The notes beneath the pieces were generated by a model, which was not told the origin of the DNA, ran no database searches, and was given only the letters and a program-made list of their open reading frames with translations. This document shows, one piece after another, positions 1 through 64,000 of a stretch of 64,000 nt of DNA; the stretch's first letter is position 1; each line of letters opens with the position of its first letter. The position numbers and the translations under genes are program-made. Where the stretch lies: positions 1-64,000 of the forward strand of contig JACOUS010000031.1 in assembly GCA_016177735.1 (NCBI GenBank). Reading direction: 5' to 3'. Origin of the DNA: Ignavibacteriales bacterium. Its GTDB lineage: Bacteria; Bacteroidota; Ignavibacteria; Ignavibacteriales; Melioribacteraceae.

Positions 1-50
1 CGGGAAATGCCGGGGCAATAAAAAATAGACTTTGCGTAACATCAGTTATT
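1..50. repeat. Partial copy of inverted-repeat element (right end)
   Basis: The window opens inside a sequence that resembles the right half of the 228-bp element between proB and proA: a GGGGCAAT block, an A-rich stretch, then TTTGCGTAACATCAG followed by TTATTAA. The proB-proA copy ends CTTGCGTAACTCCAG followed by TTAAATAA. Only this end is visible, so length and target duplication cannot be judged. Confidence 0.5.
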
Positions 51-88
51 AATTAACTCAACCGGTAATTATCTCTCACGTCTCGCTT

Positions 89-2416
89 TCACTTGCTCAT
101 CGAATACGGCAATGATTTTTCTTCTACAGCAAATTTTTTGTTCGGTACATTCTGCATTATAAACTTCAACTCTCCGCCGCTTACAATTTCATCGTGCGTT
201 ATGAAACTTCTGTCAATCTTTTTTCCGTTCAGAAAAATTTCTTTGATATAAATATTATTCTCCGAAAAATTTTCTGCGGTTATCTTAAAGGTTTTCCCGT
301 TCTCCAAATTTATTGATGCACTGTTCACACACGGACTGCCGATTACATATTCGCTGCTTGCCGGTGCAACCGGGTAAAATCCGAGCACACTAAAAATGTA
401 CCACGCAGACATTTGTCCGCAGTCATCGTTTCCGCAAAGACCGTGCGGTTCGGGTTTGTACATCGTGTTTACAATTTGGTGAATCCGCTCTTGTGTTTTC
501 CACGGCTGACCGGTAAAATTATACATGTACGGAACATGATGCGAAGGTTCGTTACCGTGGACATAATTGCCAATCATTCCTACTTTTGTAACGTCTTCGC
601 TTTCGCCGAAATATTTTTCCGGGAGTTCGAATGTGAAAAGCAAATCGAGCCACGTTACAAGTTTTTCTTTTCCTCCGAGGAGATTAATAAACCCTTCCAC
701 ATCGTGCGGAACATAAAGAGAATAATTCCATGCATTGCCTTCGATGTAACCTTGATTTGCAACGCTCAGCGGATCAAAAGGAGTTTTAAATGTTCCGTCC
801 GATTTTTTTGCACGCATGTAATGTGTTTCTTTATCAAAAATATTTTTGTAATTGTTTGCACGGCGGAAAAATTCGTCCGCTTCTTTTTTCTTGCCGAGTT
901 TCTCCGCAAACTTGTAAATAGTCCAATCATCGTACGCATATTCCAAAGTTTTTGATGCTGAGTTCGAACTCAAATCTTCCGGCACGTAACCGTATTTTTT
1001 GTAAGCACCGATTCCGTCGTACGGATCATAATTTGCACTTGCAATGCAAGCCTCGAATGCTTTCCCGGCATCAAAGCCGCCGATTCCTTTCATGAAAGCA
1101 TCCGCAATTACCGGCACTGCGTGATAACCGATCATGCACCAATTTTCGTTTGCCCAGTGCGACCATACCGGTAAAATTTTGTGCACGCTCTGTTCGTAAT
1201 GTGCAAGCATCGAATTCACAATATCACTTGTTCGCTTCTGCTGAATAATTGTGTAGAGCGGATGAAGCGCGCGGTAAGTATCCCACAAAGAAAAAATTGT
1301 GTAATTGGTAAAATCTTCTGCCGCGTAAATGTTTTGATCGAGTCCGCGGTATTCTCCGTTCACATCGTTAAATATTACCGGATTCAAAAAGCTGTGGTAC
1401 ATCGAAGTGTAAAAATTAATTTTTCTTTCTTCGCTTGCATCGATAATAATTTTAGAAAGCTCGCTGTTCCATTTTTCTATTGCTTGATTTTTTATTTCGT
1501 CGAAATTCCATCCGGGAATCTCCGCTTTCAAATTTTCGATTGCATTTTTTGTGCTCACTGCCGAAAGAGCAACTTTAACCAATATCTCTTCGTCTTCTTC
1601 CGTATCAAAATTGAAATAGCATTTTACTTTGTGTCCGGCTCGTTCTGGAAAGTTTTCGTTTTCGTTAAACTTTCTCCAAAAGCCTTTGTAGATCAATTGC
1701 TCGTCATTACGCAAGCCGTATGATTCGAAGGGTTTCGAAAATTCAATTGCAAAATAAACGTAACGAGTGCGCGCCCATCCGTTTGTCTGCCGGTAACCGG
1801 TAATCAATGTTTTGTTCTCAACACGAACCGATGACCAAACAACTTTTCCTTCGTAATTGTAAATGCCGGAAGTTAAATCGAGAATGATGTGCACGTCTTT
1901 TGTTTTGGAAAATTTGTATTTGTGAAATCCGCATCGCTCGGAAGCGGTTAACTCAACATCGATGTTGTAATCGTCAAGTTTAACAGCATAGTAACCCGGC
2001 ATTGCTTTTTCTGTTGTGTGCGAGAATCGCGAACGGTAACCGCTCTCCGGATTTTCTTTCGTGCCGGGATTCAATTGTAATTTACCAACAACCGGCATCA
2101 ACAAAATATCACCGAGATCGGAATGACCGGTTCCGTTAAAATGTGTGTGAGAAAATCCTACGATAGTTTTCTCGGTGTACTGATATCCGGCGCAGTATCT
2201 GTAAACTTCGGGATTGTAGCCGCTGCCGTAACTGTACATTGCTGTGTCGGTCTCCGGACTCAACTGCACCATTCCGAACGGAACCGCCGCACCGGGAAAT
2301 GTGTGTCCCATGTCGTCCGTGCCGACGAAGGGATTAACGTAATCATATGGAGTTTTTGATTGAGCAAGAGCTGCAATTGATAAAAATAAGTTAATGAGGA
2401 AGAGTAGCTTTTTCAT
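89..2416 (-). CDS. GH92 family alpha-mannosidase, secreted
   Basis: A 775-residue exported glycoside hydrolase of family GH92, calcium-dependent exo-alpha-mannosidases that trim mannose from glycoproteins or glycans. A signal peptide (hydrophobic residues 4-17, cut near ALAQS) is followed by the conserved start of the mature enzyme, NPFVGT and HTFPGAAVPFGM, and later by GNEPSHHVPYMYN (from residue 621) and GNDDCGQMSAWY (662 on). The last two form the catalytic and calcium-binding face in known GH92 enzymes. Length is normal for the family. It stands alone on the minus strand between a repeat and a deaminase gene, with no glycan-uptake SusCD pair beside it. The export destination (periplasm or surface) is not clear, since no sorting domain is present. 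Confidence 0.93.
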   Translation of the reverse strand: MKKLLFLINLFLSIAALAQSKTPYDYVNPFVGTDDMGHTFPGAAVPFGMVQLSPETDTAMYSYGSGYNPEVYRYCAGYQYTEKTIVGFSHTHFNGTGHSDLGDILLMPVVGKLQLNPGTKENPESGYRSRFSHTTEKAMPGYYAVKLDDYNIDVELTASERCGFHKYKFSKTKDVHIILDLTSGIYNYEGKVVWSSVRVENKTLITGYRQTNGWARTRYVYFAIEFSKPFESYGLRNDEQLIYKGFWRKFNENENFPERAGHKVKCYFNFDTEEDEEILVKVALSAVSTKNAIENLKAEIPGWNFDEIKNQAIEKWNSELSKIIIDASEERKINFYTSMYHSFLNPVIFNDVNGEYRGLDQNIYAAEDFTNYTIFSLWDTYRALHPLYTIIQQKRTSDIVNSMLAHYEQSVHKILPVWSHWANENWCMIGYHAVPVIADAFMKGIGGFDAGKAFEACIASANYDPYDGIGAYKKYGYVPEDLSSNSASKTLEYAYDDWTIYKFAEKLGKKKEADEFFRRANNYKNIFDKETHYMRAKKSDGTFKTPFDPLSVANQGYIEGNAWNYSLYVPHDVEGFINLLGGKEKLVTWLDLLFTFELPEKYFGESEDVTKVGMIGNYVHGNEPSHHVPYMYNFTGQPWKTQERIHQIVNTMYKPEPHGLCGNDDCGQMSAWYIFSVLGFYPVAPASSEYVIGSPCVNSASINLENGKTFKITAENFSENNIYIKEIFLNGKKIDRSFITHDEIVSGGELKFIMQNVPNKKFAVEEKSLPYSMSK

Positions 2417-2432
2417 ATTGTATTCCTTAAAA

Positions 2433-2563
2433 GAAAATAGAACGCAGATGACGCGGACTTGCTTACAGTTTACCTATCGTTGATAGGCAAGCAAGTTAAA
2501 CAGATTTTCACGGATAAAATCCGTTCGAATCTGTTTCATCAGTTATATCTGTGATCTTTTTAT
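2433..2563. repeat. Intergenic repeat with nested palindromes
   Basis: Upstream of the GH92 gene lies a compact repeat. It begins AATAGAACGCAGATGACGCG, shares its first 14-15 bases with a copy near 47585, and carries the inverted words CAGATTTTCACGG...CCG and ATCTGTGATC. Nested in it is a hairpin with arms ACTTGCTT/AAGCAAGT around CCTATC-GTT-GATAGG, which looks like a second palindrome inserted into the first. No coding potential is seen. Confidence 0.5.
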
Positions 2564-2574
2564 TTTCATTTTTT

Positions 2575-3012
2575 TTACACGCCGATATCTTCATTCCACA
2601 GCGCCGGATTTTCTTTTATAAATTTTATCATCATATCGATGCACGTTTGGCTTTGGAGAATTTCAATTTGTACGCCGCGCGATTTTAAAAGTTCTTCTTC
2701 GCCCATAAAAGTTTTGTTTTCGCCGATGATCACTTTTGGAATTCCGTAAAGCAGAATTGCGCCGCTGCACATTGAACACGGCGATAGAGTTGTGTACAAA
2801 ACCGATTCGCGGTAAACAGAAGCAAGCTGTCTTCCGGCATTTTCGAGCGCATCCATTTCACCGTGAAGAATTGCGCTCCCTTTTTGTATGCGGCGGTTGT
2901 GTCCGCGCCCGATAATTTTTCCATCGTAAACAATTACAGACCCAATCGGTATTCCGCCTTCATCAAAACCTTTTTGTGCTTCTTCAATTGCCGCTTGTAA
3001 AAACTTATCCAT
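2575..3012 (-). CDS. Cytosine deaminase of the fungal FCY1 type
   Basis: A 145-residue zinc-dependent deaminase of the CDA fold. The zinc motifs are HGEMDALE (His and catalytic Glu) and the PCSMC pair. What stands out is close agreement with yeast cytosine deaminase Fcy1 as I remember it, beyond the zinc motifs: GGIPIG, GRGHN, QKGSA, LYTTLSPC, YGIPK, VIGEN and the end WNEDIG, which matches the C-terminal helix that gates the yeast active site. The likely reaction is cytosine to uracil plus ammonia (pyrimidine salvage). Bacterial cytosine deaminases are usually the unrelated CodA type. tRNA adenosine deaminase (TadA) or guanine deaminase are the alternatives, but the C-terminus argues against them. 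The ATG at 3012 is preferred over a GTG four codons upstream because GAGAAG sits just before it. Confidence 0.82.
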   Translation of the reverse strand: MDKFLQAAIEEAQKGFDEGGIPIGSVIVYDGKIIGRGHNRRIQKGSAILHGEMDALENAGRQLASVYRESVLYTTLSPCSMCSGAILLYGIPKVIIGENKTFMGEEELLKSRGVQIEILQSQTCIDMMIKFIKENPALWNEDIGV

Positions 3013-3180
3013 AATACTTCTCACAAAAAATTTTTTATAGTAAGAATATTTTCACGTGTAATGTTTAACGAACAAATCTTAGTACACTAATGAAGAGTGA
3101 CGAGTAAAAAATATAAACTAAAATTCAGCATCCACACCCGTCTTCGCCGGGCAAGCTCTGCGTTCAACATTCTGCATTCG

Positions 3181-4524
3181 TTAGTGATATTCCAAAATAC
3201 TTCCGCCGATAAATTCGCGCAGAACGGAATCGCCGGGAATCGGCGAATCATCTTCAACCGGTTCAATTGCCTCCAACATTTTGCAGACACGTGCAGCGCG
3301 TACTTGTGCATCTTCGCGAAGCGGATCTCCGCTGTATTTCTTTTCCCACTCTTTAAATGATTTGAGAAGTTTTGATCTGTAAATCGGAACTTCAAACGGC
3401 ATCGATGTATTCACGATGTAATCTGCGGTGTTGCAGAACGGAAGGATATTTCTTTTTTCTGATGAACGAACATAATGCCAATGCAAAAGTGTCTGCTCGG
3501 GATTATATGCACGTTGAACGGAATCGCGCAGCATTCTACGGATTAAACGTATGTCAGTCCAACGGATGTATTGATCGTTAGGCATTTTCATCTGCAGCAA
3601 CGGTTCGAGATAAATTTTGAATTTTTGCGAGGAAGGAATCTCTTTGCTGAAATCGGGATAGAGTCCATGCAAACTATCTATTAATAGAACTTCGTTTTTG
3701 TGAATCTGCAAAGGAGTTTGATCGGGAAATCTTTTCCCGGTTTTAAAATCATAATAAGGAATTTTTACTTCGCCGCCTTCAGCCAATTTTTTCAGATGAT
3801 CGTTAATCAATTCGAGATCGAGCGCTTGCGGAGTTTCAAAATCATAATCGCCGAATTCATCTTTTGGATGAAGTTCGAGATCAAAAAAATAATTATCCAC
3901 AACCAGCGGAACAAATTTCATTCCCATTTTATTCAAACGCTGTTCGAGTTTTAAAGTGGTTGTTGTTTTGCCCGACGAAGAAGGACCGCTCACCATCACC
4001 ATCTTCAATTCACCGGCTCTTTCTTTGATCATCTCTGCGGCCGTATCGAGCTGTGTTTCGTAAGCTGTTTCTGCTTCGTGAACGATGTACGGAAATTCTC
4101 CTTTGCGGATTCTTTCGTTAATTGCTTCAACTGTGTGCGTGTTGTGAACAACAGCCCAATCAAGCGAACGCCAAACTTTTGCCCAAGGAATAAATTCGGA
4201 CGGTTTTGAAAAGTGCCGCGAGTCTGCCGCTCTTCTGCGTGCCGCTTCTTCGCGGTAAAGAATAAATTCCTTTGCAACTTTTGCGTGCCCGTTTTCAATT
4301 AATACTTTTTCAACAATATCCTGAATTTCTTCTACGTGCGGTTTGTAATCTTCTTCAAATTTTTCTTCGAGCATTACAATTACTTTTTGAGCAAGCTCGC
4401 CGGCTTTTTCTTTGTCGCGTCCGCCGACTGCAACTGCGGCTCTATAAATTACATTTGCAATTCGATCCGGATTGAAAGGAACAACTGCACCGCTCCGCTT
4501 AATCATAAATTTGAATTTGCTCAT
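3181..4524 (-). CDS. ATP-cone domain fused to uridine-kinase-like nucleoside kinase
   Basis: A 447-residue protein with two recognisable parts. Residues about 5-95 look like an ATP-cone (RSGAVVPFNPDRI, then helices ending KVAKEFILYRE), a nucleotide-sensing domain known from ribonucleotide reductase and NrdR. Residues about 175-400 are a P-loop kinase of the uridine kinase/phosphoribulokinase family, with Walker A GPSSSGKT at 180-187, the substrate loop VVDNYFFD and DSLHGLYPD as the Walker B-like strand. It probably phosphorylates a nucleoside or similar small substrate with ATP, with the cone adding allosteric control; the substrate cannot be read from sequence. Start at 4524 is chosen because GGAG lies six bases before it. 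A GTG eight codons upstream would bury that site. A GxxExxY gene lies upstream on the same strand. Confidence 0.75.
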   Translation of the reverse strand: MSKFKFMIKRSGAVVPFNPDRIANVIYRAAVAVGGRDKEKAGELAQKVIVMLEEKFEEDYKPHVEEIQDIVEKVLIENGHAKVAKEFILYREEAARRRAADSRHFSKPSEFIPWAKVWRSLDWAVVHNTHTVEAINERIRKGEFPYIVHEAETAYETQLDTAAEMIKERAGELKMVMVSGPSSSGKTTTTLKLEQRLNKMGMKFVPLVVDNYFFDLELHPKDEFGDYDFETPQALDLELINDHLKKLAEGGEVKIPYYDFKTGKRFPDQTPLQIHKNEVLLIDSLHGLYPDFSKEIPSSQKFKIYLEPLLQMKMPNDQYIRWTDIRLIRRMLRDSVQRAYNPEQTLLHWHYVRSSEKRNILPFCNTADYIVNTSMPFEVPIYRSKLLKSFKEWEKKYSGDPLREDAQVRAARVCKMLEAIEPVEDDSPIPGDSVLREFIGGSILEYH

Positions 4525-4540
4525 TTGCACTCCGATTCCT

Positions 4541-4603
4541 CCGTGCACTCTGTGACTCTGCGATTTTTTTTTCTGCAGAGACGCAGAGAGCGCAGAGCTA
4601 TAA
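4541..4603. repeat. Cag-type hairpin repeat
   Basis: An inverted repeat made of short GAG/CTC words: CTCTGTGACTCTGCG on the left and CAGAGACGCAGAGAG on the right of an eight-to-nine T run. It belongs to the same family as the hairpins near 4977-5010, 24676-24722 and 33405-33470. It may act as a terminator for either neighbour or be a REP-like element. Confidence 0.5.
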
Positions 4604-4975
4604 ATTGTTTACTATTCTTGTAATTCCTTCTTTCAAAAGATTCACGTTGAAATTTATTAATAGACCGAGTTTAAGGTCGGTTAATTTAAGATAAGTGAGA
4701 AGTTGTTTTCTGTGTACATCAAGAATTGTTTCGACAGATTTCAATTCAACAATAACTTTGTTCTCTACAATTATATCAGCGCGAAATCCTAATTCCAATT
4801 TTACTTCATCATAAATAACGGGGATGCCTATTTGCCTTTGGCAATTTAATCCTCTTTTATTCAATACATGAGACAGAACTTCTTCATAAACAGATTCAAG
4901 CAATCCAGGTCCCAGCTGCTTGTGAATTTGGATTGAGCAATCAATAATTATCTGTGAAATCTCGTTCTCGTGCAT
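4598..4975 (-). CDS. GxxExxY family protein
   Basis: A 125-residue protein of the GxxExxY family (named from the motif seen here as GLLESVYEE, after KQLGPG). The second half, with FRADIIVENKVIVELKS, resembles the core of a PD-(D/E)xK nuclease fold: Asp in FRAD, then E-L-K. The family is common in Bacteroidota and Ignavibacteria genomes and has no proven function. The ATG at 4975 follows an AGAGAA stretch; a GTG five codons upstream is less likely. The gene is bracketed on both sides by the same class of GAG/CTC hairpin repeats, an arrangement often seen with this family as far as I recall, which may mean that gene and repeats move or persist together. Confidence 0.8.
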   Translation of the reverse strand: MHENEISQIIIDCSIQIHKQLGPGLLESVYEEVLSHVLNKRGLNCQRQIGIPVIYDEVKLELGFRADIIVENKVIVELKSVETILDVHRKQLLTYLKLTDLKLGLLINFNVNLLKEGITRIVNNL

Positions 4976-4976
4976 T

Positions 4977-5010
4977 TTTTCTCTGCGCACTTTGCGCCTC
5001 TGCGAGAGAT
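4977..5010. repeat. Cag-type repeat flanking the GxxExxY gene
   Basis: CTCTGCGCACTTTGCGCCTC followed by TGCGAGAG, immediately upstream of the GxxExxY start. Together with the copy at 4541-4603 it frames that gene. A weaker fragment (GCGCGGAGACGCA) lies near 5092. Confidence 0.4.
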
Positions 5011-5110
5011 TCTTTTCTTGCGAGGCAATGAGTTTACTTAGTTGTTTATCTTTGTAATGAAATATCTTTAATTTTTATAAAGACTTCAATTGCGCGGAGA
5101 CGCACTAACT

Positions 5111-5629
5111 TCATTTTCGTTCGAGATGAATTTGCACGAGTCCGGAACTGTAAGATTTAACATCAATGGTTTTCAAATCAACACGATCGGATATTTCCTT
5201 AAACAGCGGCAGACCTTTGCCAAGTATTATCGGATGAACAAACAAAAAATATTCGCCAATCAAATTTTGTTCGATGAACGGCTTTGCAATTTCTCCTCCA
5301 CCGGCAAGCCATGCATCTTTTCCTTCAGTCGTTCGTATTTTTTTCCAAAGTTCAGCCGGATTTTCGGAAGTAAATATTAGTTTTTCTGTTGATTGAAATT
5401 TTTGAGGCGTGCTCGTAAAAACATAATTTATTTGCCCTTTGATTCCATCAGCTTCTCCGGCAGTTTTCATGAAATCATAAGTCTTTCTGCCGATGAGCAC
5501 CGTATCAATTTGCGTAAGAAAATCATTGAAGCCGTAGTCTTGATCGCCGAATAGCCAATCCATTTCATGGTTTGGTCCGGCAATAAATCCATCCAAACTT
5601 TCTGCTATATATAAGATAAGTTTTTTCAT
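5111..5629 (-). CDS. Dihydrofolate reductase / RibD C-terminal family protein
   Basis: A 172-residue protein of the DHFR-like superfamily (YyaP/RibD C-terminal type). It starts MKKLILYIAESLDGFIAG, the NADPH-side strand and loop of the family, and carries DTVLIGRKTYD, the LAGGGEIA nucleotide-binding turn and VHPIILGKGLPLF near the end. Such proteins are predicted NADPH-dependent reductases of pteridine or riboflavin-like substrates; few have a known substrate. A second family member lies at 48267-48824 in the cassette array, but the two differ clearly. The gene stands upstream of nothing obviously linked, and the next gene upstream on this strand is a toxin-antitoxin pair. Confidence 0.85.
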   Translation of the reverse strand: MKKLILYIAESLDGFIAGPNHEMDWLFGDQDYGFNDFLTQIDTVLIGRKTYDFMKTAGEADGIKGQINYVFTSTPQKFQSTEKLIFTSENPAELWKKIRTTEGKDAWLAGGGEIAKPFIEQNLIGEYFLFVHPIILGKGLPLFKEISDRVDLKTIDVKSYSSGLVQIHLERK

Positions 5630-5667
5630 TGTTAGTTCAGCCTTTTAACAAATGTTTGAGAAGTAGA

Positions 5668-5928
5668 TTACCATTTACTTTTTATAAACTTCTTTTCTGT
5701 GCCAATTCTAACAACAAGAATTGTTAATATATTTTCCTCTATCGTATAGATGATTCTGTAATCGCCTGCTCTGATTCTATAAAATTGTGAGCCCTTTAAT
5801 TTCTTTGAGCCGTCTGGATGAGGATTAAACGCAAGCTTATTAATCGCATCTGCAATTTTTTTTCTTATGTCAGATGGAATTTTTAGGAGGGCTTTGTGTG
5901 CAGATTTTACAATCTGTATCTTATACAT
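5668..5928 (-). CDS. RelE/ParE family toxin
   Basis: An 86-residue basic protein of the RelE/ParE fold: KSAHKALLKIPSDIRKKI at the start, then the typical NPHPDGSKKLKGS turn, YRIRAGDYRIIYTIE and a final strand VVRIGTEKKFIK. RelE members cleave mRNA on the ribosome, while ParE members poison gyrase; this one is closer to RelE by its R-x-GDYRI motif. It overlaps the antitoxin stop by eight bases, so the two are translationally coupled with the antitoxin first, as usual for RelBE. Full length, with no sign of decay. Confidence 0.85.
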   Translation of the reverse strand: MYKIQIVKSAHKALLKIPSDIRKKIADAINKLAFNPHPDGSKKLKGSQFYRIRAGDYRIIYTIEENILTILVVRIGTEKKFIKSKW

Positions 5929-6121
5929 AATTCTTTAGAATAAAATCGATGCGTTCTTTTTCCTTTAATGCTTTTCTTGCAAGCTTGATATCCAATTCAT
6001 CTTCGAGTTCTTCATTTCGTTTTTTGATACGGTAAAGTTCTTTTAACAATTTGTTGTAATGGTCAATCGGAAGAACAACAGCTTCCTTTTTGTTTTTTTT
6101 ATTTATCAAATACGATATCAT
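5921..6121 (-). CDS. Antitoxin of the RelE pair (Phd/RelB-like)
   Basis: A 66-residue charged protein immediately upstream of, and overlapping, the RelE-like toxin gene. It begins with a short strand region (YLINKKNKKEAVVLPIDHYNKLL) like the N-terminal part of Phd/YefM antitoxins, followed by a helix rich in Lys and Glu that would wrap the toxin. The family assignment rests mainly on position and this layout. The region upstream (6122-6273) should hold the autoregulated promoter, but I see no clear palindrome. Confidence 0.72.
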   Translation of the reverse strand: MISYLINKKNKKEAVVLPIDHYNKLLKELYRIKKRNEELEDELDIKLARKALKEKERIDFILKNYV

Positions 6122-6273
6122 TTTTTACCTATTTTTTTTGAGATAAAAGTATTACGTATCGTACTAAATAGCAAATCATCGGAGCTAATTTTAGTTCGAC
6201 GGTTTAGAGAGGAACGAACAATAATTTTTTAATACCGGAGATGTAAGCGTCCGAACTTATGCCATATATTTTT

Positions 6274-6918
6274 TCATTGTTTCTCAAAATTTACTTTCCC
6301 ATCGTCAAGATCATAATAAGCGCCTTTTATTTGCAGATGATTATGCTCAACAAGTTCTTTGATTATCGGTTCGGAATTTTTTAGTTGTTTCACTACACGA
6401 AAAATATTTTCATGAACTGCATTTGTAAGCAAATCACCTTCTTGTTTTTTTGCTTGCTTAACAGCCGGTTCAATTTCGGAAATCAGTTTGCCCAAATGCC
6501 CGGGAAGTTCACCGCCTTTGACTGCGGCATCAACGGCGCCGCACTTTTCATGTCCCAACACAACAATTAATTCCACATGCAAATGTTCGACGGCATATTC
6601 GATACTTGCAAGTTCAAAGTCGTCAACAACTTCGCCGGCAGTGCGAATTACAAACAAATCGCCTAAACCTTGATCGAAAATAATTTCCGGCGGCACACGG
6701 GAATCCGAACAACTTAAGATTACTGCAAAAGGGTTTTGCCCGTTTGCAGTTTCAATTCTTCTTTGCGGTAATTGGTTTTGATGAAGCAGCTTCCCTTCCG
6801 CAAATCTTTTATTCCCTTCCGTCAATTTTTGAAGTGAACCGGAATCCGTTTCTTGCGCAAAGAAACTAGAGTAAAATAATATTAGCGCTACTGTAAAAAG
6901 AAATTTATGTGCTTTCAT
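6274..6918 (-). CDS. Beta-carbonic anhydrase, exported
   Basis: A 214-residue beta-class carbonic anhydrase that interconverts CO2 and bicarbonate. It has a signal peptide (hydrophobic residues 6-20, cut after FFA at about 21), so it acts in the periplasm. Zinc ligands are Cys70 in CSDSR, His123 and Cys126 in GHEKCGA, with Asp72-Arg74 as the catalytic dyad. Start at 6918 is supported by GGAAT seven bases upstream and by the signal peptide that follows; in-frame ATGs up to 6975 would only add a non-signal tail. A second, cytoplasmic beta-carbonic anhydrase is at 39680-40333, so this organism has one enzyme for each compartment. Confidence 0.93.
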   Translation of the reverse strand: MKAHKFLFTVALILFYSSFFAQETDSGSLQKLTEGNKRFAEGKLLHQNQLPQRRIETANGQNPFAVILSCSDSRVPPEIIFDQGLGDLFVIRTAGEVVDDFELASIEYAVEHLHVELIVVLGHEKCGAVDAAVKGGELPGHLGKLISEIEPAVKQAKKQEGDLLTNAVHENIFRVVKQLKNSEPIIKELVEHNHLQIKGAYYDLDDGKVNFEKQ

Positions 6919-7066
6919 GTAATTCCTTTGCCGATGGAAAATTATTATTAAAGATAAATATCTGCCGCTCATCATAGTTTTTCAGCCATTCATCGGTATT
7001 AGCTTTTTTCAACTCACTACATCAAATAGATTTGTTCCGGTAACTAATTTATTGGGAAAGAATCCA

Positions 7067-7903
7067 ATGAAGAAAATATTTTTCAGACCGACTATTATCA
7101 TGATTCTAATTGCCGCTTCTACTTTTGCACAGCCTGATAGTACGTCGCAAGATGCTAACAATATTAAACGCTTCCGATTTAAATACACGTTATCAGACGG
7201 AGTAGATCTTATAGCAGATATGTACTATCCAGATCCGCTAAAAAAGCACCCGGCAATTTTTATAAGAACACCTTACAATAAAAAACAACATTCTTCTTTA
7301 GGAGAATTTCTTGCAAAGCACGGATACGTAGTTGTTATCCAAGACGTGAGAGGCACAGGACAATCGAAAGGAAGTTTTATTCCGTTTGCCAACGAAATTC
7401 GTAACGGTATGGAAATGCTGGGATGGATAGAAGGTCAAGATTGGTTTAACGGTCAAATCGGAATGTGGGGCGGTTCATATCTTTCGTATTGCGCCGCTGT
7501 ACTAGCTTGCCAGAATCCGCCATCGTTAAAAAGTGTATTCAGCATATCGGGCGGATATAATCTTGAAAAAAGCATTCTTCCCGGCGGCGCATTTCATTTG
7601 ATGATAAATGCTGCGTGGTTTCATTTCAGTAAATCTCAGCAGGATACTTCTCTTAAAAAAATTAATGTGAATGATTTGATGAACACAGTACCACTTGAAA
7701 ACGCTTTTGAAAAAATGAATGCTGAACTCCCTTCTCAATGGTTAATTTATTTTACCGTGAAAAACATTGAAGTGAGCGTAAAAAAATGTATTGAGTTGAG
7801 GGGTAAAATTCTTGTCCCTCTAAAAACAATCAGCGGTTACGGCGGATATTGCGTTATTCAAGATCCGGCTGGCCCTGTCAGTGCGTTATTTGAACCAAAA
7901 TAA
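7067..7903 (+). CDS. Chimera: CocE-type hydrolase N-part joined to glyoxalase C-part
   Basis: A 278-residue exported protein that looks like two gene pieces joined in frame. The first about 215 residues are a CocE/NonD alpha-beta hydrolase: signal peptide ending TFAQ, YTLSDGVDLIADMYYPD, RTPYNK, QDVRGTGQSKG and the nucleophile elbow GMWGGSYLSY. The cap and C-terminal jelly-roll domains expected for this family (about 550-650 residues) are missing. From about residue 218 (LPSQWLIYFTVKNIEVSV) to the end (VIQDPAGPVSALFEPK) the sequence instead matches the second half of a VOC/glyoxalase module. This suggests a deletion that fused two genes. The catalytic His of the hydrolase is lost, so activity is doubtful. 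The next gene is another VOC protein. The TTG five codons upstream is not used as start because GGGAAAG precedes the ATG. Confidence 0.7.
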   Translation: MKKIFFRPTIIMILIAASTFAQPDSTSQDANNIKRFRFKYTLSDGVDLIADMYYPDPLKKHPAIFIRTPYNKKQHSSLGEFLAKHGYVVVIQDVRGTGQSKGSFIPFANEIRNGMEMLGWIEGQDWFNGQIGMWGGSYLSYCAAVLACQNPPSLKSVFSISGGYNLEKSILPGGAFHLMINAAWFHFSKSQQDTSLKKINVNDLMNTVPLENAFEKMNAELPSQWLIYFTVKNIEVSVKKCIELRGKILVPLKTISGYGGYCVIQDPAGPVSALFEPK

Positions 7904-7975
7904 AATGAGAACCAATGATAACCTCTTCTTTTATTTCTATACGATCGTTTTTAAAACAACATGAAAGGAATAAAA

Positions 7976-8329
7976 ATGGGAAATCCAATATTTCAATTCG
8001 ATATCGGCTGTAAAGAAAAAGAACCGACTCTCAAATTTTACACCGAACTTTTCGATTGGGAAGCCGAGCAATTTGGACCCTATTCCCACAAATTAAATTT
8101 AGGATCAAACAGCACACTTGGCGGATTCATCACAAGTCTCGGGCACGAACCTTACAATTATGTAATGTTGTACATCGTAGTTGATAACATAAAAGAAACG
8201 ATTGCAAAAGCGGAAGGACTCGGTGGTTCTGTTGTAGTTTCCGAAACCGATGCACACGGACAAGGTTCTTTTGCGTGGATAAAAGACCCGGCTGGAAATT
8301 TACTTGGACTTTGGAAACATAATTCATAA
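7976..8329 (+). CDS. VOC family protein (glyoxalase/bleomycin resistance-like)
   Basis: A 117-residue protein of the vicinal oxygen chelate superfamily: FDIGCKEKEPTLKFYTELFDWE at the start, then YVMLYIVVDNIKETIAKAEGLGG and the ending FAWIKDPAGNLLGLW. VOC proteins bind a metal in a two-module barrel and act as glyoxalases, epimerases, dioxygenases or antibiotic-binding proteins; the substrate is unknown here. The ATG at 7976 is taken because AAAGGAAT lies directly upstream, within the first codons of an alternative start at 7961. It follows the hydrolase-VOC chimera by about 70 bases and precedes a sensor kinase gene closely. Confidence 0.85.
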   Translation: MGNPIFQFDIGCKEKEPTLKFYTELFDWEAEQFGPYSHKLNLGSNSTLGGFITSLGHEPYNYVMLYIVVDNIKETIAKAEGLGGSVVVSETDAHGQGSFAWIKDPAGNLLGLWKHNS

Positions 8330-8341
8330 TTTCTTTGGGTT

Positions 8342-9430
8342 ATGAAAAAGCTGATCTCTCGAAATAAAAAAATTTTTAGTGTCAAACAGATTCGCACTGT
8401 TTTTCTGTTTACCATATTTCTTTCGGTTATCGGATCTGTATTTGCACATTTTATTTTATTTATCACTACACAACAGAATAAATTTTTTGTCAATGATTTT
8501 TTGTTAAAAATGCTGCGAAATTTTATTCTGATCAGTTTGGTCTCGTGGATTTTTTATATCCTATATTCTGCAATCAATGTACAATCTATAAAATCAAAAA
8601 CTCTCAAAATATTTTCCATAATATTTTTTTCTGCTGTATCAGCAATCATAGGCGGTTCTTTGGGTTTATTGATAAATAGATTAATCCTTGGGAATGTTCA
8701 ACCGGTAACATTCAGATATTTTTCAACGCTTTTCCCATTTACATTAATAGGCGCATTTATGTTTAATAGTTATTTGTCGCTGCAAGAAACAATAATTAAA
8801 CTTGCCGAAAAGGAAGTAAATGAACAGCGTCTGATACAGTTAAAAACAAAAGCCGAATTGGATCTATTGAGAACAAAAGTAAATCCTCATTTTTTATTCA
8901 ACACGCTTAATTCAATTGCAAGCTTAATACATTCCAACCCGCAAGAAGCCGAGGAGATGGTACAAAAACTTTCCAATCTATTCCGTTACACGCTGGATAA
9001 ACATCAAAACGAATTTTCAAAATTGAGTGAAGAGATCGAAATTGTTGAAGCTTACTTATCAATCGAAAAAGTGCGCTTCGGCAGCCGGTTGAATTATACT
9101 ATTGACTGCGAACATCAAACGCACGACTTGCTGATCCCCGTTATGTTAATTCAGCCGCTGGTTGAAAACAGCATCAAGCACGGCATCAGCAAAAATAAAA
9201 GCGGCGGAAACATTTTGGTTCATACAAGAATGATGGATGAAAAAAATCTGCTTTTATTAATCTCGGATGACGGAACCGGCTTCAACGAATCGGATATTCG
9301 TTTTGGTTTCGGATTAACAAGTGTACGCGCCCGCCTTGAATTAATTTACAACAGTAACTTTAATTTGTTTATTGACAGCCGCAGCGGATGTAATATTAAT
9401 ATTGTGCTTCCGGCAAAAACGGGTAATTAA
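8342..9430 (+). CDS. LytS/YehU-type sensor histidine kinase
   Basis: A 362-residue membrane sensor kinase. Four hydrophobic segments lie in the first 150 residues, then a helical linker, then the His_kinase domain of the LytS family: phospho-acceptor His in NPHFLFNTLNSI, the N-box IQPLVENSIKHGI and G-box SDDGTGFNE and FGFGLTSVRARLE. It would autophosphorylate and pass phosphate to a LytTR response regulator. The gene downstream is not a regulator; the likely partner is the LytTR regulator at 12309, two genes further on the same strand. The input signal is unknown. A second LytS/LytTR pair sits at 29102-30881. Confidence 0.92.
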   Translation: MKKLISRNKKIFSVKQIRTVFLFTIFLSVIGSVFAHFILFITTQQNKFFVNDFLLKMLRNFILISLVSWIFYILYSAINVQSIKSKTLKIFSIIFFSAVSAIIGGSLGLLINRLILGNVQPVTFRYFSTLFPFTLIGAFMFNSYLSLQETIIKLAEKEVNEQRLIQLKTKAELDLLRTKVNPHFLFNTLNSIASLIHSNPQEAEEMVQKLSNLFRYTLDKHQNEFSKLSEEIEIVEAYLSIEKVRFGSRLNYTIDCEHQTHDLLIPVMLIQPLVENSIKHGISKNKSGGNILVHTRMMDEKNLLLLISDDGTGFNESDIRFGFGLTSVRARLELIYNSNFNLFIDSRSGCNINIVLPAKTGN

Positions 9431-9454
9431 AAATTTTCATTTTTTCGGTGTGAT

Positions 9455-11164
9455 ATGTTTTTAAAATTTATTCAAAGAATTGCAATCTATTTTTTGATTT
9501 TACTTTTATGTGCCGGCAGAAATATTTCATCGGCACAAACCGGCGGCAGTTCCGGCAAACTTTATCAATTTGTTAAAGATAATCCCGCAATAAAAATAAC
9601 CGGCTGGGGACAAGGAATTTCGAGATGGGAATCAGATGCCGTTCCGTATTTCGAAGCTGTTAATAACAAGCCGGTAATCTACAGCAGTTATTTAGCTCTC
9701 GCCGATTTCAGACAAAGCAGCAACGAAACAATAACAGAACAACTAAAAACAATTTCCGAAGGATGGAAAGACGCTTCTAATAATATCACTTACAGATTTA
9801 TTCCTTTAATCGGCATGGGAGCCGTTTCTTTCGATTTCAATACGAGAAATAAAATTATAAGCGACGGTTTTTTTAATGAACTCGGAATAACTTTTGAACT
9901 TATGCAGAAGTACGGCATAAATGAAGCAACATATTCATTAAATATTTTTCAAACTTTTTTGAATAAACCGGAATTGTGGGATACAGTACGGTCAAATTTA
10001 TTGCTGAAAGGATATGATGTTGAAAACATTGATCTCGAACAGCTTGTGAAAAACGGAGACGACAATTCTAAACTCGTTTTATTTAATTTGAGAGACAGCA
10101 TTCTTGTAAATGCAAACACAACTTTGTTGAATCAGGGGATATCGTTCAGTGATCTTGAAATTATGAACGGTGCATTCGATCAAGAAATAATTAAACTTGC
10201 CGATAAAATTAAAGAAATAAACTCGCCGATTTTAATAAGACTTATGTATGAATCTTACGGCGGCTCTTCACGCCCAACGATTTATTCCGCACAAACTTAT
10301 AAACAAGCATGGATCCATTTTGTAAATCTTTTGAGAGCAAACGGTGCAGATAACACTGAGTTTATTTTTCATCCATTAGTAAGTTTCGAACCGATTTTGG
10401 AAAAATGGTATCCTGGAGATGAATATATTGATTGGATCGGCACAAGTTTTTTTTCATACGATGGAAATTTAGATTTTTGGAAGACCGAAAATGAATTTGC
10501 CGTTAAGCATAACAAACCTTATCTGCTTGCCGAATCTGCCCCCGTTGATCAAAAATTCCGCCCGAGTAACACTTTGCATCCACTCGTATGGAATGAGTGG
10601 TTTACACCTTATTTTAATTTTATTAAAGATAACGGGAACACAAAATTATTTGTTTATATCAACATTGATTGGAGTTCATCGGGCAGCTTCAGCGATTGGG
10701 GTGATACAAGAATTGAACAGAGTACCTCTTTGGTTAGTTTGTATGAGAATGAGCTTAATAATTCTGAGTACGTTGATAATTTAAAATTTTGGTCTCTTTA
10801 TACTACGTCTGTAGAAAACGAATCAGAACTGCCCAATGAATTCAAATTATCCCAGAATTATCCGAACCCGTTTAACCCATCAACAATAATTGAATATTCA
10901 ATTCCCGCCACGCCCTCAGCCCCCTCTCTCAGTCATGCGGTCGGGCAAATCAAAACGGGAGGGGGTTTTGTTACACTAAAAGTTTATGATGCTTTGGGGA
11001 GAGAGATTACAACACTCGTTAATGAAGTACAAAACCCGGGTAATTATTCGGTTACTTTTGGTGGAGAAACAAACCGCACTTTCTCTCTACCAAGTGGTGT
11101 TTATTTTTACAAACTAAATTATGGCAATAACAGTATTACAAAAAAAATGATTTTACTCCGCTGA
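9455..11164 (+). CDS. GH26-like secreted glycosidase with T9SS sorting domain
   Basis: A 569-residue exported protein. After a signal peptide (to about residue 28, SSAQT), residues 35-440 form a barrel resembling GH26 beta-mannanase-type enzymes; candidate acid/base Glu266 in IRLMYESYGG and candidate nucleophile Glu360 in PYLLAESAP. After a linker, residues about 463-569 are a type IX secretion sorting domain (LSQNYPNPFNPSTIIEYSIP, KVYDALGREI, GVYFYKL, KKMILLR), so the enzyme is delivered to the cell surface or outside. The sorting domain is interrupted at about 486-504 by TPSAPSLSHAVG and GGGF, encoded by an inserted palindromic repeat. Substrate (mannan or another beta-glycan) is inferred from fold only. 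Confidence 0.78.
   Translation: MFLKFIQRIAIYFLILLLCAGRNISSAQTGGSSGKLYQFVKDNPAIKITGWGQGISRWESDAVPYFEAVNNKPVIYSSYLALADFRQSSNETITEQLKTISEGWKDASNNITYRFIPLIGMGAVSFDFNTRNKIISDGFFNELGITFELMQKYGINEATYSLNIFQTFLNKPELWDTVRSNLLLKGYDVENIDLEQLVKNGDDNSKLVLFNLRDSILVNANTTLLNQGISFSDLEIMNGAFDQEIIKLADKIKEINSPILIRLMYESYGGSSRPTIYSAQTYKQAWIHFVNLLRANGADNTEFIFHPLVSFEPILEKWYPGDEYIDWIGTSFFSYDGNLDFWKTENEFAVKHNKPYLLAESAPVDQKFRPSNTLHPLVWNEWFTPYFNFIKDNGNTKLFVYINIDWSSSGSFSDWGDTRIEQSTSLVSLYENELNNSEYVDNLKFWSLYTTSVENESELPNEFKLSQNYPNPFNPSTIIEYSIPATPSAPSLSHAVGQIKTGGGFVTLKVYDALGREITTLVNEVQNPGNYSVTFGGETNRTFSLPSGVYFYKLNYGNNSITKKMILLR
10903..10968. repeat. Palindromic repeat inserted in the T9SS sorting domain
   Basis: A CG-richer stretch, with CCCTCAGCCCCCTCTCTC on one side and GGGAGGGGGTT on the other, sits in frame inside the sorting domain between the first strand (IIEYSIP) and FVTLKVYDALG. 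Sorting domains normally run straight between these strands. The base composition and inverted arms differ from the surrounding AT-rich gene, which points to a short mobile repeat tolerated because it keeps the frame. Confidence 0.5.
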
Positions 11165-11212
11165 TATTTAACTGGAACATGAACAAAATAATTACTCTCA
11201 ACTTTCATCAAC

Positions 11213-12202
11213 ATGAAAAATTTCATAATGACAAGATCAAATAAATTATTTATACAAAGATTTTTTTTCTATTCTATAATTACGACAACTTTATTTTTAC
11301 ACGGCTGCAGTGATAAATCTACCGAACCGGATACGCCGGCATCTGCCGGGAAATTTGATTTGGAAATATTGGTTGATGGAGACACGAGAAAATATATTGT
11401 GGAGGTACCGGAAGTTTATAATTCGCGTAAATCTCTGCCCGTTGTATTTATGTTCCACGGTACTTCCGAAACCGGTGAATACATGTATGAAAAATCCGGC
11501 TGGGTAGAAAAAGGAAAAGTAGAAGGATTTATCTCCGTTTATCCAACTTCATGGAAATATTGTTTTAACGATAGGGGCACAATTAGAAACACGACACGAT
11601 TCAACAGCTACAATATGGAAAGTATAATATGTGAGGGAGAAAAGTTGAGAGACGATGTAAAATTCTTTCAAGCGATGGTAGATGAAATTTCTTCAAAATG
11701 GCTGGTTGATAAGAAACGAATATATGTCTGTGGATTTTCTAACGGAGCTTCTTTTACAAGTCGTTTGGCTGTTGAGAAATCCGATATTATTACTGCGATA
11801 GTGAGTAGTTCCGGTTCGCTTGGTGTTGCAGCAAACATTCCGCCTACCCCGGTTAGAAAATTACCAATAATGCTTTTATTCGGTAATGAAGACTCATACT
11901 TTGTTGATGCAACCGGCGAGCCGCTGCCCATGGAAAATCCGAACACTGTTCTTGATCATACATATATTAAAAAACTTTTGGAGCCATACATTAACAGATT
12001 TTCCGTGAGGGGTGTTCCTATAATATCCGACCTCTCGCTTGCATACAAGTACGACTTCAATCCGATAAATCAAAACGATCCTCACATATTTGTGTTCACA
12101 CTTGTTAGAAATATGGGACATGTTTTTCCAAATGGAAATAATGCGCCGGTAAACGGAATTAATTTGTACTGGGATTTTTTTAGTAAATATTCTTCACAAT
12201 AA
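11213..12202 (+). CDS. Lipoprotein esterase of the PHB depolymerase / LpqC family
   Basis: A 329-residue lipoprotein with an alpha-beta hydrolase fold. The signal ends in the lipobox FLHGC (Cys32), so it is membrane-anchored. The catalytic Ser176 sits in GFSNGAS, the oxyanion strand is VVFMFHGTSE, and a C-terminal NMGHVFPNG supplies the His. The family holds secreted poly-3-hydroxybutyrate depolymerases, feruloyl esterases and acetylxylan esterases. Next to a GH26-like enzyme and an alginate-lyase-like lipoprotein, a role in removing acyl groups from polysaccharides seems more likely than PHB breakdown (inference). It is spaced 48 bases from the gene before it and may be co-transcribed. Confidence 0.82.
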   Translation: MKNFIMTRSNKLFIQRFFFYSIITTTLFLHGCSDKSTEPDTPASAGKFDLEILVDGDTRKYIVEVPEVYNSRKSLPVVFMFHGTSETGEYMYEKSGWVEKGKVEGFISVYPTSWKYCFNDRGTIRNTTRFNSYNMESIICEGEKLRDDVKFFQAMVDEISSKWLVDKKRIYVCGFSNGASFTSRLAVEKSDIITAIVSSSGSLGVAANIPPTPVRKLPIMLLFGNEDSYFVDATGEPLPMENPNTVLDHTYIKKLLEPYINRFSVRGVPIISDLSLAYKYDFNPINQNDPHIFVFTLVRNMGHVFPNGNNAPVNGINLYWDFFSKYSSQ

Positions 12203-12308
12203 TCTTTTACTCAAATGAATACTCGGCATGAAGATATAAATTCCATTACGGCTAATATTGAAGACATAAAAAAAGCAATTGACAAATAATCACGGTAATA
12301 TTTTTCAC

Positions 12309-13046
12309 ATGCTTAATACAATATTAATAGACGATGAAATACTCGCAATCGAAAGATTGAAACGCCTGCTCAAACAATTCGGTGATCAAATAAAAATCAT
12401 AGCTGAGTTCACCAACCCGGAGGAGGCTATAACTAAAATTGACGAATTAAAACCCGATTTAATTTTTCTCGATATCCAAATGCCCGGTTATAATGGTTTT
12501 GAATTGCTGGAAAAGATCACACATCAGCCGCTCATAATTTTTATTACCGCATACGATCAGTATGCCCTCAAAGCATTCGAAACCAATTCTATTGATTACC
12601 TTTTGAAGCCGGTTGATAAAAAACGTCTTGCTCAATCCATTGAAAAACTTCTTAAGATTACTTCGGCTAACAAAATAGACTATGAAAAAAGGATTAATGA
12701 ACTTATCCGTTTTATTAAACAATCAATGTCAAAAAAAATACAAGTTAAAATAGGAAATGAAATACGGTTGATCGATACTAATGAAATTTATTTCCTTCGC
12801 GCACTTGATAAATATGTCGAAATCTATACTCATGAGAAAAAGTATCTATCAAGTTTATCGCTAAATAAATTTGAAGAAATGATAGACGAAAACGAATTCG
12901 TACGCGTACATAGATCCGTCATCATAAACCTCAGACACCTTGATACAATCAGCCGGTCAATAAATGGTTATAAAGTTAGAATGAAAGACAAAAACAACTC
13001 TGTACTTCCGGTAAGCCGGTATTTAAAACATAACCTTGGAATATGA
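12309..13046 (+). CDS. LytTR family response regulator
   Basis: A 245-residue two-domain regulator. The receiver domain (1-120) has DDE at the start, phospho-acceptor Asp in LIFLDIQMPG, and the TAYDQYALKAF and LLKPVDKKRL signature segments. The LytTR DNA-binding domain (about 140-245) shows IYFLRALDKYVEIYT, FVRVHRSVIINL and LPVSRYLK. LytTR regulators bind short direct repeats upstream of target genes. The partner kinase is most likely the LytS-type protein at 8342. The ATG at 12309 is the real start: receiver domains of this kind begin right at the first strand. The stop overlaps the start of the next gene by four bases (ATGA), suggesting coupling with the alginate-lyase-like gene. Confidence 0.92.
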   Translation: MLNTILIDDEILAIERLKRLLKQFGDQIKIIAEFTNPEEAITKIDELKPDLIFLDIQMPGYNGFELLEKITHQPLIIFITAYDQYALKAFETNSIDYLLKPVDKKRLAQSIEKLLKITSANKIDYEKRINELIRFIKQSMSKKIQVKIGNEIRLIDTNEIYFLRALDKYVEIYTHEKKYLSSLSLNKFEEMIDENEFVRVHRSVIINLRHLDTISRSINGYKVRMKDKNNSVLPVSRYLKHNLGI

Positions 13047-14227
13047 TTAATTATATAAAAATGGTAAAAACAATTTTACTCTTTATAATTCTAATAGCCT
13101 CTTTTAATTGCAATACAGAATTAGAATCCGGGACTGATTTTATACCACCCGCTCAAAACAGTGTTGTAATTTGGGGACAAAAACAGATCGAGCGAGTTAA
13201 AAAAAATTTTTCTGCCGGCGAAAAGAAAACAACAGAATATTTAAAAAAAATATTTTCCGCTGCAAATAAAATGAAAGATGCCGAACCGGATCCGCAGCAG
13301 TTCATTATCCAAAAGAAAAATATTGGAATGAAAGAAGTCCAAAGAGATAGAGCTTTAGCACAAGCTTTTGCCGCGGATTACGTTTTCAATGGAAATAAAA
13401 AATCATTGGAATCCTCACGGCAGTTTATTCTTGCTTGGGCATCAACATACAGAACCGATAGAACTGAAACCGGTTATTTCACAAGTGTTTATCAACTTGT
13501 ACCTTTTATTTGGGCATACGAACTAATCAGATATTCTTTATCAAAAGAAGATAGATATAGAATAGAATCATTCTTCAGAAATGTTTATCAAGTTGCAGAG
13601 GCAAATATAACGGGAGAATTCTCCGATGCTCACGCTTACGGCAATCATTGGTCGTATCACGTTTACACTATTTCGGCAATCGGATTTTTGCTGAACGATG
13701 AAAAAATTATTAAGCGCGCAGAAGAAGTTTACAATGAACAGATCGATTGGAATTTATTCCCCGGCGGAACGCCGAGAAATTTTTACGGTCACGCGCCAAA
13801 GGGAAAAGAAATTATTGAACGCTTCGAGAGGTGCGGCGTTGCAGATAAATATTTTGAAAAATCTACTTACGATTGGATCAACCGTGATGCACTCGGTTAT
13901 CACATCATTTCGATAGAAAGACTTCTTTGGGCCGGCTGGTTCGCCGAAAACAGCGGAAGGAAATGGTTTTCGAAAAAAGGGAAACAAGGGATGATGCTTG
14001 CCGATGCATTTGATCTTCTCATTCAATTCACCAACAAAACGCATAAAGAGTTTGCAAATACATGCATTGAGGGCGACGAAGAAAAAGAGAACGAATCGTG
14101 GGTCAAACAACCCGGCGATGTGTTTCGTGCGCTCGCTTCTGCCTCACTTTTACACGAACGTTTCGCTAAATGGGAAAACACAACATACGGCAGCCACACC
14201 CAGCTTTTGGAAATTACCGGCAAATAA
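13043..14227 (+). CDS. Alginate-lyase-like lipoprotein
   Basis: A 394-residue lipoprotein with an all-alpha toroid of the alginate lyase type (PF05426-like). The lipobox is IASFNC (Cys23). Mid-protein motifs are RDRALAQAFAADY, ETGYFTSVYQLVPFIWAYELIR and DAHAYGNHWSYHVYTISAIGF; the Asn-His pair and the Tyr match the catalytic region of such lyases. The enzyme would cleave uronic-acid-containing polysaccharide by beta-elimination. Whether the substrate is alginate is uncertain. It starts four bases before the end of the LytTR gene, so its expression is probably tied to that regulator. Confidence 0.75.
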   Translation: MINYIKMVKTILLFIILIASFNCNTELESGTDFIPPAQNSVVIWGQKQIERVKKNFSAGEKKTTEYLKKIFSAANKMKDAEPDPQQFIIQKKNIGMKEVQRDRALAQAFAADYVFNGNKKSLESSRQFILAWASTYRTDRTETGYFTSVYQLVPFIWAYELIRYSLSKEDRYRIESFFRNVYQVAEANITGEFSDAHAYGNHWSYHVYTISAIGFLLNDEKIIKRAEEVYNEQIDWNLFPGGTPRNFYGHAPKGKEIIERFERCGVADKYFEKSTYDWINRDALGYHIISIERLLWAGWFAENSGRKWFSKKGKQGMMLADAFDLLIQFTNKTHKEFANTCIEGDEEKENESWVKQPGDVFRALASASLLHERFAKWENTTYGSHTQLLEITGK

Positions 14228-14335
14228 ACAATACAATCCAAATCTAACCGCTTGTTTCCATTATTAATTTATAAGATTTATTTTACACTCACGATAATCA
14301 TCAATCATATTTATGAAATTACGAAAAGGTTTTTT

Positions 14336-15970
14336 ATGAAATTCCGTGTATTGTTTCTTCTGTTTTTCGTCGTCATTCACGCAAAAGTTTTTTCACAATC
14401 GGGCGCAAAACAAATTTTAACTGCCGCTGAAAAATCCTATTTCGAATCAACTTCCACGTACCGGGACGTTCTCAATTTCATTAATGAATTAAAAAAAATT
14501 TCACCGTTTGTACGAGTAGAAACAATCGCCAAAACTATTGAAGGGAGAAATGTTCCGTTGCTCGTGATCGGCAATCCGCTTCCGAAATCGTCCGTAAAAT
14601 TGAAAACCGACAAAAGAATTATTCTCTACATTCAAGGCAATATTCACGCCGGAGAGGTTGAAGGGAAAGAAGCATCGCTAATGCTGGCGCGAGATATATT
14701 AATAGATAAAAAAGAAATTTTGAATGATGTTGTTCTGCTGATCTGTCCGATCTTCAATCCGGACGGCAACGAAAAAATATCTACTCAGAACCGCACACAT
14801 CAAAACGGACCGGTGAACGGTGTCGGTTTGCGTTACAACGGGCAAAATCTCGATCTCAACCGCGATGCAATGAAAGTTGAAACGCCCGAAGTGAAAGGTC
14901 TGCTCGAAAGTGTTTTGAACAAATATGATCCGGCAATACTTGTTGATATTCACACTACAAACGGATCGTACCGCGAAGAACCGGTTTCGTTTACGTGGAT
15001 GATGAATCCCGCCGGCGATACAAGTTTGATTTCATTCATGCGCGATGAAATGATGCCGCAAGTTTCAAAAACTTTGAAAGAAAAATACTACACACAAAAT
15101 GTTTTTTACGGCGAGTTTGTTGATCAGCGCGATCCTTCGAGAGGATGGATTTCGTACGCGTACGAACCGCGCTATATTACAAACTATATCGGTCTGCGGA
15201 ACCGCCTTGCAATATTAAACGAGAACTATGTTTACTCGGATTTTAAAACGCGCGTCATCGGTTCGTACAATCTGCTTCAATCAATTATTGACTACACAAT
15301 AAAAAATAAAACCGTGATTAAAGAACTTCTCCAAAAAGTTGATGAACAAACCATTGCACGCGGAATGAATCCTACTGAAAAAGATTCGCTTGCAATTGAA
15401 TCGCAAGTACGTTTCACAAATACGCCGATTACAATCAACACTTTCGAGCTTGAAAACAAAAAGGAAGAAAACGGAAGAGAGCGTTTGATAAAAACAGATA
15501 TCAAAAAAATTGTTAGTGTTCCGTACCTTGCAGATTATACACCAACACGAAAAGTGAAAATCCCTTTCGCTTACTTGCTAACTGTCAACGATCCGAAAAT
15601 TACTTCCACTCTCAAAACACACGGAATAAAATTAGAAACTCTTTCCGCGCCGGCAGAATTTGAAGTGGAGACTTTCAAGATCACCGAATTGAAACCCGAA
15701 CCGCGTTTAAATCAAGGGCATTACAACAATGATGTTAAAGGTGAGTTCATCACTGAAAAGAAAAAATTTGATAAAGGCACAATCGTAATTCGAACCGCAC
15801 AACCGTTTGCAAACGTCGCAATGTTTCTGCTTGAGCCTGAAACCGACGACGGACTTTTATACTGGAATTATTTTGATAATTATCTCGTACCTCAATGGGG
15901 AAATGGTTATTTGCCGTACCCAGTTTACAAAATTTTGAAGAAGACGGGAATAGAAACGGAGAAATTTTAA
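14336..15970 (+). CDS. M14 family zinc carboxypeptidase, exported
   Basis: A 544-residue exported metallopeptidase of family M14. The signal peptide ends near VFSQ (residue 21). Zinc ligands are His104 and Glu107 in GNIHAGEVEG and His206 in ILVDIHTTNG; NPDGNE and LDLNRDAMK are the substrate-binding strands of the family. The protein probably removes C-terminal residues from peptides or peptidoglycan stems in the periplasm. The C-terminal third (from about 390) is a separate domain with no motif I recognise. Start at 14336 follows AAAAGG by seven bases and gives a clean signal peptide; 28 codons of open frame upstream would not. Confidence 0.88.
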   Translation: MKFRVLFLLFFVVIHAKVFSQSGAKQILTAAEKSYFESTSTYRDVLNFINELKKISPFVRVETIAKTIEGRNVPLLVIGNPLPKSSVKLKTDKRIILYIQGNIHAGEVEGKEASLMLARDILIDKKEILNDVVLLICPIFNPDGNEKISTQNRTHQNGPVNGVGLRYNGQNLDLNRDAMKVETPEVKGLLESVLNKYDPAILVDIHTTNGSYREEPVSFTWMMNPAGDTSLISFMRDEMMPQVSKTLKEKYYTQNVFYGEFVDQRDPSRGWISYAYEPRYITNYIGLRNRLAILNENYVYSDFKTRVIGSYNLLQSIIDYTIKNKTVIKELLQKVDEQTIARGMNPTEKDSLAIESQVRFTNTPITINTFELENKKEENGRERLIKTDIKKIVSVPYLADYTPTRKVKIPFAYLLTVNDPKITSTLKTHGIKLETLSAPAEFEVETFKITELKPEPRLNQGHYNNDVKGEFITEKKKFDKGTIVIRTAQPFANVAMFLLEPETDDGLLYWNYFDNYLVPQWGNGYLPYPVYKILKKTGIETEKF

Positions 15971-16150
15971 TCTGTAGAGACGTCCACCGCTCTACCATTC
16001 CTTAAGCCATTATTTATTAGAACAAATTTAATTAGCTGTGTTCATTAAAATCTGTTTCTCTAACATACGAGACGTTCTGCGTTTGTCTCTACAAACCGGT
16101 TTACAAATTAATACGCGTAACAAATAATTTTAAATATTTGAGAGGGCGCA

Positions 16151-16827
16151 ATGAAAAAAGAAAAATCAATGACTGTCTTTGAAACTTTCAAAATCCGCCG
16201 GCACTACGACGAAGAAAAGGAAACGTGGTACTTTTCTGTAATTGATATTGTTGGCGCACTTACCGAATAACGTGATTTTAAAAAAAGCTCAACGTTATTG
16301 GACTACCTTAAAGAATAGGTTGAAAAAAGAAGGAAGCGGGATCGTCACAAGTTGTGACAAACTGAAAATGTTATTGGCAGATGGAAAAAATATTTTACCG
16401 ATGTAGCCGACGTTGAAACAATTCTCCGCCTCATTCAATCAGTACCAAGCAAAAAAGCAGAAGCGAAAAGTGGATTCAACAAAGAATGGTCGGTCAAGAA
16501 ACTCGGCTTCGAAAAGGAAGATGAATTTGCTGTTGTAACAAACATTATTCACAAGGAATGGAGCGACTTAACCGTAAAAGAACACAAAGCCTTAAAAAGA
16601 TTAAAGGCACAAAATTTACGGGATCATATGAGTGAAGCCGAGCTGATATTACTGCACATGCCGAGCTCTCTACGAGACAAATTGCCGAAAGCTAACGAAC
16701 CGAAGGATTTAATGGAAACAAATTACCAGCAAAGAAAGGTGGAAAGATTGCCGGTGACGCAAGAAAGGCTCTCGAATTGAAAACCGGTAGAAGTGTAATT
16801 ACCGGTGATAATTTTTTTGCCGCTTAA
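16151..16827 (+). pseudogene. Decayed BRO-N / DinD-like gene
   Basis: Read across frames, this stretch encodes a once complete DinD/BRO-N-like protein (phage antirepressor N-domain): ATG at 16151, then FETFKIRRHYDEEKETWYFS and VIDIVGALTE, followed by a stop at the codon after TE. The next pieces, in other frames, read as LDYLKE, TSCDKLKMLLADGK, TDVADVETILRLIQSVPSKK and SEKWIQQRMVGQETRL, then EDEFAVVTNIIHKEWSDLTV and LRDHMSEAELI, ending GKIAGDARKALELKTG and VITGDNF. At least two stops, several frameshifts and a missing segment after SKK show it is dead. Homologues are found on mobile elements and are damage-inducible. Confidence 0.75.
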
Positions 16828-17161
16828 AGCAAAACAAAAAAAATTAAACAATGAATAAAATATAGTTTGGCAAAAGTTCATCGTTCAAAATATTTTTCTA
16901 CGCAAAAAATGTGATTGAATAATTACAGCTCTTAAAGTAAGTTGCAAACACAACTATTGCATCAGAGGGCGTTTGGTGCATATCTAGAAAACAAATGACA
17001 AAGTTTCAAAATAAGTACCGTGTTGAATCATACGGCTAAACCGTTGTGTGAATTGTAATTATTATTTAACAGATATTTATATATAATAGAGCTGGAACTA
17101 CCCATCAAAATATATTTCTGTTATATAAGATTTCTAAAGCAACTTAAAAGAAAGGTGTGTT
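16828..17161. other. Intergenic, 334 bases, no gene seen
   Basis: AT-rich stretch between the decayed DinD-like gene and a lipoprotein gene. No open frame or palindrome stands out. TATATATAATAGAG near 17078-17091 could hold a promoter -10 for the lipoprotein gene, but no paired -35 is convincing. Confidence 0.4.
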
Positions 17162-18871
17162 ATGAAACTTATAAACCTAGGTATTATTTCGATCGCATTT
17201 TCTTTACCTCTTTCATCTTGCATTTCATTTGATTCAATAGGAAATGCCGCGGTTACGGTAATTAATAAGAATGATTGCGGGTTATTAGTTTTTAAAGATT
17301 CAACACATTATAACCTTGTTTATGATTTCCTTGAAAAGAAACAAGAAGAATTTGAAAGCTCAACTACATTTTCAAATTATGTGGATGAAGAAAAACCATT
17401 AACTGATTTTGAGACATCAAAAAATCATGAGTCGTATAGAAAACTTATTATTACTCAAGAAGATATTGCAGAAAATAATGGTGTGGATTTATCTGTCAAT
17501 CCCGTTGTAGAAATACTTGAAGATGATGAAATTCTTCAGACCATATTAAATAAGGACAGAATGATGGTAATAGAAAACACGGTTTATTTTTACTATGATG
17601 ACTGTACATTATTTAAATTTCCGGCTGGTAAAGATTGTAGAAAAAATATAAATGAAGCACTTAATTATTTTAAAAACCTTAATTCAAATGCACAGAATAA
17701 TATTAAACCAACTTTTAATTTTGAAAAAATTGATATATGTGATGATGAAGAAAATTACAGAGCGGTACAGAGCAACTGCCAGGAGATAGAAATTGATTTT
17801 TGTGCCAGTAATGTATGCCATCCTGAAATCGTAGATTTTTTTATGCACTTCCCAGGTTATTATCAAACTATGTATACACTTACGGATTTTAAATATCAAA
17901 TAGACAGCAATTCTGCAATAACATTAAATATCAATACCGCTACTATTATAAATAATGGCAATAAGGAATGTGGATGGTCAATAGGCACGAAAGGATTTAT
18001 TGTGCCAATAAATTTCCCCAATACAAATACGTATTATAGTATTAAAATGACAGGTACATTTTCTTATATAGAAGATTCACAGACTAAATATTGTACACAA
18101 GAAAAAACTATGGATTTTTTTGTATCGGCACCTGGCTGCAGTATTGTTGTCCCAACTGCATTTGTAAATGGTCTAACAGTTGCGATAGAGGGTGTCAATA
18201 ATCCTTGTAACGATCCATCCATACAAGATAATTTTACTTTTCAAGCTATTGACGGCGCGCCCACAATTATCAGTCAATCAAGTAATACAATAAAATTAGA
18301 GTACAATTGCGCCGGATCTAAAAAAATAAAAATATCTTATAACCAAGATGGTTGTACAGAGAGTAAAGAAATTACTGTAAATCCGATTGACCCAAGTCTA
18401 TGTTGTACTAGAATCAGAACTAAATGCACTCAATCATATACTTCAACTAATGGTGACTATAAGATTAATGTCAAGCTGAGAGAAAGAAATAATAAGTTAG
18501 TTGCTGTAGTTAAGAATTTTAAGAATGGTAAAAGAGCAAAAACAAATTTTGATGGAACAATTAAAGGACCTGTTTATTATAATAAAAACTCTTGCGATTG
18601 CTTGGGGACATTTGATTTTTCAAAACCGAAATCAGCCTATAGAAAAAAAGTAAGAATTAAATTTAAATTTCGTTCGAAAAAAAATGATATAGAACAACTT
18701 GATGGTATAGAACATTTTACAATGCCGCCTATCAGCGATTTCAAATGGTTCAAACGAAATTGGTCCAGAAAGGATACTGATCCCTGGAAATTAAATATTT
18801 CTACTTCTCAAATAACTACTAAAGTGGCAAAAATTAATTGCTCAACTTCTAATGGATATTGTGATCAGTAA
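17162..18871 (+). CDS. Cysteine-rich lipoprotein of unknown function
   Basis: A 569-residue predicted lipoprotein that I do not recognise. The signal peptide ends in LSSC (Cys20). The mature part is acidic, with many Asn and Ile, and has unusually many Cys (SNCQEIEIDFCASNVCHPE, PGCSIVV, NPCNDP, SLCCTRIRTKC, NSCDCLG, INCSTSNGYC), which suggests disulfide-linked extracellular modules. Strand-rich segments such as YSIKMTGTFSYIEDSQTKYC look like Ig-like or PKD-like domains, and the C-terminal third is very basic. It is more AT-rich than its neighbours and lies next to a decayed mobile-element gene, which suggests recent acquisition. AAAGAAAGGTG precedes the ATG. Confidence 0.7.
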   Translation: MKLINLGIISIAFSLPLSSCISFDSIGNAAVTVINKNDCGLLVFKDSTHYNLVYDFLEKKQEEFESSTTFSNYVDEEKPLTDFETSKNHESYRKLIITQEDIAENNGVDLSVNPVVEILEDDEILQTILNKDRMMVIENTVYFYYDDCTLFKFPAGKDCRKNINEALNYFKNLNSNAQNNIKPTFNFEKIDICDDEENYRAVQSNCQEIEIDFCASNVCHPEIVDFFMHFPGYYQTMYTLTDFKYQIDSNSAITLNINTATIINNGNKECGWSIGTKGFIVPINFPNTNTYYSIKMTGTFSYIEDSQTKYCTQEKTMDFFVSAPGCSIVVPTAFVNGLTVAIEGVNNPCNDPSIQDNFTFQAIDGAPTIISQSSNTIKLEYNCAGSKKIKISYNQDGCTESKEITVNPIDPSLCCTRIRTKCTQSYTSTNGDYKINVKLRERNNKLVAVVKNFKNGKRAKTNFDGTIKGPVYYNKNSCDCLGTFDFSKPKSAYRKKVRIKFKFRSKKNDIEQLDGIEHFTMPPISDFKWFKRNWSRKDTDPWKLNISTSQITTKVAKINCSTSNGYCDQ

Positions 18872-18920
18872 AATGGGAAATCGACGGAAACGAACTACAA
18901 CATTAGTATATAAAAATATC

Positions 18921-18955
18921 GTAGAGACGTTCTGTAGAACGTCTCTACTCTTTTT
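18921..18955. terminator. Hairpin terminator between convergent genes
   Basis: A perfect 12-bp stem, GTAGAGACGTTC and GAACGTCTCTAC around a TGTA loop, followed by TCTTTTT. It lies between two convergent genes and can serve as a terminator, at least for the plus strand. The same arm word (TGTAGAGAC/GTCTCTACA) appears degenerate at 15973 and 16085, so this is also a member of an interspersed palindrome family. Confidence 0.7.
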
Positions 18956-18970
18956 CAAAAATCTCCGAAC

Positions 18971-19726
18971 TCATTTTACTTTTTTTGATGCGAGCAATTC
19001 ATACAAACTTCCGGGCAGTGCGCCGATCAGTTTTGTTATCCAAACCATCTGCCGTGGAAATTGAATCAATCTTTTTTCTTTTTCGATCCCGGCAAGAATA
19101 ATCTCTGCGGCTTTTTCAGCGTTAATCATAAACGGCATCTTGTAATTATTTTTTGAATTAATCGGCGTATCAACAAAACCGGGACGTACAGTTATAACTT
19201 TCACACCGTGGTTTTTTAATTCAACCGATAAACCTTCGAGATAGTTTGTTAATGCAGCTTTGCTTGAGCTGTAGAATCCGCCGTAGCCTCTGTTATCGGC
19301 AAGCGATGAAACACCGGCAATGATTCCTCCTTTCCTTTTTATGAATTCGGGGAGAAGCTGTTCAACCCAATAAACAACACCGAGCAAATTTGTTCCGAAT
19401 GTTTGATCGGCAAAAATGGAATTGTATTCTTCAACTTTAACATGAAAGCCGACACCCGCATTTAAAATTGCAATATCAATCCTTCCAAACTTTTCGATTA
19501 TTTTTTTGTAGGCTTCGGCAGCGTCTTCTTTTTTACTAACATCGTTTTTTAATATCAGCGGAATGTTAGCTTTGTTTTGTGATTGATTAACATATTCTTC
19601 AATCATTTCCTGTCGCCTTGCCGTGAGCACTAAATTACAATTTACACCAAGTAATTTTTCTGCAATTGCTTTTCCGATTCCGGTTGATGCGCCGGTTATC
19701 AGAATTACTTTGTTGTTAAAATCCAT
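18971..19726 (-). CDS. SDR family NAD(P)-dependent oxidoreductase
   Basis: A 251-residue classical short-chain dehydrogenase. The Rossmann motif is LITGASTGIGKA (residues 9-20), with LVLTARR giving an NADPH-type Arg after strand 2, NAG in AILNAGVG, and the catalytic Ser-Tyr-Lys triad in GVSSLADNR and YSSSKAAL. PGFVDTPIN follows. The C-terminal 40 residues are basic and hydrophobic as in membrane-associated DHRS7-like members. The substrate cannot be told. The ATG at 19726 is preferred over one three codons upstream, since GGAG lies ten bases before it but overlaps the other. Confidence 0.9.
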   Translation of the reverse strand: MDFNNKVILITGASTGIGKAIAEKLLGVNCNLVLTARRQEMIEEYVNQSQNKANIPLILKNDVSKKEDAAEAYKKIIEKFGRIDIAILNAGVGFHVKVEEYNSIFADQTFGTNLLGVVYWVEQLLPEFIKRKGGIIAGVSSLADNRGYGGFYSSSKAALTNYLEGLSVELKNHGVKVITVRPGFVDTPINSKNNYKMPFMINAEKAAEIILAGIEKEKRLIQFPRQMVWITKLIGALPGSLYELLASKKVK

Positions 19727-19888
19727 CAGTAACATTCTCCAAAAAAATTTTACACAAACATAACAACATTTTGAAATTTTATATTCGAATGCACAAATCC
19801 GTCTTTTTCTTTTAGTCGTTCAAAAATTGTATCTTTGTCAAAAATTATTCCACATTTTTATTTTGATTGACAAGCAGAAAGAAAGTAA

Positions 19889-20455
19889 ATGGATCGCGAT
19901 TTTGTTGAAATAGATAATGTTTTGATAAATACCGAAGTGCTCGATACGGAATTCACATGCGATTTGAGCAAATGTAAAGGTGCTTGCTGTACGATGGAAA
20001 GCGAATACGGTGCGCCGGTTACAAAAGAAGAGATCGAAAAGATTGAAGAAATTCTTCCGGTTGTAAAAAAATATCTGCCGAAAGAACACATCCGCGAAAT
20101 TGAACAGAATGGTTTCTGGATTGAAAAGTACGGTGAACTGATGACGCGCAGTTTAAATAACCGCGCATGTGTTTTTGTAACTTATGAAGACGGCATCGCA
20201 AAATGCGGAATTGAAAAAGCATACAAAGAAGGAAAAGTTGATTTCATAAAACCGGTTTCGTGTCATTTATTTCCGATCAGAATTTCGAACTTCGGCGGAC
20301 CGGTTCTGCGTTTTGAAAAATATTCGGAATGCGTGCCCGCACTCGATAAAGGAAAGAAAACAAAAATTAAAATAATAGATTTTTGCCGCGATGCAGTTGA
20401 ACGCGAATACGGCAAAGAATGGTTTGATAAAACAAAAGAGGTGGTAAATCAGTAG
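19889..20455 (+). CDS. DUF3109 family protein
   Basis: A 188-residue protein of the DUF3109 family. It has a Cys cluster that may bind zinc or an iron-sulfur centre: FTCDLSKCKGACCTMESEYGAPV near the start, then ACVFV, KCGIEKAY, KPVSCHLFPIRI, SECVPA and DFCRDAV. The pattern resembles YkgJ-type zinc/iron-chelating proteins. Function is not known. It is followed one base after its stop by rpoN, and the two are likely co-transcribed. Confidence 0.85.
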   Translation: MDRDFVEIDNVLINTEVLDTEFTCDLSKCKGACCTMESEYGAPVTKEEIEKIEEILPVVKKYLPKEHIREIEQNGFWIEKYGELMTRSLNNRACVFVTYEDGIAKCGIEKAYKEGKVDFIKPVSCHLFPIRISNFGGPVLRFEKYSECVPALDKGKKTKIKIIDFCRDAVEREYGKEWFDKTKEVVNQ

Positions 20456-20456
20456 T

Positions 20457-21932
20457 ATGTTGTCTTTACAGCAAAGATTATCTTTACAGCAGAAACTTTC
20501 TCCGCAGCAGATACAATATCAAAAACTTCTGCAATTGAATACGCTCGCACTCGAACAGAGAATTAAAACCGAGCTTGAGTTGAACCCTATTCTCGAAGAA
20601 ACTTTGGATGAAGAGTTAACGCTCGAACAGCTCGAAGAAAATCCCGAAGAGCAAGAAGAAACCATTGAAGCCAGCGAAGAAGAAGAAAAATACGACAGCA
20701 AAGACGATGAGTTCGATATCGAAGATTATATGAACGAATCCGAAATAGAACGTGAATTGGATAAACTGAACAGAAGCAGTGACGAAGAAAAAATCCACCC
20801 GATTGCACCGCAAAGAAAATCTCTCCGCGATAATTTGATAGACCAGCTTCACATCCTGGATCTCACCGAAGATGAAATGATTCTCGGCGAAAATATAATC
20901 GGCGGACTCGATAAAGACGGTTACTTTAAAAGCGATCTTGAAAAACTGACTACCGAATTAATACAATTTGAGCACATTGATGTTACGATTGAATCCGCAG
21001 AAAAAATTTTGAAGATGATTCAAACATTGGAACCGGTCGGAATCGGCTCGCGCAGTCTTCAGGAATGTCTTCTCGTGCAGATCAGAAATTCATCGTACGA
21101 TCCGTACTACTCGTACCTCGCAGAAAAAGTTCTTTCGGAACACTGGGAAGATTTTACGAACAAACGTTACGATACGATTCAAAAAAATATGAATCTTTCC
21201 AAGGAAACTTTGAAGTCAACGCTCGACTTGATTCAAAAATTAAATCCGAAACCGGGCGAAGGAAATATCGAATCCGAAGAACTGAACCAGATTACACCGG
21301 ATTTCATGATCGAAAAAATTGAAGACAATTACATTGTTACTTTGAACGATAGAAGTGTTCCTTCTGTAACCATCAGCAGAACATATCTTGAAATGCTCGA
21401 TTCGAACAAACGTAAGAGAAAAATTTCCGAGCGCGAAAAAGAAACACACAAATTTTTGCGCGAGAAGTTTGAATCTGCAAAATGGTTTATCGCTTCATTG
21501 CATCAACGCCGGCATACACTGATGAAAATTATGCAGACGATTCTGGAAAAGCAGTTCGAATTTTTTGAAAGCGGTCCGCGCTTCTTGAAACCGATGATCT
21601 ACAAAGATATCGCAGATGAAATCGGAATGGATATTTCGACAATAAGCCGCGTTGTGAACGGAAAATATGTTCAATCGCCGCAAGGAATTCACGAACTGAA
21701 ATATTTCTTCAGCGAAGGTTTATCAACAGACAGCGGCGATGAAATTTCCAACAAGCATATTAAAGAATTGATAAAAGAAATCTGCGATAACGAGCCGAAA
21801 GACAACCCGCACAGCGATGATAAAATTGCAAGCATTCTTAAAGGGAAAGGAATACATATTGCACGGCGCACAGTTGCCAAATACCGCGAGTCGTTGATGA
21901 TACCGGTAGCGCGTCTTCGCAAAAAATTATGA
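20457..21932 (+). CDS. rpoN: RNA polymerase sigma-54 factor
   Basis: A 491-residue sigma-54. Region I is Gln- and Leu-rich (SLQQKLSPQQIQYQKLLQL, ELELNPILEE) and interacts with activators. A long acidic region II follows (about 45-110). Region III has the core-binding part and the helix-turn-helix (MDISTISRVVNGKYVQSPQG), and the C-terminus carries the RpoN box ARRTVAKYRESLMIP that contacts the -24 promoter element. It requires AAA+ activators to open promoters; none is in this window. The gene starts two bases after the DUF3109 stop and its own stop overlaps the next gene by four bases, so it sits in a three-gene unit. Confidence 0.97.
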   Translation: MLSLQQRLSLQQKLSPQQIQYQKLLQLNTLALEQRIKTELELNPILEETLDEELTLEQLEENPEEQEETIEASEEEEKYDSKDDEFDIEDYMNESEIERELDKLNRSSDEEKIHPIAPQRKSLRDNLIDQLHILDLTEDEMILGENIIGGLDKDGYFKSDLEKLTTELIQFEHIDVTIESAEKILKMIQTLEPVGIGSRSLQECLLVQIRNSSYDPYYSYLAEKVLSEHWEDFTNKRYDTIQKNMNLSKETLKSTLDLIQKLNPKPGEGNIESEELNQITPDFMIEKIEDNYIVTLNDRSVPSVTISRTYLEMLDSNKRKRKISEREKETHKFLREKFESAKWFIASLHQRRHTLMKIMQTILEKQFEFFESGPRFLKPMIYKDIADEIGMDISTISRVVNGKYVQSPQGIHELKYFFSEGLSTDSGDEISNKHIKELIKEICDNEPKDNPHSDDKIASILKGKGIHIARRTVAKYRESLMIPVARLRKKL

Positions 21933-22585
21933 TCGCTTTAGAAATTGCCGCGATTGCTATTCTGTTTTTTCTCTTTGCTTATTCACACACTTGGCTTGCG
22001 TCAAGCAAGATTAAAAAAAATATCGCTGAAAAAATCGGCGGCAAAATTGCTTTTTACAGATTATTCTACAATCTCTCTTCGCTACTCTTTTTCTCTGTCT
22101 TTTATTTTCTTTCACCCAAACCCGATGTAGTTGTTTACGACTTACATTATCCATACGATATTATTACATTTATACTACAGGTTCTATCACTTATTGGTTT
22201 GATTTGGTCGGCAAAATCTATTGATATGATGGAATTTCTCGGAGTCAAACAGATCGAAAGATATTTAAACAGTTCTTATAATATCGATGACCTCGACGAA
22301 CAACAAGCTCTAAAAATAGAAGGCGCGTTTAAATTTGTGCGTCATCCTATCTATCTTTTTTCGATTCTGTTTTTAGGACTCCGCCCGACTATGAGTTTGT
22401 TTTATCTTGTTATGTTCATTTGTATCATAATTTATTTTTATGCCGGTTCCATTTATGAAGAGAGAAAGCTTATTGAAAAATTTGGAAATGAATACAGAGA
22501 GTATCAAAATAGGGTGGCGAGAATGATACCGGGAGGAAAGGTACGAGGGACGAAATACGATTTACGAATTAAAACAAAAAAATAA
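21929..22585 (+). CDS. Isoprenylcysteine methyltransferase-like membrane protein
   Basis: A 218-residue membrane protein with five or six hydrophobic segments. The C-terminal half has the signature of ICMT/NnrU-like membrane methyltransferases: FVRHPIYLFSILF followed by YEERKLIEKFGNEYREYQNRV. These bind S-adenosylmethionine at the membrane; bacterial substrates are mostly unknown. Its ATG overlaps the rpoN stop. The final 15 residues (after MIPGG) are encoded by GGTACGAGGGACGAAATACG, a tract resembling the low-complexity repeats in nearby intergenic regions. The gene may therefore have read into a repeat and gained a tail. Confidence 0.78.
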   Translation: MIALEIAAIAILFFLFAYSHTWLASSKIKKNIAEKIGGKIAFYRLFYNLSSLLFFSVFYFLSPKPDVVVYDLHYPYDIITFILQVLSLIGLIWSAKSIDMMEFLGVKQIERYLNSSYNIDDLDEQQALKIEGAFKFVRHPIYLFSILFLGLRPTMSLFYLVMFICIIIYFYAGSIYEERKLIEKFGNEYREYQNRVARMIPGGKVRGTKYDLRIKTKK

Positions 22586-22761
22586 TCTGCTGCGTCAAAA
22601 CAAGAAACCATTATTAAGGACGAAAACAAATGATGGCATGGATGCATGATTGCATGAAAGTAAGATTTAATTTTAGTGCAGTGCATTTTATCCAGTATCC
22701 AGAATCGAGTATCCAGCATCAACCGCTAATGAGTTGAAATTTATAATCAGTCGGAGACCAA

Positions 22762-23298
22762 ATGAAAATTAGATCAACAACAATAATAGGAATTATTAAA
22801 AACGGTGAAGCCGCAATCGGAGGGGACGGACAGGTAACGCTCGGCAACACTGTAATGAAACACAATTCGATGAAAATTCGAAAACTGATGAACGGAAAAG
22901 TGTTAACCGGGTTTGCCGGTTCAACCGCCGATGCTTTCACACTGCTTCAGCGTTTCGAAGAAAAACTTGAACAGTACCGCGGAAATGTATCGCGTGCCGT
23001 TGTTGAACTTGCAAAAGACTGGCGCACGGATAAATATTTACGCCGCCTCGAAGCGATGCTTGCAATTGTTTCGGAAGATAAATCATACGTTGTTTCCGGC
23101 ACGGGCGATGTAATTGAACCCGAAGACAATATTGTTGCAATCGGCAGCGGCGGAATGTACGCACTGGCGGCGGCAAAAATGCTTCTCAAATACAGCAACC
23201 TTTCCGCCAAAGAAATTGTTGAAGAATCATTAAAGACTGCAGCAGATATCTGCATTTACACTAACGATAAAATTACTGTTGAGGTTATATCTAAATGA
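22762..23298 (+). CDS. hslV: ATP-dependent protease peptidase subunit HslV
   Basis: The 178-residue proteolytic subunit of the HslUV protease, a two-tier hexamer related to the proteasome beta subunit. The N-terminal nucleophile is Thr6, exposed after removing the pro-segment [30 protein letters not shown] and [11 protein letters not shown] are typical. It degrades unfolded and regulatory proteins delivered by HslU. A GGAG ribosome site precedes the ATG. Its stop overlaps hslU by four bases. Confidence 0.97.
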
Positions 23299-24674
23299 AA
23301 AAAAATAATAACAACGATGTAATGAAAAATTTAACACCGACTCAAATTGTAAAAGAGCTCGATAAATTTATAATCGGTCAAGACGATGCCAAGCGCGCGG
23401 TTGCAATTGCGCTCCGCAACAGATGGCGCCGCCAGAAAGTTGAAGCGAGCATCAAAGAAGAAATAATGCCGAACAATATAATTTTAATTGGACCGACCGG
23501 AGTTGGCAAAACCGAAATAGCGCGCCGTCTTGCAAAACTTGCCGGCGCTCCGTTCGTAAAAGTTGAGGCTTCAAAATATACCGAAGTAGGCTACGTTGGG
23601 CGCGATGTCGAATCGATGATACGCGATCTTGCTGAAATTGCAATTAGCATGGTTCGTTCGGAAAAAACAATCGCGGTTCAGGAAAAAGCCGCGCGGCTTG
23701 CTGAAGAAAAAATTTTGGATCAATTAATTCCTCCGGTTAAAAAATCTGCTGCATCGGTAACTGATGAAAACGGCGAAAGCGAAGAAGTTCAAAACGAAAA
23801 AACACGCGAATGGATGAAAGAAAAACTCCGCAAAGGTGAACTGGACGATAAAATGATCGAGTTCGATATCACGAGCCCCGCTTTTGGAATGCAAGTGCTC
23901 GGTCCGATGGGAATGGACGACATGACGATGAACCTCCAGGAAATGTTCAGCAGTATGATTCCGAAGAAAAAGAAAAAAAGAAAAACTGCGATACGAGAAG
24001 CGCGGAGAATTCTTGAACAAGAAGAAGCCGATAAATTAATTGATATGGAAGCCGTGCAGAAAGAAGCGGTTCAGCGTGTCGAAGAATCTGGAATTGTTTT
24101 CATCGATGAAATAGATAAAATTGCCGGCGCTAAAAGCCAACAAGGTCCCGATGTATCCCGCGAAGGAGTTCAGCGCGATCTGCTTCCGATTGTTGAAGGC
24201 TCGACCGTAAATACAAAATACGGTCCGGTTAAAACCGATCATGTTTTGTTTATCGCATCGGGTGCGTTTCATGTTTCAAAACCATCCGATTTAATTCCCG
24301 AATTGCAAGGAAGATTTCCAATCCGTGTTGAACTAAAAAGTTTAACGGAGGATGACTTCATTAAAATACTCACCATTCCCGAAAATGCTCTGCTCAAACA
24401 ATACGCCGCACTTCTTCAAACAGAGGGAGTAACCGTAAAATTCAGAGAAGACGGAATAAAAGAAGTTGCGAAAACCGCCGCCGATGTAAACGAACAAGTC
24501 GAAAATATCGGTGCGAGAAGACTTCACACAATTTTAACTACACTACTCGAAGATATTCTTTTTGATGTGCCGGATAAAATGCCTTCTTCAGAAGTTGAAA
24601 TTACCGGAGAGATGGTAAATCAAAAACTTGATAAGATTGTGAAGAACCGGGATTTGAGTAAATACATTCTTTAA
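23295..24674 (+). CDS. hslU: ATP-dependent protease ATPase subunit HslU
   Basis: The 459-residue AAA+ unfoldase of HslUV. It shows the N-terminal [20 protein letters not shown], Walker A GPTGVGKT, the pore motif region [14 protein letters not shown], an intermediate (I) domain at about 110-240 with a very charged KKKKKRK patch, Walker [11 protein letters not shown], sensor GARRLHTI and the C-terminal end LSKYIL that docks into HslV. Full length. It is translationally coupled to hslV by an ATGA overlap. A hairpin repeat follows and may end the transcript. Confidence 0.98.
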
Positions 24675-24675
24675 A

Positions 24676-24722
24676 ACTTTGTGTCTCGGTGGTAAACATT
24701 TTTCATCACGGAGGCACAGAGA
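24676..24722. repeat. GAG/CTC hairpin repeat after hslU
   Basis: Inverted arms CTTTGTGTCTCGGTGGT and ATCACGGAGGCACAGAG, two bases after the hslU stop. It is the same type as the pairs around the GxxExxY gene and after the DUF5916 gene, and is followed by a T run, so it may also terminate hslVU transcription. Confidence 0.5.
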
Positions 24723-24821
24723 ATTTTTTTATCCAATTTACACGTTCCAACCAATTGGGTTGAACGACAAACCGCATTCTTCCGAATAACTTTGCCCTCC
24801 AAAAAAATTTCAGAGGAAAAA

Positions 24822-27117
24822 ATGCAACGGCTTCAATTAATCTTTTTTTTATCTGTGCTCTTCGCTTCAATTCAAATTACCGCTCAAGAAAAAGAACCGG
24901 CTGGAACAATCAAAGGAAAAGTTTTGGATTCCGAAGGATTGTTTCCGCTGATCGGCGTTAATATTTCCGTGAAAGATAAAAATATAGGAACCGCTTCCGA
25001 TCTATACGGCAAATATGAATTGAGTAAACTTCCAATCGGCAGTTATACTTTAATTTTCAGTTACATCGGTTATGAAAAAGTTACAAAGACGGATATCATC
25101 GTTCGTCCGGATAAAATTACTTTTCTTGATGTAACGATGAGACAATCATCAATTGAAATGAACGATGTAGTTGTAAATGCCGGATATTTTGCAAACATTG
25201 ATGCACAGCCGGCAAGTGTTGTAAGTTTTTCATCGGAAGAAATTAGAAGAGCACCCGGCGGTGCCGGAGATGTTAGCAGAATTATTTTCGGTCTGCCGAG
25301 TCTCGCAAAACTTAACGATCAAAAAAATAGTTTGATTGTCCGGGGCGGAAGTCCGATGGAAAATGCTTTCTTCGTTGATAACATCGAAATACCGAACATC
25401 AATCATTACGGAACGCAAGGTTCATCGGAAGGACCGATCGGACTTATCAACGTAGATTTTTTGAAAGATGTAAATTTTTATTCCGGCGGTTTTGCGGTTA
25501 ACTACGGCGATAAACTTTCATCAATTATGAATATGACTTTCCGTGAAGGAAACAGAGAACAATTTGATATGCAGTTGGATTTAAGTTTTCAAGGAATGAG
25601 CGCCCGCCGTTGAGGGACCGATCTGCTCAAAAGGTTCTTATCTCGTTTCCGCAAGAAGAAGTTATCTCGATATGATTTTCAAAGCGACTGAAATGAAAGC
25701 GCCGATCCCAACTTATTATGATTTCCACACAAAAGTTGTTTATGATCTTTCCGACAGACTGAAAATTTCTTTTTTGGATATCGGCGCAATTGATAAAAGT
25801 AATCAATCATACGATGATGGCGTTGAGTTTGAAGATAACTACTACGGATACTACAACGGGAACAAAAACACAGCCGGAATTAACTTACAATATCTTTGGG
25901 GAACGAGCGGCTATTCAAATTTTTCCATATCTCATACAATAAATGATATCGGCAACCGCGTTTCCGAAGTGCGCAATCAAAATAAAATTTACGACAACGA
26001 ATCAACGGAACATGAAATTTCTTTCCGCAATTTGAATCATTACAAAATTTCCGAATCGTCACAATTAGAATTCGGCGGCGATGCAAAGTATTCTACAAAC
26101 GATTACGAACATCATTACTACGAATACACAGACCGCTTCGGTTACGAAACACCCGAATTAATTGTGAACAATAATTTCAATGGAGTTAAACTCGGTGCGT
26201 TCGCAAGTTTGAATTGGAAACCGTTGAAAGATTTTTCGATCGATCCGGGAATCCGTTTCGATTATTTTGACTTCAACGAGAACATACACGTCTCGCCGCG
26301 TTTGAATCTTACTTACGATTTGTCGGAATCAACACAGCTTTACACATCCGGCGGAGTTTTTTATCAATCGCTCCCGTTTATTTTATTAAGTCAAAGCGAA
26401 TCGTACAAAAATTTGAAAGACCCGGCTGCTTATCATGCAATTATCGGTATTAGTCATTTAATCACGGAAGATACGCGCCTCACACTTGAAGTGTACGACA
26501 AGGAATACCGCGACTGCCCGATCAATCCGAATCAGCCGGAATCATTCGTGATGGATCAAGCGGTTGAAAATTCGGTCTTCATGAGCAATGATAGACTTGA
26601 AAGCACAGGCAAAGCTTACAGCCGCGGAGTTGAATTAATCATTCAGAAAAAACTTGCAAAAGATTTTTACGGAATGATGAGTGCATCATATTCGCGCGCA
26701 AGATATTTGGACGGCACAAACACGTGGCGCAATAGAGTGTATGATAACCGTTTCACTTTTGCTTTTGAAGGCGGATACAAACCAAATGAGTCGTGGGAAT
26801 TCAGCGCGCGCTGGATTTACGCCGGCGGAACTCCGTACACTCCATTTGATATGCCGGCTTCCGAAGCCGCTTACCGCGGAATTGTTGACCGTACAAAAAT
26901 TTATTCCGAACGATTGCCGGATTATCATTCGCTCAATATTCGTGTCGATAAACGATTTAATTTCTACAGTTCGAATATCGTTCTCTATATCAGCGTTTGG
27001 AATCTTTACGGAAGAGAAAACATTTGGGCTTACTCGTGGGATCAAACAAAAAATAAAATCAAAGCGGAAAAATCGTGGTCAACCGTGCCGGTTTTCGGCA
27101 TCGAGTACGAATTGTAA
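24822..27117 (+). pseudogene. TonB-dependent receptor, frameshifted
   Basis: An outer-membrane TonB-dependent receptor gene, disrupted by a one-base shift. The first open part (24822-25613) gives a signal peptide ending ITAQ, a carboxypeptidase-regulatory-like domain (IKGKVLDSEG, GKYELSKLPIGSYTL) and the plug (APGGAGDVSRII, LIVRGGSPMENAFFVDNIEI, FYSGGFAVNYGDKLSS). It stops at TGA 25611. The beta barrel continues in another frame from about 25606 (AVEGPICSKGSYLVSARRS) to the last strand at 27117. The run GCGCCCGCCG at 25600-25609 has one C too many for the expected SAAVEG. Either a true mutation or a sequencing error. Ligand unknown; no SusD neighbour. The 3' end overlaps the convergent AraC gene. 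Confidence 0.85.
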
Positions 27118-28266
27118 TTTCATTTGCCTTTTGTACTCGGAAGGAGTTGTGTTCGTATATTTTTTGAAAATCGAATTGAAAGATGTTTTTGAACTGAAGC
27201 CCGAGTCGAAAGCTACGGCAAGCAGACTGTAGTTGTCGTATTCGGGCTTTTTTATTCTCTGCTTAAATTCTTCAACACGGTAAAAATTTATAAAGTCGTA
27301 AAAATTTTTGTTGAACGATGTATTAATAACTTCCGATAAATTATGATTCGATGCTTTCAATTCTTCGGCGAGCTGGCTCAAAGTTAAATCGCTTTTCAGA
27401 TAAAGTTTTTTCCCTTCCACTATATCAATCAATTCGGTTTTGATTCGTTCGATATCTACTTCCGTGAGAGATGATTTTATATACTTTGCCGTTCCGGTTG
27501 ATTCTGTTTCTTCTTTTGCATCTGCCAGTTTTATTTTTTCATCATGATAATTAAAAACTTCCGGCTGGTTTAACGCGCCGTAGCCGACCGCATAAATAAA
27601 AATCGAAATGAAGAAATAGATTATACTGTCGTAAATATTTAGAGACGGATCGACAAAAACCGGGATCAGAATCGTTAGCGCAACAACAATCCAAACAATG
27701 AGCGTTCCCGTAATTAAAAAGCGGAGCCAGTTCAGTTTTATTTTATCGATGTTGGAAAGCGACTCGCGCAAATTTTTATCGAAGCGGTGAATCAATCCGA
27801 GCGAGAAGCTTGTGTAAATAATTCCGTGAACGGCTTTCAAAAATCCGATGAACACAAGATCGTACTGAATTTCATTCAGGTAAATTTCAATCTGGGCAAG
27901 CTTTCCTTGAGCCGATAAAAGATAGAACGGCGAAACGTAAAGATGAGCAAGAACAAACGGTATAAAATGAAGAAGGTGCTTTGCTCTAAAATGTGTTTCG
28001 TTCCCGGTTACAATTTTTGTATAGAGATAAAAAATCGGTCCGTAGATAAACGGAAAGGCAAAGTTGATTCCGAATGTGGAAGGAAATGTTTTATAAAATT
28101 CCGTAATTGTTGAATAAACAAAAAGAAGATCGAGCGCGAGAATAAAAATTGCGAAGGATAAAACACGGTTTGCGTTCCGGTTTTTCTTTTTAAAGAAGAG
28201 CAGTGCCGCAAGCAGAAATCCATGAACCGATGCAAGTAGAAAAATATTTGTTATAAAACTACCCAT
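27079..28266 (-). CDS. Membrane-bound AraC family regulator
   Basis: A 395-residue protein with seven or so hydrophobic segments in the first 240 residues and an AraC-type double helix-turn-helix at the C-terminus (LSQLAEELKASNHNLSEVIN, then FDSGFSSKTSFNSIFKKYTNTTPSEYKRQ). Such membrane AraC proteins are common in Bacteroidota and are thought to sense an extracellular or membrane signal and act directly on DNA; their signals are mostly unknown. The 3' end overlaps the 3' end of the convergent TonB receptor gene by 39 bases, an unusual arrangement that links the two. A role in regulating the receptor is possible but not shown. Confidence 0.85.
   Translation of the reverse strand: MGSFITNIFLLASVHGFLLAALLFFKKKNRNANRVLSFAIFILALDLLFVYSTITEFYKTFPSTFGINFAFPFIYGPIFYLYTKIVTGNETHFRAKHLLHFIPFVLAHLYVSPFYLLSAQGKLAQIEIYLNEIQYDLVFIGFLKAVHGIIYTSFSLGLIHRFDKNLRESLSNIDKIKLNWLRFLITGTLIVWIVVALTILIPVFVDPSLNIYDSIIYFFISIFIYAVGYGALNQPEVFNYHDEKIKLADAKEETESTGTAKYIKSSLTEVDIERIKTELIDIVEGKKLYLKSDLTLSQLAEELKASNHNLSEVINTSFNKNFYDFINFYRVEEFKQRIKKPEYDNYSLLAVAFDSGFSSKTSFNSIFKKYTNTTPSEYKRQMKLQFVLDAENRHG
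27197..27253 (+). terminator. Possible terminator for the TonB receptor gene
   Basis: Arms AAGCCCGA and TCGGGCTT enclose a smaller CTAC/GTAG hairpin and are followed by TTTTATT on the plus strand, 80 bases after the receptor stop. It lies inside the coding region of the convergent AraC gene, so its use is uncertain. Confidence 0.35.
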
Positions 28267-28337
28267 TTATTGGATTGTAAAACAAAAATGATTTGAATAA
28301 TTTCGTCCCTACCCATTAACAAACATTGCAAAGATAA

Positions 28338-28997
28338 ATGAAATTACTAACAAAGTTTCTTGCCTTAATTACCATCGCCGTTCTTTTCAACAACTGCAAT
28401 AGCGTTTCAACTCCGCAAAGTTTGATGAACCTTTCCGAAGCAAAAATACTTGTACAGAATTATTACGAGACCGGGGCATTCGATGCAGAGTGCAAACAAA
28501 TTTTCGATGATGCAATCACACAAATAGAAAAAATAAAATTAAGCGACAGTTCCGCTGTGATTTTTGATATCGATGAAACAGCGCTTTCAAATTATGATCT
28601 CACCAAAGAAATCGGATTCGGTTTTAGACCGGATATATGGGACGCATGGCTTCAAAAAGCTGCCGCGAAAGCAATTCCGCAGACAAAAAAATTTTACGAC
28701 TGGCTCGTTTCAAAAAATATTAGAGTAATTTTTCTAACCGGCAGATCCGAAAAGGAACGCGAAGCTACTGCAAAAAATTTATACAAAGAGGGTTACACAA
28801 AATACGATACTCTCATCGTTCGCAGCCCGGACGAGAAAAAAATTCCGGCTGCGGAATTTAAAGCCGGAAAACGCACACAGTTAACTCGAAAAGGATACAA
28901 AATTATTGCGTGCATCGGCGATCAATGGAGTGATCTTGTTGGCGGCAATGCCGGAATAAAAATAAAACTTCCGAATTATCTTTACATTATCGATTGA
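28338..28997 (+). CDS. HAD superfamily acid phosphatase lipoprotein (class B/e(P4)-like)
   Basis: A 219-residue lipoprotein (lipobox LFNNC, Cys20) of the HAD subfamily IIIB acid phosphatases, related to the e(P4) 5'-nucleotidase. Catalytic motifs are VIFDIDETALSNY (two Asp), FLTGRSEKE (Thr), a conserved Lys in the KTQ/RTQLTRKGY stretch, and CIGDQWSDLVGG (acidic pair). It probably dephosphorylates nucleotides or other small phosphate esters in the periplasm. It stands alone between the AraC gene (divergent) and a LytTR gene (convergent). Confidence 0.9.
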   Translation: MKLLTKFLALITIAVLFNNCNSVSTPQSLMNLSEAKILVQNYYETGAFDAECKQIFDDAITQIEKIKLSDSSAVIFDIDETALSNYDLTKEIGFGFRPDIWDAWLQKAAAKAIPQTKKFYDWLVSKNIRVIFLTGRSEKEREATAKNLYKEGYTKYDTLIVRSPDEKKIPAAEFKAGKRTQLTRKGYKIIACIGDQWSDLVGGNAGIKIKLPNYLYIID

Positions 28998-29009
28998 TAC
29001 CTACTCTTA

Positions 29010-29076
29010 ATAGACCACAGATGAAACGGATTTGCACTGATTAATCTGTGTCATCTGTGTTATCCGCGGTCTATCA
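29010..29076. repeat. REP-like palindrome with AGACC ends
   Basis: An imperfect inverted repeat: AGACCACAGATGAAACGGATT on one side, AATCTGTGTCATCTGTGTTATCCGCGGTCT on the other (written on the plus strand in two pieces of the same motif). The ends AGACC(A/G)C and GCGGTCT pair. It lies between convergent genes. Related words occur at 2433-2563 and 47574-47650. Confidence 0.5.
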
Positions 29077-29101
29077 CTACTTAATAAGTTTTCTAATTTA
29101 T

Positions 29102-29821
29102 TTACAGTGTCCCTTCGCTAAGAATATTAATAACACTCCGTTTGTAAAATCTTCCGATTGGCAGATACTTGTTTTGAATTTGTATTTCGGTTGGCGTGTA
29201 AGATTTTATATGTTCAAGCGACACAATGTACGAGCGGTGAATGCGGATAAATTTTTTGACCGGCAATTTTTTTTCGAGATAGTTTAACGAAAGGTCGCAG
29301 ATGATATTTTCTTTAGTCGTAATTATTCTAACGTAATCTTTGAGTCCTTCAACGTAAACAATTTCTTTGAGCCACACTTTTATCATTTTCTTTTCCGACT
29401 TAACAAAAATAAAACCGTTCGCGTCTTCACTTACTGTTCCGGTCGATTTGTCCGCCGTGCTGTTTACCGGCAATTCGGATTTCATCGCTTTGTTTATTGC
29501 TTTGAGAAACCGCTCGAACGAAATCGGTTTTAACAAGTAGTCGGTTATTTCGTACTCGTAACTCTCGAGTGCGTAATCGCGGTATGCAGTTGTAATTATT
29601 ACTTTCGGCTGGTAATTGAGCGAGCGGAGAAAATCGAAGCCGGAAATTTTCGGCATTTTGATATCGAGAAAAATCAAATCGACTTTTTCTTTTTTCAGAA
29701 CATTGAACGCTTCGACGGCATTCGCACATTTTGCGATAAGATGAATGCCGTCGATCTCGCTCAAATATTTTTCGATAACCTTTGCGGCGAGCGGTTCATC
29801 TTCAACAATTATGCACTTCAT
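29102..29821 (-). CDS. LytTR family response regulator
   Basis: A 239-residue regulator with an N-terminal receiver domain (CIIVEDEPLAAKVIEKYL, LIFLDIKMPKISGF, TTAYRDYALESYEYEITDYL, LKPISFERFL) and a C-terminal LytTR DNA-binding domain (IVYVEGLKDYVRIIT, FIRIHRSYIVSLEHIKSY, LPIGRFYKRSV). It is the cognate partner of the LytS kinase 10 bases upstream on the same strand. The ATG at 29821 is used because the receiver begins there; a TTG six codons upstream overlaps the kinase end. Confidence 0.93.
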   Translation of the reverse strand: MKCIIVEDEPLAAKVIEKYLSEIDGIHLIAKCANAVEAFNVLKKEKVDLIFLDIKMPKISGFDFLRSLNYQPKVIITTAYRDYALESYEYEITDYLLKPISFERFLKAINKAMKSELPVNSTADKSTGTVSEDANGFIFVKSEKKMIKVWLKEIVYVEGLKDYVRIITTKENIICDLSLNYLEKKLPVKKFIRIHRSYIVSLEHIKSYTPTEIQIQNKYLPIGRFYKRSVINILSEGTL

Positions 29822-29831
29822 CGACTGCCCG

Positions 29832-30881
29832 TTATTCAAAATATATTTTTAGTGCGGCAAGAAAAGTATTCTCTCCGGTTACGGTATCAAACGTGTATTT
29901 ATCTTTGTACATCAGCTCCAGACGCTTCTTCAAATTTTTTATCCCGATCCCTTCTTCATTATTTTCTTCTGGAATGCCCGAACAATCTTTTTTGCTATTC
30001 TCTACCGTAAAAATAAGAGAGTTTTGTTCAACGGAAAGATTAATTTTAATCCATGCATTGCCGATTGATTCGCTCGCACCGTGTTTGAAACTGTTTTCCA
30101 CCAGCGGAAGAAAGACCAGCGGTGTTATCAGAAGATTTCCATAATCCCCCCGTTTATCAAACTGGACTGCCAGCCTTTCTCCGTAGCGGATTTTTTCAAG
30201 CTCGATGTAATCTTCAATTAGATTAATTTCTTTTGTGAGACTAATTTTTTCGGCACTGCTTTCGTAAATCATGAAACTGAGAAGATCGGAAAGTTTTAGA
30301 AGAAGCGGCGCGGTTTTTTCTGAACGCTCGAGCGCCAGCGAATAAATATTGTTGATCGTGTTGAACAAAAAATGAGGATGGATCTGCGCTTTCAAATATT
30401 TTAATTCAGTCGCGAGTTTTTCTTTTGCAAGCACGTAACTCAGCTTCTGTTCTTCGTACCACCTTTTTAATATTACATAACCGGCAGAGAGAATCACTAC
30501 CGGGTAAATCCAGATTAATTGCTTTAGAAAAATTTTGGTGGAAAAAAACTCAACATCATTCATCTGCGGATAGATATCATACGGGTATAAAATGTAATAG
30601 TAAATTATGCGCTGAACCACGATCGCAATTAAAAATGAAGCAAGCCATCCAACTAAAACAGCAGAGTATTTTTTGTTGAATAGGAAACGGTAAATGATAA
30701 CGTACACAGTGAAGTAAGTGAGTGCCATTCGTACCGGTAAGATTATCAATTGTGCGTTCAGTTCATAAGTGTGATATGAATTGAAATACCCGACCATCAT
30801 AAGCCGGGTAATAAAATGCCATATCCAAAAAATTATGTGGAGGCTTATTTCAACATATTTATTCTTTGAGAAGAGATACAT
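29832..30881 (-). CDS. LytS-type sensor histidine kinase
   Basis: A 349-residue sensor kinase. Four hydrophobic segments fill the first 130 residues, then the His_kinase domain: HPHFLFNTINNIYSLAL (phospho-acceptor His), FLPLVENSFKHGA and the C-terminal EGIGIKNLKKRLELMY. It would phosphorylate the LytTR regulator encoded directly downstream. The pair differs clearly from the LytS/LytTR pair at 8342/12309. The transcription unit is divergent from the DUF5916 gene. Confidence 0.93.
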   Translation of the reverse strand: MYLFSKNKYVEISLHIIFWIWHFITRLMMVGYFNSYHTYELNAQLIILPVRMALTYFTVYVIIYRFLFNKKYSAVLVGWLASFLIAIVVQRIIYYYILYPYDIYPQMNDVEFFSTKIFLKQLIWIYPVVILSAGYVILKRWYEEQKLSYVLAKEKLATELKYLKAQIHPHFLFNTINNIYSLALERSEKTAPLLLKLSDLLSFMIYESSAEKISLTKEINLIEDYIELEKIRYGERLAVQFDKRGDYGNLLITPLVFLPLVENSFKHGASESIGNAWIKINLSVEQNSLIFTVENSKKDCSGIPEENNEEGIGIKNLKKRLELMYKDKYTFDTVTGENTFLAALKIYFE

Positions 30882-31128
30882 AATGCGCCGATAATTTTAA
30901 AAATCACAGTACAAGATTACGCTTTTCGAAGTGCCGCTTCAATCAAATTTAGCCGGACTATTTGATTTCCTCTGCCAACGACAACAATTCATCTGCAAAC
31001 GGTTTCTGCGTTCGATTCGATGTTATTAAATCACGGTTTCAATGTGTAAAGCTAAATTCTCTGAAATGATCTTTCCAATTAATTAAGTATCGCACAAAAA
31101 AAATTCTGTATTTGTTTTGGGGGATTTT

Positions 31129-33381
31129 GTGCAAATAAAAACTTTTCTCGTGTTCTGTTTTGTTATGATTTTTTATTCACAATTATTAGCGGGTGAAAAT
31201 GGAATGCCCGTTACAAAAATTTCCGATAATGAAATTATTGTCGATGGAAATTTAACCGAGGATATTTGGAACCGTTCGATAAAATATTCCTCGTTCAAAC
31301 AACTTTTCCCAACGCTCGGTACAGATGCAACCGAACTGACAGAAGTTTCATTAACATACGACAGTAACAATCTCTACTTTGCTTTTAGAGTTCACTACAC
31401 AAACAAGAATGATATTTACACTTCAATTTTAGAACGCGACAAACAAATGGCTGAAGATGATTGGATAGGAATTGCTATCGATACTTACAACGACAAAACT
31501 TCGGCGCTGATGTTTGTTACAAATCTTTTGGGCACACGCAGAGATTATGAATTTTCCAACAACGGAAGAGCAATTAACGAAGCATGGAATACTTTTTGGG
31601 AAACAAAATCTGCAGCGACAGAATACGGATGGTCCTCGGAAATAAAAATTCCATTTTCATCGCTTCGTTTTGAAAGCGCAGAAAATGTAACAATGGGTTT
31701 CAGAGCGTACAGGCAAGTAAAGCAAAAAGGCGAGTTGATAACTTTTCCGCTTGAACAATGGAATGTTGAGAATCCCTACTTCAATTTGTTGAATACGGAA
31801 TTAGTAACACTGCAAAATATCAACAACACTAATCCCGTTTATGTCAGCCCGTTTATCGGCGGCAGAGTTAATCAGATTTCGTTTCTCAACAACGAAAAAA
31901 CAAACTACAACAGAACAACGGATTTTTTCAGCGGCAAAAAATATTTCAACAATACCGCACTCGATAAAATTCTAAGCGGCATCGGTTTCGATCTGAAATA
32001 TAAATTGAACAGCGGTGCAACTCTCGATTTCACACTTAACACTGATTTCGCCCAAGCAGAAGCCGATGACCGCATAATTAATCTGACCCGTTTTTCAATT
32101 TACTTGCCCGAGAAACGGCAATTCTTTTTAGAGAATGAAGATCTTTTTGCTTCGCCGGCATTCGAGTATCGTGCTTTCTACTCACGAACAATCGGAATCG
32201 AGAACAACAGAATTGTGCCGATAATCGGCGGATTTCGTTTGAGCGGTTCGAGCGGAGATTTTAGATACGGCTTGATGAATATTCAAAGTGCGCCGGTTGA
32301 AAGCGAAATGATAACCGCAAAAAATTTTTCCGTAATTCGCATTCAAAAAAAATTAAACGGAAATGATTCTTATATCGGCGGATATTTCACAAACAAAATC
32401 TCGACTCAATCAAAAAATTACAACAGAGTTTTTGGTATAGACGGCATCTACAGATTCAGCGACGAAATTTTCACGAGCTACTTTGCTGCACAAAGTTCCG
32501 GCAGCGACGATCCGAAATTTAGAAACCTTGCTTACGGTTTTGGAATTTCAAAACTCGTAAATGAAGGATGGGAGTTTTATTACAACTATCGAGATTTCCA
32601 AAAATATTTCAATCCCGAAATCGGTTATTTGCAAAGACCCGGCTCGAAACGTCTTGAAGCCGGAAACCTCATCAAATTTCTTTTTTCTGAGAGTCCCTTC
32701 TTCTCACGTTTTCATTTCGGAAATCAAAATTTTGTTTTCTGGAATTCAACCACAAACGCTCTGCAATCTCTGCAAGCCAATTTTATTTTGGAAACCCGCT
32801 TTGCAGGCGGACAAACTTTAACACTAACTCCCTCTTTCAATCAGGAAAATTTGATCGAGGCGTGGAAATTCTCTGACAGCTTTACTGTACCGCAAGGCAA
32901 TTACAAAATGAACAAACTTAATTTTACTTTTCTCTCCAACTTGATCGGCAATTATAATTACAGAATTACCGGCACGTTCGGTCAATTCTTCGGAGGAAGT
33001 CAGTTTAGCGTAGCACCATCAGTTAATTACATCTTCGGAAAAAATTTCAACGTGAATTTTTCTTTTAGCTGGAACAAAGTAAATCTGCCGGAAATCTATT
33101 CGACGAACAAAAAAGAAAGCGAGACAAAAACTTTGTATTCGCTGAAATTAAATTTCTCTTTCTCTTCCGCGCTGTCGATCAAAGCTTATCTTCAATACGA
33201 TAACAAAAGTAATCAGGCTGGGTCGAATATCAGACTTCGTTACAATCCGGCGGAAGGAACTGATTTGTACATTGTGTTGAATCAGAATATGAACATGGAA
33301 AGATACAGCTTCTCACCCGCGAAGCCGTTAATTGAAAGTCAGGCATTAATTATAAAGTACACACAAACTTTTGCTTTCTGA
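31129..33381 (+). CDS. DUF5916 / CBM9-like domain outer-membrane protein
   Basis: A 750-residue exported protein. After a signal peptide (cut near LLAGE, residue 22) comes a CBM9-like domain (about 35-200: IVDGNLTEDIWNRS, VSLTYDSNNLYFAFRVHYT, DDWIGIAIDTYND, WSSEIKIPFSSLRF). The rest is a long beta barrel of the DUF5916 type (FYSRTIGI, then repeating aromatic strands to the final Phe-ending strand YTQTFAF). Function is unproven; the family is probably an outer-membrane protein acting with secreted hydrolases. The GTG at 31129 is preferred over a TTG at 31117 since GGGGGA lies just before it and the signal peptide begins there. Confidence 0.83.
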   Translation: MQIKTFLVFCFVMIFYSQLLAGENGMPVTKISDNEIIVDGNLTEDIWNRSIKYSSFKQLFPTLGTDATELTEVSLTYDSNNLYFAFRVHYTNKNDIYTSILERDKQMAEDDWIGIAIDTYNDKTSALMFVTNLLGTRRDYEFSNNGRAINEAWNTFWETKSAATEYGWSSEIKIPFSSLRFESAENVTMGFRAYRQVKQKGELITFPLEQWNVENPYFNLLNTELVTLQNINNTNPVYVSPFIGGRVNQISFLNNEKTNYNRTTDFFSGKKYFNNTALDKILSGIGFDLKYKLNSGATLDFTLNTDFAQAEADDRIINLTRFSIYLPEKRQFFLENEDLFASPAFEYRAFYSRTIGIENNRIVPIIGGFRLSGSSGDFRYGLMNIQSAPVESEMITAKNFSVIRIQKKLNGNDSYIGGYFTNKISTQSKNYNRVFGIDGIYRFSDEIFTSYFAAQSSGSDDPKFRNLAYGFGISKLVNEGWEFYYNYRDFQKYFNPEIGYLQRPGSKRLEAGNLIKFLFSESPFFSRFHFGNQNFVFWNSTTNALQSLQANFILETRFAGGQTLTLTPSFNQENLIEAWKFSDSFTVPQGNYKMNKLNFTFLSNLIGNYNYRITGTFGQFFGGSQFSVAPSVNYIFGKNFNVNFSFSWNKVNLPEIYSTNKKESETKTLYSLKLNFSFSSALSIKAYLQYDNKSNQAGSNIRLRYNPAEGTDLYIVLNQNMNMERYSFSPAKPLIESQALIIKYTQTFAF

Positions 33382-33404
33382 AATTACCCCGATGCATACA
33401 ATTC

Positions 33405-33470
33405 TCTGCGGAACTCTGTGAAATAAAAATAGCACGGAGTTCACGGAGAGCACAGAGATTCACAGAGGAT
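33405..33470. repeat. GAG/CTC hairpin repeat after the DUF5916 gene
   Basis: Words CTGCGGAACTCTGTGA on the left and TCACGGAGAGCACAGA on the right, then CACAGAGGA. It is of the same class as the repeats at 4541, 4977 and 24676 and lies between convergent genes. Confidence 0.5.
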
Positions 33471-33501
33471 TAACAAATATTAGAAATTTTTATAACTGCG
33501 C

Positions 33502-34761
33502 TTACTGAATTTTGTGTCTCGTTTGTCCTTCGCCGATAACGACAAATTTTTTCGTGGTTAGTGCATCGAGACCCATCGGTCCGTATGCGTGAAGTTTTGT
33601 GGTAGAGATTCCGATCTCGGCACCCAAACCCATTTCGCCGCCGTCTGCAAAACGCGATGATGCGTTCACCATCACGGATGAAGAATTAACATCGCGGATA
33701 AATCTTTGGCTTGTCCGCAGATTGTTTGTTACAATCACATCCGTATGGTTCGATCCGAACTTTTCGATATGCGAAACGGCTTCATCATAATTTTCTACAA
33801 CCCTGGAAGCTATTATCAACGATAAAAATTCCGTACCGAAATCTTCATCGTTAGCCGCAACAACTTCGGGCAAAATTGATTTTGTTTTTTCACAGCCGCG
33901 AATTTCGACACCTCTTTTTTTCATCTCGATTTCAGCGAGGGGAAGAAATTTTTCCGCAATCTCTTTGTGCACAATCATTGTTTCGAGCGCGTTGCAAACT
34001 CCGGGACGCGAAGTTTTCCCGTCAATCAAAAGACGAAGCGCAGTATCGATGTCTGCATCTTTATCAACATAAAGATGGCAAACACCTTTGTAATGTTTTA
34101 TCACCGGGACACGACTGTTCTCGGCAACAAACCGGATCAAACCTTCACCGCCGCGAGGAATAACGAGATCGATATAATCATCGAGCTTCAACAGTTCCAG
34201 CATCGCTTCCCGATCTGTTGTCGGAACAAAAGTAATCACCGCAGTATCGACACCGAATTTTTCCAATCCTTTGTGCAGTGCATTCACTACTGCAACATTT
34301 GAATTGAACGCTTCCGATCCGCCGCGGAGAATTACTGCATTGCCGCTCTTCAAACACAAACCGGCAGCATCCGATGTTACATTCGGGCGTGCTTCATAAA
34401 TTATCGCAATTACTCCAAGTGGAATACTCATCTTTGCGACTTGCAATCCGTTGGGACGAACTTTGAAATCACTCATCAACCCGACCGGATCTGCAAGCAG
34501 TACAATTTCTTCGAGTGCTTCCGCCATACTGTTGATTCTTTCTTTCGTCAAAAGTAATCTATCGATCATTGCAGACGACAACCCTTTCTCATTCGCACTT
34601 TGAATATCAACAGCATTGGCTTGTAAAATATTTTCTTCTTCGCTTCGCAATGATTCTGCCATTGCAGAAAGAATTTCATTCTTCGTCTTTGTTGATAACC
34701 GCGCAAGCTGATTTGATGCACTGCGGCTCTTCTTTGCAAGTTCTATTAAATCGATTTCCAT
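33502..34761 (-). CDS. proA: Gamma-glutamyl phosphate reductase
   Basis: A 419-residue enzyme of proline synthesis that reduces gamma-glutamyl phosphate to glutamate semialdehyde with NADPH. Family motifs are IPLGVIAIIYEARPNVTSDAAGLCLKSGNA in two parts, RGGSEAF, IPRGGEGL, the catalytic Cys in SRPGVCNALET, and the C-terminal FADGGEMGLGAEIGIS and RGP-like AYGPMGLDAL. The ATG at 34761 follows AAAAGGAATAAAA. proB lies directly upstream on the same strand but a 228-bp repeat element now separates the two; before its insertion the proB stop would have been only 11 bases from this start. Confidence 0.96.
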   Translation of the reverse strand: MEIDLIELAKKSRSASNQLARLSTKTKNEILSAMAESLRSEEENILQANAVDIQSANEKGLSSAMIDRLLLTKERINSMAEALEEIVLLADPVGLMSDFKVRPNGLQVAKMSIPLGVIAIIYEARPNVTSDAAGLCLKSGNAVILRGGSEAFNSNVAVVNALHKGLEKFGVDTAVITFVPTTDREAMLELLKLDDYIDLVIPRGGEGLIRFVAENSRVPVIKHYKGVCHLYVDKDADIDTALRLLIDGKTSRPGVCNALETMIVHKEIAEKFLPLAEIEMKKRGVEIRGCEKTKSILPEVVAANDEDFGTEFLSLIIASRVVENYDEAVSHIEKFGSNHTDVIVTNNLRTSQRFIRDVNSSSVMVNASSRFADGGEMGLGAEIGISTTKLHAYGPMGLDALTTKKFVVIGEGQTRHKIQ

Positions 34762-34780
34762 TTTTATTCCTTTTAAATAA

Positions 34781-35008
34781 CTGAAGTTACGCAAGATTCA
34801 TATTTGGGTACTTTCCATTGCCACGACCTTCAGGTCGTGGTATAATATCTATCCGATACTATTGGCTTTAGCCACCATTTAAGACAATTTGGGCTAAAGC
34901 CAAATATATTGAAGGATACTCTTCTCCCCGACATATCACCGCAAAGCGGGATTCCGTTTGCACAGAAAATGTTGGGGCAATTAAAAAATATAACTTGCGT
35001 AACTCCAG
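34781..35008. mobile_element. 228-bp MITE-like element in the proBA operon
   Basis: Terminal inverted repeats are CTGAAGTTACGCAAG (34781-34795) and CTTGCGTAACTCCAG (34994-35008), 14 of 15 matching. The flanks are direct copies of TTAAATAA (34773-34780 and 35009-35016), a target duplication of 8 bases (9 if the next C is counted). Inside are three hairpins: CCACGACCT/AGGTCGTGG, TTGGCTTTAGCC/GGCTAAAGCCAA and CCCCGACAT/ATGTTGGGG, none coding. It has no transposase, so it would depend on one elsewhere. A related end lies at the left edge of the window. Confidence 0.85.
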
Positions 35009-35033
35009 TTAAATAACCAATGTTACAACAAGC

Positions 35034-36080
35034 TCATCGCGGTGAACAACTTCGCGTTTGCCTTCTGTATCGAGTAATTCCTTTTGCGATAAGTTTTGTT
35101 GTTTTATTTTCTTTAAAAAGTATTTCAACCGAATCCCCTTTTTTGAAATCACCTTCAACCGCACTTATTCCCGATGCCAGCAGAGACGCACCTTTTTGGC
35201 AGACTGCTTTTGCCGCGCCTTCATCAATAAAAATTTTTCTGCCGTCTGTTTTTGCATGTAACAGCCAATGTTTTTTTGCGGTCATCGGATTGGTACTTTT
35301 TCTAAAAATTGTTCCGGTCAATTTTCCGTTCAACAGATTATCGAGTACTTCCTTTTTTGTACTGTTCAAAATTACCGTATCGATTCCGCGCACAACTGCT
35401 TTGTGAGCGGCTTCAATTTTTGTTTTCATGCCGCCGGTCGCAATCGGATTTTTTGAATCTTCTGCAAGCGCATAAATTTCATTATCTATTTTTTCAACAA
35501 CCGGAATCAACTTTGCATTTTTATTTCTCTTCGGGTCGGCTTCGTACAACCCGTCGATATCGGTGCAGATGATCAAAAGGTCGGCTTCGGCAAGCATTGC
35601 AACATAAGCGGCAAGATTATCGTTATCTCCCACTTTTAATTCTTCAACTGCAACAGTATCGTTCTCATTTACGATTGGAAGCGTGCCAAGTTCCAGCAAA
35701 TTTTGAATTGTATTTTTTGCGTTAACGAATCTTTTTCTATCGTGAATATCTTCGTACGTAAGCAAAATTTGCGAACACGGAAAATCAAAAAAACGACTCC
35801 AGCTTGCCATCAATAATGTCTGTCCTATTGCCGCAAGCGCTTGCTTTTCGGGAATCGAGCGGTGCGAACGCTTTTGCATCTGCGGCTGTGTTGATAAACC
35901 CGCCGCTACAGCGCCGGATGAAACCAAAATAATTTCTTTGCCTTGATTTCTCGATTCGGTTATAAACGATGCTATCGGAAGCATATCCTTCGCACTTATT
36001 TTCTGTCCGCCGGGTGCGATTAATCCGCTGCCGACTTTAATAACAGCTCGTCTCCATTGTCGTATCGTTGTGAATTCCAT
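35034..36080 (-). CDS. proB: Glutamate 5-kinase with altered C-terminus
   Basis: A 348-residue glutamate 5-kinase, first step of proline synthesis, with the amino acid kinase domain (VIKVGSGLI, ILVSSGAVAAG, ILLTYEDI, VNENDTVAVEELKVGDND, CTDIDGLYEADP, GTGGMKTKIEAA-like NPIATGGMKTK). A PUA domain follows (about 265 on), but its end is not normal: the reading frame runs out as GITRYRRQTRSCSPR. The usual family ending, a conserved EVVHRDELVV, is present just downstream in another frame (ends at a TAA at 35009). So a small frameshift, and apparently a missing stretch of the PUA domain, altered the tail. The kinase domain is complete, so activity may survive, with altered proline feedback. Confidence 0.9.
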   Translation of the reverse strand: MEFTTIRQWRRAVIKVGSGLIAPGGQKISAKDMLPIASFITESRNQGKEIILVSSGAVAAGLSTQPQMQKRSHRSIPEKQALAAIGQTLLMASWSRFFDFPCSQILLTYEDIHDRKRFVNAKNTIQNLLELGTLPIVNENDTVAVEELKVGDNDNLAAYVAMLAEADLLIICTDIDGLYEADPKRNKNAKLIPVVEKIDNEIYALAEDSKNPIATGGMKTKIEAAHKAVVRGIDTVILNSTKKEVLDNLLNGKLTGTIFRKSTNPMTAKKHWLLHAKTDGRKIFIDEGAAKAVCQKGASLLASGISAVEGDFKKGDSVEILFKENKTTKLIAKGITRYRRQTRSCSPR

Positions 36081-36193
36081 CCGGTAATCCGTTAGTGAGT
36101 AATACGGAAATAAAGATAAACAATTTGGGTTTATTGCTCAAAGCAAGCAAAATGTTGTGTTAGAAGGTAGGACAAGTGTAAAGCTTTCCTCAA

Positions 36194-36241
36194 TGGAAAA
36201 AAATCAACCTCGAAAGTTTTCATAACTCACGAGGTTGATTT
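36194..36241 (-). terminator. Rho-independent terminator
   Basis: On the minus strand: arms AAATCAACCTCG and CGAGGTTGATTT (12 perfect pairs) around an A-rich loop, followed by seven T. It lies 12 bases after the stop of the T9SS-domain gene and before proB, so it should separate these two minus-strand genes. Confidence 0.85.
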
Positions 36242-36253
36242 CTACAATAAAAT

Positions 36254-37726
36254 TTACTTTACAAGCATTATTTTTTTTGTGAGTGTGTTTTTTTCTGTAA
36301 CCAAAGCAGTGATGTATATTCCGCTGGGTAAACTGCTTCCATTAAATTCATACTCGTATCTACCAGCTGAAAATATTTTGTTAGCAAGTTCGGCAACTTC
36401 TCTTCCCAATATATCATAAACCTTCAGCGATACATGCCCAGCGTTTGGAATTGCAAAGCTAATTCTTGTTGTTGGATTGAACGGATTAGGATTAGTTTCT
36501 AATGACTCCGCATAATTTTCGTTTTCGACAGCTATTACTGAAGATTCATCATCAAAGTTTTGTTTCATTAGTGCGGAACCACTCACGGTTTTTGTTACGG
36601 TATAAGTTGAATAGTTCGCATCTGTTACTACACATTTTAGATCGAACGTTCTGCCGTCAGATGTTCGCGTAACTGTATTTGTTGTATTGTAAATACTAAA
36701 CCACGATCCGCACGGAACGTTATCGGGTGTTATTTCACCCATTTCAGCAGAAGCATTAAGTGAAAGCACTTCATTGCAGTGAACATAATATGACCAACTA
36801 TATGTATACGGCGACTTACCACCGGATGCTGTAACCGCGTATGTTCCGCTCTGTCCGTTGCTCAAAGAAGTTGGACCCGACATTGTTGCTGAAATTACTC
36901 TCACAAAATTAGCTGCGTAAGTGCCTTCTTGAGTAAAAGTTGTCGTTCTTGAGATGCTACCGTTGTTCCAATTTGTAAAAACATAATTTATTCCAGAAAT
37001 AGTTTGATCTACTGCGGTGGCTATAACTGTATTTCCCGCCATCGCTTCTACTGACATAGGCGAATAATATTGAGTACCATTAACATTTATAATCCCACCA
37101 TTACTCGCATTATCAAAATTATTTATGAATGTAAAAAATCTTGGACCCTGGAAGTTGAAACCAAATATTATTTCATTATCATTTGTAGAAATCTGCGGTA
37201 TCCCTGATGTAAATAAACTAGATAAAGATTCAGGCAACAGAGAATATCCAAGGTTTATTTCAATATTATCTGGGAAAGCATTAATATTAACACCATAGAA
37301 AGAAACCGAGATTGGATCATGAATAAAAACTAATTTGTAACCCGTTTGTAAATCTCCTTGTATTTCAACCCGCCCTGAAATACTAAGTTGTTGATGATCT
37401 ACCGCCGGAAATGAAAATAGGAAAATATCTATTTCAGCAACAAGAGCAAGATTTACATTTAGAGTAATTATATTATTGGGTTGTACGTTTACAGTAGCAG
37501 CATCTACGTTAACATACCATGCTTCAAGCCCAAGTTCACCGGTATAATCTCCAAAATTAATCCCGTGTGCCTCAACCAATGCATTCAAAATATTATTTAT
37601 TTGTGTTTCGTTAATCTTTACATTGGCATCATACTGAGCATTTGTTTCAACTGACAAAGAAAAAGTTATCATAAAAACTATGATATAAATGCTTATAATT
37701 TTGTGTGAAAGTATTTTTGTAAACAT
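36254..37726 (-). CDS. Secreted protein with T9SS sorting domain
   Basis: A 490-residue exported protein with no family I can name for its main part. A signal peptide ends near TNAQ (residue 30). Residues about 35-200 are strand-rich with alternating hydrophobic residues (YTGELGLEAWYVNVDAAT) and look similar in layout to the protein encoded downstream. Residues about 215-280 (GGIINVNGTQYYSPMSVEAM) and 285-390 look like Ig-like folds, the second with ASGGKSPYTYSWSY, a typical SprB/PKD-type start. The C-terminus (LETNPNPFNPTTRISFAIP to KKIMLVK) is a type IX sorting domain. It is probably a surface protein. GGAG precedes the ATG; a terminator follows the stop. Confidence 0.75.
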   Translation of the reverse strand: MFTKILSHKIISIYIIVFMITFSLSVETNAQYDANVKINETQINNILNALVEAHGINFGDYTGELGLEAWYVNVDAATVNVQPNNIITLNVNLALVAEIDIFLFSFPAVDHQQLSISGRVEIQGDLQTGYKLVFIHDPISVSFYGVNINAFPDNIEINLGYSLLPESLSSLFTSGIPQISTNDNEIIFGFNFQGPRFFTFINNFDNASNGGIINVNGTQYYSPMSVEAMAGNTVIATAVDQTISGINYVFTNWNNGSISRTTTFTQEGTYAANFVRVISATMSGPTSLSNGQSGTYAVTASGGKSPYTYSWSYYVHCNEVLSLNASAEMGEITPDNVPCGSWFSIYNTTNTVTRTSDGRTFDLKCVVTDANYSTYTVTKTVSGSALMKQNFDDESSVIAVENENYAESLETNPNPFNPTTRISFAIPNAGHVSLKVYDILGREVAELANKIFSAGRYEYEFNGSSLPSGIYITALVTEKNTLTKKIMLVK

Positions 37727-37757
37727 TTTATGCTCCTATAATTTTGTCACCTATTTA

Positions 37758-38666
37758 TTAGTTTATTGACTTGCTCGCTCCGCAATATCTACCACTAAAG
37801 TAGTTCGGGACAGACGAGTACTCCCTTACATAAAATGTTTCATTGATCCTGTATATAATTTTTAGAGTATATTCAGGGGCATAAAAAATATTGTCCCCCA
37901 TGTAAATACTTATAGATTGCCCCTTTGGACAAGTATTGTTAGGGTACCGGTGCCAACGAACAACTCCTGCTGCTTCAACTATTACTTCAGCAATAGTTAC
38001 TTCGATGTTAGAAAGTATTATTAAATAATCAGGGGTACTACCATTTATAATATCTAATGCCGCCCACAGTTTCGGCAAATAAGAGTCTACAGTTGTTGTT
38101 ATTGTAAACAGCAATTTATCTAAATTAATTGACCAGCCAAGCGTGACGTTACTAATGTTAACTCTCCTTTGGTTTAAAAACGGGGAACTAATTTGATTTA
38201 GCATTTTTGATGGATATAACCATGGTTCGTAAGAATTATAAGTTGACACAAGTGCTGTTTTCAACCAATCAGGTATATTTAGCATATTAACTTTATCGGG
38301 CAAATCTAACAGAAAAGCTTTTACTTGCTCAGTGGAAATACTGGCTTGTGAAATACTAATAGTTGGATTTATATTGAGTCCATTAAAATTACCTACATTC
38401 GATTCCACTCGAATGGGCATATTTATCCTAAAAGAACCTGATTGTAAATCGATAAAGGGACGGGAAAGGTAAAAGGTGTAGGTTATCCCTAATGACGGCA
38501 CGGTACCGCTCACAACTCTTGGGAAATTTAATTGATCGTACTGTTGCGCTAATGCTCGATTGATTGCTGTTTGTGTTAGTTCAAAGTTGACTGAAAACGA
38601 ATGTTCTCCAGCAAATAAGAATGTATTCGAAAAAATTATTAAAGACAAAATTAGAACCTTTTTCAT
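37758..38666 (-). CDS. Exported protein of unknown function
   Basis: A 302-residue exported protein with no recognised domain. The signal peptide is at 1-17 (cut near LFAG). The mature region is strand-rich and begins FSVNFELTQTAINRAL, the same kind of start (Thr-Gln-x-x-Ile-Asn) as in the T9SS-domain protein downstream (INETQINNIL), which suggests a shared lipid-binding-like (TULIP/DUF-type) fold. This is weak, by eye only. A short Cys-containing end (CPKGQ, RYCGASKSIN) and no sorting domain mark it as different. It is upstream of the T9SS-domain gene on the same strand, 31 bases apart, so the two are probably co-expressed. Confidence 0.6.
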   Translation of the reverse strand: MKKVLILSLIIFSNTFLFAGEHSFSVNFELTQTAINRALAQQYDQLNFPRVVSGTVPSLGITYTFYLSRPFIDLQSGSFRINMPIRVESNVGNFNGLNINPTISISQASISTEQVKAFLLDLPDKVNMLNIPDWLKTALVSTYNSYEPWLYPSKMLNQISSPFLNQRRVNISNVTLGWSINLDKLLFTITTTVDSYLPKLWAALDIINGSTPDYLIILSNIEVTIAEVIVEAAGVVRWHRYPNNTCPKGQSISIYMGDNIFYAPEYTLKIIYRINETFYVREYSSVPNYFSGRYCGASKSIN

Positions 38667-38784
38667 ATTAAGCCCCACAAAGTTTGTTGAAAATGCTTTT
38701 CAAAAGACTGAAAATTATTACACAGTTTATAAAATTTTTACTTAGTCGTATAAATAATAACTTGAAAAAATTCCTCTGACTTAA

Positions 38785-39243
38785 TCAAAAACTATAACCA
38801 AAGCTAAAACCTCCAAAAAGTATTACTTTTTCATTGTAGTAAAAAGGCGTAAAAGAAATTCTAGTATTTATCCCACCTTCACTTTGGATACAATAACTAA
38901 CGACACCCGTCATTATCTCTCCTTGGGCAGTTTTTTCTCCAAGCTTACCAAAATTTAGCGGAGATGAAAAAAAAGTCGTTCCTAAACCAGTTTCAATATA
39001 ATTACCCCCTACATAGAAACGATAGTTTAAGATAAGTGGGATAGAAACAATTGGTTTGGTGTCTGTAGGTAGAACCATACCACCTAATCTTACACTAAAG
39101 TCAGAATAAACAACTCGATCGTAGTTTAATGAGTAAGCCCCAGCGTTTCCAAACAACTCGAAGAAAATATTATTATCTCTTTTTTTCTGTGCACCCGAGA
39201 CAGAACAAAACAAGAGAATAAATATTATAACATACCTTTTCAT
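38785..39243 (-). CDS. Small outer-membrane beta-barrel-like protein
   Basis: A 152-residue exported protein. A signal peptide (to about SVSGAQ, residue 19) is followed by amphipathic strands with alternating hydrophobic residues and a final strand ending in Phe (FGGFSFGYSF), the usual end of a BamA-assembled barrel. Eight strands would fit the length. Function unknown. The ATG at 39243 is preferred over a TTG one codon earlier because AGGAGGA is well spaced from it. It lies upstream of the two exported proteins but with a gap of about 120 bases. Confidence 0.62.
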   Translation of the reverse strand: MKRYVIIFILLFCSVSGAQKKRDNNIFFELFGNAGAYSLNYDRVVYSDFSVRLGGMVLPTDTKPIVSIPLILNYRFYVGGNYIETGLGTTFFSSPLNFGKLGEKTAQGEIMTGVVSYCIQSEGGINTRISFTPFYYNEKVILFGGFSFGYSF

Positions 39244-39679
39244 CAAGATTTCCTCCTAACTAATTAATTGCCAATAATGTCTTTTCCCAAAAAAGTTAAA
39301 CCACATCCACCTCCATTTTTGTAGAAAAAATACTTCCTTGTTTTCGATGGTAAAATGATTTGTGTGCTCTAAAATGATTATTGCCCTCTTGTTGCTTCTA
39401 CAAAAAATAGGTCGCTATAATTCTAACCTTTCTAAACTAATAATTAAAATTAATACAAAGGAGAGAAGAAAGAAGTGGAAAAATTTGGTGCTACTTGACT
39501 ATAAACCAAATTGGCGATGACTATTTTTATTACAAACCTATCATGAAGTCATTCTGTTTTCCATGTATTGGCTACAGAATTTTCCAATTAACAAAGCTTG
39601 TAAATACTCAAATAGTTGCCGAGCCGGATAAATCATTGTAACTTTATCACGGAAAAATTTCCAAAAAAAATTTGACGAT
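39244..39679. other. Intergenic, 436 bases, no gene seen
   Basis: AT-rich gap between two divergent genes. I see no open frame of note, no palindrome and no known RNA motif. AAAGGAGAGAAG near 39459 looks like a ribosome site but the frame after the GTG at 39475 closes at once (VEKFGAT stop). Confidence 0.4.
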
Positions 39680-40333
39680 ATGCGTGCACTTAAAAATCTG
39701 TTGGAAAATAACAAAGCATGGGCGGACGGTATTAAATCTGTTGAACCGGATTTCTTCGAAAAACTTTCGCATCAGCAATCGCCGGAATATTTGTGGATCG
39801 GATGCTCGGACAGCCGCGTTCCGGCAAATCAAATTGTAGGTCTTCTGCCCGGCGAACTTTTTGTTCACCGCAATGTTGCAAACATGGTTGTTCACACAGA
39901 TCTGAATTGCCTCTCGGTTATTCAGTATGCAGTTGATGTACTCAAAGTAAAACATATAATTGTGTGCGGTCATTACAGTTGCGGCGGTGTTGATGCTGCA
40001 TTCAAAAATTTAAAACTGGGTTTAATCGATAACTGGCTCCGCCACACACAAGATGTAATTGAAAAATATTCATCTCTTCTTTCAAAAATTATTGATGAAC
40101 ACGCAAAACTCAACCGCATCTGCGAATTAAATGTGATTGAACAAGCGGTGAATGTCTGCAAAACAACAATTGTTCAGCAAGCATGGGAACGCGGGCAAGA
40201 ACTTTCTGTTCACGGCTGGATTTACGGCTTGCACAACGGTCTTCTGAAAGATTTGAATATCTGCATCACTAACAATAGTGAGCTGGCTTCGATATATCAA
40301 TCATCGCTAACTTATCTCTCCGAACAAAACTAA
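39680..40333 (+). CDS. Beta-carbonic anhydrase, cytoplasmic
   Basis: A 217-residue beta-class carbonic anhydrase of the Can/CynT type without a signal peptide, so cytoplasmic. Zinc ligands are Cys42 and Asp44 (GCSDSR), His98 and Cys101 (GHYSCGG). PGELFVHRNVANMV and the C-terminal LSVHGWIYGL are typical of the family. It supplies bicarbonate for carboxylases and pH balance. The exported paralogue is at 6274-6918. Confidence 0.95.
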   Translation: MRALKNLLENNKAWADGIKSVEPDFFEKLSHQQSPEYLWIGCSDSRVPANQIVGLLPGELFVHRNVANMVVHTDLNCLSVIQYAVDVLKVKHIIVCGHYSCGGVDAAFKNLKLGLIDNWLRHTQDVIEKYSSLLSKIIDEHAKLNRICELNVIEQAVNVCKTTIVQQAWERGQELSVHGWIYGLHNGLLKDLNICITNNSELASIYQSSLTYLSEQN

Positions 40334-40380
40334 AACGCCGGTTACCACAACAAGTAACAATGCACAAGTACGAAGTTCGA

Positions 40381-40395
40381 TCCGCCGTAGGCGGA
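40381..40395. repeat. Short palindrome TCCGCC-GTA-GGCGGA
   Basis: A 6-bp perfect stem between the carbonic anhydrase and valS genes, in a 273-base gap that also holds low-complexity word repeats (GCATGAATGAATGATTGCAT, and CATCCAGCAACAAGTAACAAG-like). Similar GC-rich palindromes are scattered in related genomes. It may act as a weak terminator. Confidence 0.4.
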
Positions 40396-40606
40396 ACGAA
40401 GGACGAATGAACGCATGGCTGCATGAATGAATGATTGCATGAAAAAATTTTCTTTAATGAGAAAGGGCTTTGTCTTGCATCTTGCGTCTCACATCTCGTG
40501 TTCATTCCCGGCATCTCCGAAAGAGTTCTACGGGCAAGCATCCAGCAACAAGTAACAAGTTTCCTTATATTTGCACTTAATTTTTGTAAAAATTTCAGAG
40601 AAGTTA

Positions 40607-43249
40607 ATGCACCCTAAAAATCTTGCCGATATTCCGAAAGCATACAGCCCGAAAGATGTTGAAGATAAATGGTACAAATACTGGTACGATTACAATCTTT
40701 ATCACAGCGACGTTGACGAAACAAAAAAGTCTTACACAATTGTAATTCCTCCTCCGAACATTACCGGAATTTTACACATCGGACACATACTCAACAACAC
40801 ACTGCAAGATATTTACATCCGCTACAAAAGAATGAGCGGCTACAATGCTTGCTGGGTTCCGGGTATTGATCACGCTTCAATTGCGACCGAAGCAAAAGTG
40901 GTTGCCATGCTGAAAGAAAAACACATAACCAAAGATTCAATCTCGCGCGAAGAGTTTTTGAAATACTGTTACGAATGGAAAGAAAAATACGGTGGAATAA
41001 TTTTTCAACAGCTGCGCAAACTTGGTGTTAGCTGCGATTGGCAGCGCGAACGCTTCACGATGGATGATCATTATTATAAAAAAGTTACCGAAGCATTCGT
41101 AAAACTTTACAAAGAAGGTTACATCTACCGCGGATACAGAATGGTGAACTGGGACCCGGCTTCAAAATCTGCAATCTCCGATGAAGAAGTTTTTTACAAA
41201 GAAGTTCAGGGAAAACTTTGGCACTTCAAATACCCGGTTAAAGATTCAAAAGAATTTGTGATAGTAGCAACTACGCGACCCGAAACGATGCTCGGCGATA
41301 CCGGAATTGCCGTTAATCCAGATGACGAACGATACAAACATCTAATTGGAAAAATTGTTGTACTTCCGATTGTTGGAAGAGAGATTCCTCTTTTTGCAGA
41401 TGAATATGTTGATAAAGAATTCGGAACCGGCGCCGTAAAAGTTACTCCGGCACACGATGTTAACGATTATGAAATGGGTCAGCGCCACAAACTTGAGATG
41501 ATCAACATCTTTAACGAAGATGCAACAACAAACGGAAACGTTCCGAAAGAATTTAGAAATTTAGACCGCTACGAAGTCCGCGAAAAGGTTATAACGCGAA
41601 TGGAAGAACTCGGTCTTCTTCACAAAGTTGATAACTACACAAACAAAGTCGGTTACTCACAACGCGGAAATGTTCCTATCGAGCCGTACCTTTCCGAGCA
41701 GTGGTTCATGAAAATGACGCAGCTTTCTTTCCCGGCAATCAAAGCTGTGCTCGATGGCAAAGTTAAATTTCATCCGGAACACTGGACAAAAACATACGAA
41801 CACTGGATGACGAACATCCGCGATTGGTGCATCTCGCGCCAATTATGGTGGGGTCACCGAATTCCGGTTTGGTATAACAAAGAGACCCACGAAATTTACT
41901 GCGAAGTTGAACAGCCCGATGATATTGAAAATTATTATCAGGATGATGATGTGCTCGATACATGGGCATCGAGCTGGCTTTGGGCGCAAGATGTTTTCAC
42001 AAACGAACACGATCAAAAATATTATTACCCGACCGATCTGCTTGTAACCGCACCCGATATTATTTTCTTCTGGGTTGCGCGCATGATTATTGCCGGAATG
42101 CATTTCATGGATGAGATTCCGTTTAAAGATGTTTACTTCACAAGTACGGTGCGCGATACACAAGGAAGAAAGATGAGCAAGTCGCTCGGTAATTCTCCCG
42201 ATCCGCTCGATTTGATTGCAGACTACGGCGCTGATGCTCTTCGCTTCACGATGACTTACATTGCACCGCTCGGTCAGGATGTTCATTTCAGCAACGAGAT
42301 GGTTGAAATCGGACGAAACTTTGCAAACAAAATGTGGAACGCCGGACGCTTTCTTTTAATGAATCTTGCCTCGCGGCAGACGAGTGCACAAAACATAAAA
42401 CTCGATCCCTCGCTTAAAAATAAACATATTGATTTCACAGATAGATGGATTCTTTCGCGTTTCAACAAAACAATAAAAGAATTTACCGATGCACTCGACC
42501 GTTTTGAAGTTAATGCCGCATCAAAAATTGTTTATAGTTACGTGTGGAATGATTTCTGCGATTGGTATGTCGAACTTTCAAAACAAAGATTGTATCAAGG
42601 AAGCGAAGAAGAAAAATCTGCCGTACTAACACGTGCAATTTTATTGTTCGAAGAGATGCTGAAACTTGTTCATCCTTTCATGCCGTTTATTACGGAAGAA
42701 ATTTGGCAGTTGTTTGATGAAAAAAAAGCCGGTGAAAGTATTTCCGTCTCTTCCTTCCCAAAATTCAACAAAGATTCTGTTGATGAAAATTCCGAAAAAG
42801 AAATTTTATTTGTTCAGGATGTTGTAACTGCAATTAGAAATATCCGCGGCGAAATGAACATCTCTCCGGCGAGAGCTATTAATGTTTTCTTGAAGACAGA
42901 CCGGGTAACCGAAGAACAGAGCAAATACATAAAATCACTTGTGCGGATTGATGAATTGAAAGTTAACGCACATATGGAAAAACCGAAAGCGAGTGCATCT
43001 GCTGTTGTTAAAGGATGCGATATTTTCATTCCTCTCGAAGGATTGATTGACTTGAATGTTGAACGCACAAGAATTGAAAAAGAGATTGCGCGTATTTCAG
43101 GTTCACTCGAAGGCGTTAAGAAAAAATTGACGAACGAAGGATTCGTTGCAAAGGCACCCGCCGATGTAATCGAACGCGAACGTATGAAAATGAATGATTG
43201 GGAAAAGGCGCTTGAAAAGTTGAAAGCAATATTGGAAGATTTGAAGTAG
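40607..43249 (+). CDS. valS: Valyl-tRNA synthetase
   Basis: An 880-residue class I aminoacyl-tRNA synthetase that charges tRNA-Val and edits Thr. It shows the HIGH motif in GILHIGHILNN, the CP1 editing domain (TTRPETMLGDTGIAV, GTGAVKVTPAHD), KMSKS in GRKMSKSLGNSPDP, and the Val-specific catalytic core (WISRQLWWGHRIPVWY-like CISRQLWWGHRIPVWY). The anticodon-binding domain and a C-terminal coiled coil (about 815-880) complete it. The ATG at 40607 follows AGAGAAG; twelve in-frame codons upstream are not part of the family. Confidence 0.98.
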   Translation: MHPKNLADIPKAYSPKDVEDKWYKYWYDYNLYHSDVDETKKSYTIVIPPPNITGILHIGHILNNTLQDIYIRYKRMSGYNACWVPGIDHASIATEAKVVAMLKEKHITKDSISREEFLKYCYEWKEKYGGIIFQQLRKLGVSCDWQRERFTMDDHYYKKVTEAFVKLYKEGYIYRGYRMVNWDPASKSAISDEEVFYKEVQGKLWHFKYPVKDSKEFVIVATTRPETMLGDTGIAVNPDDERYKHLIGKIVVLPIVGREIPLFADEYVDKEFGTGAVKVTPAHDVNDYEMGQRHKLEMINIFNEDATTNGNVPKEFRNLDRYEVREKVITRMEELGLLHKVDNYTNKVGYSQRGNVPIEPYLSEQWFMKMTQLSFPAIKAVLDGKVKFHPEHWTKTYEHWMTNIRDWCISRQLWWGHRIPVWYNKETHEIYCEVEQPDDIENYYQDDDVLDTWASSWLWAQDVFTNEHDQKYYYPTDLLVTAPDIIFFWVARMIIAGMHFMDEIPFKDVYFTSTVRDTQGRKMSKSLGNSPDPLDLIADYGADALRFTMTYIAPLGQDVHFSNEMVEIGRNFANKMWNAGRFLLMNLASRQTSAQNIKLDPSLKNKHIDFTDRWILSRFNKTIKEFTDALDRFEVNAASKIVYSYVWNDFCDWYVELSKQRLYQGSEEEKSAVLTRAILLFEEMLKLVHPFMPFITEEIWQLFDEKKAGESISVSSFPKFNKDSVDENSEKEILFVQDVVTAIRNIRGEMNISPARAINVFLKTDRVTEEQSKYIKSLVRIDELKVNAHMEKPKASASAVVKGCDIFIPLEGLIDLNVERTRIEKEIARISGSLEGVKKKLTNEGFVAKAPADVIERERMKMNDWEKALEKLKAILEDLK

Positions 43250-43282
43250 TTTTTACAAAAATGAACACACCGTATTTTTTTC

Positions 43283-43313
43283 TTGACTCTCCCCTTGGGA
43301 CAGCCTTTATATT
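43283..43313 (+). promoter_or_regulatory. MerR-type promoter with 19-bp spacer and dyad
   Basis: TTGACT at 43283-43288 and TATATT at 43308-43313 are 19 bases apart. The spacer holds the dyad CTCCCC-TTGG-GACAG. A spacer of 19 bases, longer than the usual 17, is the mark of promoters twisted into shape by MerR-family activators. It lies 45 bases upstream of the MerR gene itself, so autoactivation is expected. Confidence 0.75.
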
Positions 43314-43357
43314 TGGTATGTAAGTCGTGCACGGCTTGTAAACAAAAGGAGATAATC

Positions 43358-44167
43358 ATGAAATACGGCATCGGCGAATTTTCGCGTATCACTTCTCTTT
43401 CGATCAAATCACTGAGGCTCTATCACGAAAAAGAAATTCTTGTTCCTTCCGAAGTTGATCAATTTACCGGCTACCGATACTACAACGAAATGAATATTGA
43501 GTTCGCAAAGACAATTAAGATTCTGAAGGAATATGATTTCTCGCTTGCGGAAATCAAAGAAATAATTGATGAGTTCAACGATGAATCCGAAATACTTGAA
43601 CAACTCATCAAAAAGAAAAACGAGATCGAGAAAAAGATCGCCCGCTATAAAGATATCTCCGTTTCAATTGATTCAATAATCAAAAAAGAAAAGGAGAACA
43701 AAATGAGAATCGAAAACGAATTTGAGATCGAAGAAAAAGAGATCGAAACAATGCTGATTGCAGCTTACAGAATGAAAGGAAAATATTCCGATGTTGGAAA
43801 AGGATTCGGCGTGCTTGCAAAAAATTTCGGAAGTGAAATTAACGGCAAAGCAATGTGCCTGTACTACGACGGCGAGTACAAAGAAGATGATGCAGATATT
43901 GAAACATGCTTTCCGGTAAGAAAAGGAAAAGATGTTGACGGAATTTCCGTCCGCGGATTAAAAGGCGGAAGGTGCGTGAGCCTCATGCACAAAGGTCCGT
44001 ACGAACTTCTCGGAGAATCGTACAGAAAAATTTTCAATTACATCAACGCAAGAAACTACAACACTTTAATTCCGTCGCGCGAAGTTTACATCAAAGGACC
44101 GGGCATGATCTTCAAAGGCAATCCGAATAATTATTTGACGGAGATACAAATATTCATTCAGCGGTAA
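43358..44167 (+). CDS. MerR family regulator with GyrI-like ligand domain
   Basis: A 269-residue activator. Residues 1-75 form the MerR winged helix (IGEFSRITSLSIKSLRLYHE, GYRYYNEMN), then a dimerising coiled coil (80-115), then a GyrI/BmrR-type effector domain (from about 125: ETMLIAAYRMKGKYSD to YLTEIQIFIQR). Members bind hydrophobic or cationic drugs and switch on efflux or detoxification genes. No efflux gene is adjacent; it is preceded by valS and followed by a threonine-dehydratase-like gene. AAAAGGAG lies before the ATG. A typical 19-bp-spacer promoter is upstream. A 25-codon in-frame extension upstream runs through that promoter and is not real. Confidence 0.9.
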   Translation: MKYGIGEFSRITSLSIKSLRLYHEKEILVPSEVDQFTGYRYYNEMNIEFAKTIKILKEYDFSLAEIKEIIDEFNDESEILEQLIKKKNEIEKKIARYKDISVSIDSIIKKEKENKMRIENEFEIEEKEIETMLIAAYRMKGKYSDVGKGFGVLAKNFGSEINGKAMCLYYDGEYKEDDADIETCFPVRKGKDVDGISVRGLKGGRCVSLMHKGPYELLGESYRKIFNYINARNYNTLIPSREVYIKGPGMIFKGNPNNYLTEIQIFIQR

Positions 44168-44304
44168 TTATGATTTCATTTGTGTGCCTTTATACTTTTC
44201 AAAAAGCATGAAGGCACTGATAATTTCTTTTTAAACTATCCTTTTACTTCCACTGTTTAATATCTATTTTAGAAAAAAGTTTGTTAACATTTTCCAGAAA
44301 CAAT

Positions 44305-45261
44305 ATGTTAGATCGCATTCCCGCAAAACAAGACATAATTGAAGCGCACGAAAGAATTAAAAGACAAGTTCACCACACGCCGGTATTAACATCTTCCTCA
44401 ATTAATAAAATTGCCGATTGCAAAATTTATTTTAAGTGCGAAAACTTCCAGAAAGTCGGTGCGTTTAAATTTAGAGGCGCAAGCAATGCTGTTCTTTCAT
44501 TAAACAAAAACGATTTACAAAAAGGAGTTGCAACACATTCATCGGGTAATCACGCAGCGGCGCTTTCGCTTGCGGCAAAAATGAAAAACATTCCGGCTTA
44601 CATTGTAATGCCCCGCACCGCGCCTGAAATAAAAAAGAGAGCCGTTGAAAATTACGGTGCACAAATAACTTTCTGCGAACCCACATTGAAATCACGCGAA
44701 GAAACTCTCGCAAAAATTGTTGATGAAACCGGTGCGGCTTTTATTCATCCGTACGATAATTATTCAATAATTGCCGGACAGGCAACTTGCGGCAAGGAAG
44801 TTTTGGAAGAACTTCACAATTTGGATTTTATCGTTGCGCCGGTTGGCGGCGGCGGACTTTTGAGCGGCACATGTTTGAGTGCAAAATATTTTTCTCCGCA
44901 AACAAAGGTTATTGGCGCCGAGCCGCAAGGTGCTGATGATGCATTCCGTTCTTTGCGTGACGGAGTGATTCATCCATCGGTAAATCCAAAAACTATCTGC
45001 GATGGTCTGCTCACTCAATTATCCGAAAGAACATTTAACATTATCCGCAATCATGCCGATGAAATAATAACGGTTGACGAAGGTTCAATCATTTCTGCGA
45101 TGAAAATGATTTGGGAGAGAATGAAAATAATTATCGAGCCTTCAAGCGCCGTCACACTTGCGGCAATATTGAAGAACAAAGAAAAATTTAGCGGTAAAAA
45201 AGTAGGATTAATTTTAAGCGGCGGGAATGTGGATTTGGAAAATCTGCCGTGGAAAGAATGA
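44305..45261 (+). CDS. Threonine/serine dehydratase or serine racemase-like enzyme
   Basis: A 318-residue fold-type II PLP enzyme. The PLP Lys is in QKVGAFKFRGASNAV, the phosphate loop in VGGGGLLSG, and SSGNHAAALSLAAK binds the cofactor's other side. It lacks the regulatory ACT-like C-domain of biosynthetic IlvA, so it resembles catabolic threonine dehydratase, serine racemase or serine dehydratase. These convert Thr/Ser to 2-oxobutyrate/pyruvate or racemise Ser; they cannot be told apart here. The ATG at 44305 begins the conserved region; a TTG eight codons before is less likely. Confidence 0.9.
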   Translation: MLDRIPAKQDIIEAHERIKRQVHHTPVLTSSSINKIADCKIYFKCENFQKVGAFKFRGASNAVLSLNKNDLQKGVATHSSGNHAAALSLAAKMKNIPAYIVMPRTAPEIKKRAVENYGAQITFCEPTLKSREETLAKIVDETGAAFIHPYDNYSIIAGQATCGKEVLEELHNLDFIVAPVGGGGLLSGTCLSAKYFSPQTKVIGAEPQGADDAFRSLRDGVIHPSVNPKTICDGLLTQLSERTFNIIRNHADEIITVDEGSIISAMKMIWERMKIIIEPSSAVTLAAILKNKEKFSGKKVGLILSGGNVDLENLPWKE

Positions 45262-45278
45262 AAAATCATTTGTAGAAA

Positions 45279-45668
45279 TTATCTGTTCAATAATAGAATT
45301 TCTTCTATAACCTCCGATAAAGTTTTCTGTTTCGTATCGATCACCTTAGTTGCTGTATGCTTATGATGTGGAAAAGTTTTTATCTCTTCATGGTGCGGCG
45401 CATTATCGTATCGAAAAATCAGTTCTTTATTTTTCGTTTGATAATGATAACGATATGTTACCACAGCCGTTCTTGAATCACTTTCAATATATTCCATAAA
45501 ATGGAATTCGCTAAAATTTGATAATGTAATTTTTCCAACAAGAAGTGCTGTGTTGATCGATTTCTTTTCTTTTTTGATTTCGATTTTGATAAAGAGGGGG
45601 TTATTTAGAAGAATATCTATACTTTCAAAATATTCATCAATCGACAACTTTAACACCATCCAAATCAT
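45279..45668 (-). CDS. TumE-type toxin (DUF6516 family)
   Basis: A 129-residue protein that matches the TumE toxin family (DUF6516): LSIDEYFESIDILLNNPLFI, then a strand region and the striking signature FRYDNAPHHEEIKTFPHHKH, followed by LSEVIEEILLL. TumE is described as a toxin of a toxin-antitoxin pair; its target is not something I can state. The antitoxin gene upstream overlaps it by up to 32 bases. The start may be the ATG at 45668 or the one three codons later at 45659; neither has a clear ribosome site, as expected for coupled translation. Confidence 0.85.
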   Translation of the reverse strand: MIWMVLKLSIDEYFESIDILLNNPLFIKIEIKKEKKSINTALLVGKITLSNFSEFHFMEYIESDSRTAVVTYRYHYQTKNKELIFRYDNAPHHEEIKTFPHHKHTATKVIDTKQKTLSEVIEEILLLNR

Positions 45669-45918
45669 TAATATCTGATTTTAATCGTTCAAGAGATTGA
45701 ATTTGCGCCGCCCACAGCATAAAATCTTCCGCATCGCCCATTTCGCCATTTAAATATTTTTTGTAGAACTTAGAAGATTTCATACCGTTTTTCGTTTCAT
45801 AATTACGCAATACTTCTTCCGTAGCCTTCATTGAATTTATAATAATAGCTCGCTCCCTTAAAAGTATATTTTTTACCAAATTCTTTTTGTTTTTGCCAGT
45901 TACTTTTATTTTTTCCAT
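45637..45918 (-). CDS. TumA-type antitoxin of the TumE pair
   Basis: A 93-residue Lys/Glu-rich helical protein (KNKKNLVKNILLRERAIIINSM, LERLKSDINDLD) encoded just upstream of, and overlapping, the TumE-type toxin. I recognise it mainly by this position. A start a few codons off is possible. The upstream gap (45919-46066) holds no clear operator. Confidence 0.7.
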   Translation of the reverse strand: MEKIKVTGKNKKNLVKNILLRERAIIINSMKATEEVLRNYETKNGMKSSKFYKKYLNGEMGDAEDFMLWAAQIQSLERLKSDINDLDGVKVVD

Positions 45919-46066
45919 TGTTGACTCTTTTTAATTCACTTCCCCAACCAACGCGCCGGGGAATTCTTCTATTATAAAATACACACAATAAATAACAAAT
46001 TCACCGAACTCTCTCCTCAACACAATTTTTAAGCAAACCACATTCACATCTATTACATATCTGCAC

Positions 46067-47542
46067 TTATTCCGCAAAATGTTTTATCACTTTCTCAACG
46101 TGTTCTTCGCAAATTTTACAGAACGGTTTTGTTCCCTTGCTGAACATCAAACAATCGAGTATCGAGCGGTACATTCCTTTTGAGGAATATCCGGCGCCTT
46201 CAAACACGCCGACTTTGCCCCGGCATTTACTTTTCATCAAATACTGATCAACTTCATCGCTGTGGAATTTATCTTTTTGATTGTACTCGTTTTGTGCGGC
46301 ATCAATTTCTTTTGGCGAAACACGGTTTCGTTTCAACTCAGCAATTTTTTTGTTGATTTCTCTCCGTTCTTTCTGCCAGATCAAATCCATTTTATCATAA
46401 TCTTCTTTTTCCCATTGAGTTGGAACATCAATTCCTTCTGATAAGAATTCCTTCCACTTAATATTTTCCGGATCGAGTGCGCGCGTAATGTTCGGTTCAA
46501 CCGGTTCCAATCCGGCGGTGTAAAATTCGTTGTACGCAACATCGCTTGTGTAATATTCGTCCGCCAAACCGCCGAATGAATGACCGAACTCGTGCAAGAA
46601 AATGTACGGACTAAATTGATTATCACTCACAAACGTGCAATAGAAATTATAAATTCCGCCGCCGCCGTAACGCGGAGAATTGCACATAATATAGATAGCA
46701 TCATATGGAACATGTGCCGCAATATCGCGCATCGTTTTGTTCTCTTCGGTCAAAACATATCTTTCCGAACCGAGCGAATAAAAAGAAGTGCCGAGTGATG
46801 TGCCCTTGTAAATGTTTGCACCGGGTTCGTCAATTCCGCTTTCTTCGGATCTCTTCAGCACACCGTAAATGTTGAACTTATCTTTGTTTGTTTTGAACGG
46901 CTCGTGTTCAAGAAATATTTTTGTGTAGCGTTTCAAATCCTTTTCAAATTTCTTTTGATCTTCTGCAGAGTAACCGTCGCCTAAAATTACAACATCAACT
47001 TTTGTATGCGGGTCCCCGCCGTAATGACTTTTATAAACTTTCACTGTGTTATCTTTTACCGCATCTTTGACGATATAAAGATCCGCCGGTTCAATTTCCG
47101 ACGAGAAAACTTCATTGAGATTATTTTGCTTATCACGTTTCTCAAGAACAAATTTAATTTTGTTTTTGGGATACGGAATAATTGCGCTTTCATGATAAGT
47201 TCTCTTGATTCCGTTTGCCGCCTCTTCGGTTGTTTGATATTCTTTGAAGTAACTGTCGAAGCCGCGCGAAAAAATTAACTTGGTAGTAACGCCATCATAA
47301 ATTTTGTAGTAGTATGCGCCGTTGTTAAAGTTGTCAATCAAATTTTTTGTGCTGCCTGCCCAAATTCCGTATTGGTAAACATGATTAATCGTTACAACTT
47401 CTGTGGATGCATCGCCAATGTGAAAGTAATCGATCCTCATAGTTTGATCCGTGAAGTAATCATCGAAGTGAATAGTTGATTGTGCATATGTTGCGGAGAA
47501 AAGGAAAAAGCAAATGATGAAAAAACTTACGAGTAACTTCAT
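46067..47542 (-). CDS. M64 family metallopeptidase, exported
   Basis: A 491-residue secreted peptidase of family M64 (IgA-peptidase-like). After a signal peptide (cut near TYAQS, residue 21) comes a beta N-domain (about 25-155), then the M64 catalytic domain: VDVVILGDGYSAEDQKKFEKD as the first strand, and the zinc site HEFGHSFGGLADEYY (two His, the Glu base, and Asp as the third ligand as in metzincin-like folds). MSKGTKPFCKICEEH ends the protein. The Clostridium member cleaves IgA, but in environmental Bacteroidota the target is unknown. GAGGG precedes the ATG. Confidence 0.9.
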   Translation of the reverse strand: MKLLVSFFIICFFLFSATYAQSTIHFDDYFTDQTMRIDYFHIGDASTEVVTINHVYQYGIWAGSTKNLIDNFNNGAYYYKIYDGVTTKLIFSRGFDSYFKEYQTTEEAANGIKRTYHESAIIPYPKNKIKFVLEKRDKQNNLNEVFSSEIEPADLYIVKDAVKDNTVKVYKSHYGGDPHTKVDVVILGDGYSAEDQKKFEKDLKRYTKIFLEHEPFKTNKDKFNIYGVLKRSEESGIDEPGANIYKGTSLGTSFYSLGSERYVLTEENKTMRDIAAHVPYDAIYIMCNSPRYGGGGIYNFYCTFVSDNQFSPYIFLHEFGHSFGGLADEYYTSDVAYNEFYTAGLEPVEPNITRALDPENIKWKEFLSEGIDVPTQWEKEDYDKMDLIWQKERREINKKIAELKRNRVSPKEIDAAQNEYNQKDKFHSDEVDQYLMKSKCRGKVGVFEGAGYSSKGMYRSILDCLMFSKGTKPFCKICEEHVEKVIKHFAE

Positions 47543-47573
47543 TGCTACCCTCTTGTATATTTTTTAACACCAC

Positions 47574-47650
47574 AAAGTTAAGAGAAATAGAACGCAGATA
47601 AAATCTGATTTAGCGGATAAAAACCGATCAATCATCGTAAATCTGCAAAG
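47574..47650. repeat. Intergenic repeat sharing AATAGAACGCAGAT
   Basis: Stretch upstream of the M64 gene with AAATAGAACGCAGATAAAAT and GATTTAGCGGATAAAAACCG; the first 14-15 bases match the copy at 2437. It belongs to the ATCTGTG/CGGAT word family with 29010-29076. Confidence 0.4.
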
Positions 47651-47710
47651 CTGGCTTTTTCAATGTTCCTTTGTTTTACTGATGCAAAGAGGGAATGAAA
47701 TTTTTATTTT

Positions 47711-47813
47711 CATACGGTTTGCGGCTTGGCGCAGTGGCGGATTCAAAGCGAGTAACTGTCCAGCGTAATGAAACTAAGTGCGAAATTTTTAGCATTGTCA
47801 TATGATAGCGGGC
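47711..47813. repeat. attC-like site 1 (end of cassette c8, degenerate)
   Basis: On the minus strand it starts near GCCCGCTATC, which pairs seven of nine bases with TTAGCGGTC at the start of cassette c8, and ends CGCCAAGCCGCAAACCGTATG, close to sites 4 and 5 but with GTT mutated to GTA. Middle words GGACAGT and AATCCGCCACT are shared with site 5. As the crossover GTT is lost, this may mark a frozen end of the array. Confidence 0.55.
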
Positions 47814-47815
47814 AA

Positions 47816-48223
47816 CTATTTCGCTTCAACCACATTTTTAATATCAATGAGACTTCCTTCCCAAACTTGATTGCATTGCTTAAAGAAATTCGTTTGCTTT
47901 GTCCAACCCTTGTGTGCAAAGTGAAGAATATTTTCGTCCCCTTTGCTTTCAATGATAAATGTAACAGAAGTGCCAATCCATTCAGGATGTCCAACAGTGC
48001 AATCCCATTTGACTTCTTTATTGGTTTCAAGTTTTGAGACCCTCATTTCATGGTGATTCTCACCGAAATAAAATAATAAAGTGTCGCCAAGGTTTTCTTT
48101 ACCCTTTATTTTCCAACCGTCTTCCTTTGTTAACCATTTTTGGATACCTTCTTTGGTGGCGATTAGTTCATAAATTTTCTTAGCCGAAGCTTTAATTGTA
48201 ATCCGGTGATTGATGTCTGCCAT
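47816..48223 (-). CDS. SRPBCC (AHSA1-type) family protein, cassette c8
   Basis: A 135-residue START-fold protein of the AHSA1/SRPBCC type: NHRITIKASAKKIYELIATKEGIQKWLT, then KGKENLGDTLLFYF and VTFIIESKGDENILHFAHKGW. The fold binds hydrophobic ligands; the role is unknown. GGAAC precedes the ATG. It is the last gene of cassette c8, 43 bases after the DHFR-like gene. Other SRPBCC proteins are at 50338 and 52559 in neighbouring cassettes. Confidence 0.85.
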   Translation of the reverse strand: MADINHRITIKASAKKIYELIATKEGIQKWLTKEDGWKIKGKENLGDTLLFYFGENHHEMRVSKLETNKEVKWDCTVGHPEWIGTSVTFIIESKGDENILHFAHKGWTKQTNFFKQCNQVWEGSLIDIKNVVEAK

Positions 48224-48266
48224 AGTGATGTTCCTTTAAAGGGAATATTTAATAATTGTTTAACAG

Positions 48267-48824
48267 TTATTCATTTACTAACTGGTAGCATAGCAAAACA
48301 ACACCTTTGTCAAGCGTTTGTGTTTTGACAAGTTTCATCCCCGAAGTTTTCATTTCGTCTTTGAAAAAACGCTTTCCACTACCCATAATAACAGGATGAA
48401 CTAATAATCGAAACTCATCAATAAGATTCTCTTTCATTAATGACTGCACAAGGGTGGCACAGCCCGGAATTTGAATTTCACTTCCCTCTTGCTGTTTCAA
48501 CTTCTTGATTTCTTCCACGATATTTTTATTGATGATTGTTGAATTATTCCAGTCGGCTTTTTCCAGTTTGGTAGAAACAACAAACTTCTCCATGCTGTTT
48601 ATTTTGCCTGCAGGCCCATTTTCATCATTCAATTCATATGGCCAATATGCCGCCAGCATTTCATAGGTTGTCCGACCTACGAGTAGAGCACCGGCTCCTA
48701 AAATGCTATCTCTTATGTATTCATCTTTTGCAATGCTATTAAAAGGGAAAAACCATTCATGCATTGTGTCTGCATCAAAGACGCCATCTAGAGTTACCCA
48801 CGCTGAAACTACTAATTTTCTCAT
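48267..48824 (-). CDS. DHFR-like reductase family protein, cassette c8
   Basis: A 185-residue DHFR/RibD C-terminal family protein: VVSAWVTLDGVFDADTM at the start, GALLVGRTTYEMLAAYWPYE, the GCATLVQSL nucleotide turn and LVHPVIMGSGKRFF. A predicted NAD(P)H-dependent reductase of unknown substrate. AAGGAAG precedes the ATG. It lies between the AraC and SRPBCC genes of the same cassette and is probably read with them. Confidence 0.85.
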   Translation of the reverse strand: MRKLVVSAWVTLDGVFDADTMHEWFFPFNSIAKDEYIRDSILGAGALLVGRTTYEMLAAYWPYELNDENGPAGKINSMEKFVVSTKLEKADWNNSTIINKNIVEEIKKLKQQEGSEIQIPGCATLVQSLMKENLIDEFRLLVHPVIMGSGKRFFKDEMKTSGMKLVKTQTLDKGVVLLCYQLVNE

Positions 48825-48903
48825 TTTACTTCCTTCTATATTGTTTTTAACAACACAAAAGTATGTGTACCGGTAAACAAAAAATAGAACAGACCCGACA
48901 TCT

Positions 48904-49689
48904 TTAAGATGCGATTGGTATTGACTTCATGTTTTTCAAATATTCACTTGGAGTGAGATTGGTAAACTCTTTAAAAACACGAACAAAATGACTTTGGTCG
49001 GCAAATCTATTTTCAAAAGCGATGTCGCTGAATTTTAAAAATTGATTTTGATTAAGCTGCTGAAATGCTGAATGGAATTGGCAAATCCTGCCATACATTT
49101 TCGGCGAAATACCAATGTTTGTTTCAAAAAGCCGTTGTAAAGTCCGTTCTGTAATGCCTAATTCTTTCTGAATATTTTGTAATGAAACTTGTCCGTTGTT
49201 ATGCTTTATTTTCTTTGTTGCTAATTCAGTTTTTGTATTTGCTGCAATTGCATTATCGGCTAATTTTTTAATGAAATTATTTAGTAAATCCAAGCGGAAA
49301 TTTAGCATTGGTGTGTTTAAAAGTTGCTCTTGCAAATTGTGCGCTTTAGCTTGTTTCAAAAAAACAAGTTCCATACTTCCATCTGTCAGTTCGTTTGCAC
49401 CAATGTTGAATAAAGAATTTAAGGCATTTGGATATAGGAAATATGCAATTAGCGTGAAATCATTTTTAATGAATAGTTCGTTAGGTTTTACAGTTTGTCC
49501 GTAAAGTGTTAGGTTGTTGATGGTTTTGTTATTACTCGTTGCTTTATCTGTATTAAAAACAAGTGTCGGGCTGCCGTTGGCAAATAATGGAAGGACAAAA
49601 TTATCCAGTTGGCTGTAATTTTCAATGACAAGTATGTTACTCACATATTTTGAAATTGAAAGTTGTGGAATAATTATTTGAGTCTTCAT
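48904..49689 (-). CDS. AraC family regulator, cassette c8
   Basis: A 261-residue regulator: N-terminal sensing domain of the DUF6597 type (residues about 1-130) and a C-terminal AraC helix-turn-helix pair (VSLQNIQKELGITERTLQRLFE, then FADQSHFVRVFKEFTNLTPSEYL). Effector unknown. First gene of cassette c8, so it may regulate the DHFR-like and SRPBCC genes after it. The ATG at 49689 is chosen; an open frame of 37 codons upstream runs through the attC-like site 2 and is not coding. Confidence 0.87.
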   Translation of the reverse strand: MKTQIIIPQLSISKYVSNILVIENYSQLDNFVLPLFANGSPTLVFNTDKATSNNKTINNLTLYGQTVKPNELFIKNDFTLIAYFLYPNALNSLFNIGANELTDGSMELVFLKQAKAHNLQEQLLNTPMLNFRLDLLNNFIKKLADNAIAANTKTELATKKIKHNNGQVSLQNIQKELGITERTLQRLFETNIGISPKMYGRICQFHSAFQQLNQNQFLKFSDIAFENRFADQSHFVRVFKEFTNLTPSEYLKNMKSIPIAS

Positions 49690-49730
49690 TTTCTGTCTGT
49701 ACGTTGATGTTTGGAGTGTCGCCCTACAAT

Positions 49731-49767
49731 GACCGCTAAGAGTTTGCAGCTTAGCGTTGTGCGTATG
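49731..49767. repeat. attC-like site 2 (end of cassette c7, short)
   Basis: A short palindrome with CGCTAAG and CTTAGCG (7 perfect pairs) around AGTTTGCAG. On the minus strand it opens with TACGCACAAC, which matches nine of ten with the complement of the start of cassette c7, and closes with CTCTTAGCGGTCATTG, nearly the same flank as site 4 (GTTAGCGGTCATTG) but with GTT altered. The central part of the site appears deleted. Confidence 0.6.
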
Positions 49768-49796
49768 TGCTCGTATATTTACTCGACCTTTGTTTT

Positions 49797-50303
49797 TCAA
49801 TTCTTCATTTTCTCAACAATCTCCTGACCTTCTTCAGTGATTCCCATTATTTCGGTCATAACGCCAATCTCCTTATAAGTATCAAAAAAAACAATTTTAG
49901 CAATTGGATGATTGAAGCTGGTTATCACTGGAAATCCTTTATCCGCAAATTCGGAAATTACTTTATCAAGATTAGAAACAGGTATGCTATATGCAACGTG
50001 TTGAATCCCTCCCGTAGAATTTTTATCAAGATAATCCTGAAAGATGCTGCGTCCTGAAAGAGGTTGAATCAATTCGATGAATGTTTCACCTGTGTAAGCC
50101 ATTGTAACGAGGCTTTCAGCATCAGACGGCTCTCCATAATACGTTGCATCAAAATCTTTGGCACGAATGGTTGCAACTGTACTAAAGTTGCCTATGCCCA
50201 TAGTGTCCTTAAAAAATCTTTCAGCAACTGTAATATCTTTTACTACCCAAGCAATTTGGGTGAAATGTAAACCAAGGGTGGTTTTTAAAGTAGTAGCTTC
50301 CAT
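49797..50303 (-). CDS. VOC family protein, cassette c7
   Basis: A 168-residue protein of the glyoxalase superfamily: LHFTQIAWVVKDITVAERFFKDTMG at the start and GGIQHVAYSIPVSNLDKVISEF in the second module, then VFFDTYKEIGVMTEIM with a conserved Glu as a possible metal ligand. It resembles the two-module methylmalonyl-CoA-epimerase and isomerase side of the family. The substrate is unknown. Last gene of cassette c7. Confidence 0.83.
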   Translation of the reverse strand: MEATTLKTTLGLHFTQIAWVVKDITVAERFFKDTMGIGNFSTVATIRAKDFDATYYGEPSDAESLVTMAYTGETFIELIQPLSGRSIFQDYLDKNSTGGIQHVAYSIPVSNLDKVISEFADKGFPVITSFNHPIAKIVFFDTYKEIGVMTEIMGITEEGQEIVEKMKN

Positions 50304-50337
50304 AATTATTTTATTATTTTATTGATAAAACATTTAT

Positions 50338-50799
50338 TTAGTTTTCAACATGTTCTCTGAGACATTCAAAAGCGCTTGCCCAACCACCATAATGACTATC
50401 TCTGTCCCTAACAGCTGGAAAAACCGACTGATTAAAATTCATTATGGTTTGATTGCCCGATTTTGAAAAAGTTATTATCACAATCGTATCCAGGTCGGGG
50501 TTTTTGTTCTCACTTCCGTCATTGAATGTAAAAACAAGTTTTTCCCCTTCGATTATTTCAATGTATTTTCCTTCCATCCAATATTCTTCACCATCACCAG
50601 TGGAAATGCCTGCTCTCCAATGTCCGCCAACTCTTACATCAAGTTTGCAATAAGTTACTTCAAAACCTTCAGGACCATACCAAGCAGCAAAGTCTTTTTC
50701 ATTTGTCCATGCTTTAAAAAGTCTTTCAGGTGTTGTATTAAACACTTCGGTCATTTCAAGGACTCTGTCTTTAGATATATTCTTTTGTTTCATTTTCAT
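50338..50799 (-). CDS. SRPBCC (AHSA1-type) family protein, cassette c7
   Basis: A 153-residue AHSA1-type protein: EVFNTTPERLFKAWTNEKDFAAWYGP, GGHWRAGISTGDGEEYWMEGKY, then VIITFSKSGNQTIMNFNQS and the last helix HYGGWASAFECLREHV. In many bacteria such proteins are encoded after an ArsR regulator, as here: its start overlaps the ArsR stop by four bases. The pair is a common stress- or resistance-associated module, but the function is unproven. Confidence 0.88.
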   Translation of the reverse strand: MKMKQKNISKDRVLEMTEVFNTTPERLFKAWTNEKDFAAWYGPEGFEVTYCKLDVRVGGHWRAGISTGDGEEYWMEGKYIEIIEGEKLVFTFNDGSENKNPDLDTIVIITFSKSGNQTIMNFNQSVFPAVRDRDSHYGGWASAFECLREHVEN

Positions 50800-51137
50800 A
50801 CTTTCTTTGTTTTTTTCTCAGCTTGATTTTCATTGTCAATAAAAGTTTTGAGAGAGGTGAACTTTTTAGTCCAAAAGGTTCTGTAATATGAAATCCATTC
50901 ATCCACTTCTTTTAGTTTCTCGGGTTTTAGCTCACAGTATCTTTCACGTCCGTGTTGCTTGATAGCAATAAGCCCGCATTCTTCAAGAATTTTAATATGA
51001 AGCGTAACAGCTTGTCTGCTCATATCAAAATTTTCAGATATAGAGGTTAGGTTTTCTGGTTTACTGGATATTAAATGAATGATAGCCCTTCTTGTCGGGT
51101 CAGCGATTGCTTGAAATATGTCTCGTCTTGTATCCAT
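50796..51137 (-). CDS. ArsR family repressor, cassette c7
   Basis: A 113-residue winged-helix repressor of the ArsR type: FQAIADPTRRAIIHLISSKPENL, NFDMSRQAVTLHIKILEECGL with the recognition helix, and IAIKQHGRERYC. No metal-binding Cys pair of the classical ArsR (ELCVCD) is present, so it is probably not an arsenic sensor. First gene of cassette c7, with a palindromic operator and Bacteroidota-type promoter directly upstream; it most likely represses itself, the SRPBCC and the VOC genes. Confidence 0.9.
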   Translation of the reverse strand: MDTRRDIFQAIADPTRRAIIHLISSKPENLTSISENFDMSRQAVTLHIKILEECGLIAIKQHGRERYCELKPEKLKEVDEWISYYRTFWTKKFTSLKTFIDNENQAEKKTKKV

Positions 51138-51140
51138 TTA

Positions 51141-51190
51141 TGCAAGTATTTACTTGCAAATATAAGTGCAAGCATCCGCTTGCGCAAGTT
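51141..51190 (-). promoter_or_regulatory. Twin palindromic operator over TAnnTTTG promoter
   Basis: Upstream of the ArsR gene of cassette c7: TGCAAGTATTTACTTGCA (51141-51158), an 18-base perfect palindrome, and a second, weaker TGCAAGC/GCTTGCGCA pair (51167-51186). On the minus strand the core reads TATATTTG (TAnnTTTG) with CTTGC about 20 bases upstream, as in Bacteroidota promoters. The first operator overlaps the start region, fit for repression. Confidence 0.7.
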
Positions 51191-51270
51191 TTTCTTTTAA
51201 AAAAATCGAGTTGGTTGAGGTGTCAGTTAATTGGATAGATTAATTTGATTGCGACTGTTATCATAGCATT

Positions 51271-51407
51271 ACGCACAACGCTTTTCAGCTTGCCGAAGGC
51301 GGGGCATTGTAGCACTACCGTTTATTCGGAGAACTGCACTTCAAATATGCGAAAAACTTTCTGCCGAAGCACTGCGCCCCCTCTTTTGGCAATGTGCTGT
51401 TGTGCGT
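51271..51407. repeat. attC-like site 3 (end of cassette c6, complete)
   Basis: A 137-bp imperfect palindrome. Ends ACGCACAAC and GTTGTGCGT are perfect inverts; inner arms TTGCC(G)AA..G.GGGGC and GCCCC..TTTGGCAA pair as well, with an unpaired centre. On the minus strand it starts after AACGCACAAC and closes GCGTTGTGCG. The cassette before it starts TTAGCGGTC, the one case where start and opening core do not match well. Confidence 0.8.
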
Positions 51408-51458
51408 TCGTTTTTCTTTTCAATTTGCTGTAAGTCAGTTTACCGTTTTGTTGTCAAG

Positions 51459-51782
51459 TCAAGATTTTGCCTTGTTTTTTAGAACTGTTTCCAGGTTCTT
51501 CAACTTGTTGTTCCAAAATTTATCGAAGTGGTTTATCCAATTTCTGATTTTGCTAAAACCTTCTTGATTTAACATACAATAGTGCTCTTTACCAATTACT
51601 TGAATGGAAACAAAACCTGCTGTTTGCAAAATTTTAATGTGTTTAGATATAGCAGGTCGGCTCATTTCAAAATTTTCTGAAATGCTGTTTATGTTGTAAC
51701 TGTCTTTTGTAAGCAATTGCAAAATTTGTCGTCTGCTTGGGTCTGCAATTACTTGAAAAACATCAAGATTTGGTGTCGCCAT
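51459..51782 (-). CDS. ArsR family repressor, cassette c6
   Basis: A 107-residue winged-helix protein of the ArsR type: FQVIADPSRRQILQLLTKDSYNINSI, NFEMSRPAISKHIKILQTAGFV and IGKEHYCMLNQ. It resembles the ArsR gene of cassette c7 (similar start and recognition helix) but is clearly distinct. Third gene of cassette c6 after an SRPBCC protein and an NAD(P)-binding protein; it probably controls the promoter upstream of the first gene, which carries a double palindrome. Confidence 0.9.
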   Translation of the reverse strand: MATPNLDVFQVIADPSRRQILQLLTKDSYNINSISENFEMSRPAISKHIKILQTAGFVSIQVIGKEHYCMLNQEGFSKIRNWINHFDKFWNNKLKNLETVLKNKAKS

Positions 51783-51785
51783 AAA

Positions 51786-52547
51786 TTAATCGTTTAAGTC
51801 AGTTTCGTAAACAATACGATTATTGGTTACACAATCTCTCCACCATTCTAACCAAAGTGCAGGGTTTTGTTTGAGAATAAACTGTAAAGCAAGTTCACGT
51901 CTTTCAGGTAAAAATTCCTTTTGTGCTTTCTGAATGTTTCGTCTCAATTGCGAAAGATTTAAGTCGGTGCAATAAACGGGGCTGCCGGGTTGTTGCCTCC
52001 AAGAGTCAGATAGATTTCCAATATCAAATGCGTCAAAACCACTGTCACTTAAAAGTGTCGCTACAACTTGTTTTGCCTGTTTATCGTCGCCCGAAATAGG
52101 TAAAGCAATTCTCGAATTTGTACCATTTGGAAGTCCTGCCTGACAAAGTGAACCTGCCAAAATACTATTGTAAACTTTTATGACAGGTCGAGAAAGTTGG
52201 TTTGAAACAAATATGCTTTCAAGCATACCATTTTCAATTTCTTCAATGCGTCCATCTCTGATAGGGTAGTAGTTAGTGGTGTCAATAATGATTGTATCGA
52301 GTGAAATACTCTCTCCTAAAGACTTTGCCAACTTGGGTATTTCAATTAAGGGAACTGAAATCACTAACACATCAACATCCTTAACAACTTCATTTAAAGG
52401 GACCGCTTTTGCTCCTGTTTCACTTTCCAATGCTTCTAATTTTTCAACTTTGCTTGCGTTGGTCATTTTTACACTGTGACCTGCTTTTCTATACAGCCTT
52501 ATGAGAGCAGAACCAATTTGTCCTGCACCAATTATTCCGATTTTCAT
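51786..52547 (-). CDS. NAD(P)-binding oxidoreductase (F420/NADP-type), cassette c6
   Basis: A 253-residue protein with a Rossmann fold (IGIIGAGQIGSALIRLYRKAGH at the start) similar to F420-dependent NADP oxidoreductases and to NADPH-binding proteins of the same size. VLVISVPLIEI and TIIIDTTNYYPIRDG follow the fold, and a helical C-terminal part ends in ALWLEWWRDCVTNNR. Reaction and cofactor are unknown. It is in the same operon as the SRPBCC and ArsR genes around it. Confidence 0.8.
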   Translation of the reverse strand: MKIGIIGAGQIGSALIRLYRKAGHSVKMTNASKVEKLEALESETGAKAVPLNEVVKDVDVLVISVPLIEIPKLAKSLGESISLDTIIIDTTNYYPIRDGRIEEIENGMLESIFVSNQLSRPVIKVYNSILAGSLCQAGLPNGTNSRIALPISGDDKQAKQVVATLLSDSGFDAFDIGNLSDSWRQQPGSPVYCTDLNLSQLRRNIQKAQKEFLPERRELALQFILKQNPALWLEWWRDCVTNNRIVYETDLND

Positions 52548-52558
52548 TTGATCAACTT

Positions 52559-52990
52559 TTATTTATTAGCGTTAATGTGATTGAGCATTTTTTGGATATT
52601 CTTTTGCCAACCGTCTGTCATTCCTGTAAAGATTGCAAAATTTGCCTCTTTGAATCCTGAATGTTTCAAACTCAACTTCGTTCCGTTTCCTTGCGGTTCT
52701 AATGTCCATTCGCAGATAGTGTCAAGTGTAAAAATCCCATTACCTGAACCGCCTTTCCAACTGTATGAAAGTTTGCGATAGGGTTCAACTTCAAGAACCT
52801 TGCAATGAAAAATACCATCTAAGTCAAGACTTGGCATTGCTTTGGTCTGAAACTGAAATTCGTGTCCGACAATCGGTTTAAAGTTGTTTGGCATAAGCCA
52901 TAAAGCGATTAGTTCCGCTTGTGTGAGATACTCCCAAACTTCGTTTGGGGCTTGCTCATAAATCCATTCGTGTTTAATGTCTGTTTGCAT
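52559..52990 (-). CDS. SRPBCC (AHSA1-type) family protein, cassette c6
   Basis: A 143-residue AHSA1-type protein: WIYEQAPNEVWEYLTQAELIALWLMPNNF, KAMPSLDLDGIFHCKVLEVEPYRKLSYSW, and SLKHSGFKEANFAIFTGMTDGW near the end. First gene of cassette c6, directly after a promoter with two palindromic operators. The ATG at 52990 (start MQTDIKHEW) is used because the operator and promoter region upstream would otherwise be coding. Confidence 0.85.
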   Translation of the reverse strand: MQTDIKHEWIYEQAPNEVWEYLTQAELIALWLMPNNFKPIVGHEFQFQTKAMPSLDLDGIFHCKVLEVEPYRKLSYSWKGGSGNGIFTLDTICEWTLEPQGNGTKLSLKHSGFKEANFAIFTGMTDGWQKNIQKMLNHINANK

Positions 52991-52991
52991 A

Positions 52992-53040
52992 TTGCGTAAC
53001 TTTGAAGTTACAAATGTATGCGTAACTTTCGTGTTACGCA
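52992..53040 (-). promoter_or_regulatory. Twin ArsR-type operators over TAnnTTTG promoter
   Basis: Two copies of a 22-base palindrome: arms TGCGTAAC and GTTACGCA at 53019-53040 (perfect 8-bp arms), and TTGCGTAAC with GTTACAA at 52992-53013 (partly degenerate). On the minus strand the promoter core between them reads TACATTTG (TAnnTTTG), with CTTGC about 20 bases upstream. The ArsR protein of this cassette is the probable ligand-controlled repressor. The leader would be only some 13 bases long. Confidence 0.75.
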
Positions 53041-53111
53041 AGTTTTTGTCAATAATATTTTATTGAGATAAATGTTAGTGTCTATGGGTGTGTCTGCGGT
53101 CGGTCTTACAA

Positions 53112-53318
53112 TGACCGCTAACGGTTTGCGGCTTGGCGATGTGGTGGAATTTGAAAATCGACCGTCCGGAACCGCAGCCGAATAAAAATACAAAAGATGA
53201 AGTTACCAAACAAAAGCTCAACAGAATTCCGTCCGCCCAAACCGCTGCTGATAGCGATAAAATGCCGAAGCTAACAACGTCCAGCCACCATATTGCCAAA
53301 CCGCCTGTTGTACGTTCG
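53112..53318. repeat. attC-like site 4 (end of cassette c5, complete)
   Basis: A 207-bp imperfect palindrome. The outer pair is CCGCTAACGG on the left and GTTGTACG on the right; the inner arms TGCGGCTTGGCGATGTGGTG (53127-53146) and CCACCATATTGCCAAACCGC (53285-53304) pair at 17 of 21. The middle is long and AT-richer. Minus-strand opening CGTACAAC matches the start of cassette c5 (TTGTCCGT) at seven of eight. Confidence 0.78.
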
Positions 53319-53418
53319 TTTTTGTCCGGCGACAAAAACTACTTTGCTCTGTCTGTAAAAGATACTTGGTCAAATTAGCGTCCTTGTTTAAGGAACTCTT
53401 CATTCTTAAATTTACAGT

Positions 53419-53775
53419 TTAGTCGCAAGCCGTATTGTGTCCAAATCTTATGATGTGTCCGTCAGGGCACTCTACTAACATTTCTCTCATATTCCATTCT
53501 TTGTTGTCTGGTTTTGAAAGAATTTTTGCACCACTTTCTTTTATTAGTTCATAGTATTCGTCAACATTGTCAACCACTAAACTAAGCCATGTAGCAGGGC
53601 TTCCTTGATTGTCTTTGCAAAAGAATATTTCAACATTGTCCCGATAAACACCACCGAAAGTTGGTGGGCTCTCCCATTCCCATTTATTCTCAAACTTCAA
53701 TTGCTCAATAAAGTAAGCGATACTTTTTGAAACGTCTCGGGAATTGAGAATAGGAATTGCTTTGTCAAATTTCAT
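53419..53775 (-). CDS. VOC family protein, cassette c5
   Basis: A 118-residue glyoxalase-fold protein: KAIPILNSRDVSKSIAYFIEQLKFENKWEWE at the start, VEIFFCKD, then WLSLVVDNVDEYYELIKESG and CPDGHIIRFGHN. This resembles the single-module bleomycin-binding or FosA-like side of the family. Substrate unknown. Only gene of cassette c5, between attC-like sites 4 and 5. Confidence 0.83.
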   Translation of the reverse strand: MKFDKAIPILNSRDVSKSIAYFIEQLKFENKWEWESPPTFGGVYRDNVEIFFCKDNQGSPATWLSLVVDNVDEYYELIKESGAKILSKPDNKEWNMREMLVECPDGHIIRFGHNTACD

Positions 53776-53822
53776 ATTTGAGTCTATTTGCTTGTTATAA
53801 AAGTAGGATGTCGTTTTAAAAT

Positions 53823-53961
53823 GACGGACAACGGTTTGCGGGTTTAAGAAGTGGCGGATTAAATGCTCGTCACTGTCCCCCGCTACAAAAGTAAATTAAT
53901 TGCACGAAACTTTCTGTTTGCTCGTCAGCCGCCATTGCGGCAAAGTGATGTTGTGCGTTCG
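53823..53961. repeat. attC-like site 5 (end of cassette c4, complete)
   Basis: A 139-bp palindrome: ACGGACAACGG on the left and GTTGTGCGTTC on the right, inner arms GTGGCGGATT and the CGTCAGCCGCC region, and middle word CACTGTCCCCCG. The minus strand opens CGCACAAC, matching the start of cassette c4 (TTGTGCG) at seven of seven, and closes ACCGTTGTCCGTC. Confidence 0.75.
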
Positions 53962-53975
53962 TGCTTTCTTGTCTG

Positions 53976-54302
53976 TCAGGCAAGTTTAACAAAGTTGTCT
54001 TCAAGTTTTACATTGAAATTGATTTCTGCCTTCAATGCTCTGAACACTTTTATTATTGTGTCAATTGTCGCACTGTTAGCACTGCTTTCAAGTTTAGAAA
54101 TTTGCGCTTTCTGCACTCCAATAAGTCGTCCAAGTTCTTCTTGAGTCAAGTTTCTTTCTTGTCTTGCAGCTTTTATCATTTTTCCTAACACGTCCATACG
54201 AAGTTCGTATTCGTATTCGTCACGCTCTTGTGTCCCGACTTTGCCGATATACTTGTCTTTCATCTCGGCAAGCGTGTATGTCTTTAATTTTTTAGTTGCC
54301 AT
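53976..54302 (-). CDS. XRE-type antitoxin (HigA-like), cassette c4
   Basis: A 108-residue protein with an Xre/Cro helix-turn-helix: KMIKAARQERNLTQEELGRLIGVQKAQISKLE (about 50-80). It is encoded just after a HigB-like toxin, four bases apart, in the toxin-first order typical of HigBA. It would bind the palindrome upstream of the toxin gene and silence both. Full length for the family. Confidence 0.87.
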   Translation of the reverse strand: MATKKLKTYTLAEMKDKYIGKVGTQERDEYEYELRMDVLGKMIKAARQERNLTQEELGRLIGVQKAQISKLESSANSATIDTIIKVFRALKAEINFNVKLEDNFVKLA

Positions 54303-54306
54303 ATGA

Positions 54307-54648
54307 TTACTTTTTTTGTTTGTTCTCGAAATATTTATCTCTCAGTCTTACAGCCCGGTCTATTTCATTTGCCGGAACCTTGTCCACTTTCTTTATGAAA
54401 CCGTGAGTTGCAAGAACCAAAGTTTCTTTCTTATCCGTCTTGTCCCAAAATGCAAGAAGTCTGATTTGAAGTCCTGCGTATTTTGTCCGAAACTCCCAAA
54501 TATCGTTTTGAAGTTTCTTAAAAAGTTTTGGGTCATTGGTCTGTTCAGCAAAGTCAATATTGTAAAAAATTTTCTTGATAGTCTTAGGGTCAAGCTTTGA
54601 AATGAACTCGTCCGCTTCTTCTAAAAATTTTGTCTCAAAATATCTCAT
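54307..54648 (-). CDS. HigB-like (Gp49/DUF891) toxin, cassette c4
   Basis: A 113-residue protein of the RelE superfamily, phage-derived Gp49-like type (DUF891): FLEEADEFISKLDPKTIKKI, LQNDIWEFRTKYAGLQIRLLAF, LVLATHGFIKKVDKVPANEIDRA. Such toxins cleave translated mRNA. First gene of a two-gene operon in cassette c4. Confidence 0.87.
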   Translation of the reverse strand: MRYFETKFLEEADEFISKLDPKTIKKIFYNIDFAEQTNDPKLFKKLQNDIWEFRTKYAGLQIRLLAFWDKTDKKETLVLATHGFIKKVDKVPANEIDRAVRLRDKYFENKQKK

Positions 54649-54686
54649 TCAATACTGTCTTGTTAAACGTCACTAAGGTAATAAAA

Positions 54687-54704
54687 GTTTCTAAATATAG
54701 AAAC
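54687..54704 (-). promoter_or_regulatory. Palindromic operator for the HigBA-like operon
   Basis: GTTTCTAAATATAGAAAC, 7-bp perfect arms around AATA, 38 bases upstream of the HigB-like start. It is placed as a typical antitoxin operator. Confidence 0.6.
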
Positions 54705-54743
54705 AATAATTTTCATTATTTTGTCGGTGTCGTTTTTTCTAAG

Positions 54744-54884
54744 CTGGCGCACAACGTTTTGCGGCTACCCGAAGGTGGCGATTTTAGAACACTGAACTGT
54801 CTTTACCGATAAAGGTTTGATAGATGCACAAAGCTTCAAAGTTGCACTGTCCCGCCACTTTTGGGTAGGTGCTGTTATAGCCAG
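54744..54884. repeat. attC-like site 6 (end of cassette c3, complete)
   Basis: A 141-bp palindrome with ends CTGGCGCACAACG and GCTGTTATAGCCAG. The inner arms CTACCC..AAGGTGGCG and CGCCAC..TTGGGTAG pair at 14 of 16. The minus strand opens GGCTATAAC, matching the complement of the start of cassette c3 (TTATAAGCC) but for one missing base, and closes ACGTTGTGCGCC. Confidence 0.8.
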
Positions 54885-54925
54885 TGCTTTGTTTCGTGTT
54901 TTCAGTTGTCGTCATTTCTCTGTCG

Positions 54926-55010
54926 TGCGTTGGCTTTGCAAGCTTATTTAAAAACTTTGGTTGTGTGATGGCTTGTGCGGTTTTTAAATGTGCTTGCAAA
55001 ATGCGTTGGC
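54926..55010. repeat. 67-base palindrome between 9-bp direct repeats
   Basis: Direct copies of TGCGTTGGC (54926-54934, 55002-55010) flank a palindrome with arms TTTGCAAGC..ATTTAAAAAC and GTTTTTAAAT..GCTTGCAAA. It sits at the stop codon of the AbiEii gene. The layout (target-like duplication plus inverted repeats) suggests a mini-insertion, or a terminator that happens to have flanking repeats. Confidence 0.55.
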
Positions 55011-56011
55011 TATTTTATTTCGTTCACTCTTTTTTGTAGTTCCTTTATTCGTTTTATTAAAGTGTCAAAACTTAATGGTTCTCCGTAAATCATATTCTTT
55101 GCCATTGTCTGATAGTCCTTTTCCCATTCATTGATTATTTCACTCGGTGGAATAATTTTTATTTTACTCGGAATGTGATTTGCATAATCAAGTCCACGAA
55201 GCGCATTAAACTTTTCTCTGTGTGCTACAATGCCCTTATATAGTTCGGTGTCTTTGATGGCAGATTTTCCGTGCTCTGTATCCATCAATTTCTCTAAATC
55301 GTACAAGTGTCTTGATAACCTGTCTATGCGGATTTTTGCAATTTCCTGTGAAAACTCTTCGTGCAATAAAAATATTTTTTCTAAAAATGTTCTCTGCGGT
55401 AAAACTGTCGAAATACTGAATGGCTCGGTTTTAAATGCTTGGTCGGGAAACACAGAAGTAAGTATTGAATTAATTTCTCTGTGCTCACTTGGCTCCATTA
55501 ATGAGCGTGAACTAACTTCTATTAAAACTCTCTGTGGTAAATAATCTGATTTGTCAAATACAGAATTGTAATGAATCTCGATTACTTGCGGATCTTTGTC
55601 AGAATCATTTACTGGTTGAGCGTTTAACTTGCATTCGCCAATAGCTTTCCATTCGGTAAATTTATTTGTTAAGTCAGCTAAAAATGTAGTTGAAATAAAT
55701 TCGCAAGATTGTTTTCTTAAATTTTTGATTTGATTTTTGCTGATGTGGTCGTCAAAGCCAAAGAATTTTTTATCAATAGCTAAATCAATATCTTCTGAAA
55801 ACCGTTCTATCAAATCCCAACCTTTACTTAATGAAGTTCCACCTTTGAAAACAATATGAGGCGAATATTTTAAAGAGAATGAAGCATTTAAAGATAGAGT
55901 TACCCACCAGTCTTTTTCAATAGCTATTGCAGGCAATCCCGAAGCATTACTTGCTTGATTTAGAATTTCAATCCTTCTTTCTTTAGATAATTTTAACCAC
56001 GCTGTATTCAT
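55010..56011 (-). CDS. AbiEii-type nucleotidyltransferase toxin, cassette c3
   Basis: A 333-residue protein of the AbiEii/AbiGii family, toxin of a phage-defence system. The nucleotidyltransferase core is FKGGTSLSKGWDLIERFSEDIDLAI (Gly-Gly-Thr-Ser, then Asp-x-Asp). AbiEii transfers nucleotides, by present knowledge onto tRNA acceptor ends, and halts growth after phage infection. Upstream by one base lies the antitoxin. Only a 9-base-repeat-flanked palindrome follows the stop. Confidence 0.9.
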   Translation of the reverse strand: MNTAWLKLSKERRIEILNQASNASGLPAIAIEKDWWVTLSLNASFSLKYSPHIVFKGGTSLSKGWDLIERFSEDIDLAIDKKFFGFDDHISKNQIKNLRKQSCEFISTTFLADLTNKFTEWKAIGECKLNAQPVNDSDKDPQVIEIHYNSVFDKSDYLPQRVLIEVSSRSLMEPSEHREINSILTSVFPDQAFKTEPFSISTVLPQRTFLEKIFLLHEEFSQEIAKIRIDRLSRHLYDLEKLMDTEHGKSAIKDTELYKGIVAHREKFNALRGLDYANHIPSKIKIIPPSEIINEWEKDYQTMAKNMIYGEPLSFDTLIKRIKELQKRVNEIK

Positions 56012-56012
56012 A

Positions 56013-56615
56013 TCATTTTACTGCACTCATTAATATTTTATTTATCCAAGCCGGTGCAAGTTTAGCATCGTGTAAGATATTTTCTTTTTTTTCTTTTTTC
56101 AAAACAGCCTGTAATTTTTTCAAACTTTCATCTTCCAATTTATTTTGACTAATGCTTTTCAAAGCTTGAATTACCAAACTGCTTATTTCACCTTTTGCTA
56201 ACAAATTTTTTGGGCTAGTTTTTTTAAATGTGATTGTTCTCTTTCCGATTTTAATACTTCTTGCCGCCCCATCTGTCAAGAAAACTGCTTTTAAAGGAAT
56301 TTGAGTTGATAGTCCTAATTTGTTTAATGCCTGAACACCAGTCGGAATTATTCTTGCCCGATCTCTTTTAGCAATGGCAATTGCGATATCTTCTGCGGAA
56401 GGATATAATACACCCAAGTCTTTGTCAGTTTTTGGGAATAGATAAATGCCGTGAGCCAAGCGAACCAGCAAGCCCTTCTCTTCAAGTCTGAATAGTGCTT
56501 TTTTAATGCTTTCAGAATTGCCGAAATCCAAAAAGTCATCCACAAACAGAATACTGCCTTTTTGCAGTTTCTTTAGCTTTTCAGCCACTTTATTTTCTAC
56601 TACTGGTCTTTCCAT
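56013..56615 (-). CDS. AbiEi-type antitoxin (DUF6088), cassette c3
   Basis: A 200-residue protein with an N-terminal winged helix (KKALFRLEEKGLLVRLAHGIYLFP) and a C-terminal antitoxin domain (LGLSTQIPLKAVFLTDGAARSI, KRTITFKKTSPKNL). This is the DUF6088/AbiEi layout: a DNA-binding antitoxin that represses its own operon. A palindromic operator lies directly upstream of the ATG. It is encoded before the AbiEii toxin with one base between the stop and the next start. Confidence 0.88.
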   Translation of the reverse strand: MERPVVENKVAEKLKKLQKGSILFVDDFLDFGNSESIKKALFRLEEKGLLVRLAHGIYLFPKTDKDLGVLYPSAEDIAIAIAKRDRARIIPTGVQALNKLGLSTQIPLKAVFLTDGAARSIKIGKRTITFKKTSPKNLLAKGEISSLVIQALKSISQNKLEDESLKKLQAVLKKEKKENILHDAKLAPAWINKILMSAVK

Positions 56616-56625
56616 GGTTTAAACT

Positions 56626-56654
56626 CGTCCCAAATATAGCAAATAATTGGGACG
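56626..56654 (-). promoter_or_regulatory. Palindromic operator with TAnnTTTG promoter for abiE
   Basis: Arms CGTCCCAA (56626-56633) and TTGGGACG (56647-56654), 8 perfect pairs. On the minus strand the core TATATTTG, a Bacteroidota -7 motif, lies inside the palindrome, so AbiEi binding would block it. The start codon is 11 bases away. Confidence 0.7.
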
Positions 56655-56793
56655 AAATAAGAGATGCTGAATAATTTTTATTCGGTTGCTTTCCAGGTTG
56701 GGTTGCAGCTCTTTTGATTTTGCAGAAGCGTTGGCAGTTTTTGTCATTTTTTAGTCGGTCGGTTTATTCTTTACGTGTCGGTCTGTAAGCATT

Positions 56794-56994
56794 GGCTTAT
56801 AACGCCCAGGGCTTTCTGCTGTGCTGATATTCCGTGTTACTTCAGCCCGAACTGTCGCTGAGTAAAGGTAATGCAGATGATATTATATTCTGTTGCTCGG
56901 CTTTATTCGTCCAGCCCGGACTGCAGATGATAAGCGATATGTCGATGAGTTCATATTCTTCAGCCAGCATAGCAGAAAACCCCTTGTTAGCGGC
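56794..56994. repeat. attC-like site 7 (end of cassette c2, complete)
   Basis: A 201-bp palindrome: GGCTTATAACGCCC on one side and GTTAGCGGC on the other; inner arms CCCAGGGCTTTCTGCTGTGC (from 56805) and CAGCATAGCAGAAAACCCC pair at 16 of 18. The minus strand opens GCCGCTAAC, exactly complementary to the start TTAGCGGC of cassette c2. It holds an AT-rich unpaired centre with no gene. Confidence 0.8.
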
Positions 56995-56996
56995 AG

Positions 56997-57593
56997 TTAT
57001 TTTTTTTCATGTTTCTCAATTATATCATTTACCACGTCAGTAGAGAACTTAATTAAAAGGATACTGTCATCGTATAACTCTTTAATCTCTTTAAAGTTTA
57101 TGACATCGGTTTTGTCCTCTATTGCTTTCTTATCGAAATTAGGAGTTACGCCGTCATTTTTTACTGGATACCTAAATGCGTAAGATAATTCGTCTAGCTT
57201 ATGAATCAACTTCTTTAAACTGGTCAGTTTAGAGTTTAATTTGTTAAATTGCTTTACAACGTCTTTATCTGCATTGTACTTTTTAAATATGGCTTTCATC
57301 TGATTTTCAAATTCAAAATGGAGGTTGTCAATCCGATGAGCAGATTTTCCTTTATATTCAATTTTAGCTTTTAAATCTGATACCTTCTCTAATTCAATCA
57401 AATTCATTTTGTAGCCTAGCTCAAGTGTATGTCTTATTAGAAAAGCTAGTGGCAAAGCTACTACTGTAATTTCGCCGGCTGTTATGGATTTGAATAACAA
57501 GTCAACGCAATATTGATATTCACCAAAATATCTCCACCACTCTGATTTATATGTCAGTTTTTGATTGTAGTTTAATTCTGGTCCTCTTTTCAT
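56997..57593 (-). CDS. HEPN-like protein of unknown function, cassette c2
   Basis: A 198-residue helical protein. The region FLIRHTLELGYKMNLIELEKV and a following KSAHRIDNLHFEFENQMKAIFKKY resemble the helix pattern and H-containing core of HEPN-type proteins, which often act as RNases in toxin and phage-defence systems. I do not see the exact R-x4-6-H motif, so the assignment is tentative. It is the only gene in cassette c2; its ATG follows the attC-like core by 11 bases, so it has no promoter of its own there. Confidence 0.55.
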   Translation of the reverse strand: MKRGPELNYNQKLTYKSEWWRYFGEYQYCVDLLFKSITAGEITVVALPLAFLIRHTLELGYKMNLIELEKVSDLKAKIEYKGKSAHRIDNLHFEFENQMKAIFKKYNADKDVVKQFNKLNSKLTSLKKLIHKLDELSYAFRYPVKNDGVTPNFDKKAIEDKTDVINFKEIKELYDDSILLIKFSTDVVNDIIEKHEKK

Positions 57594-57597
57594 AATT

Positions 57598-57621
57598 GCC
57601 GCTAACGTTTTTAATTTAGCC
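57598..57621. repeat. attC-like site 8 (end of cassette c1, minimal)
   Basis: Minus-strand GGCTAAATTAAAAACGTTAGCGGC, overlapping the last codons of the AIPR gene. GCTAA and TTAGC pair, but the arms are very short. GCTAA also matches the start TTAGC of cassette c1. It may be a worn or minimal attC. Confidence 0.45.
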
Positions 57622-59527
57622 TCTCTATATTTTTCGCTTGTTGTCCTTTATGCGATTCAAAAATGTCGAACGACAACTGGAGTCCGATTGGCACAATTCC
57701 CTTATGGGCTTTTTCTAGTTCTGTGTAATGAACAAAAGCATCGTCTTCTGTATGGTCTATGCGGACAAAGCCAAAGCCTTTAAGAGAGTTGTAATATGTG
57801 ATTTTGCCAACTTTTTTATTGGCAGTGATTGCAGGTAATAGTTCTTCTGTAAAGGCCCGCGTCAGGTGTGCTTGTCTTGGCAACTGGGTTGTCTTGTTTA
57901 GTACAGATTGCAATTTTGCTTCAAGAGATTTGAAAATTTCCAATGCCTTTGTCCTGTCCCAAAGAGCTTCTAAAATTTTGTTGCAATATTTTTCCATTTC
58001 CTTATTTCCAGACACATTGATTGGAACCTTTTCGCCAGCAACTTGAATGCGGAACATTAATAATAAATGATATTTAAAGCGCTTTGATGTTGGATTTAAT
58101 TCGTAGTCCCTGAAAAATTCCTCTATAATATTTAGGGCTATTCCGCTTGTGTAATAAGGCCAAAAGGAATGATTGTCTTGAAATAACCGATTATTATATG
58201 AACTCAGGAGCTCACCAAAATATCTTTGAGTACTTTGCGGCTCATTTAAAAACATAGCAATAAATGATGCTATTTGTGACGACAATCCAATTATTTTTTC
58301 ACTTTTAGCTTTGGATCCGAAAAACTGTCTTGAGCGTCTTTCATAGTAAAGTTTTTTATTCTCCTCCTTGTCGAACGTGAGATAAAATTCTTCCAATTTT
58401 TTATGAAATGGTTTTAAAATTTCAAATGCTTCATTTTTGACTTCCGTTTGACTATTTGTCGCACGAATGATATCGTTAATTGTATCATCATCATCCGTGA
58501 CAATTAATTTTAGAGGAAGCAATACCTTGTCGTTTATGTCCTTTTTAAGATGATGTAATACGTGAGATGTTTGGCAACCATTAACAATTTGAAATTCGCT
58601 TATTTTAAAAGCACTACCAACCTTATTCAATCCTTTTGCCACAATGGTAATTCCATTATTTAATAGAACAAACTTGTCATTAGCAGTTTTGGTTTCTATG
58701 GATTTTTTGATGCCAGAATTCACTTTGTTGTAACCTTGAAAGTCCCGCACATTGTCATAGAAAATTGTCTTGATTATTTCTCCGTCCTCATCACTAGTGA
58801 TTTTTATTAATTCTGATGCGGGAAGAATGCCAAGATAAGATTCTGTTATTTTGTCAATTTTTGGGAGTATAGTATGCTTTTCAAAGATTATTTCTTTGGT
58901 GATTTTATTTTTGATTTCCCTGTATAGTGATTTTAGTTTGTCTGCGTCTACAGGAATGAACTTGATCTCAAAAAATAAGTCGAATTGGTTTAAGTCCTTT
59001 ATTCCCGAATTTATGATGGTCTGTAAATTCTGGTCTTCTACCCATTTGCCTGTCGTGGCATAGTACAGTTTCAGAGATGGACTTTTTTCCATCTTAATAC
59101 TGTTCTTGTAAATGTAATTCTTCAAGTCTCTTAAATTAAGAAGCTCATCTTCAAATTTAAGTTCTCCGTCTCGGAAAAATTCCTTTACAGAAGCGATGAA
59201 TGTATTTATAGAACCTAATTCAAATGAGTCAGAGGTTTTGGATTGAATAAAACTAAACTCAATATCTAATAAGTCTGCGTCTTGAATGAAATAGTCAATT
59301 TCCTCCTGAGAAGTTGCTAAGTGATTATTTACCATTATGGCCAACCCGTCAATTCCTGGGTTTCTTGTTCCGCCAACATTAATTTTGTCTACAGAGGACC
59401 GGTCAGGATAGATTTTAGAAACCAGTACGTAATTAACAAAGTGTTCGAATAGCTTCGATTTGTCAACTCCGCTATAGTTAAATTCCGTTTTAAAGTCCTC
59501 GATAAAACTTTCAATAATTCTGTCCAT
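57611..59527 (-). CDS. AIPR family protein with C-terminal cold-shock domain, cassette c1
   Basis: A 638-residue protein with an unusual layout. The N-part (about 20-100) has GGTRNPGIDGLAI and later FIQSKTS, arranged as in Mrr-like PD-(D/E)xK nucleases (Asp60, Gln95-Ser-Lys97). The middle (about 280-420) is the AIPR domain of abortive-infection proteins: LLNNGITIVAKG, IVNGCQTSHVLHHL, NSQTEVKNEAFEILKPFHKKL and YYERRSRQF. The last about 65 residues form a cold-shock domain (GKITYYNSLKGFGFVRI with RNP1, DAFVHYTELE with RNP2, LSFDIFESHKGQQAKNI). A nuclease paired with a nucleic-acid-binding tail suggests single-strand or RNA recognition. First cassette beside the recombinase. Confidence 0.83.
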   Translation of the reverse strand: MDRIIESFIEDFKTEFNYSGVDKSKLFEHFVNYVLVSKIYPDRSSVDKINVGGTRNPGIDGLAIMVNNHLATSQEEIDYFIQDADLLDIEFSFIQSKTSDSFELGSINTFIASVKEFFRDGELKFEDELLNLRDLKNYIYKNSIKMEKSPSLKLYYATTGKWVEDQNLQTIINSGIKDLNQFDLFFEIKFIPVDADKLKSLYREIKNKITKEIIFEKHTILPKIDKITESYLGILPASELIKITSDEDGEIIKTIFYDNVRDFQGYNKVNSGIKKSIETKTANDKFVLLNNGITIVAKGLNKVGSAFKISEFQIVNGCQTSHVLHHLKKDINDKVLLPLKLIVTDDDDTINDIIRATNSQTEVKNEAFEILKPFHKKLEEFYLTFDKEENKKLYYERRSRQFFGSKAKSEKIIGLSSQIASFIAMFLNEPQSTQRYFGELLSSYNNRLFQDNHSFWPYYTSGIALNIIEEFFRDYELNPTSKRFKYHLLLMFRIQVAGEKVPINVSGNKEMEKYCNKILEALWDRTKALEIFKSLEAKLQSVLNKTTQLPRQAHLTRAFTEELLPAITANKKVGKITYYNSLKGFGFVRIDHTEDDAFVHYTELEKAHKGIVPIGLQLSFDIFESHKGQQAKNIERLN

Positions 59528-59544
59528 TGTTGTCTATTTAAAAT

Positions 59545-59555
59545 GTTTGCTAACT
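59545..59555. other. Candidate attI-like insertion point
   Basis: Minus-strand GAGTTAGCAAAC, between the recombinase and the first cassette. It has the GTT core seen at each cassette boundary and lies where attI is expected. It is small, without arms, as attI sites usually are. Confidence 0.45.
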
Positions 59556-59631
59556 CATTATTTTACGCAATATAAATTATTTAAAGTATTTTCTTAACTT
59601 TACTGCGTGTAGTCCAACAAAAAATGGGATT

Positions 59632-60453
59632 ATGCGAATGGAAAATAATAAAATTAACCTATTGCGGGAAATTCTAAGTGTAAGAAATTATGCACCTAAA
59701 ACTATAGCGATCTATTTAACTGCAATAAACAATTTCTTTTCTTTTTCAAATCAAGTCAGCCCATCACAAAAACTTCTGTTTGAGTATGCCTTATTCCTTA
59801 AAAATAAAAACCTTTCTTTTAGTCATATTAAAAATTCCATTATGGCAGTTAAGTTGTTTTCAGAACTGGTTCTTGGAATTAAATTGCACAGCAATTTTTT
59901 ATCACATTATAGAAAAGAAAGAAAACTACCGGACGTTTTAAGTCTAGAAGAAATTAAATTGGTAATTGACAGTATAGAAAACCTTAAGCATAGAACAATT
60001 ATTTCACTAATCTATTCTTGTGGTTTGCGCATTAGCGAATGTGTAAATATTAAGGTAAACGATATTGATTCTATACGGATGATGATTAAGGTAATACAAT
60101 CAAAAGGAAACAAAGATCGCTATGTTCCCCTATCAAACAAAATGCTTTTGCTGATGCGAGAATATTATAAAGAGTACAAACCAAAAGAGTTTTTATTTGA
60201 AGGACAGATAGAAAAATATTATTCAACACGAAGTATTCAGGCAATTCTTAAAACGGCAATCTCAAAAACAAAAATAAAAAAGAAAATTTCTGTGCATTCT
60301 TTGCGTCATTCTTACGCAACACACTTGCTTGAGCAAGGAACAGATATCTCTTTAATTCAAAAGCTGCTTGGACACAAAGATATTAAAACAACCTTGCTTT
60401 ATGCTCAAATCAGTCAATCACAAATTTCAAAAAAAAATCAAAAATCCTTTTGA
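59632..60453 (+). CDS. Tyrosine recombinase next to the cassette array
   Basis: A 273-residue tyrosine recombinase. The N-part (about 1-90) is a SAM-like core-binding domain, and the catalytic domain has Arg133 (GLRISE), Lys161 or 158 (SKGNKDR), His222 and Arg225 (HSLRHSYATH), His248 (LLGHKDIKTT) and Tyr257 (LLYAQIS). It resembles XerC/D and small Bacteroidota integrases. It lacks the extra helix-rich insertion (about 40 residues before HxLRH) present in IntI1, so it is not a standard integron integrase. It is divergent from the cassette array and 104 bases from its first gene, just where an integron integrase would be. The ATG at 59638 is an alternative start. Confidence 0.85.
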   Translation: MRMENNKINLLREILSVRNYAPKTIAIYLTAINNFFSFSNQVSPSQKLLFEYALFLKNKNLSFSHIKNSIMAVKLFSELVLGIKLHSNFLSHYRKERKLPDVLSLEEIKLVIDSIENLKHRTIISLIYSCGLRISECVNIKVNDIDSIRMMIKVIQSKGNKDRYVPLSNKMLLLMREYYKEYKPKEFLFEGQIEKYYSTRSIQAILKTAISKTKIKKKISVHSLRHSYATHLLEQGTDISLIQKLLGHKDIKTTLLYAQISQSQISKKNQKSF

Positions 60454-60639
60454 TAGTTTCTAATCGATAGCAATACAAAAAGTTTTTATTTGGGTAGTTC
60501 TGTCGTAAAGCTCGGTGTTGCCATTTACTTTTAACACACGATTCAGGATGGATTTAATGCCCTCCTTTGATTCCCTTTTTTGTCCCTACTCAATCACTCA
60601 ATAAATCTTTATTTTCGCAGTGCGATTAACAACGGTGCG

Positions 60640-61302
60640 ATGAAACAATTAAACAAAATATTTTTGTTACTCATTTTCTTTTCGCAAGTAATTTTTTCTC
60701 AATCGGAAAGTGGTTTTAAGATTGCACGCTTGAAATACAACGGCGGGGGCGATTGGTACAACGATCCTTCCGCGGAAGTAAATCTTTTGAAATTCATCGC
60801 GCAGAATACAAACATTAAAACCGAACCGGCATACGAATTCGTTGAACTTTCCACCGGGAATATTTTTGCGCATCCGTTTTTATTTATGACCGGACACGGC
60901 AACATAGTTTTTTCCGATGCCGAAGTGCAGAAACTGAGAACATATCTCGAGAACGGCGGCTTTCTTTATGTCGATGATGATTACGGATTGGACAAAGCGT
61001 TCCGCCGCGAAATAAAAAAAGTTTTCCCCGATAAAGAATTGACGGAACTTCCGTTCAGTTACGGCATTTATAATTGTATGTACGATTTCCGGAACGGTCC
61101 GCCGAAAACACACGAGCATGACAACAATCCTCCGCGCGGCTATGGAATATTTGCCGATGGAAGGTTGTGCGTTTATTATACTTTTGAAAGCAACCCGAGC
61201 GACGGATGGGCTGATGCAAATGTGCACAAAGATCCGGCGGCAAAACGAGAAGAGGCACTCGAATTTGGAACTAACATTGTTGTGTGGATATTAATGAATT
61301 GA
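60640..61302 (+). CDS. DUF4159 family protein, exported
   Basis: A 220-residue exported protein with the DUF4159 domain: signal peptide ending near IFSQ (residue 20), then KIARLKYNGGGDWYNDPSAEV, FLFMTGHGNIVFSDAEVQKLRTYLENGGFLYVDDDYG and FDPFR-like AFRREIKKVFPDKEL. It has a flavodoxin/GATase-like look; no function is known. In related bacteria it is found near BatA-type and DUF4175-type genes, as here: the next gene is DUF4175. The ATG at 60640 is chosen over longer frames since the signal peptide begins there. Confidence 0.8.
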   Translation: MKQLNKIFLLLIFFSQVIFSQSESGFKIARLKYNGGGDWYNDPSAEVNLLKFIAQNTNIKTEPAYEFVELSTGNIFAHPFLFMTGHGNIVFSDAEVQKLRTYLENGGFLYVDDDYGLDKAFRREIKKVFPDKELTELPFSYGIYNCMYDFRNGPPKTHEHDNNPPRGYGIFADGRLCVYYTFESNPSDGWADANVHKDPAAKREEALEFGTNIVVWILMN

Positions 61303-61347
61303 GCGAATGATTATGAAAAAATACTTGAAAAAAATTAATGCAGAGAA

Positions 61348-64000
61348 ATGAATAACAGTTATTTACACGAAATAAAGAAACGATTAGCCGAAGTTGAATC
61401 GAAAGAGAACAAACGCGATTCGCTGAAAGGATTTTACATTCTTATTTCTGCTCTCTGCTCGTCAATTTTTTTGTTTAGTCTGCTTGAAGCCGTTTTCAAA
61501 TTTGATTCAACTCCACGCTCAATATTTTTTTTCTTACTGATAATTTCATTCGTGGGGTTACTCTGCTGGCTGGTTTTCTTTCCTTTGTTGAAATCGTATT
61601 TCAATTTTGCAAAACATGATCATTTAAAAACTGCCGCAAAAGTCGGCAGCAAATTTCATGATATAAGAGATGAGCTTACAAATGCACTTCAACTTGTTGA
61701 TGAAAAATCCGGTAACTATTCTTCGCGGCTTGTTGATGCGGCATTCGAACGAGTTTACAAAAGATCACAAAACATTAAATTTACCGAAGCAGTAGATTTT
61801 AATTCAACAAAAAAATTTTTACGCCTTGCATTTATTACACTTGGAACAGCAATTTTTATTTTCACCGTTTTTCCCGGGCTCACTTCAGCAGCTTACAGAA
61901 TTATCAGTTACAACAAAATTTTCACGCCGCCACCAAAATTTATTTTTGAAATCAAACCAGGCAGCACCGAGATTACAAAGGGCGATAACATTTCAATCGT
62001 TGTAAAAACAATCGGCGGGCAGCCTTCTGAAATTATCTTTTCGACAAAATCGGAAGAACTGACAGATTTCGTAGAAAAAAAATTAGTACCCGATTCACTC
62101 GGCAATTTTAATTTCGAGGCAGCAGCGGTAAAAAGTTCATTCGAATATTTTGCTTCGGCAGAAGGAATAGAAAGCGATCTTTACAAAATTTCTGTTATCA
62201 ATAGACCGGTCATAACAAATTTTGAAGTAGAAATTATTCCGCCGGTATATTCAAAACTTCCGTCAATCATTCAAAAAGATAACGGCAGCATCACTGCTCT
62301 TGCCGGCAGCAGAGTGAAAATAAAAATCAATTCATCGCGCGAGTTATCGGGCGCTGCAATTGAATTCGGCGACGCCACAAAAAAATCGATGAGCATCAAT
62401 TACGAATCTGCTTCGGCTGAATTCAGCATTCGCAGCGAATCAGATTATAAAATATCGATTAAAGATGTTCAGGGATTTTCAAACGTCAATCCGATTACAT
62501 ACTCAATTAAAATACTTGCAGATGAACCGCCGTCAATCGAAATGATTTCCCCGGATGAGAACGTAAAGCTCGGCACCGATGGAAAAATTTCTCTCGTAAC
62601 AAAAATAGCCGATGATTACGGATTCAGCGCGTTGAATCTCAATTATAAATTATCAGCTTCCAAATACAGAACTGCTTCTGAAGAGTTCACATCGATGCCG
62701 ATCTCGATCAACAAAAATCTTAAAGAAGATGAAATTTATTACGTGTGGGACCTCGCTCCGCTTGTACTTGCAGAGGGCGAAACACTTTCATACTATCTTG
62801 AAATCTTTGACAACGATAATGTGAACGGACCGAAATCGGCAAAGACTTCACTTTTCACAATTCAAGTTCCTTCGATTGATGAATTGTTTGCACAAGCCGA
62901 TAACACGCAGCAGGATGCCGCAAAAGACCTTGCCAAAACTTTGGAAGAAGCTGAAAAGCTGAATCAGGAAATGCAAAAGATCGGCAATGATTTGAAACAG
63001 AACTCCCGCGAAATTTCTTGGCAGGAAAAGGAACGGGCGGAAAAAGCCGCGGATAAATTCAAAGAACTCGCAAATAAGATTGAAGATGTTTCGCAAAAAT
63101 TATCAGAGATGCAGAAAGAATTGATGCAGAATAACCTCGTCTCGGAAGAGACTTTGCAAAAGTACAATGAGCTTCAAGATTTGCTCGATCAATTCAACAG
63201 CGAAGAATTAAAAGAAGCATTGAAACGGATGCAAGAATCTTTGCAAAGTTTGATGCGCGATAAAGTGCAGATGTCGCTCGAAGAATTGAAAGCCAACGAA
63301 GAATATTTTAAGAAAAGTATCGAAAGAACTCTGAATCTTTTAAAACGAATTCAAGTAGAACAAAAAGTTGATGAATTAATTAAACGAACAGAGGACATTT
63401 CTGAAAAACTCGATGAGCTGCAAAACAAAACCGAGCAAAATAATCTTAATGACAAAAGTAAAAGAGACGAACTGGGTAAACGGCAGAATGATCTTTCGAA
63501 CAATCTTGAAAACATGAAAGATGAAATGGAAAAGCTGAATGAAAAAATGAACGAGCTGAGTGATATGCCGAAAGAAGAGATGGAAAAACTTTTGAAGGAC
63601 TTTGAGAAACAAAACAACCAGCAACTTTCACAAGAAGCGCAGCAGAATTTAGAGCAGATGCAGAAGAACAAAGCTTCGCAGAATCAACAGCAGCTATCGC
63701 AAAATATGCAGAGCATGAAAAATCAATTGCAATCTCTGCAATCGGCAATGCAGCAGAAAAATCAGATGCAGACTTTTTATGAGATGATGAAAATTTTGGA
63801 TGATCTTGTTACTCTTTCAAAAGATCAGGAGGAATTGAAGAACAACACAAATAAATTGAGCCCGACTTCACCGGAGTTACGGGAAAACTCGCGCATGCAG
63901 AGCAATCTGCAAAGCAGCCTAAGTAGAGTTTTGCAAAACATGGGAAGCCTCTCGCAAAAATCTTTTGCGATAACACCCGAAATGGGAAAGGCACTCGGCG
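61348..64000 (+). CDS. DUF4175-type membrane protein, 3' end beyond window
   Basis: An open frame from the ATG at 61348 to the window edge (884 codons, no stop). Two hydrophobic segments near the start (about 28-48 and 57-75) and a third at about 155-175, then Ig-like strand-rich domains (about 190-490: FEIKPGSTEITKGDNISIVV, RPVITNFEVEIIPPVYSKLP, ADDYGFSALNLNYKL), then a very long coiled coil (from about 505, KDLAKTLEEAEKLNQEMQKI onwards, Gln/Lys/Glu-rich) extending to the end. This is the DUF4175 architecture known from Bacteroidota; function is unknown. It follows the DUF4159 gene by 45 bases. AGAGAA precedes the ATG. Confidence 0.85.
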   Translation, partial: MNNSYLHEIKKRLAEVESKENKRDSLKGFYILISALCSSIFLFSLLEAVFKFDSTPRSIFFFLLIISFVGLLCWLVFFPLLKSYFNFAKHDHLKTAAKVGSKFHDIRDELTNALQLVDEKSGNYSSRLVDAAFERVYKRSQNIKFTEAVDFNSTKKFLRLAFITLGTAIFIFTVFPGLTSAAYRIISYNKIFTPPPKFIFEIKPGSTEITKGDNISIVVKTIGGQPSEIIFSTKSEELTDFVEKKLVPDSLGNFNFEAAAVKSSFEYFASAEGIESDLYKISVINRPVITNFEVEIIPPVYSKLPSIIQKDNGSITALAGSRVKIKINSSRELSGAAIEFGDATKKSMSINYESASAEFSIRSESDYKISIKDVQGFSNVNPITYSIKILADEPPSIEMISPDENVKLGTDGKISLVTKIADDYGFSALNLNYKLSASKYRTASEEFTSMPISINKNLKEDEIYYVWDLAPLVLAEGETLSYYLEIFDNDNVNGPKSAKTSLFTIQVPSIDELFAQADNTQQDAAKDLAKTLEEAEKLNQEMQKIGNDLKQNSREISWQEKERAEKAADKFKELANKIEDVSQKLSEMQKELMQNNLVSEETLQKYNELQDLLDQFNSEELKEALKRMQESLQSLMRDKVQMSLEELKANEEYFKKSIERTLNLLKRIQVEQKVDELIKRTEDISEKLDELQNKTEQNNLNDKSKRDELGKRQNDLSNNLENMKDEMEKLNEKMNELSDMPKEEMEKLLKDFEKQNNQQLSQEAQQNLEQMQKNKASQNQQQLSQNMQSMKNQLQSLQSAMQQKNQMQTFYEMMKILDDLVTLSKDQEELKNNTNKLSPTSPELRENSRMQSNLQSSLSRVLQNMGSLSQKSFAITPEMGKALG

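Follow-up and report, generated by a model that had tools for sequence, protein, structure and literature searches.

The stretch of DNA analysed here, which we call the window, comprises 64,000 nucleotides from an Ignavibacteriales bacterium (assembly GCA_016177735.1, contig JACOUS010000031.1, positions 1-64,000). A single intact ORF for a protein of 638 aa was called on its minus strand between positions 57611 and 59527, and the plus strand over the same interval is full of stops. The first 563 residues of the encoded protein match the PADLOC AbiU model (PDLC02357, E 8e-128), residues 256-538 match the Pfam AIPR domain (PF10592; 144.4 bits against a cut-off of 25, E 8e-42), and residues 574-635 match the Pfam cold-shock domain (CSD; 38.8 bits against a cut-off of 27, E 9e-10). 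A sequence-only reading had picked out the AIPR motifs NNGITI and NGCQTSH in the middle of the protein, a nuclease-like GIDG...QSK at its start, and a complete CSD with RNP1 and RNP2 at its C-terminus, and all three assignments hold up. The AIPR motifs lie at residues 290-295 and 316-322, inside the Pfam domain; GIDG (58-61) and QSK (95-97) lie in a region with a PD-(D/E)xK nuclease fold; and the tail, in which RNP1 reads KGFGFV and RNP2 reads AFVHY, scores above the Pfam cut-off and has a CspA-like predicted fold. MzaE of the MZA system was rejected as an identity for the protein, at 49.6 bits against an NCBIfam equivalog cut-off of 1050.

Table 1. Features of the AbiU/AIPR-CSD locus, with window coordinates. 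Residue numbers refer to the 638-aa protein; numbers with the prefix L are our own labels.
Feature	Position	Strand	Basis or remark
AbiU/AIPR protein with C-terminal cold-shock domain, CDS, 638 aa	57611..59527	-	ORF, Pfam, PADLOC
PD-(D/E)xK nuclease domain, residues 1-208 (E28, D60, Q95-x-K97)	58904..59527	-	Fold match; conservation, 78 rows
Pfam AIPR domain, residues 256-538	57914..58762	-	Pfam
ParB/sulfiredoxin-like core of AIPR region, residues 220-363	58439..58870	-	Fold matches, conservation
Mainly helical domain, residues 364-566, in part like the SspE middle region	57830..58438	-	6jiv_A, Z 5.0
Cold-shock domain (OB fold), residues 571-638, RNP1 and RNP2	57614..57817	-	Pfam, CspA 1mjc
GTTAGCAAAC, integron-type core site, start of AIPR-CSD cassette	59545..59554	-	Also precedes L017 relative
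GTTAGCGGCA, core site opening the next cassette (198-aa gene), right after AIPR-CSD stop	57597..57606	-	
198-aa ORF, shares one fused cassette with AIPR-CSD gene	56997..57593	-	
attC-like site closing fused cassette: R'' TGCCGCTAAC, R' GTTATAAGC	56795..56995	-	Folds as ssDNA, z -2.3
Divergent Xer-like tyrosine recombinase, 273 aa	59632..60453	+	

An integron-like setting

The AIPR-CSD gene forms the end of a minus-strand gene run and adjoins a divergent tyrosine recombinase (Table 1). Its description in the sequence-only reading as the newest-position cassette next to the recombinase stands in part. The core site GTTAGCAAAC is present, the recombinase does adjoin the gene, and a relative in another genome (L017) has the same GTTAGCAAAC start together with the expected GTTTGCTAAC, an attC half-site, after its stop. 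In the window, a GTTTGCTAAC-type site is missing after the AIPR-CSD stop, and the next cassette follows directly. That cassette holds a 198-aa ORF for which Pfam, NCBIfam, PADLOC and PHROGs gave nothing above cut-off. This second cassette opens with GTTAGCGGCA and closes with TGCCGCTAAC, its exact reverse complement. Given the missing attC and the abutting cassette, AIPR-CSD seems to be a cassette gene whose own attC was lost, leaving it in a fused cassette. The recombinase reaches 164.5 bits against the integron-integrase model TIGR02249, whose cut-off is 265, and we therefore grade the setting as integron-like and no further; its closest model is XerA-type (196.6 bits against a cut-off of 220).

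The intergenic spaces contain repeats that terminate in GTTRGCGG or GTTGTGCG and have complementary partners, in greater number than in shuffled sequences. Core sites match at two cassettes of the window and at L017, and only two of the six candidate attC sites fold with z below -2. The array as a whole (45279-59630) consists of unrelated minus-strand genes with attC-like repeats between them and the Xer-type recombinase at its end; in genomes of the same family (L154, L156), related recombinases are likewise divergent to runs of small genes. Also within the array, on the minus strand, are an AbiEi/AbiEii pair (DUF6088 and AbiEii, 55010-56615) and a HigBA-type, HigB/HigA-like pair (53976-54648), which are two more defence or toxin-antitoxin cassettes. 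Glyoxalase, ArsR and SRPBCC genes belong to the same minus-strand run. In the one genome from the same genus, a search for the flanking DUF4159 gene, as an anchor for comparison with an empty site, gave no counterpart.

Three modules of the protein

The model of the whole protein (mean pLDDT 88.5) is made up of three modules. Residues 3-208 form an alpha/beta fold that aligns best with the nuclease region of FokI (1fok; Z 10.4, 146 residues, 3.9 A) and with MspJI (4f0q; Z 8.9, 133 residues) at an identity of 12-13%, and the active-site order D...(D/Q)-x-K is shared as well. Across 78 aligned rows, D60 and Q95 are invariant, E28 is kept in 76 and K97 in 70. A glutamine at the second acidic position is likewise found in MspJI-type enzymes. 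The N-terminus thus has both the fold and the conserved acidic/lysine site of a PD-(D/E)xK nuclease. Unlike FokI and MspJI, the window protein is without their recognition domains and has AIPR attached instead. The eight rows in which K97 is replaced by E are all tailless AbiU proteins, with QAE in place of Q-x-K (L042, L045, L058, L087, L089, L090, L100 and L107), and judging from this substitution they are possibly an inactive or altered branch of the nuclease. AIPR proteins have been described as starting with a HEPN domain (PMC3506569). An all-helical HEPN N-terminus is ruled out for the window protein by the FokI/MspJI-like alpha/beta fold, which contradicts that description for the subfamily to which the protein belongs.

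Folded alone, the AIPR region gave a model with pLDDT 90, for which ParB, PadC, Noc or sulfiredoxin proteins fill all of the top eight fold entries (Z 5.2-6.5 over 96-103 residues), as against a best unrelated row of Z 2.9. These alignments cover the same ~97 residues that carry the invariant motifs; in residues 220-363 the invariant positions are N259, R261, N270, N290-N291-G292, T294, Q313, N316-G317, Q319, N358 and Q360. Two SspE entries occur within the next three rows, and the SspE alignment spans the core as well as the helical part. When the whole-protein model was compared with a viral structure library, the folds returned were those of GmrSD-N, DNA-sulfur-modification, ParB and occlusion proteins. 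By sequence, the AIPR region had no match to solved structures up to E 10, and hhalign against DndB and GmrSD-N profiles, each built from few proteins (sets of 7 and 13), gave probabilities below 1%. With Z scores in the middling range and the weight resting on the consistency of the matches, we hold with moderate confidence that the predicted AIPR core has the ParB/sulfiredoxin fold.

This assignment places the region beside the defence NTPases SspE, DndB and GmrSD, in that its sole consistent fold neighbours belong to the ParB/sulfiredoxin superfamily, and the DndB N-terminus had earlier been grouped with AbiU1/AIPR by Makarova 2012 (PMC3506569). Provided that the motifs correspond, NGCQT of AIPR stands against DGQHR of DndB and DGQQR of GmrSD-N. 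In contrast to SspE, the window protein has its nuclease at the opposite end, and that nuclease is of a different fold. ParB-fold proteins, a DndB-like one among them, bind nucleoside triphosphates (PMC12704722, in which AIPR is unmentioned).

The predicted structure of the tail matches CspA (1mjc) with Z 11.4 and an rmsd of 1.8 A over 67 residues. G16, F27 and H29 of the CSD are kept in all 23 fused CSDs, position 15 is F or Y in all 23, and F17 is kept in 21; the kept residues correspond to single-strand contacts of CspB. For pairs with measurable dS, dN/dS in the CSD is 0.07-0.20, above that of the core and far below 1, and by these estimates the tail is under purifying selection. Against the retron Se72 effector model NF038236 the tail scores 44.6 bits, below the cut-off of 82, so that this identity was rejected; the two are alike in being defence-associated CSDs, and differ in that the effector is a stand-alone small protein whereas the window CSD is a fused tail.

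Distribution of the fusion and of other OB tails

Relatives were collected by a core scan with one genome per species, which gave 517, and the best 80 were taken on; such sampling favours the fusion, and no frequency can be derived from it. Among the loci examined, including these 80, an AbiU and a CSD are fused in the same frame at 22 loci besides the window. The five closest, at 70-79% identity, are from Emticicia, Dysgonomonas, Fulvivirga, [Flexibacter] and a Limnohabitans MAG. Other fusions, 35-47% identical to the window protein, come from Planctomycetota, Myxococcota, Acidobacteriota, Spirochaetota, Thermodesulfobacteriota, Nitrospirota, Nitrospinota, Chloroflexota, Verrucomicrobiota and Pseudomonadota, and one fusion lies on an IMG/VR contig (L095). 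With Bacteroidota counted in, eleven named phyla carry the fusion among the loci examined. The search of other genomes for the fusion, proposed along with the sequence-only reading, did recover the architecture, and the 22 further loci rule out an assembly artefact or a lone fusion.

In a tree built from the core only, the rows with a CSD occupy one side of a single branch and are accounted for by one change, at a weak support of 67; this fits a single gain with later transfer between phyla, within the limits of that support. The full-length match over residues 1-563 makes the window protein like its tailless AbiU relatives, which have the same nuclease start and AIPR core and occur in phages, plasmids and chromosomes. 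It differs from them by the added C-terminal CSD, which the PADLOC model does not include and most sampled relatives lack. Since most of the latter have no OB tail of any sort, the basic function of the AbiU family does not depend on one. One AbiU gene, on Synechocystis pSYSX (L011, 3989-6875), is broken by an IS4Sa insertion and annotated as two genes.

Two further kinds of tail were found. A separate AbiU lineage (L005 and L006) has a divergent CSD, with L005 scoring 18.3 bits against a cut-off of 27, and a lineage from Clostridia (L057 and L093) has an S1-like domain in the same C-terminal place as the CSD, with 21.4 bits in L057, just below the Pfam cut-off of 22, and a weaker score in L093. 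On these scores, OB-fold tails recur in three separate AbiU lineages.

The genes next to CSD members have a defence flavour that varies from locus to locus: a TIR protein and a type I restriction subunit (L026), a DNA methylase (L021), an AAA ATPase (L044), a DEAD/ResIII helicase (L036), RelA/SpoT (L037) and TauD (L017). A fixed partner gene is ruled out among the CSD members examined, none being constant, which fits a single gene that stands alone. AbiU/AIPR proteins as such are already known, and the attached complete CSD is a variant unnamed in the literature searched; that search found no paper joining AIPR with a cold-shock domain, and Pfam or InterPro architecture listings may well show it.

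Proposed mechanism and other roles for the tail

We put at roughly one in two the probability that the gene encodes a single-gene AbiU/AIPR anti-phage effector, composed of a PD-(D/E)xK nuclease, a nucleotide-gated AIPR region and a CSD tail that binds single strands. The N-terminal nuclease would be the effector, an activity we infer from its fold and conserved site. Going by its predicted fold, the AIPR region is most likely an on/off switch that binds a nucleoside triphosphate, and the tail, by its fold and contact residues, most likely binds single-stranded nucleic acid, RNA being the probable ligand. Cold-shock domains bind single-stranded RNA and ssDNA alike, so that either could be the ligand. 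Two observations favour RNA: in one lineage the place of the CSD is taken by an S1-like domain, and the CSDs fused in CoCoNuT systems, relatives of McrBC, have been interpreted as targeting RNA (PMC11090510). CoCoNuT proteins are, like the window protein, defence proteins with CSD-like OB folds; they differ in being GTPase-based, encoded by multiple genes and without an AIPR domain.

Under the proposed mechanism, phage transcription or replication would expose single-stranded RNA or DNA, the tail would engage the exposed strand, and the nucleotide switch would then free the nuclease. Nucleic acid would be cut near the tethered strand and phage development would halt, with the host cell dying or not. 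The suggestion of the sequence-only reading that the tail may guide the protein to, or sense, RNA or ssDNA during infection is made somewhat likelier, by analogy, by the S1-like tail found elsewhere in the family.

The tail might instead hold the substrate, the protein cutting RNA or ssDNA bound by the CSD, which would then set substrate choice and processivity and have no part in sensing infection. We regard this as rather unlikely: CSD and S1-like tails do bind single strands and occupy the same end of the protein, and the PD-(D/E)xK domain has no other recognised substrate reader, but the nearest nuclease folds, FokI and MspJI, cut double-stranded DNA, and most family members work without a tail. 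That tailless relatives do without any such device also weighs on the proposal, to our minds improbable, that the tail is a restraint, binding abundant host RNA or the protein's own mRNA and keeping the nuclease off until a phage alters the RNA pool. Cold-shock proteins are, as is well established, general RNA binders, and the binding residues of the tail are conserved; moreover, a nuclease toxin has to be kept in check, and beside CSD members no antitoxin-like partner recurs. A passenger tail, inherited by fusion and aiding folding or stability with no role in defence, would agree with the faster evolution of the CSD, which is 56-63% identical between the window protein and its near relatives as against about 82% for the core. 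The low dN/dS, RNP residues invariant across eleven phyla and the recurrence of tails of the OB type, in three AbiU lineages separately, all disfavour it, and make it very improbable.

Returning to a tail that senses infection, we tentatively extend the proposal to the family: the C-terminal OB domain, be it CSD, divergent CSD or S1-like, could be a replaceable trigger on nucleotide-gated AbiU nucleases, each version sensing its own kind of single-stranded infection product, probably RNA. This is a doubtful generalization at present, and if true, it would describe a widespread family of RNA-triggered nucleases under the control of a ParB-like switch, in which swaps between CSD and S1-like tails are suggested to tune the trigger. 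Defence islands, phages and plasmids commonly encode AbiU/AIPR proteins. The label 'AIPR protein' can here be resolved into three separately testable parts, a restriction-type nuclease, a ParB-like switch and an optional single-strand binder, and the conserved tail offers a concrete handle on what an AbiU/AIPR protein recognises.

Two other genes in the window have irregular structures. At 24792-27117, a TonB-dependent-receptor-like gene appears to be divided between two ORFs that lie in different frames, with the break near 25613-25672, a frameshift that is either natural or arose in assembly. The ORF at 7052-7903 resembles a CocE/S15 hydrolase at its start and a glyoxalase/VOC protein at its end, and looks like a fusion produced by deletion.
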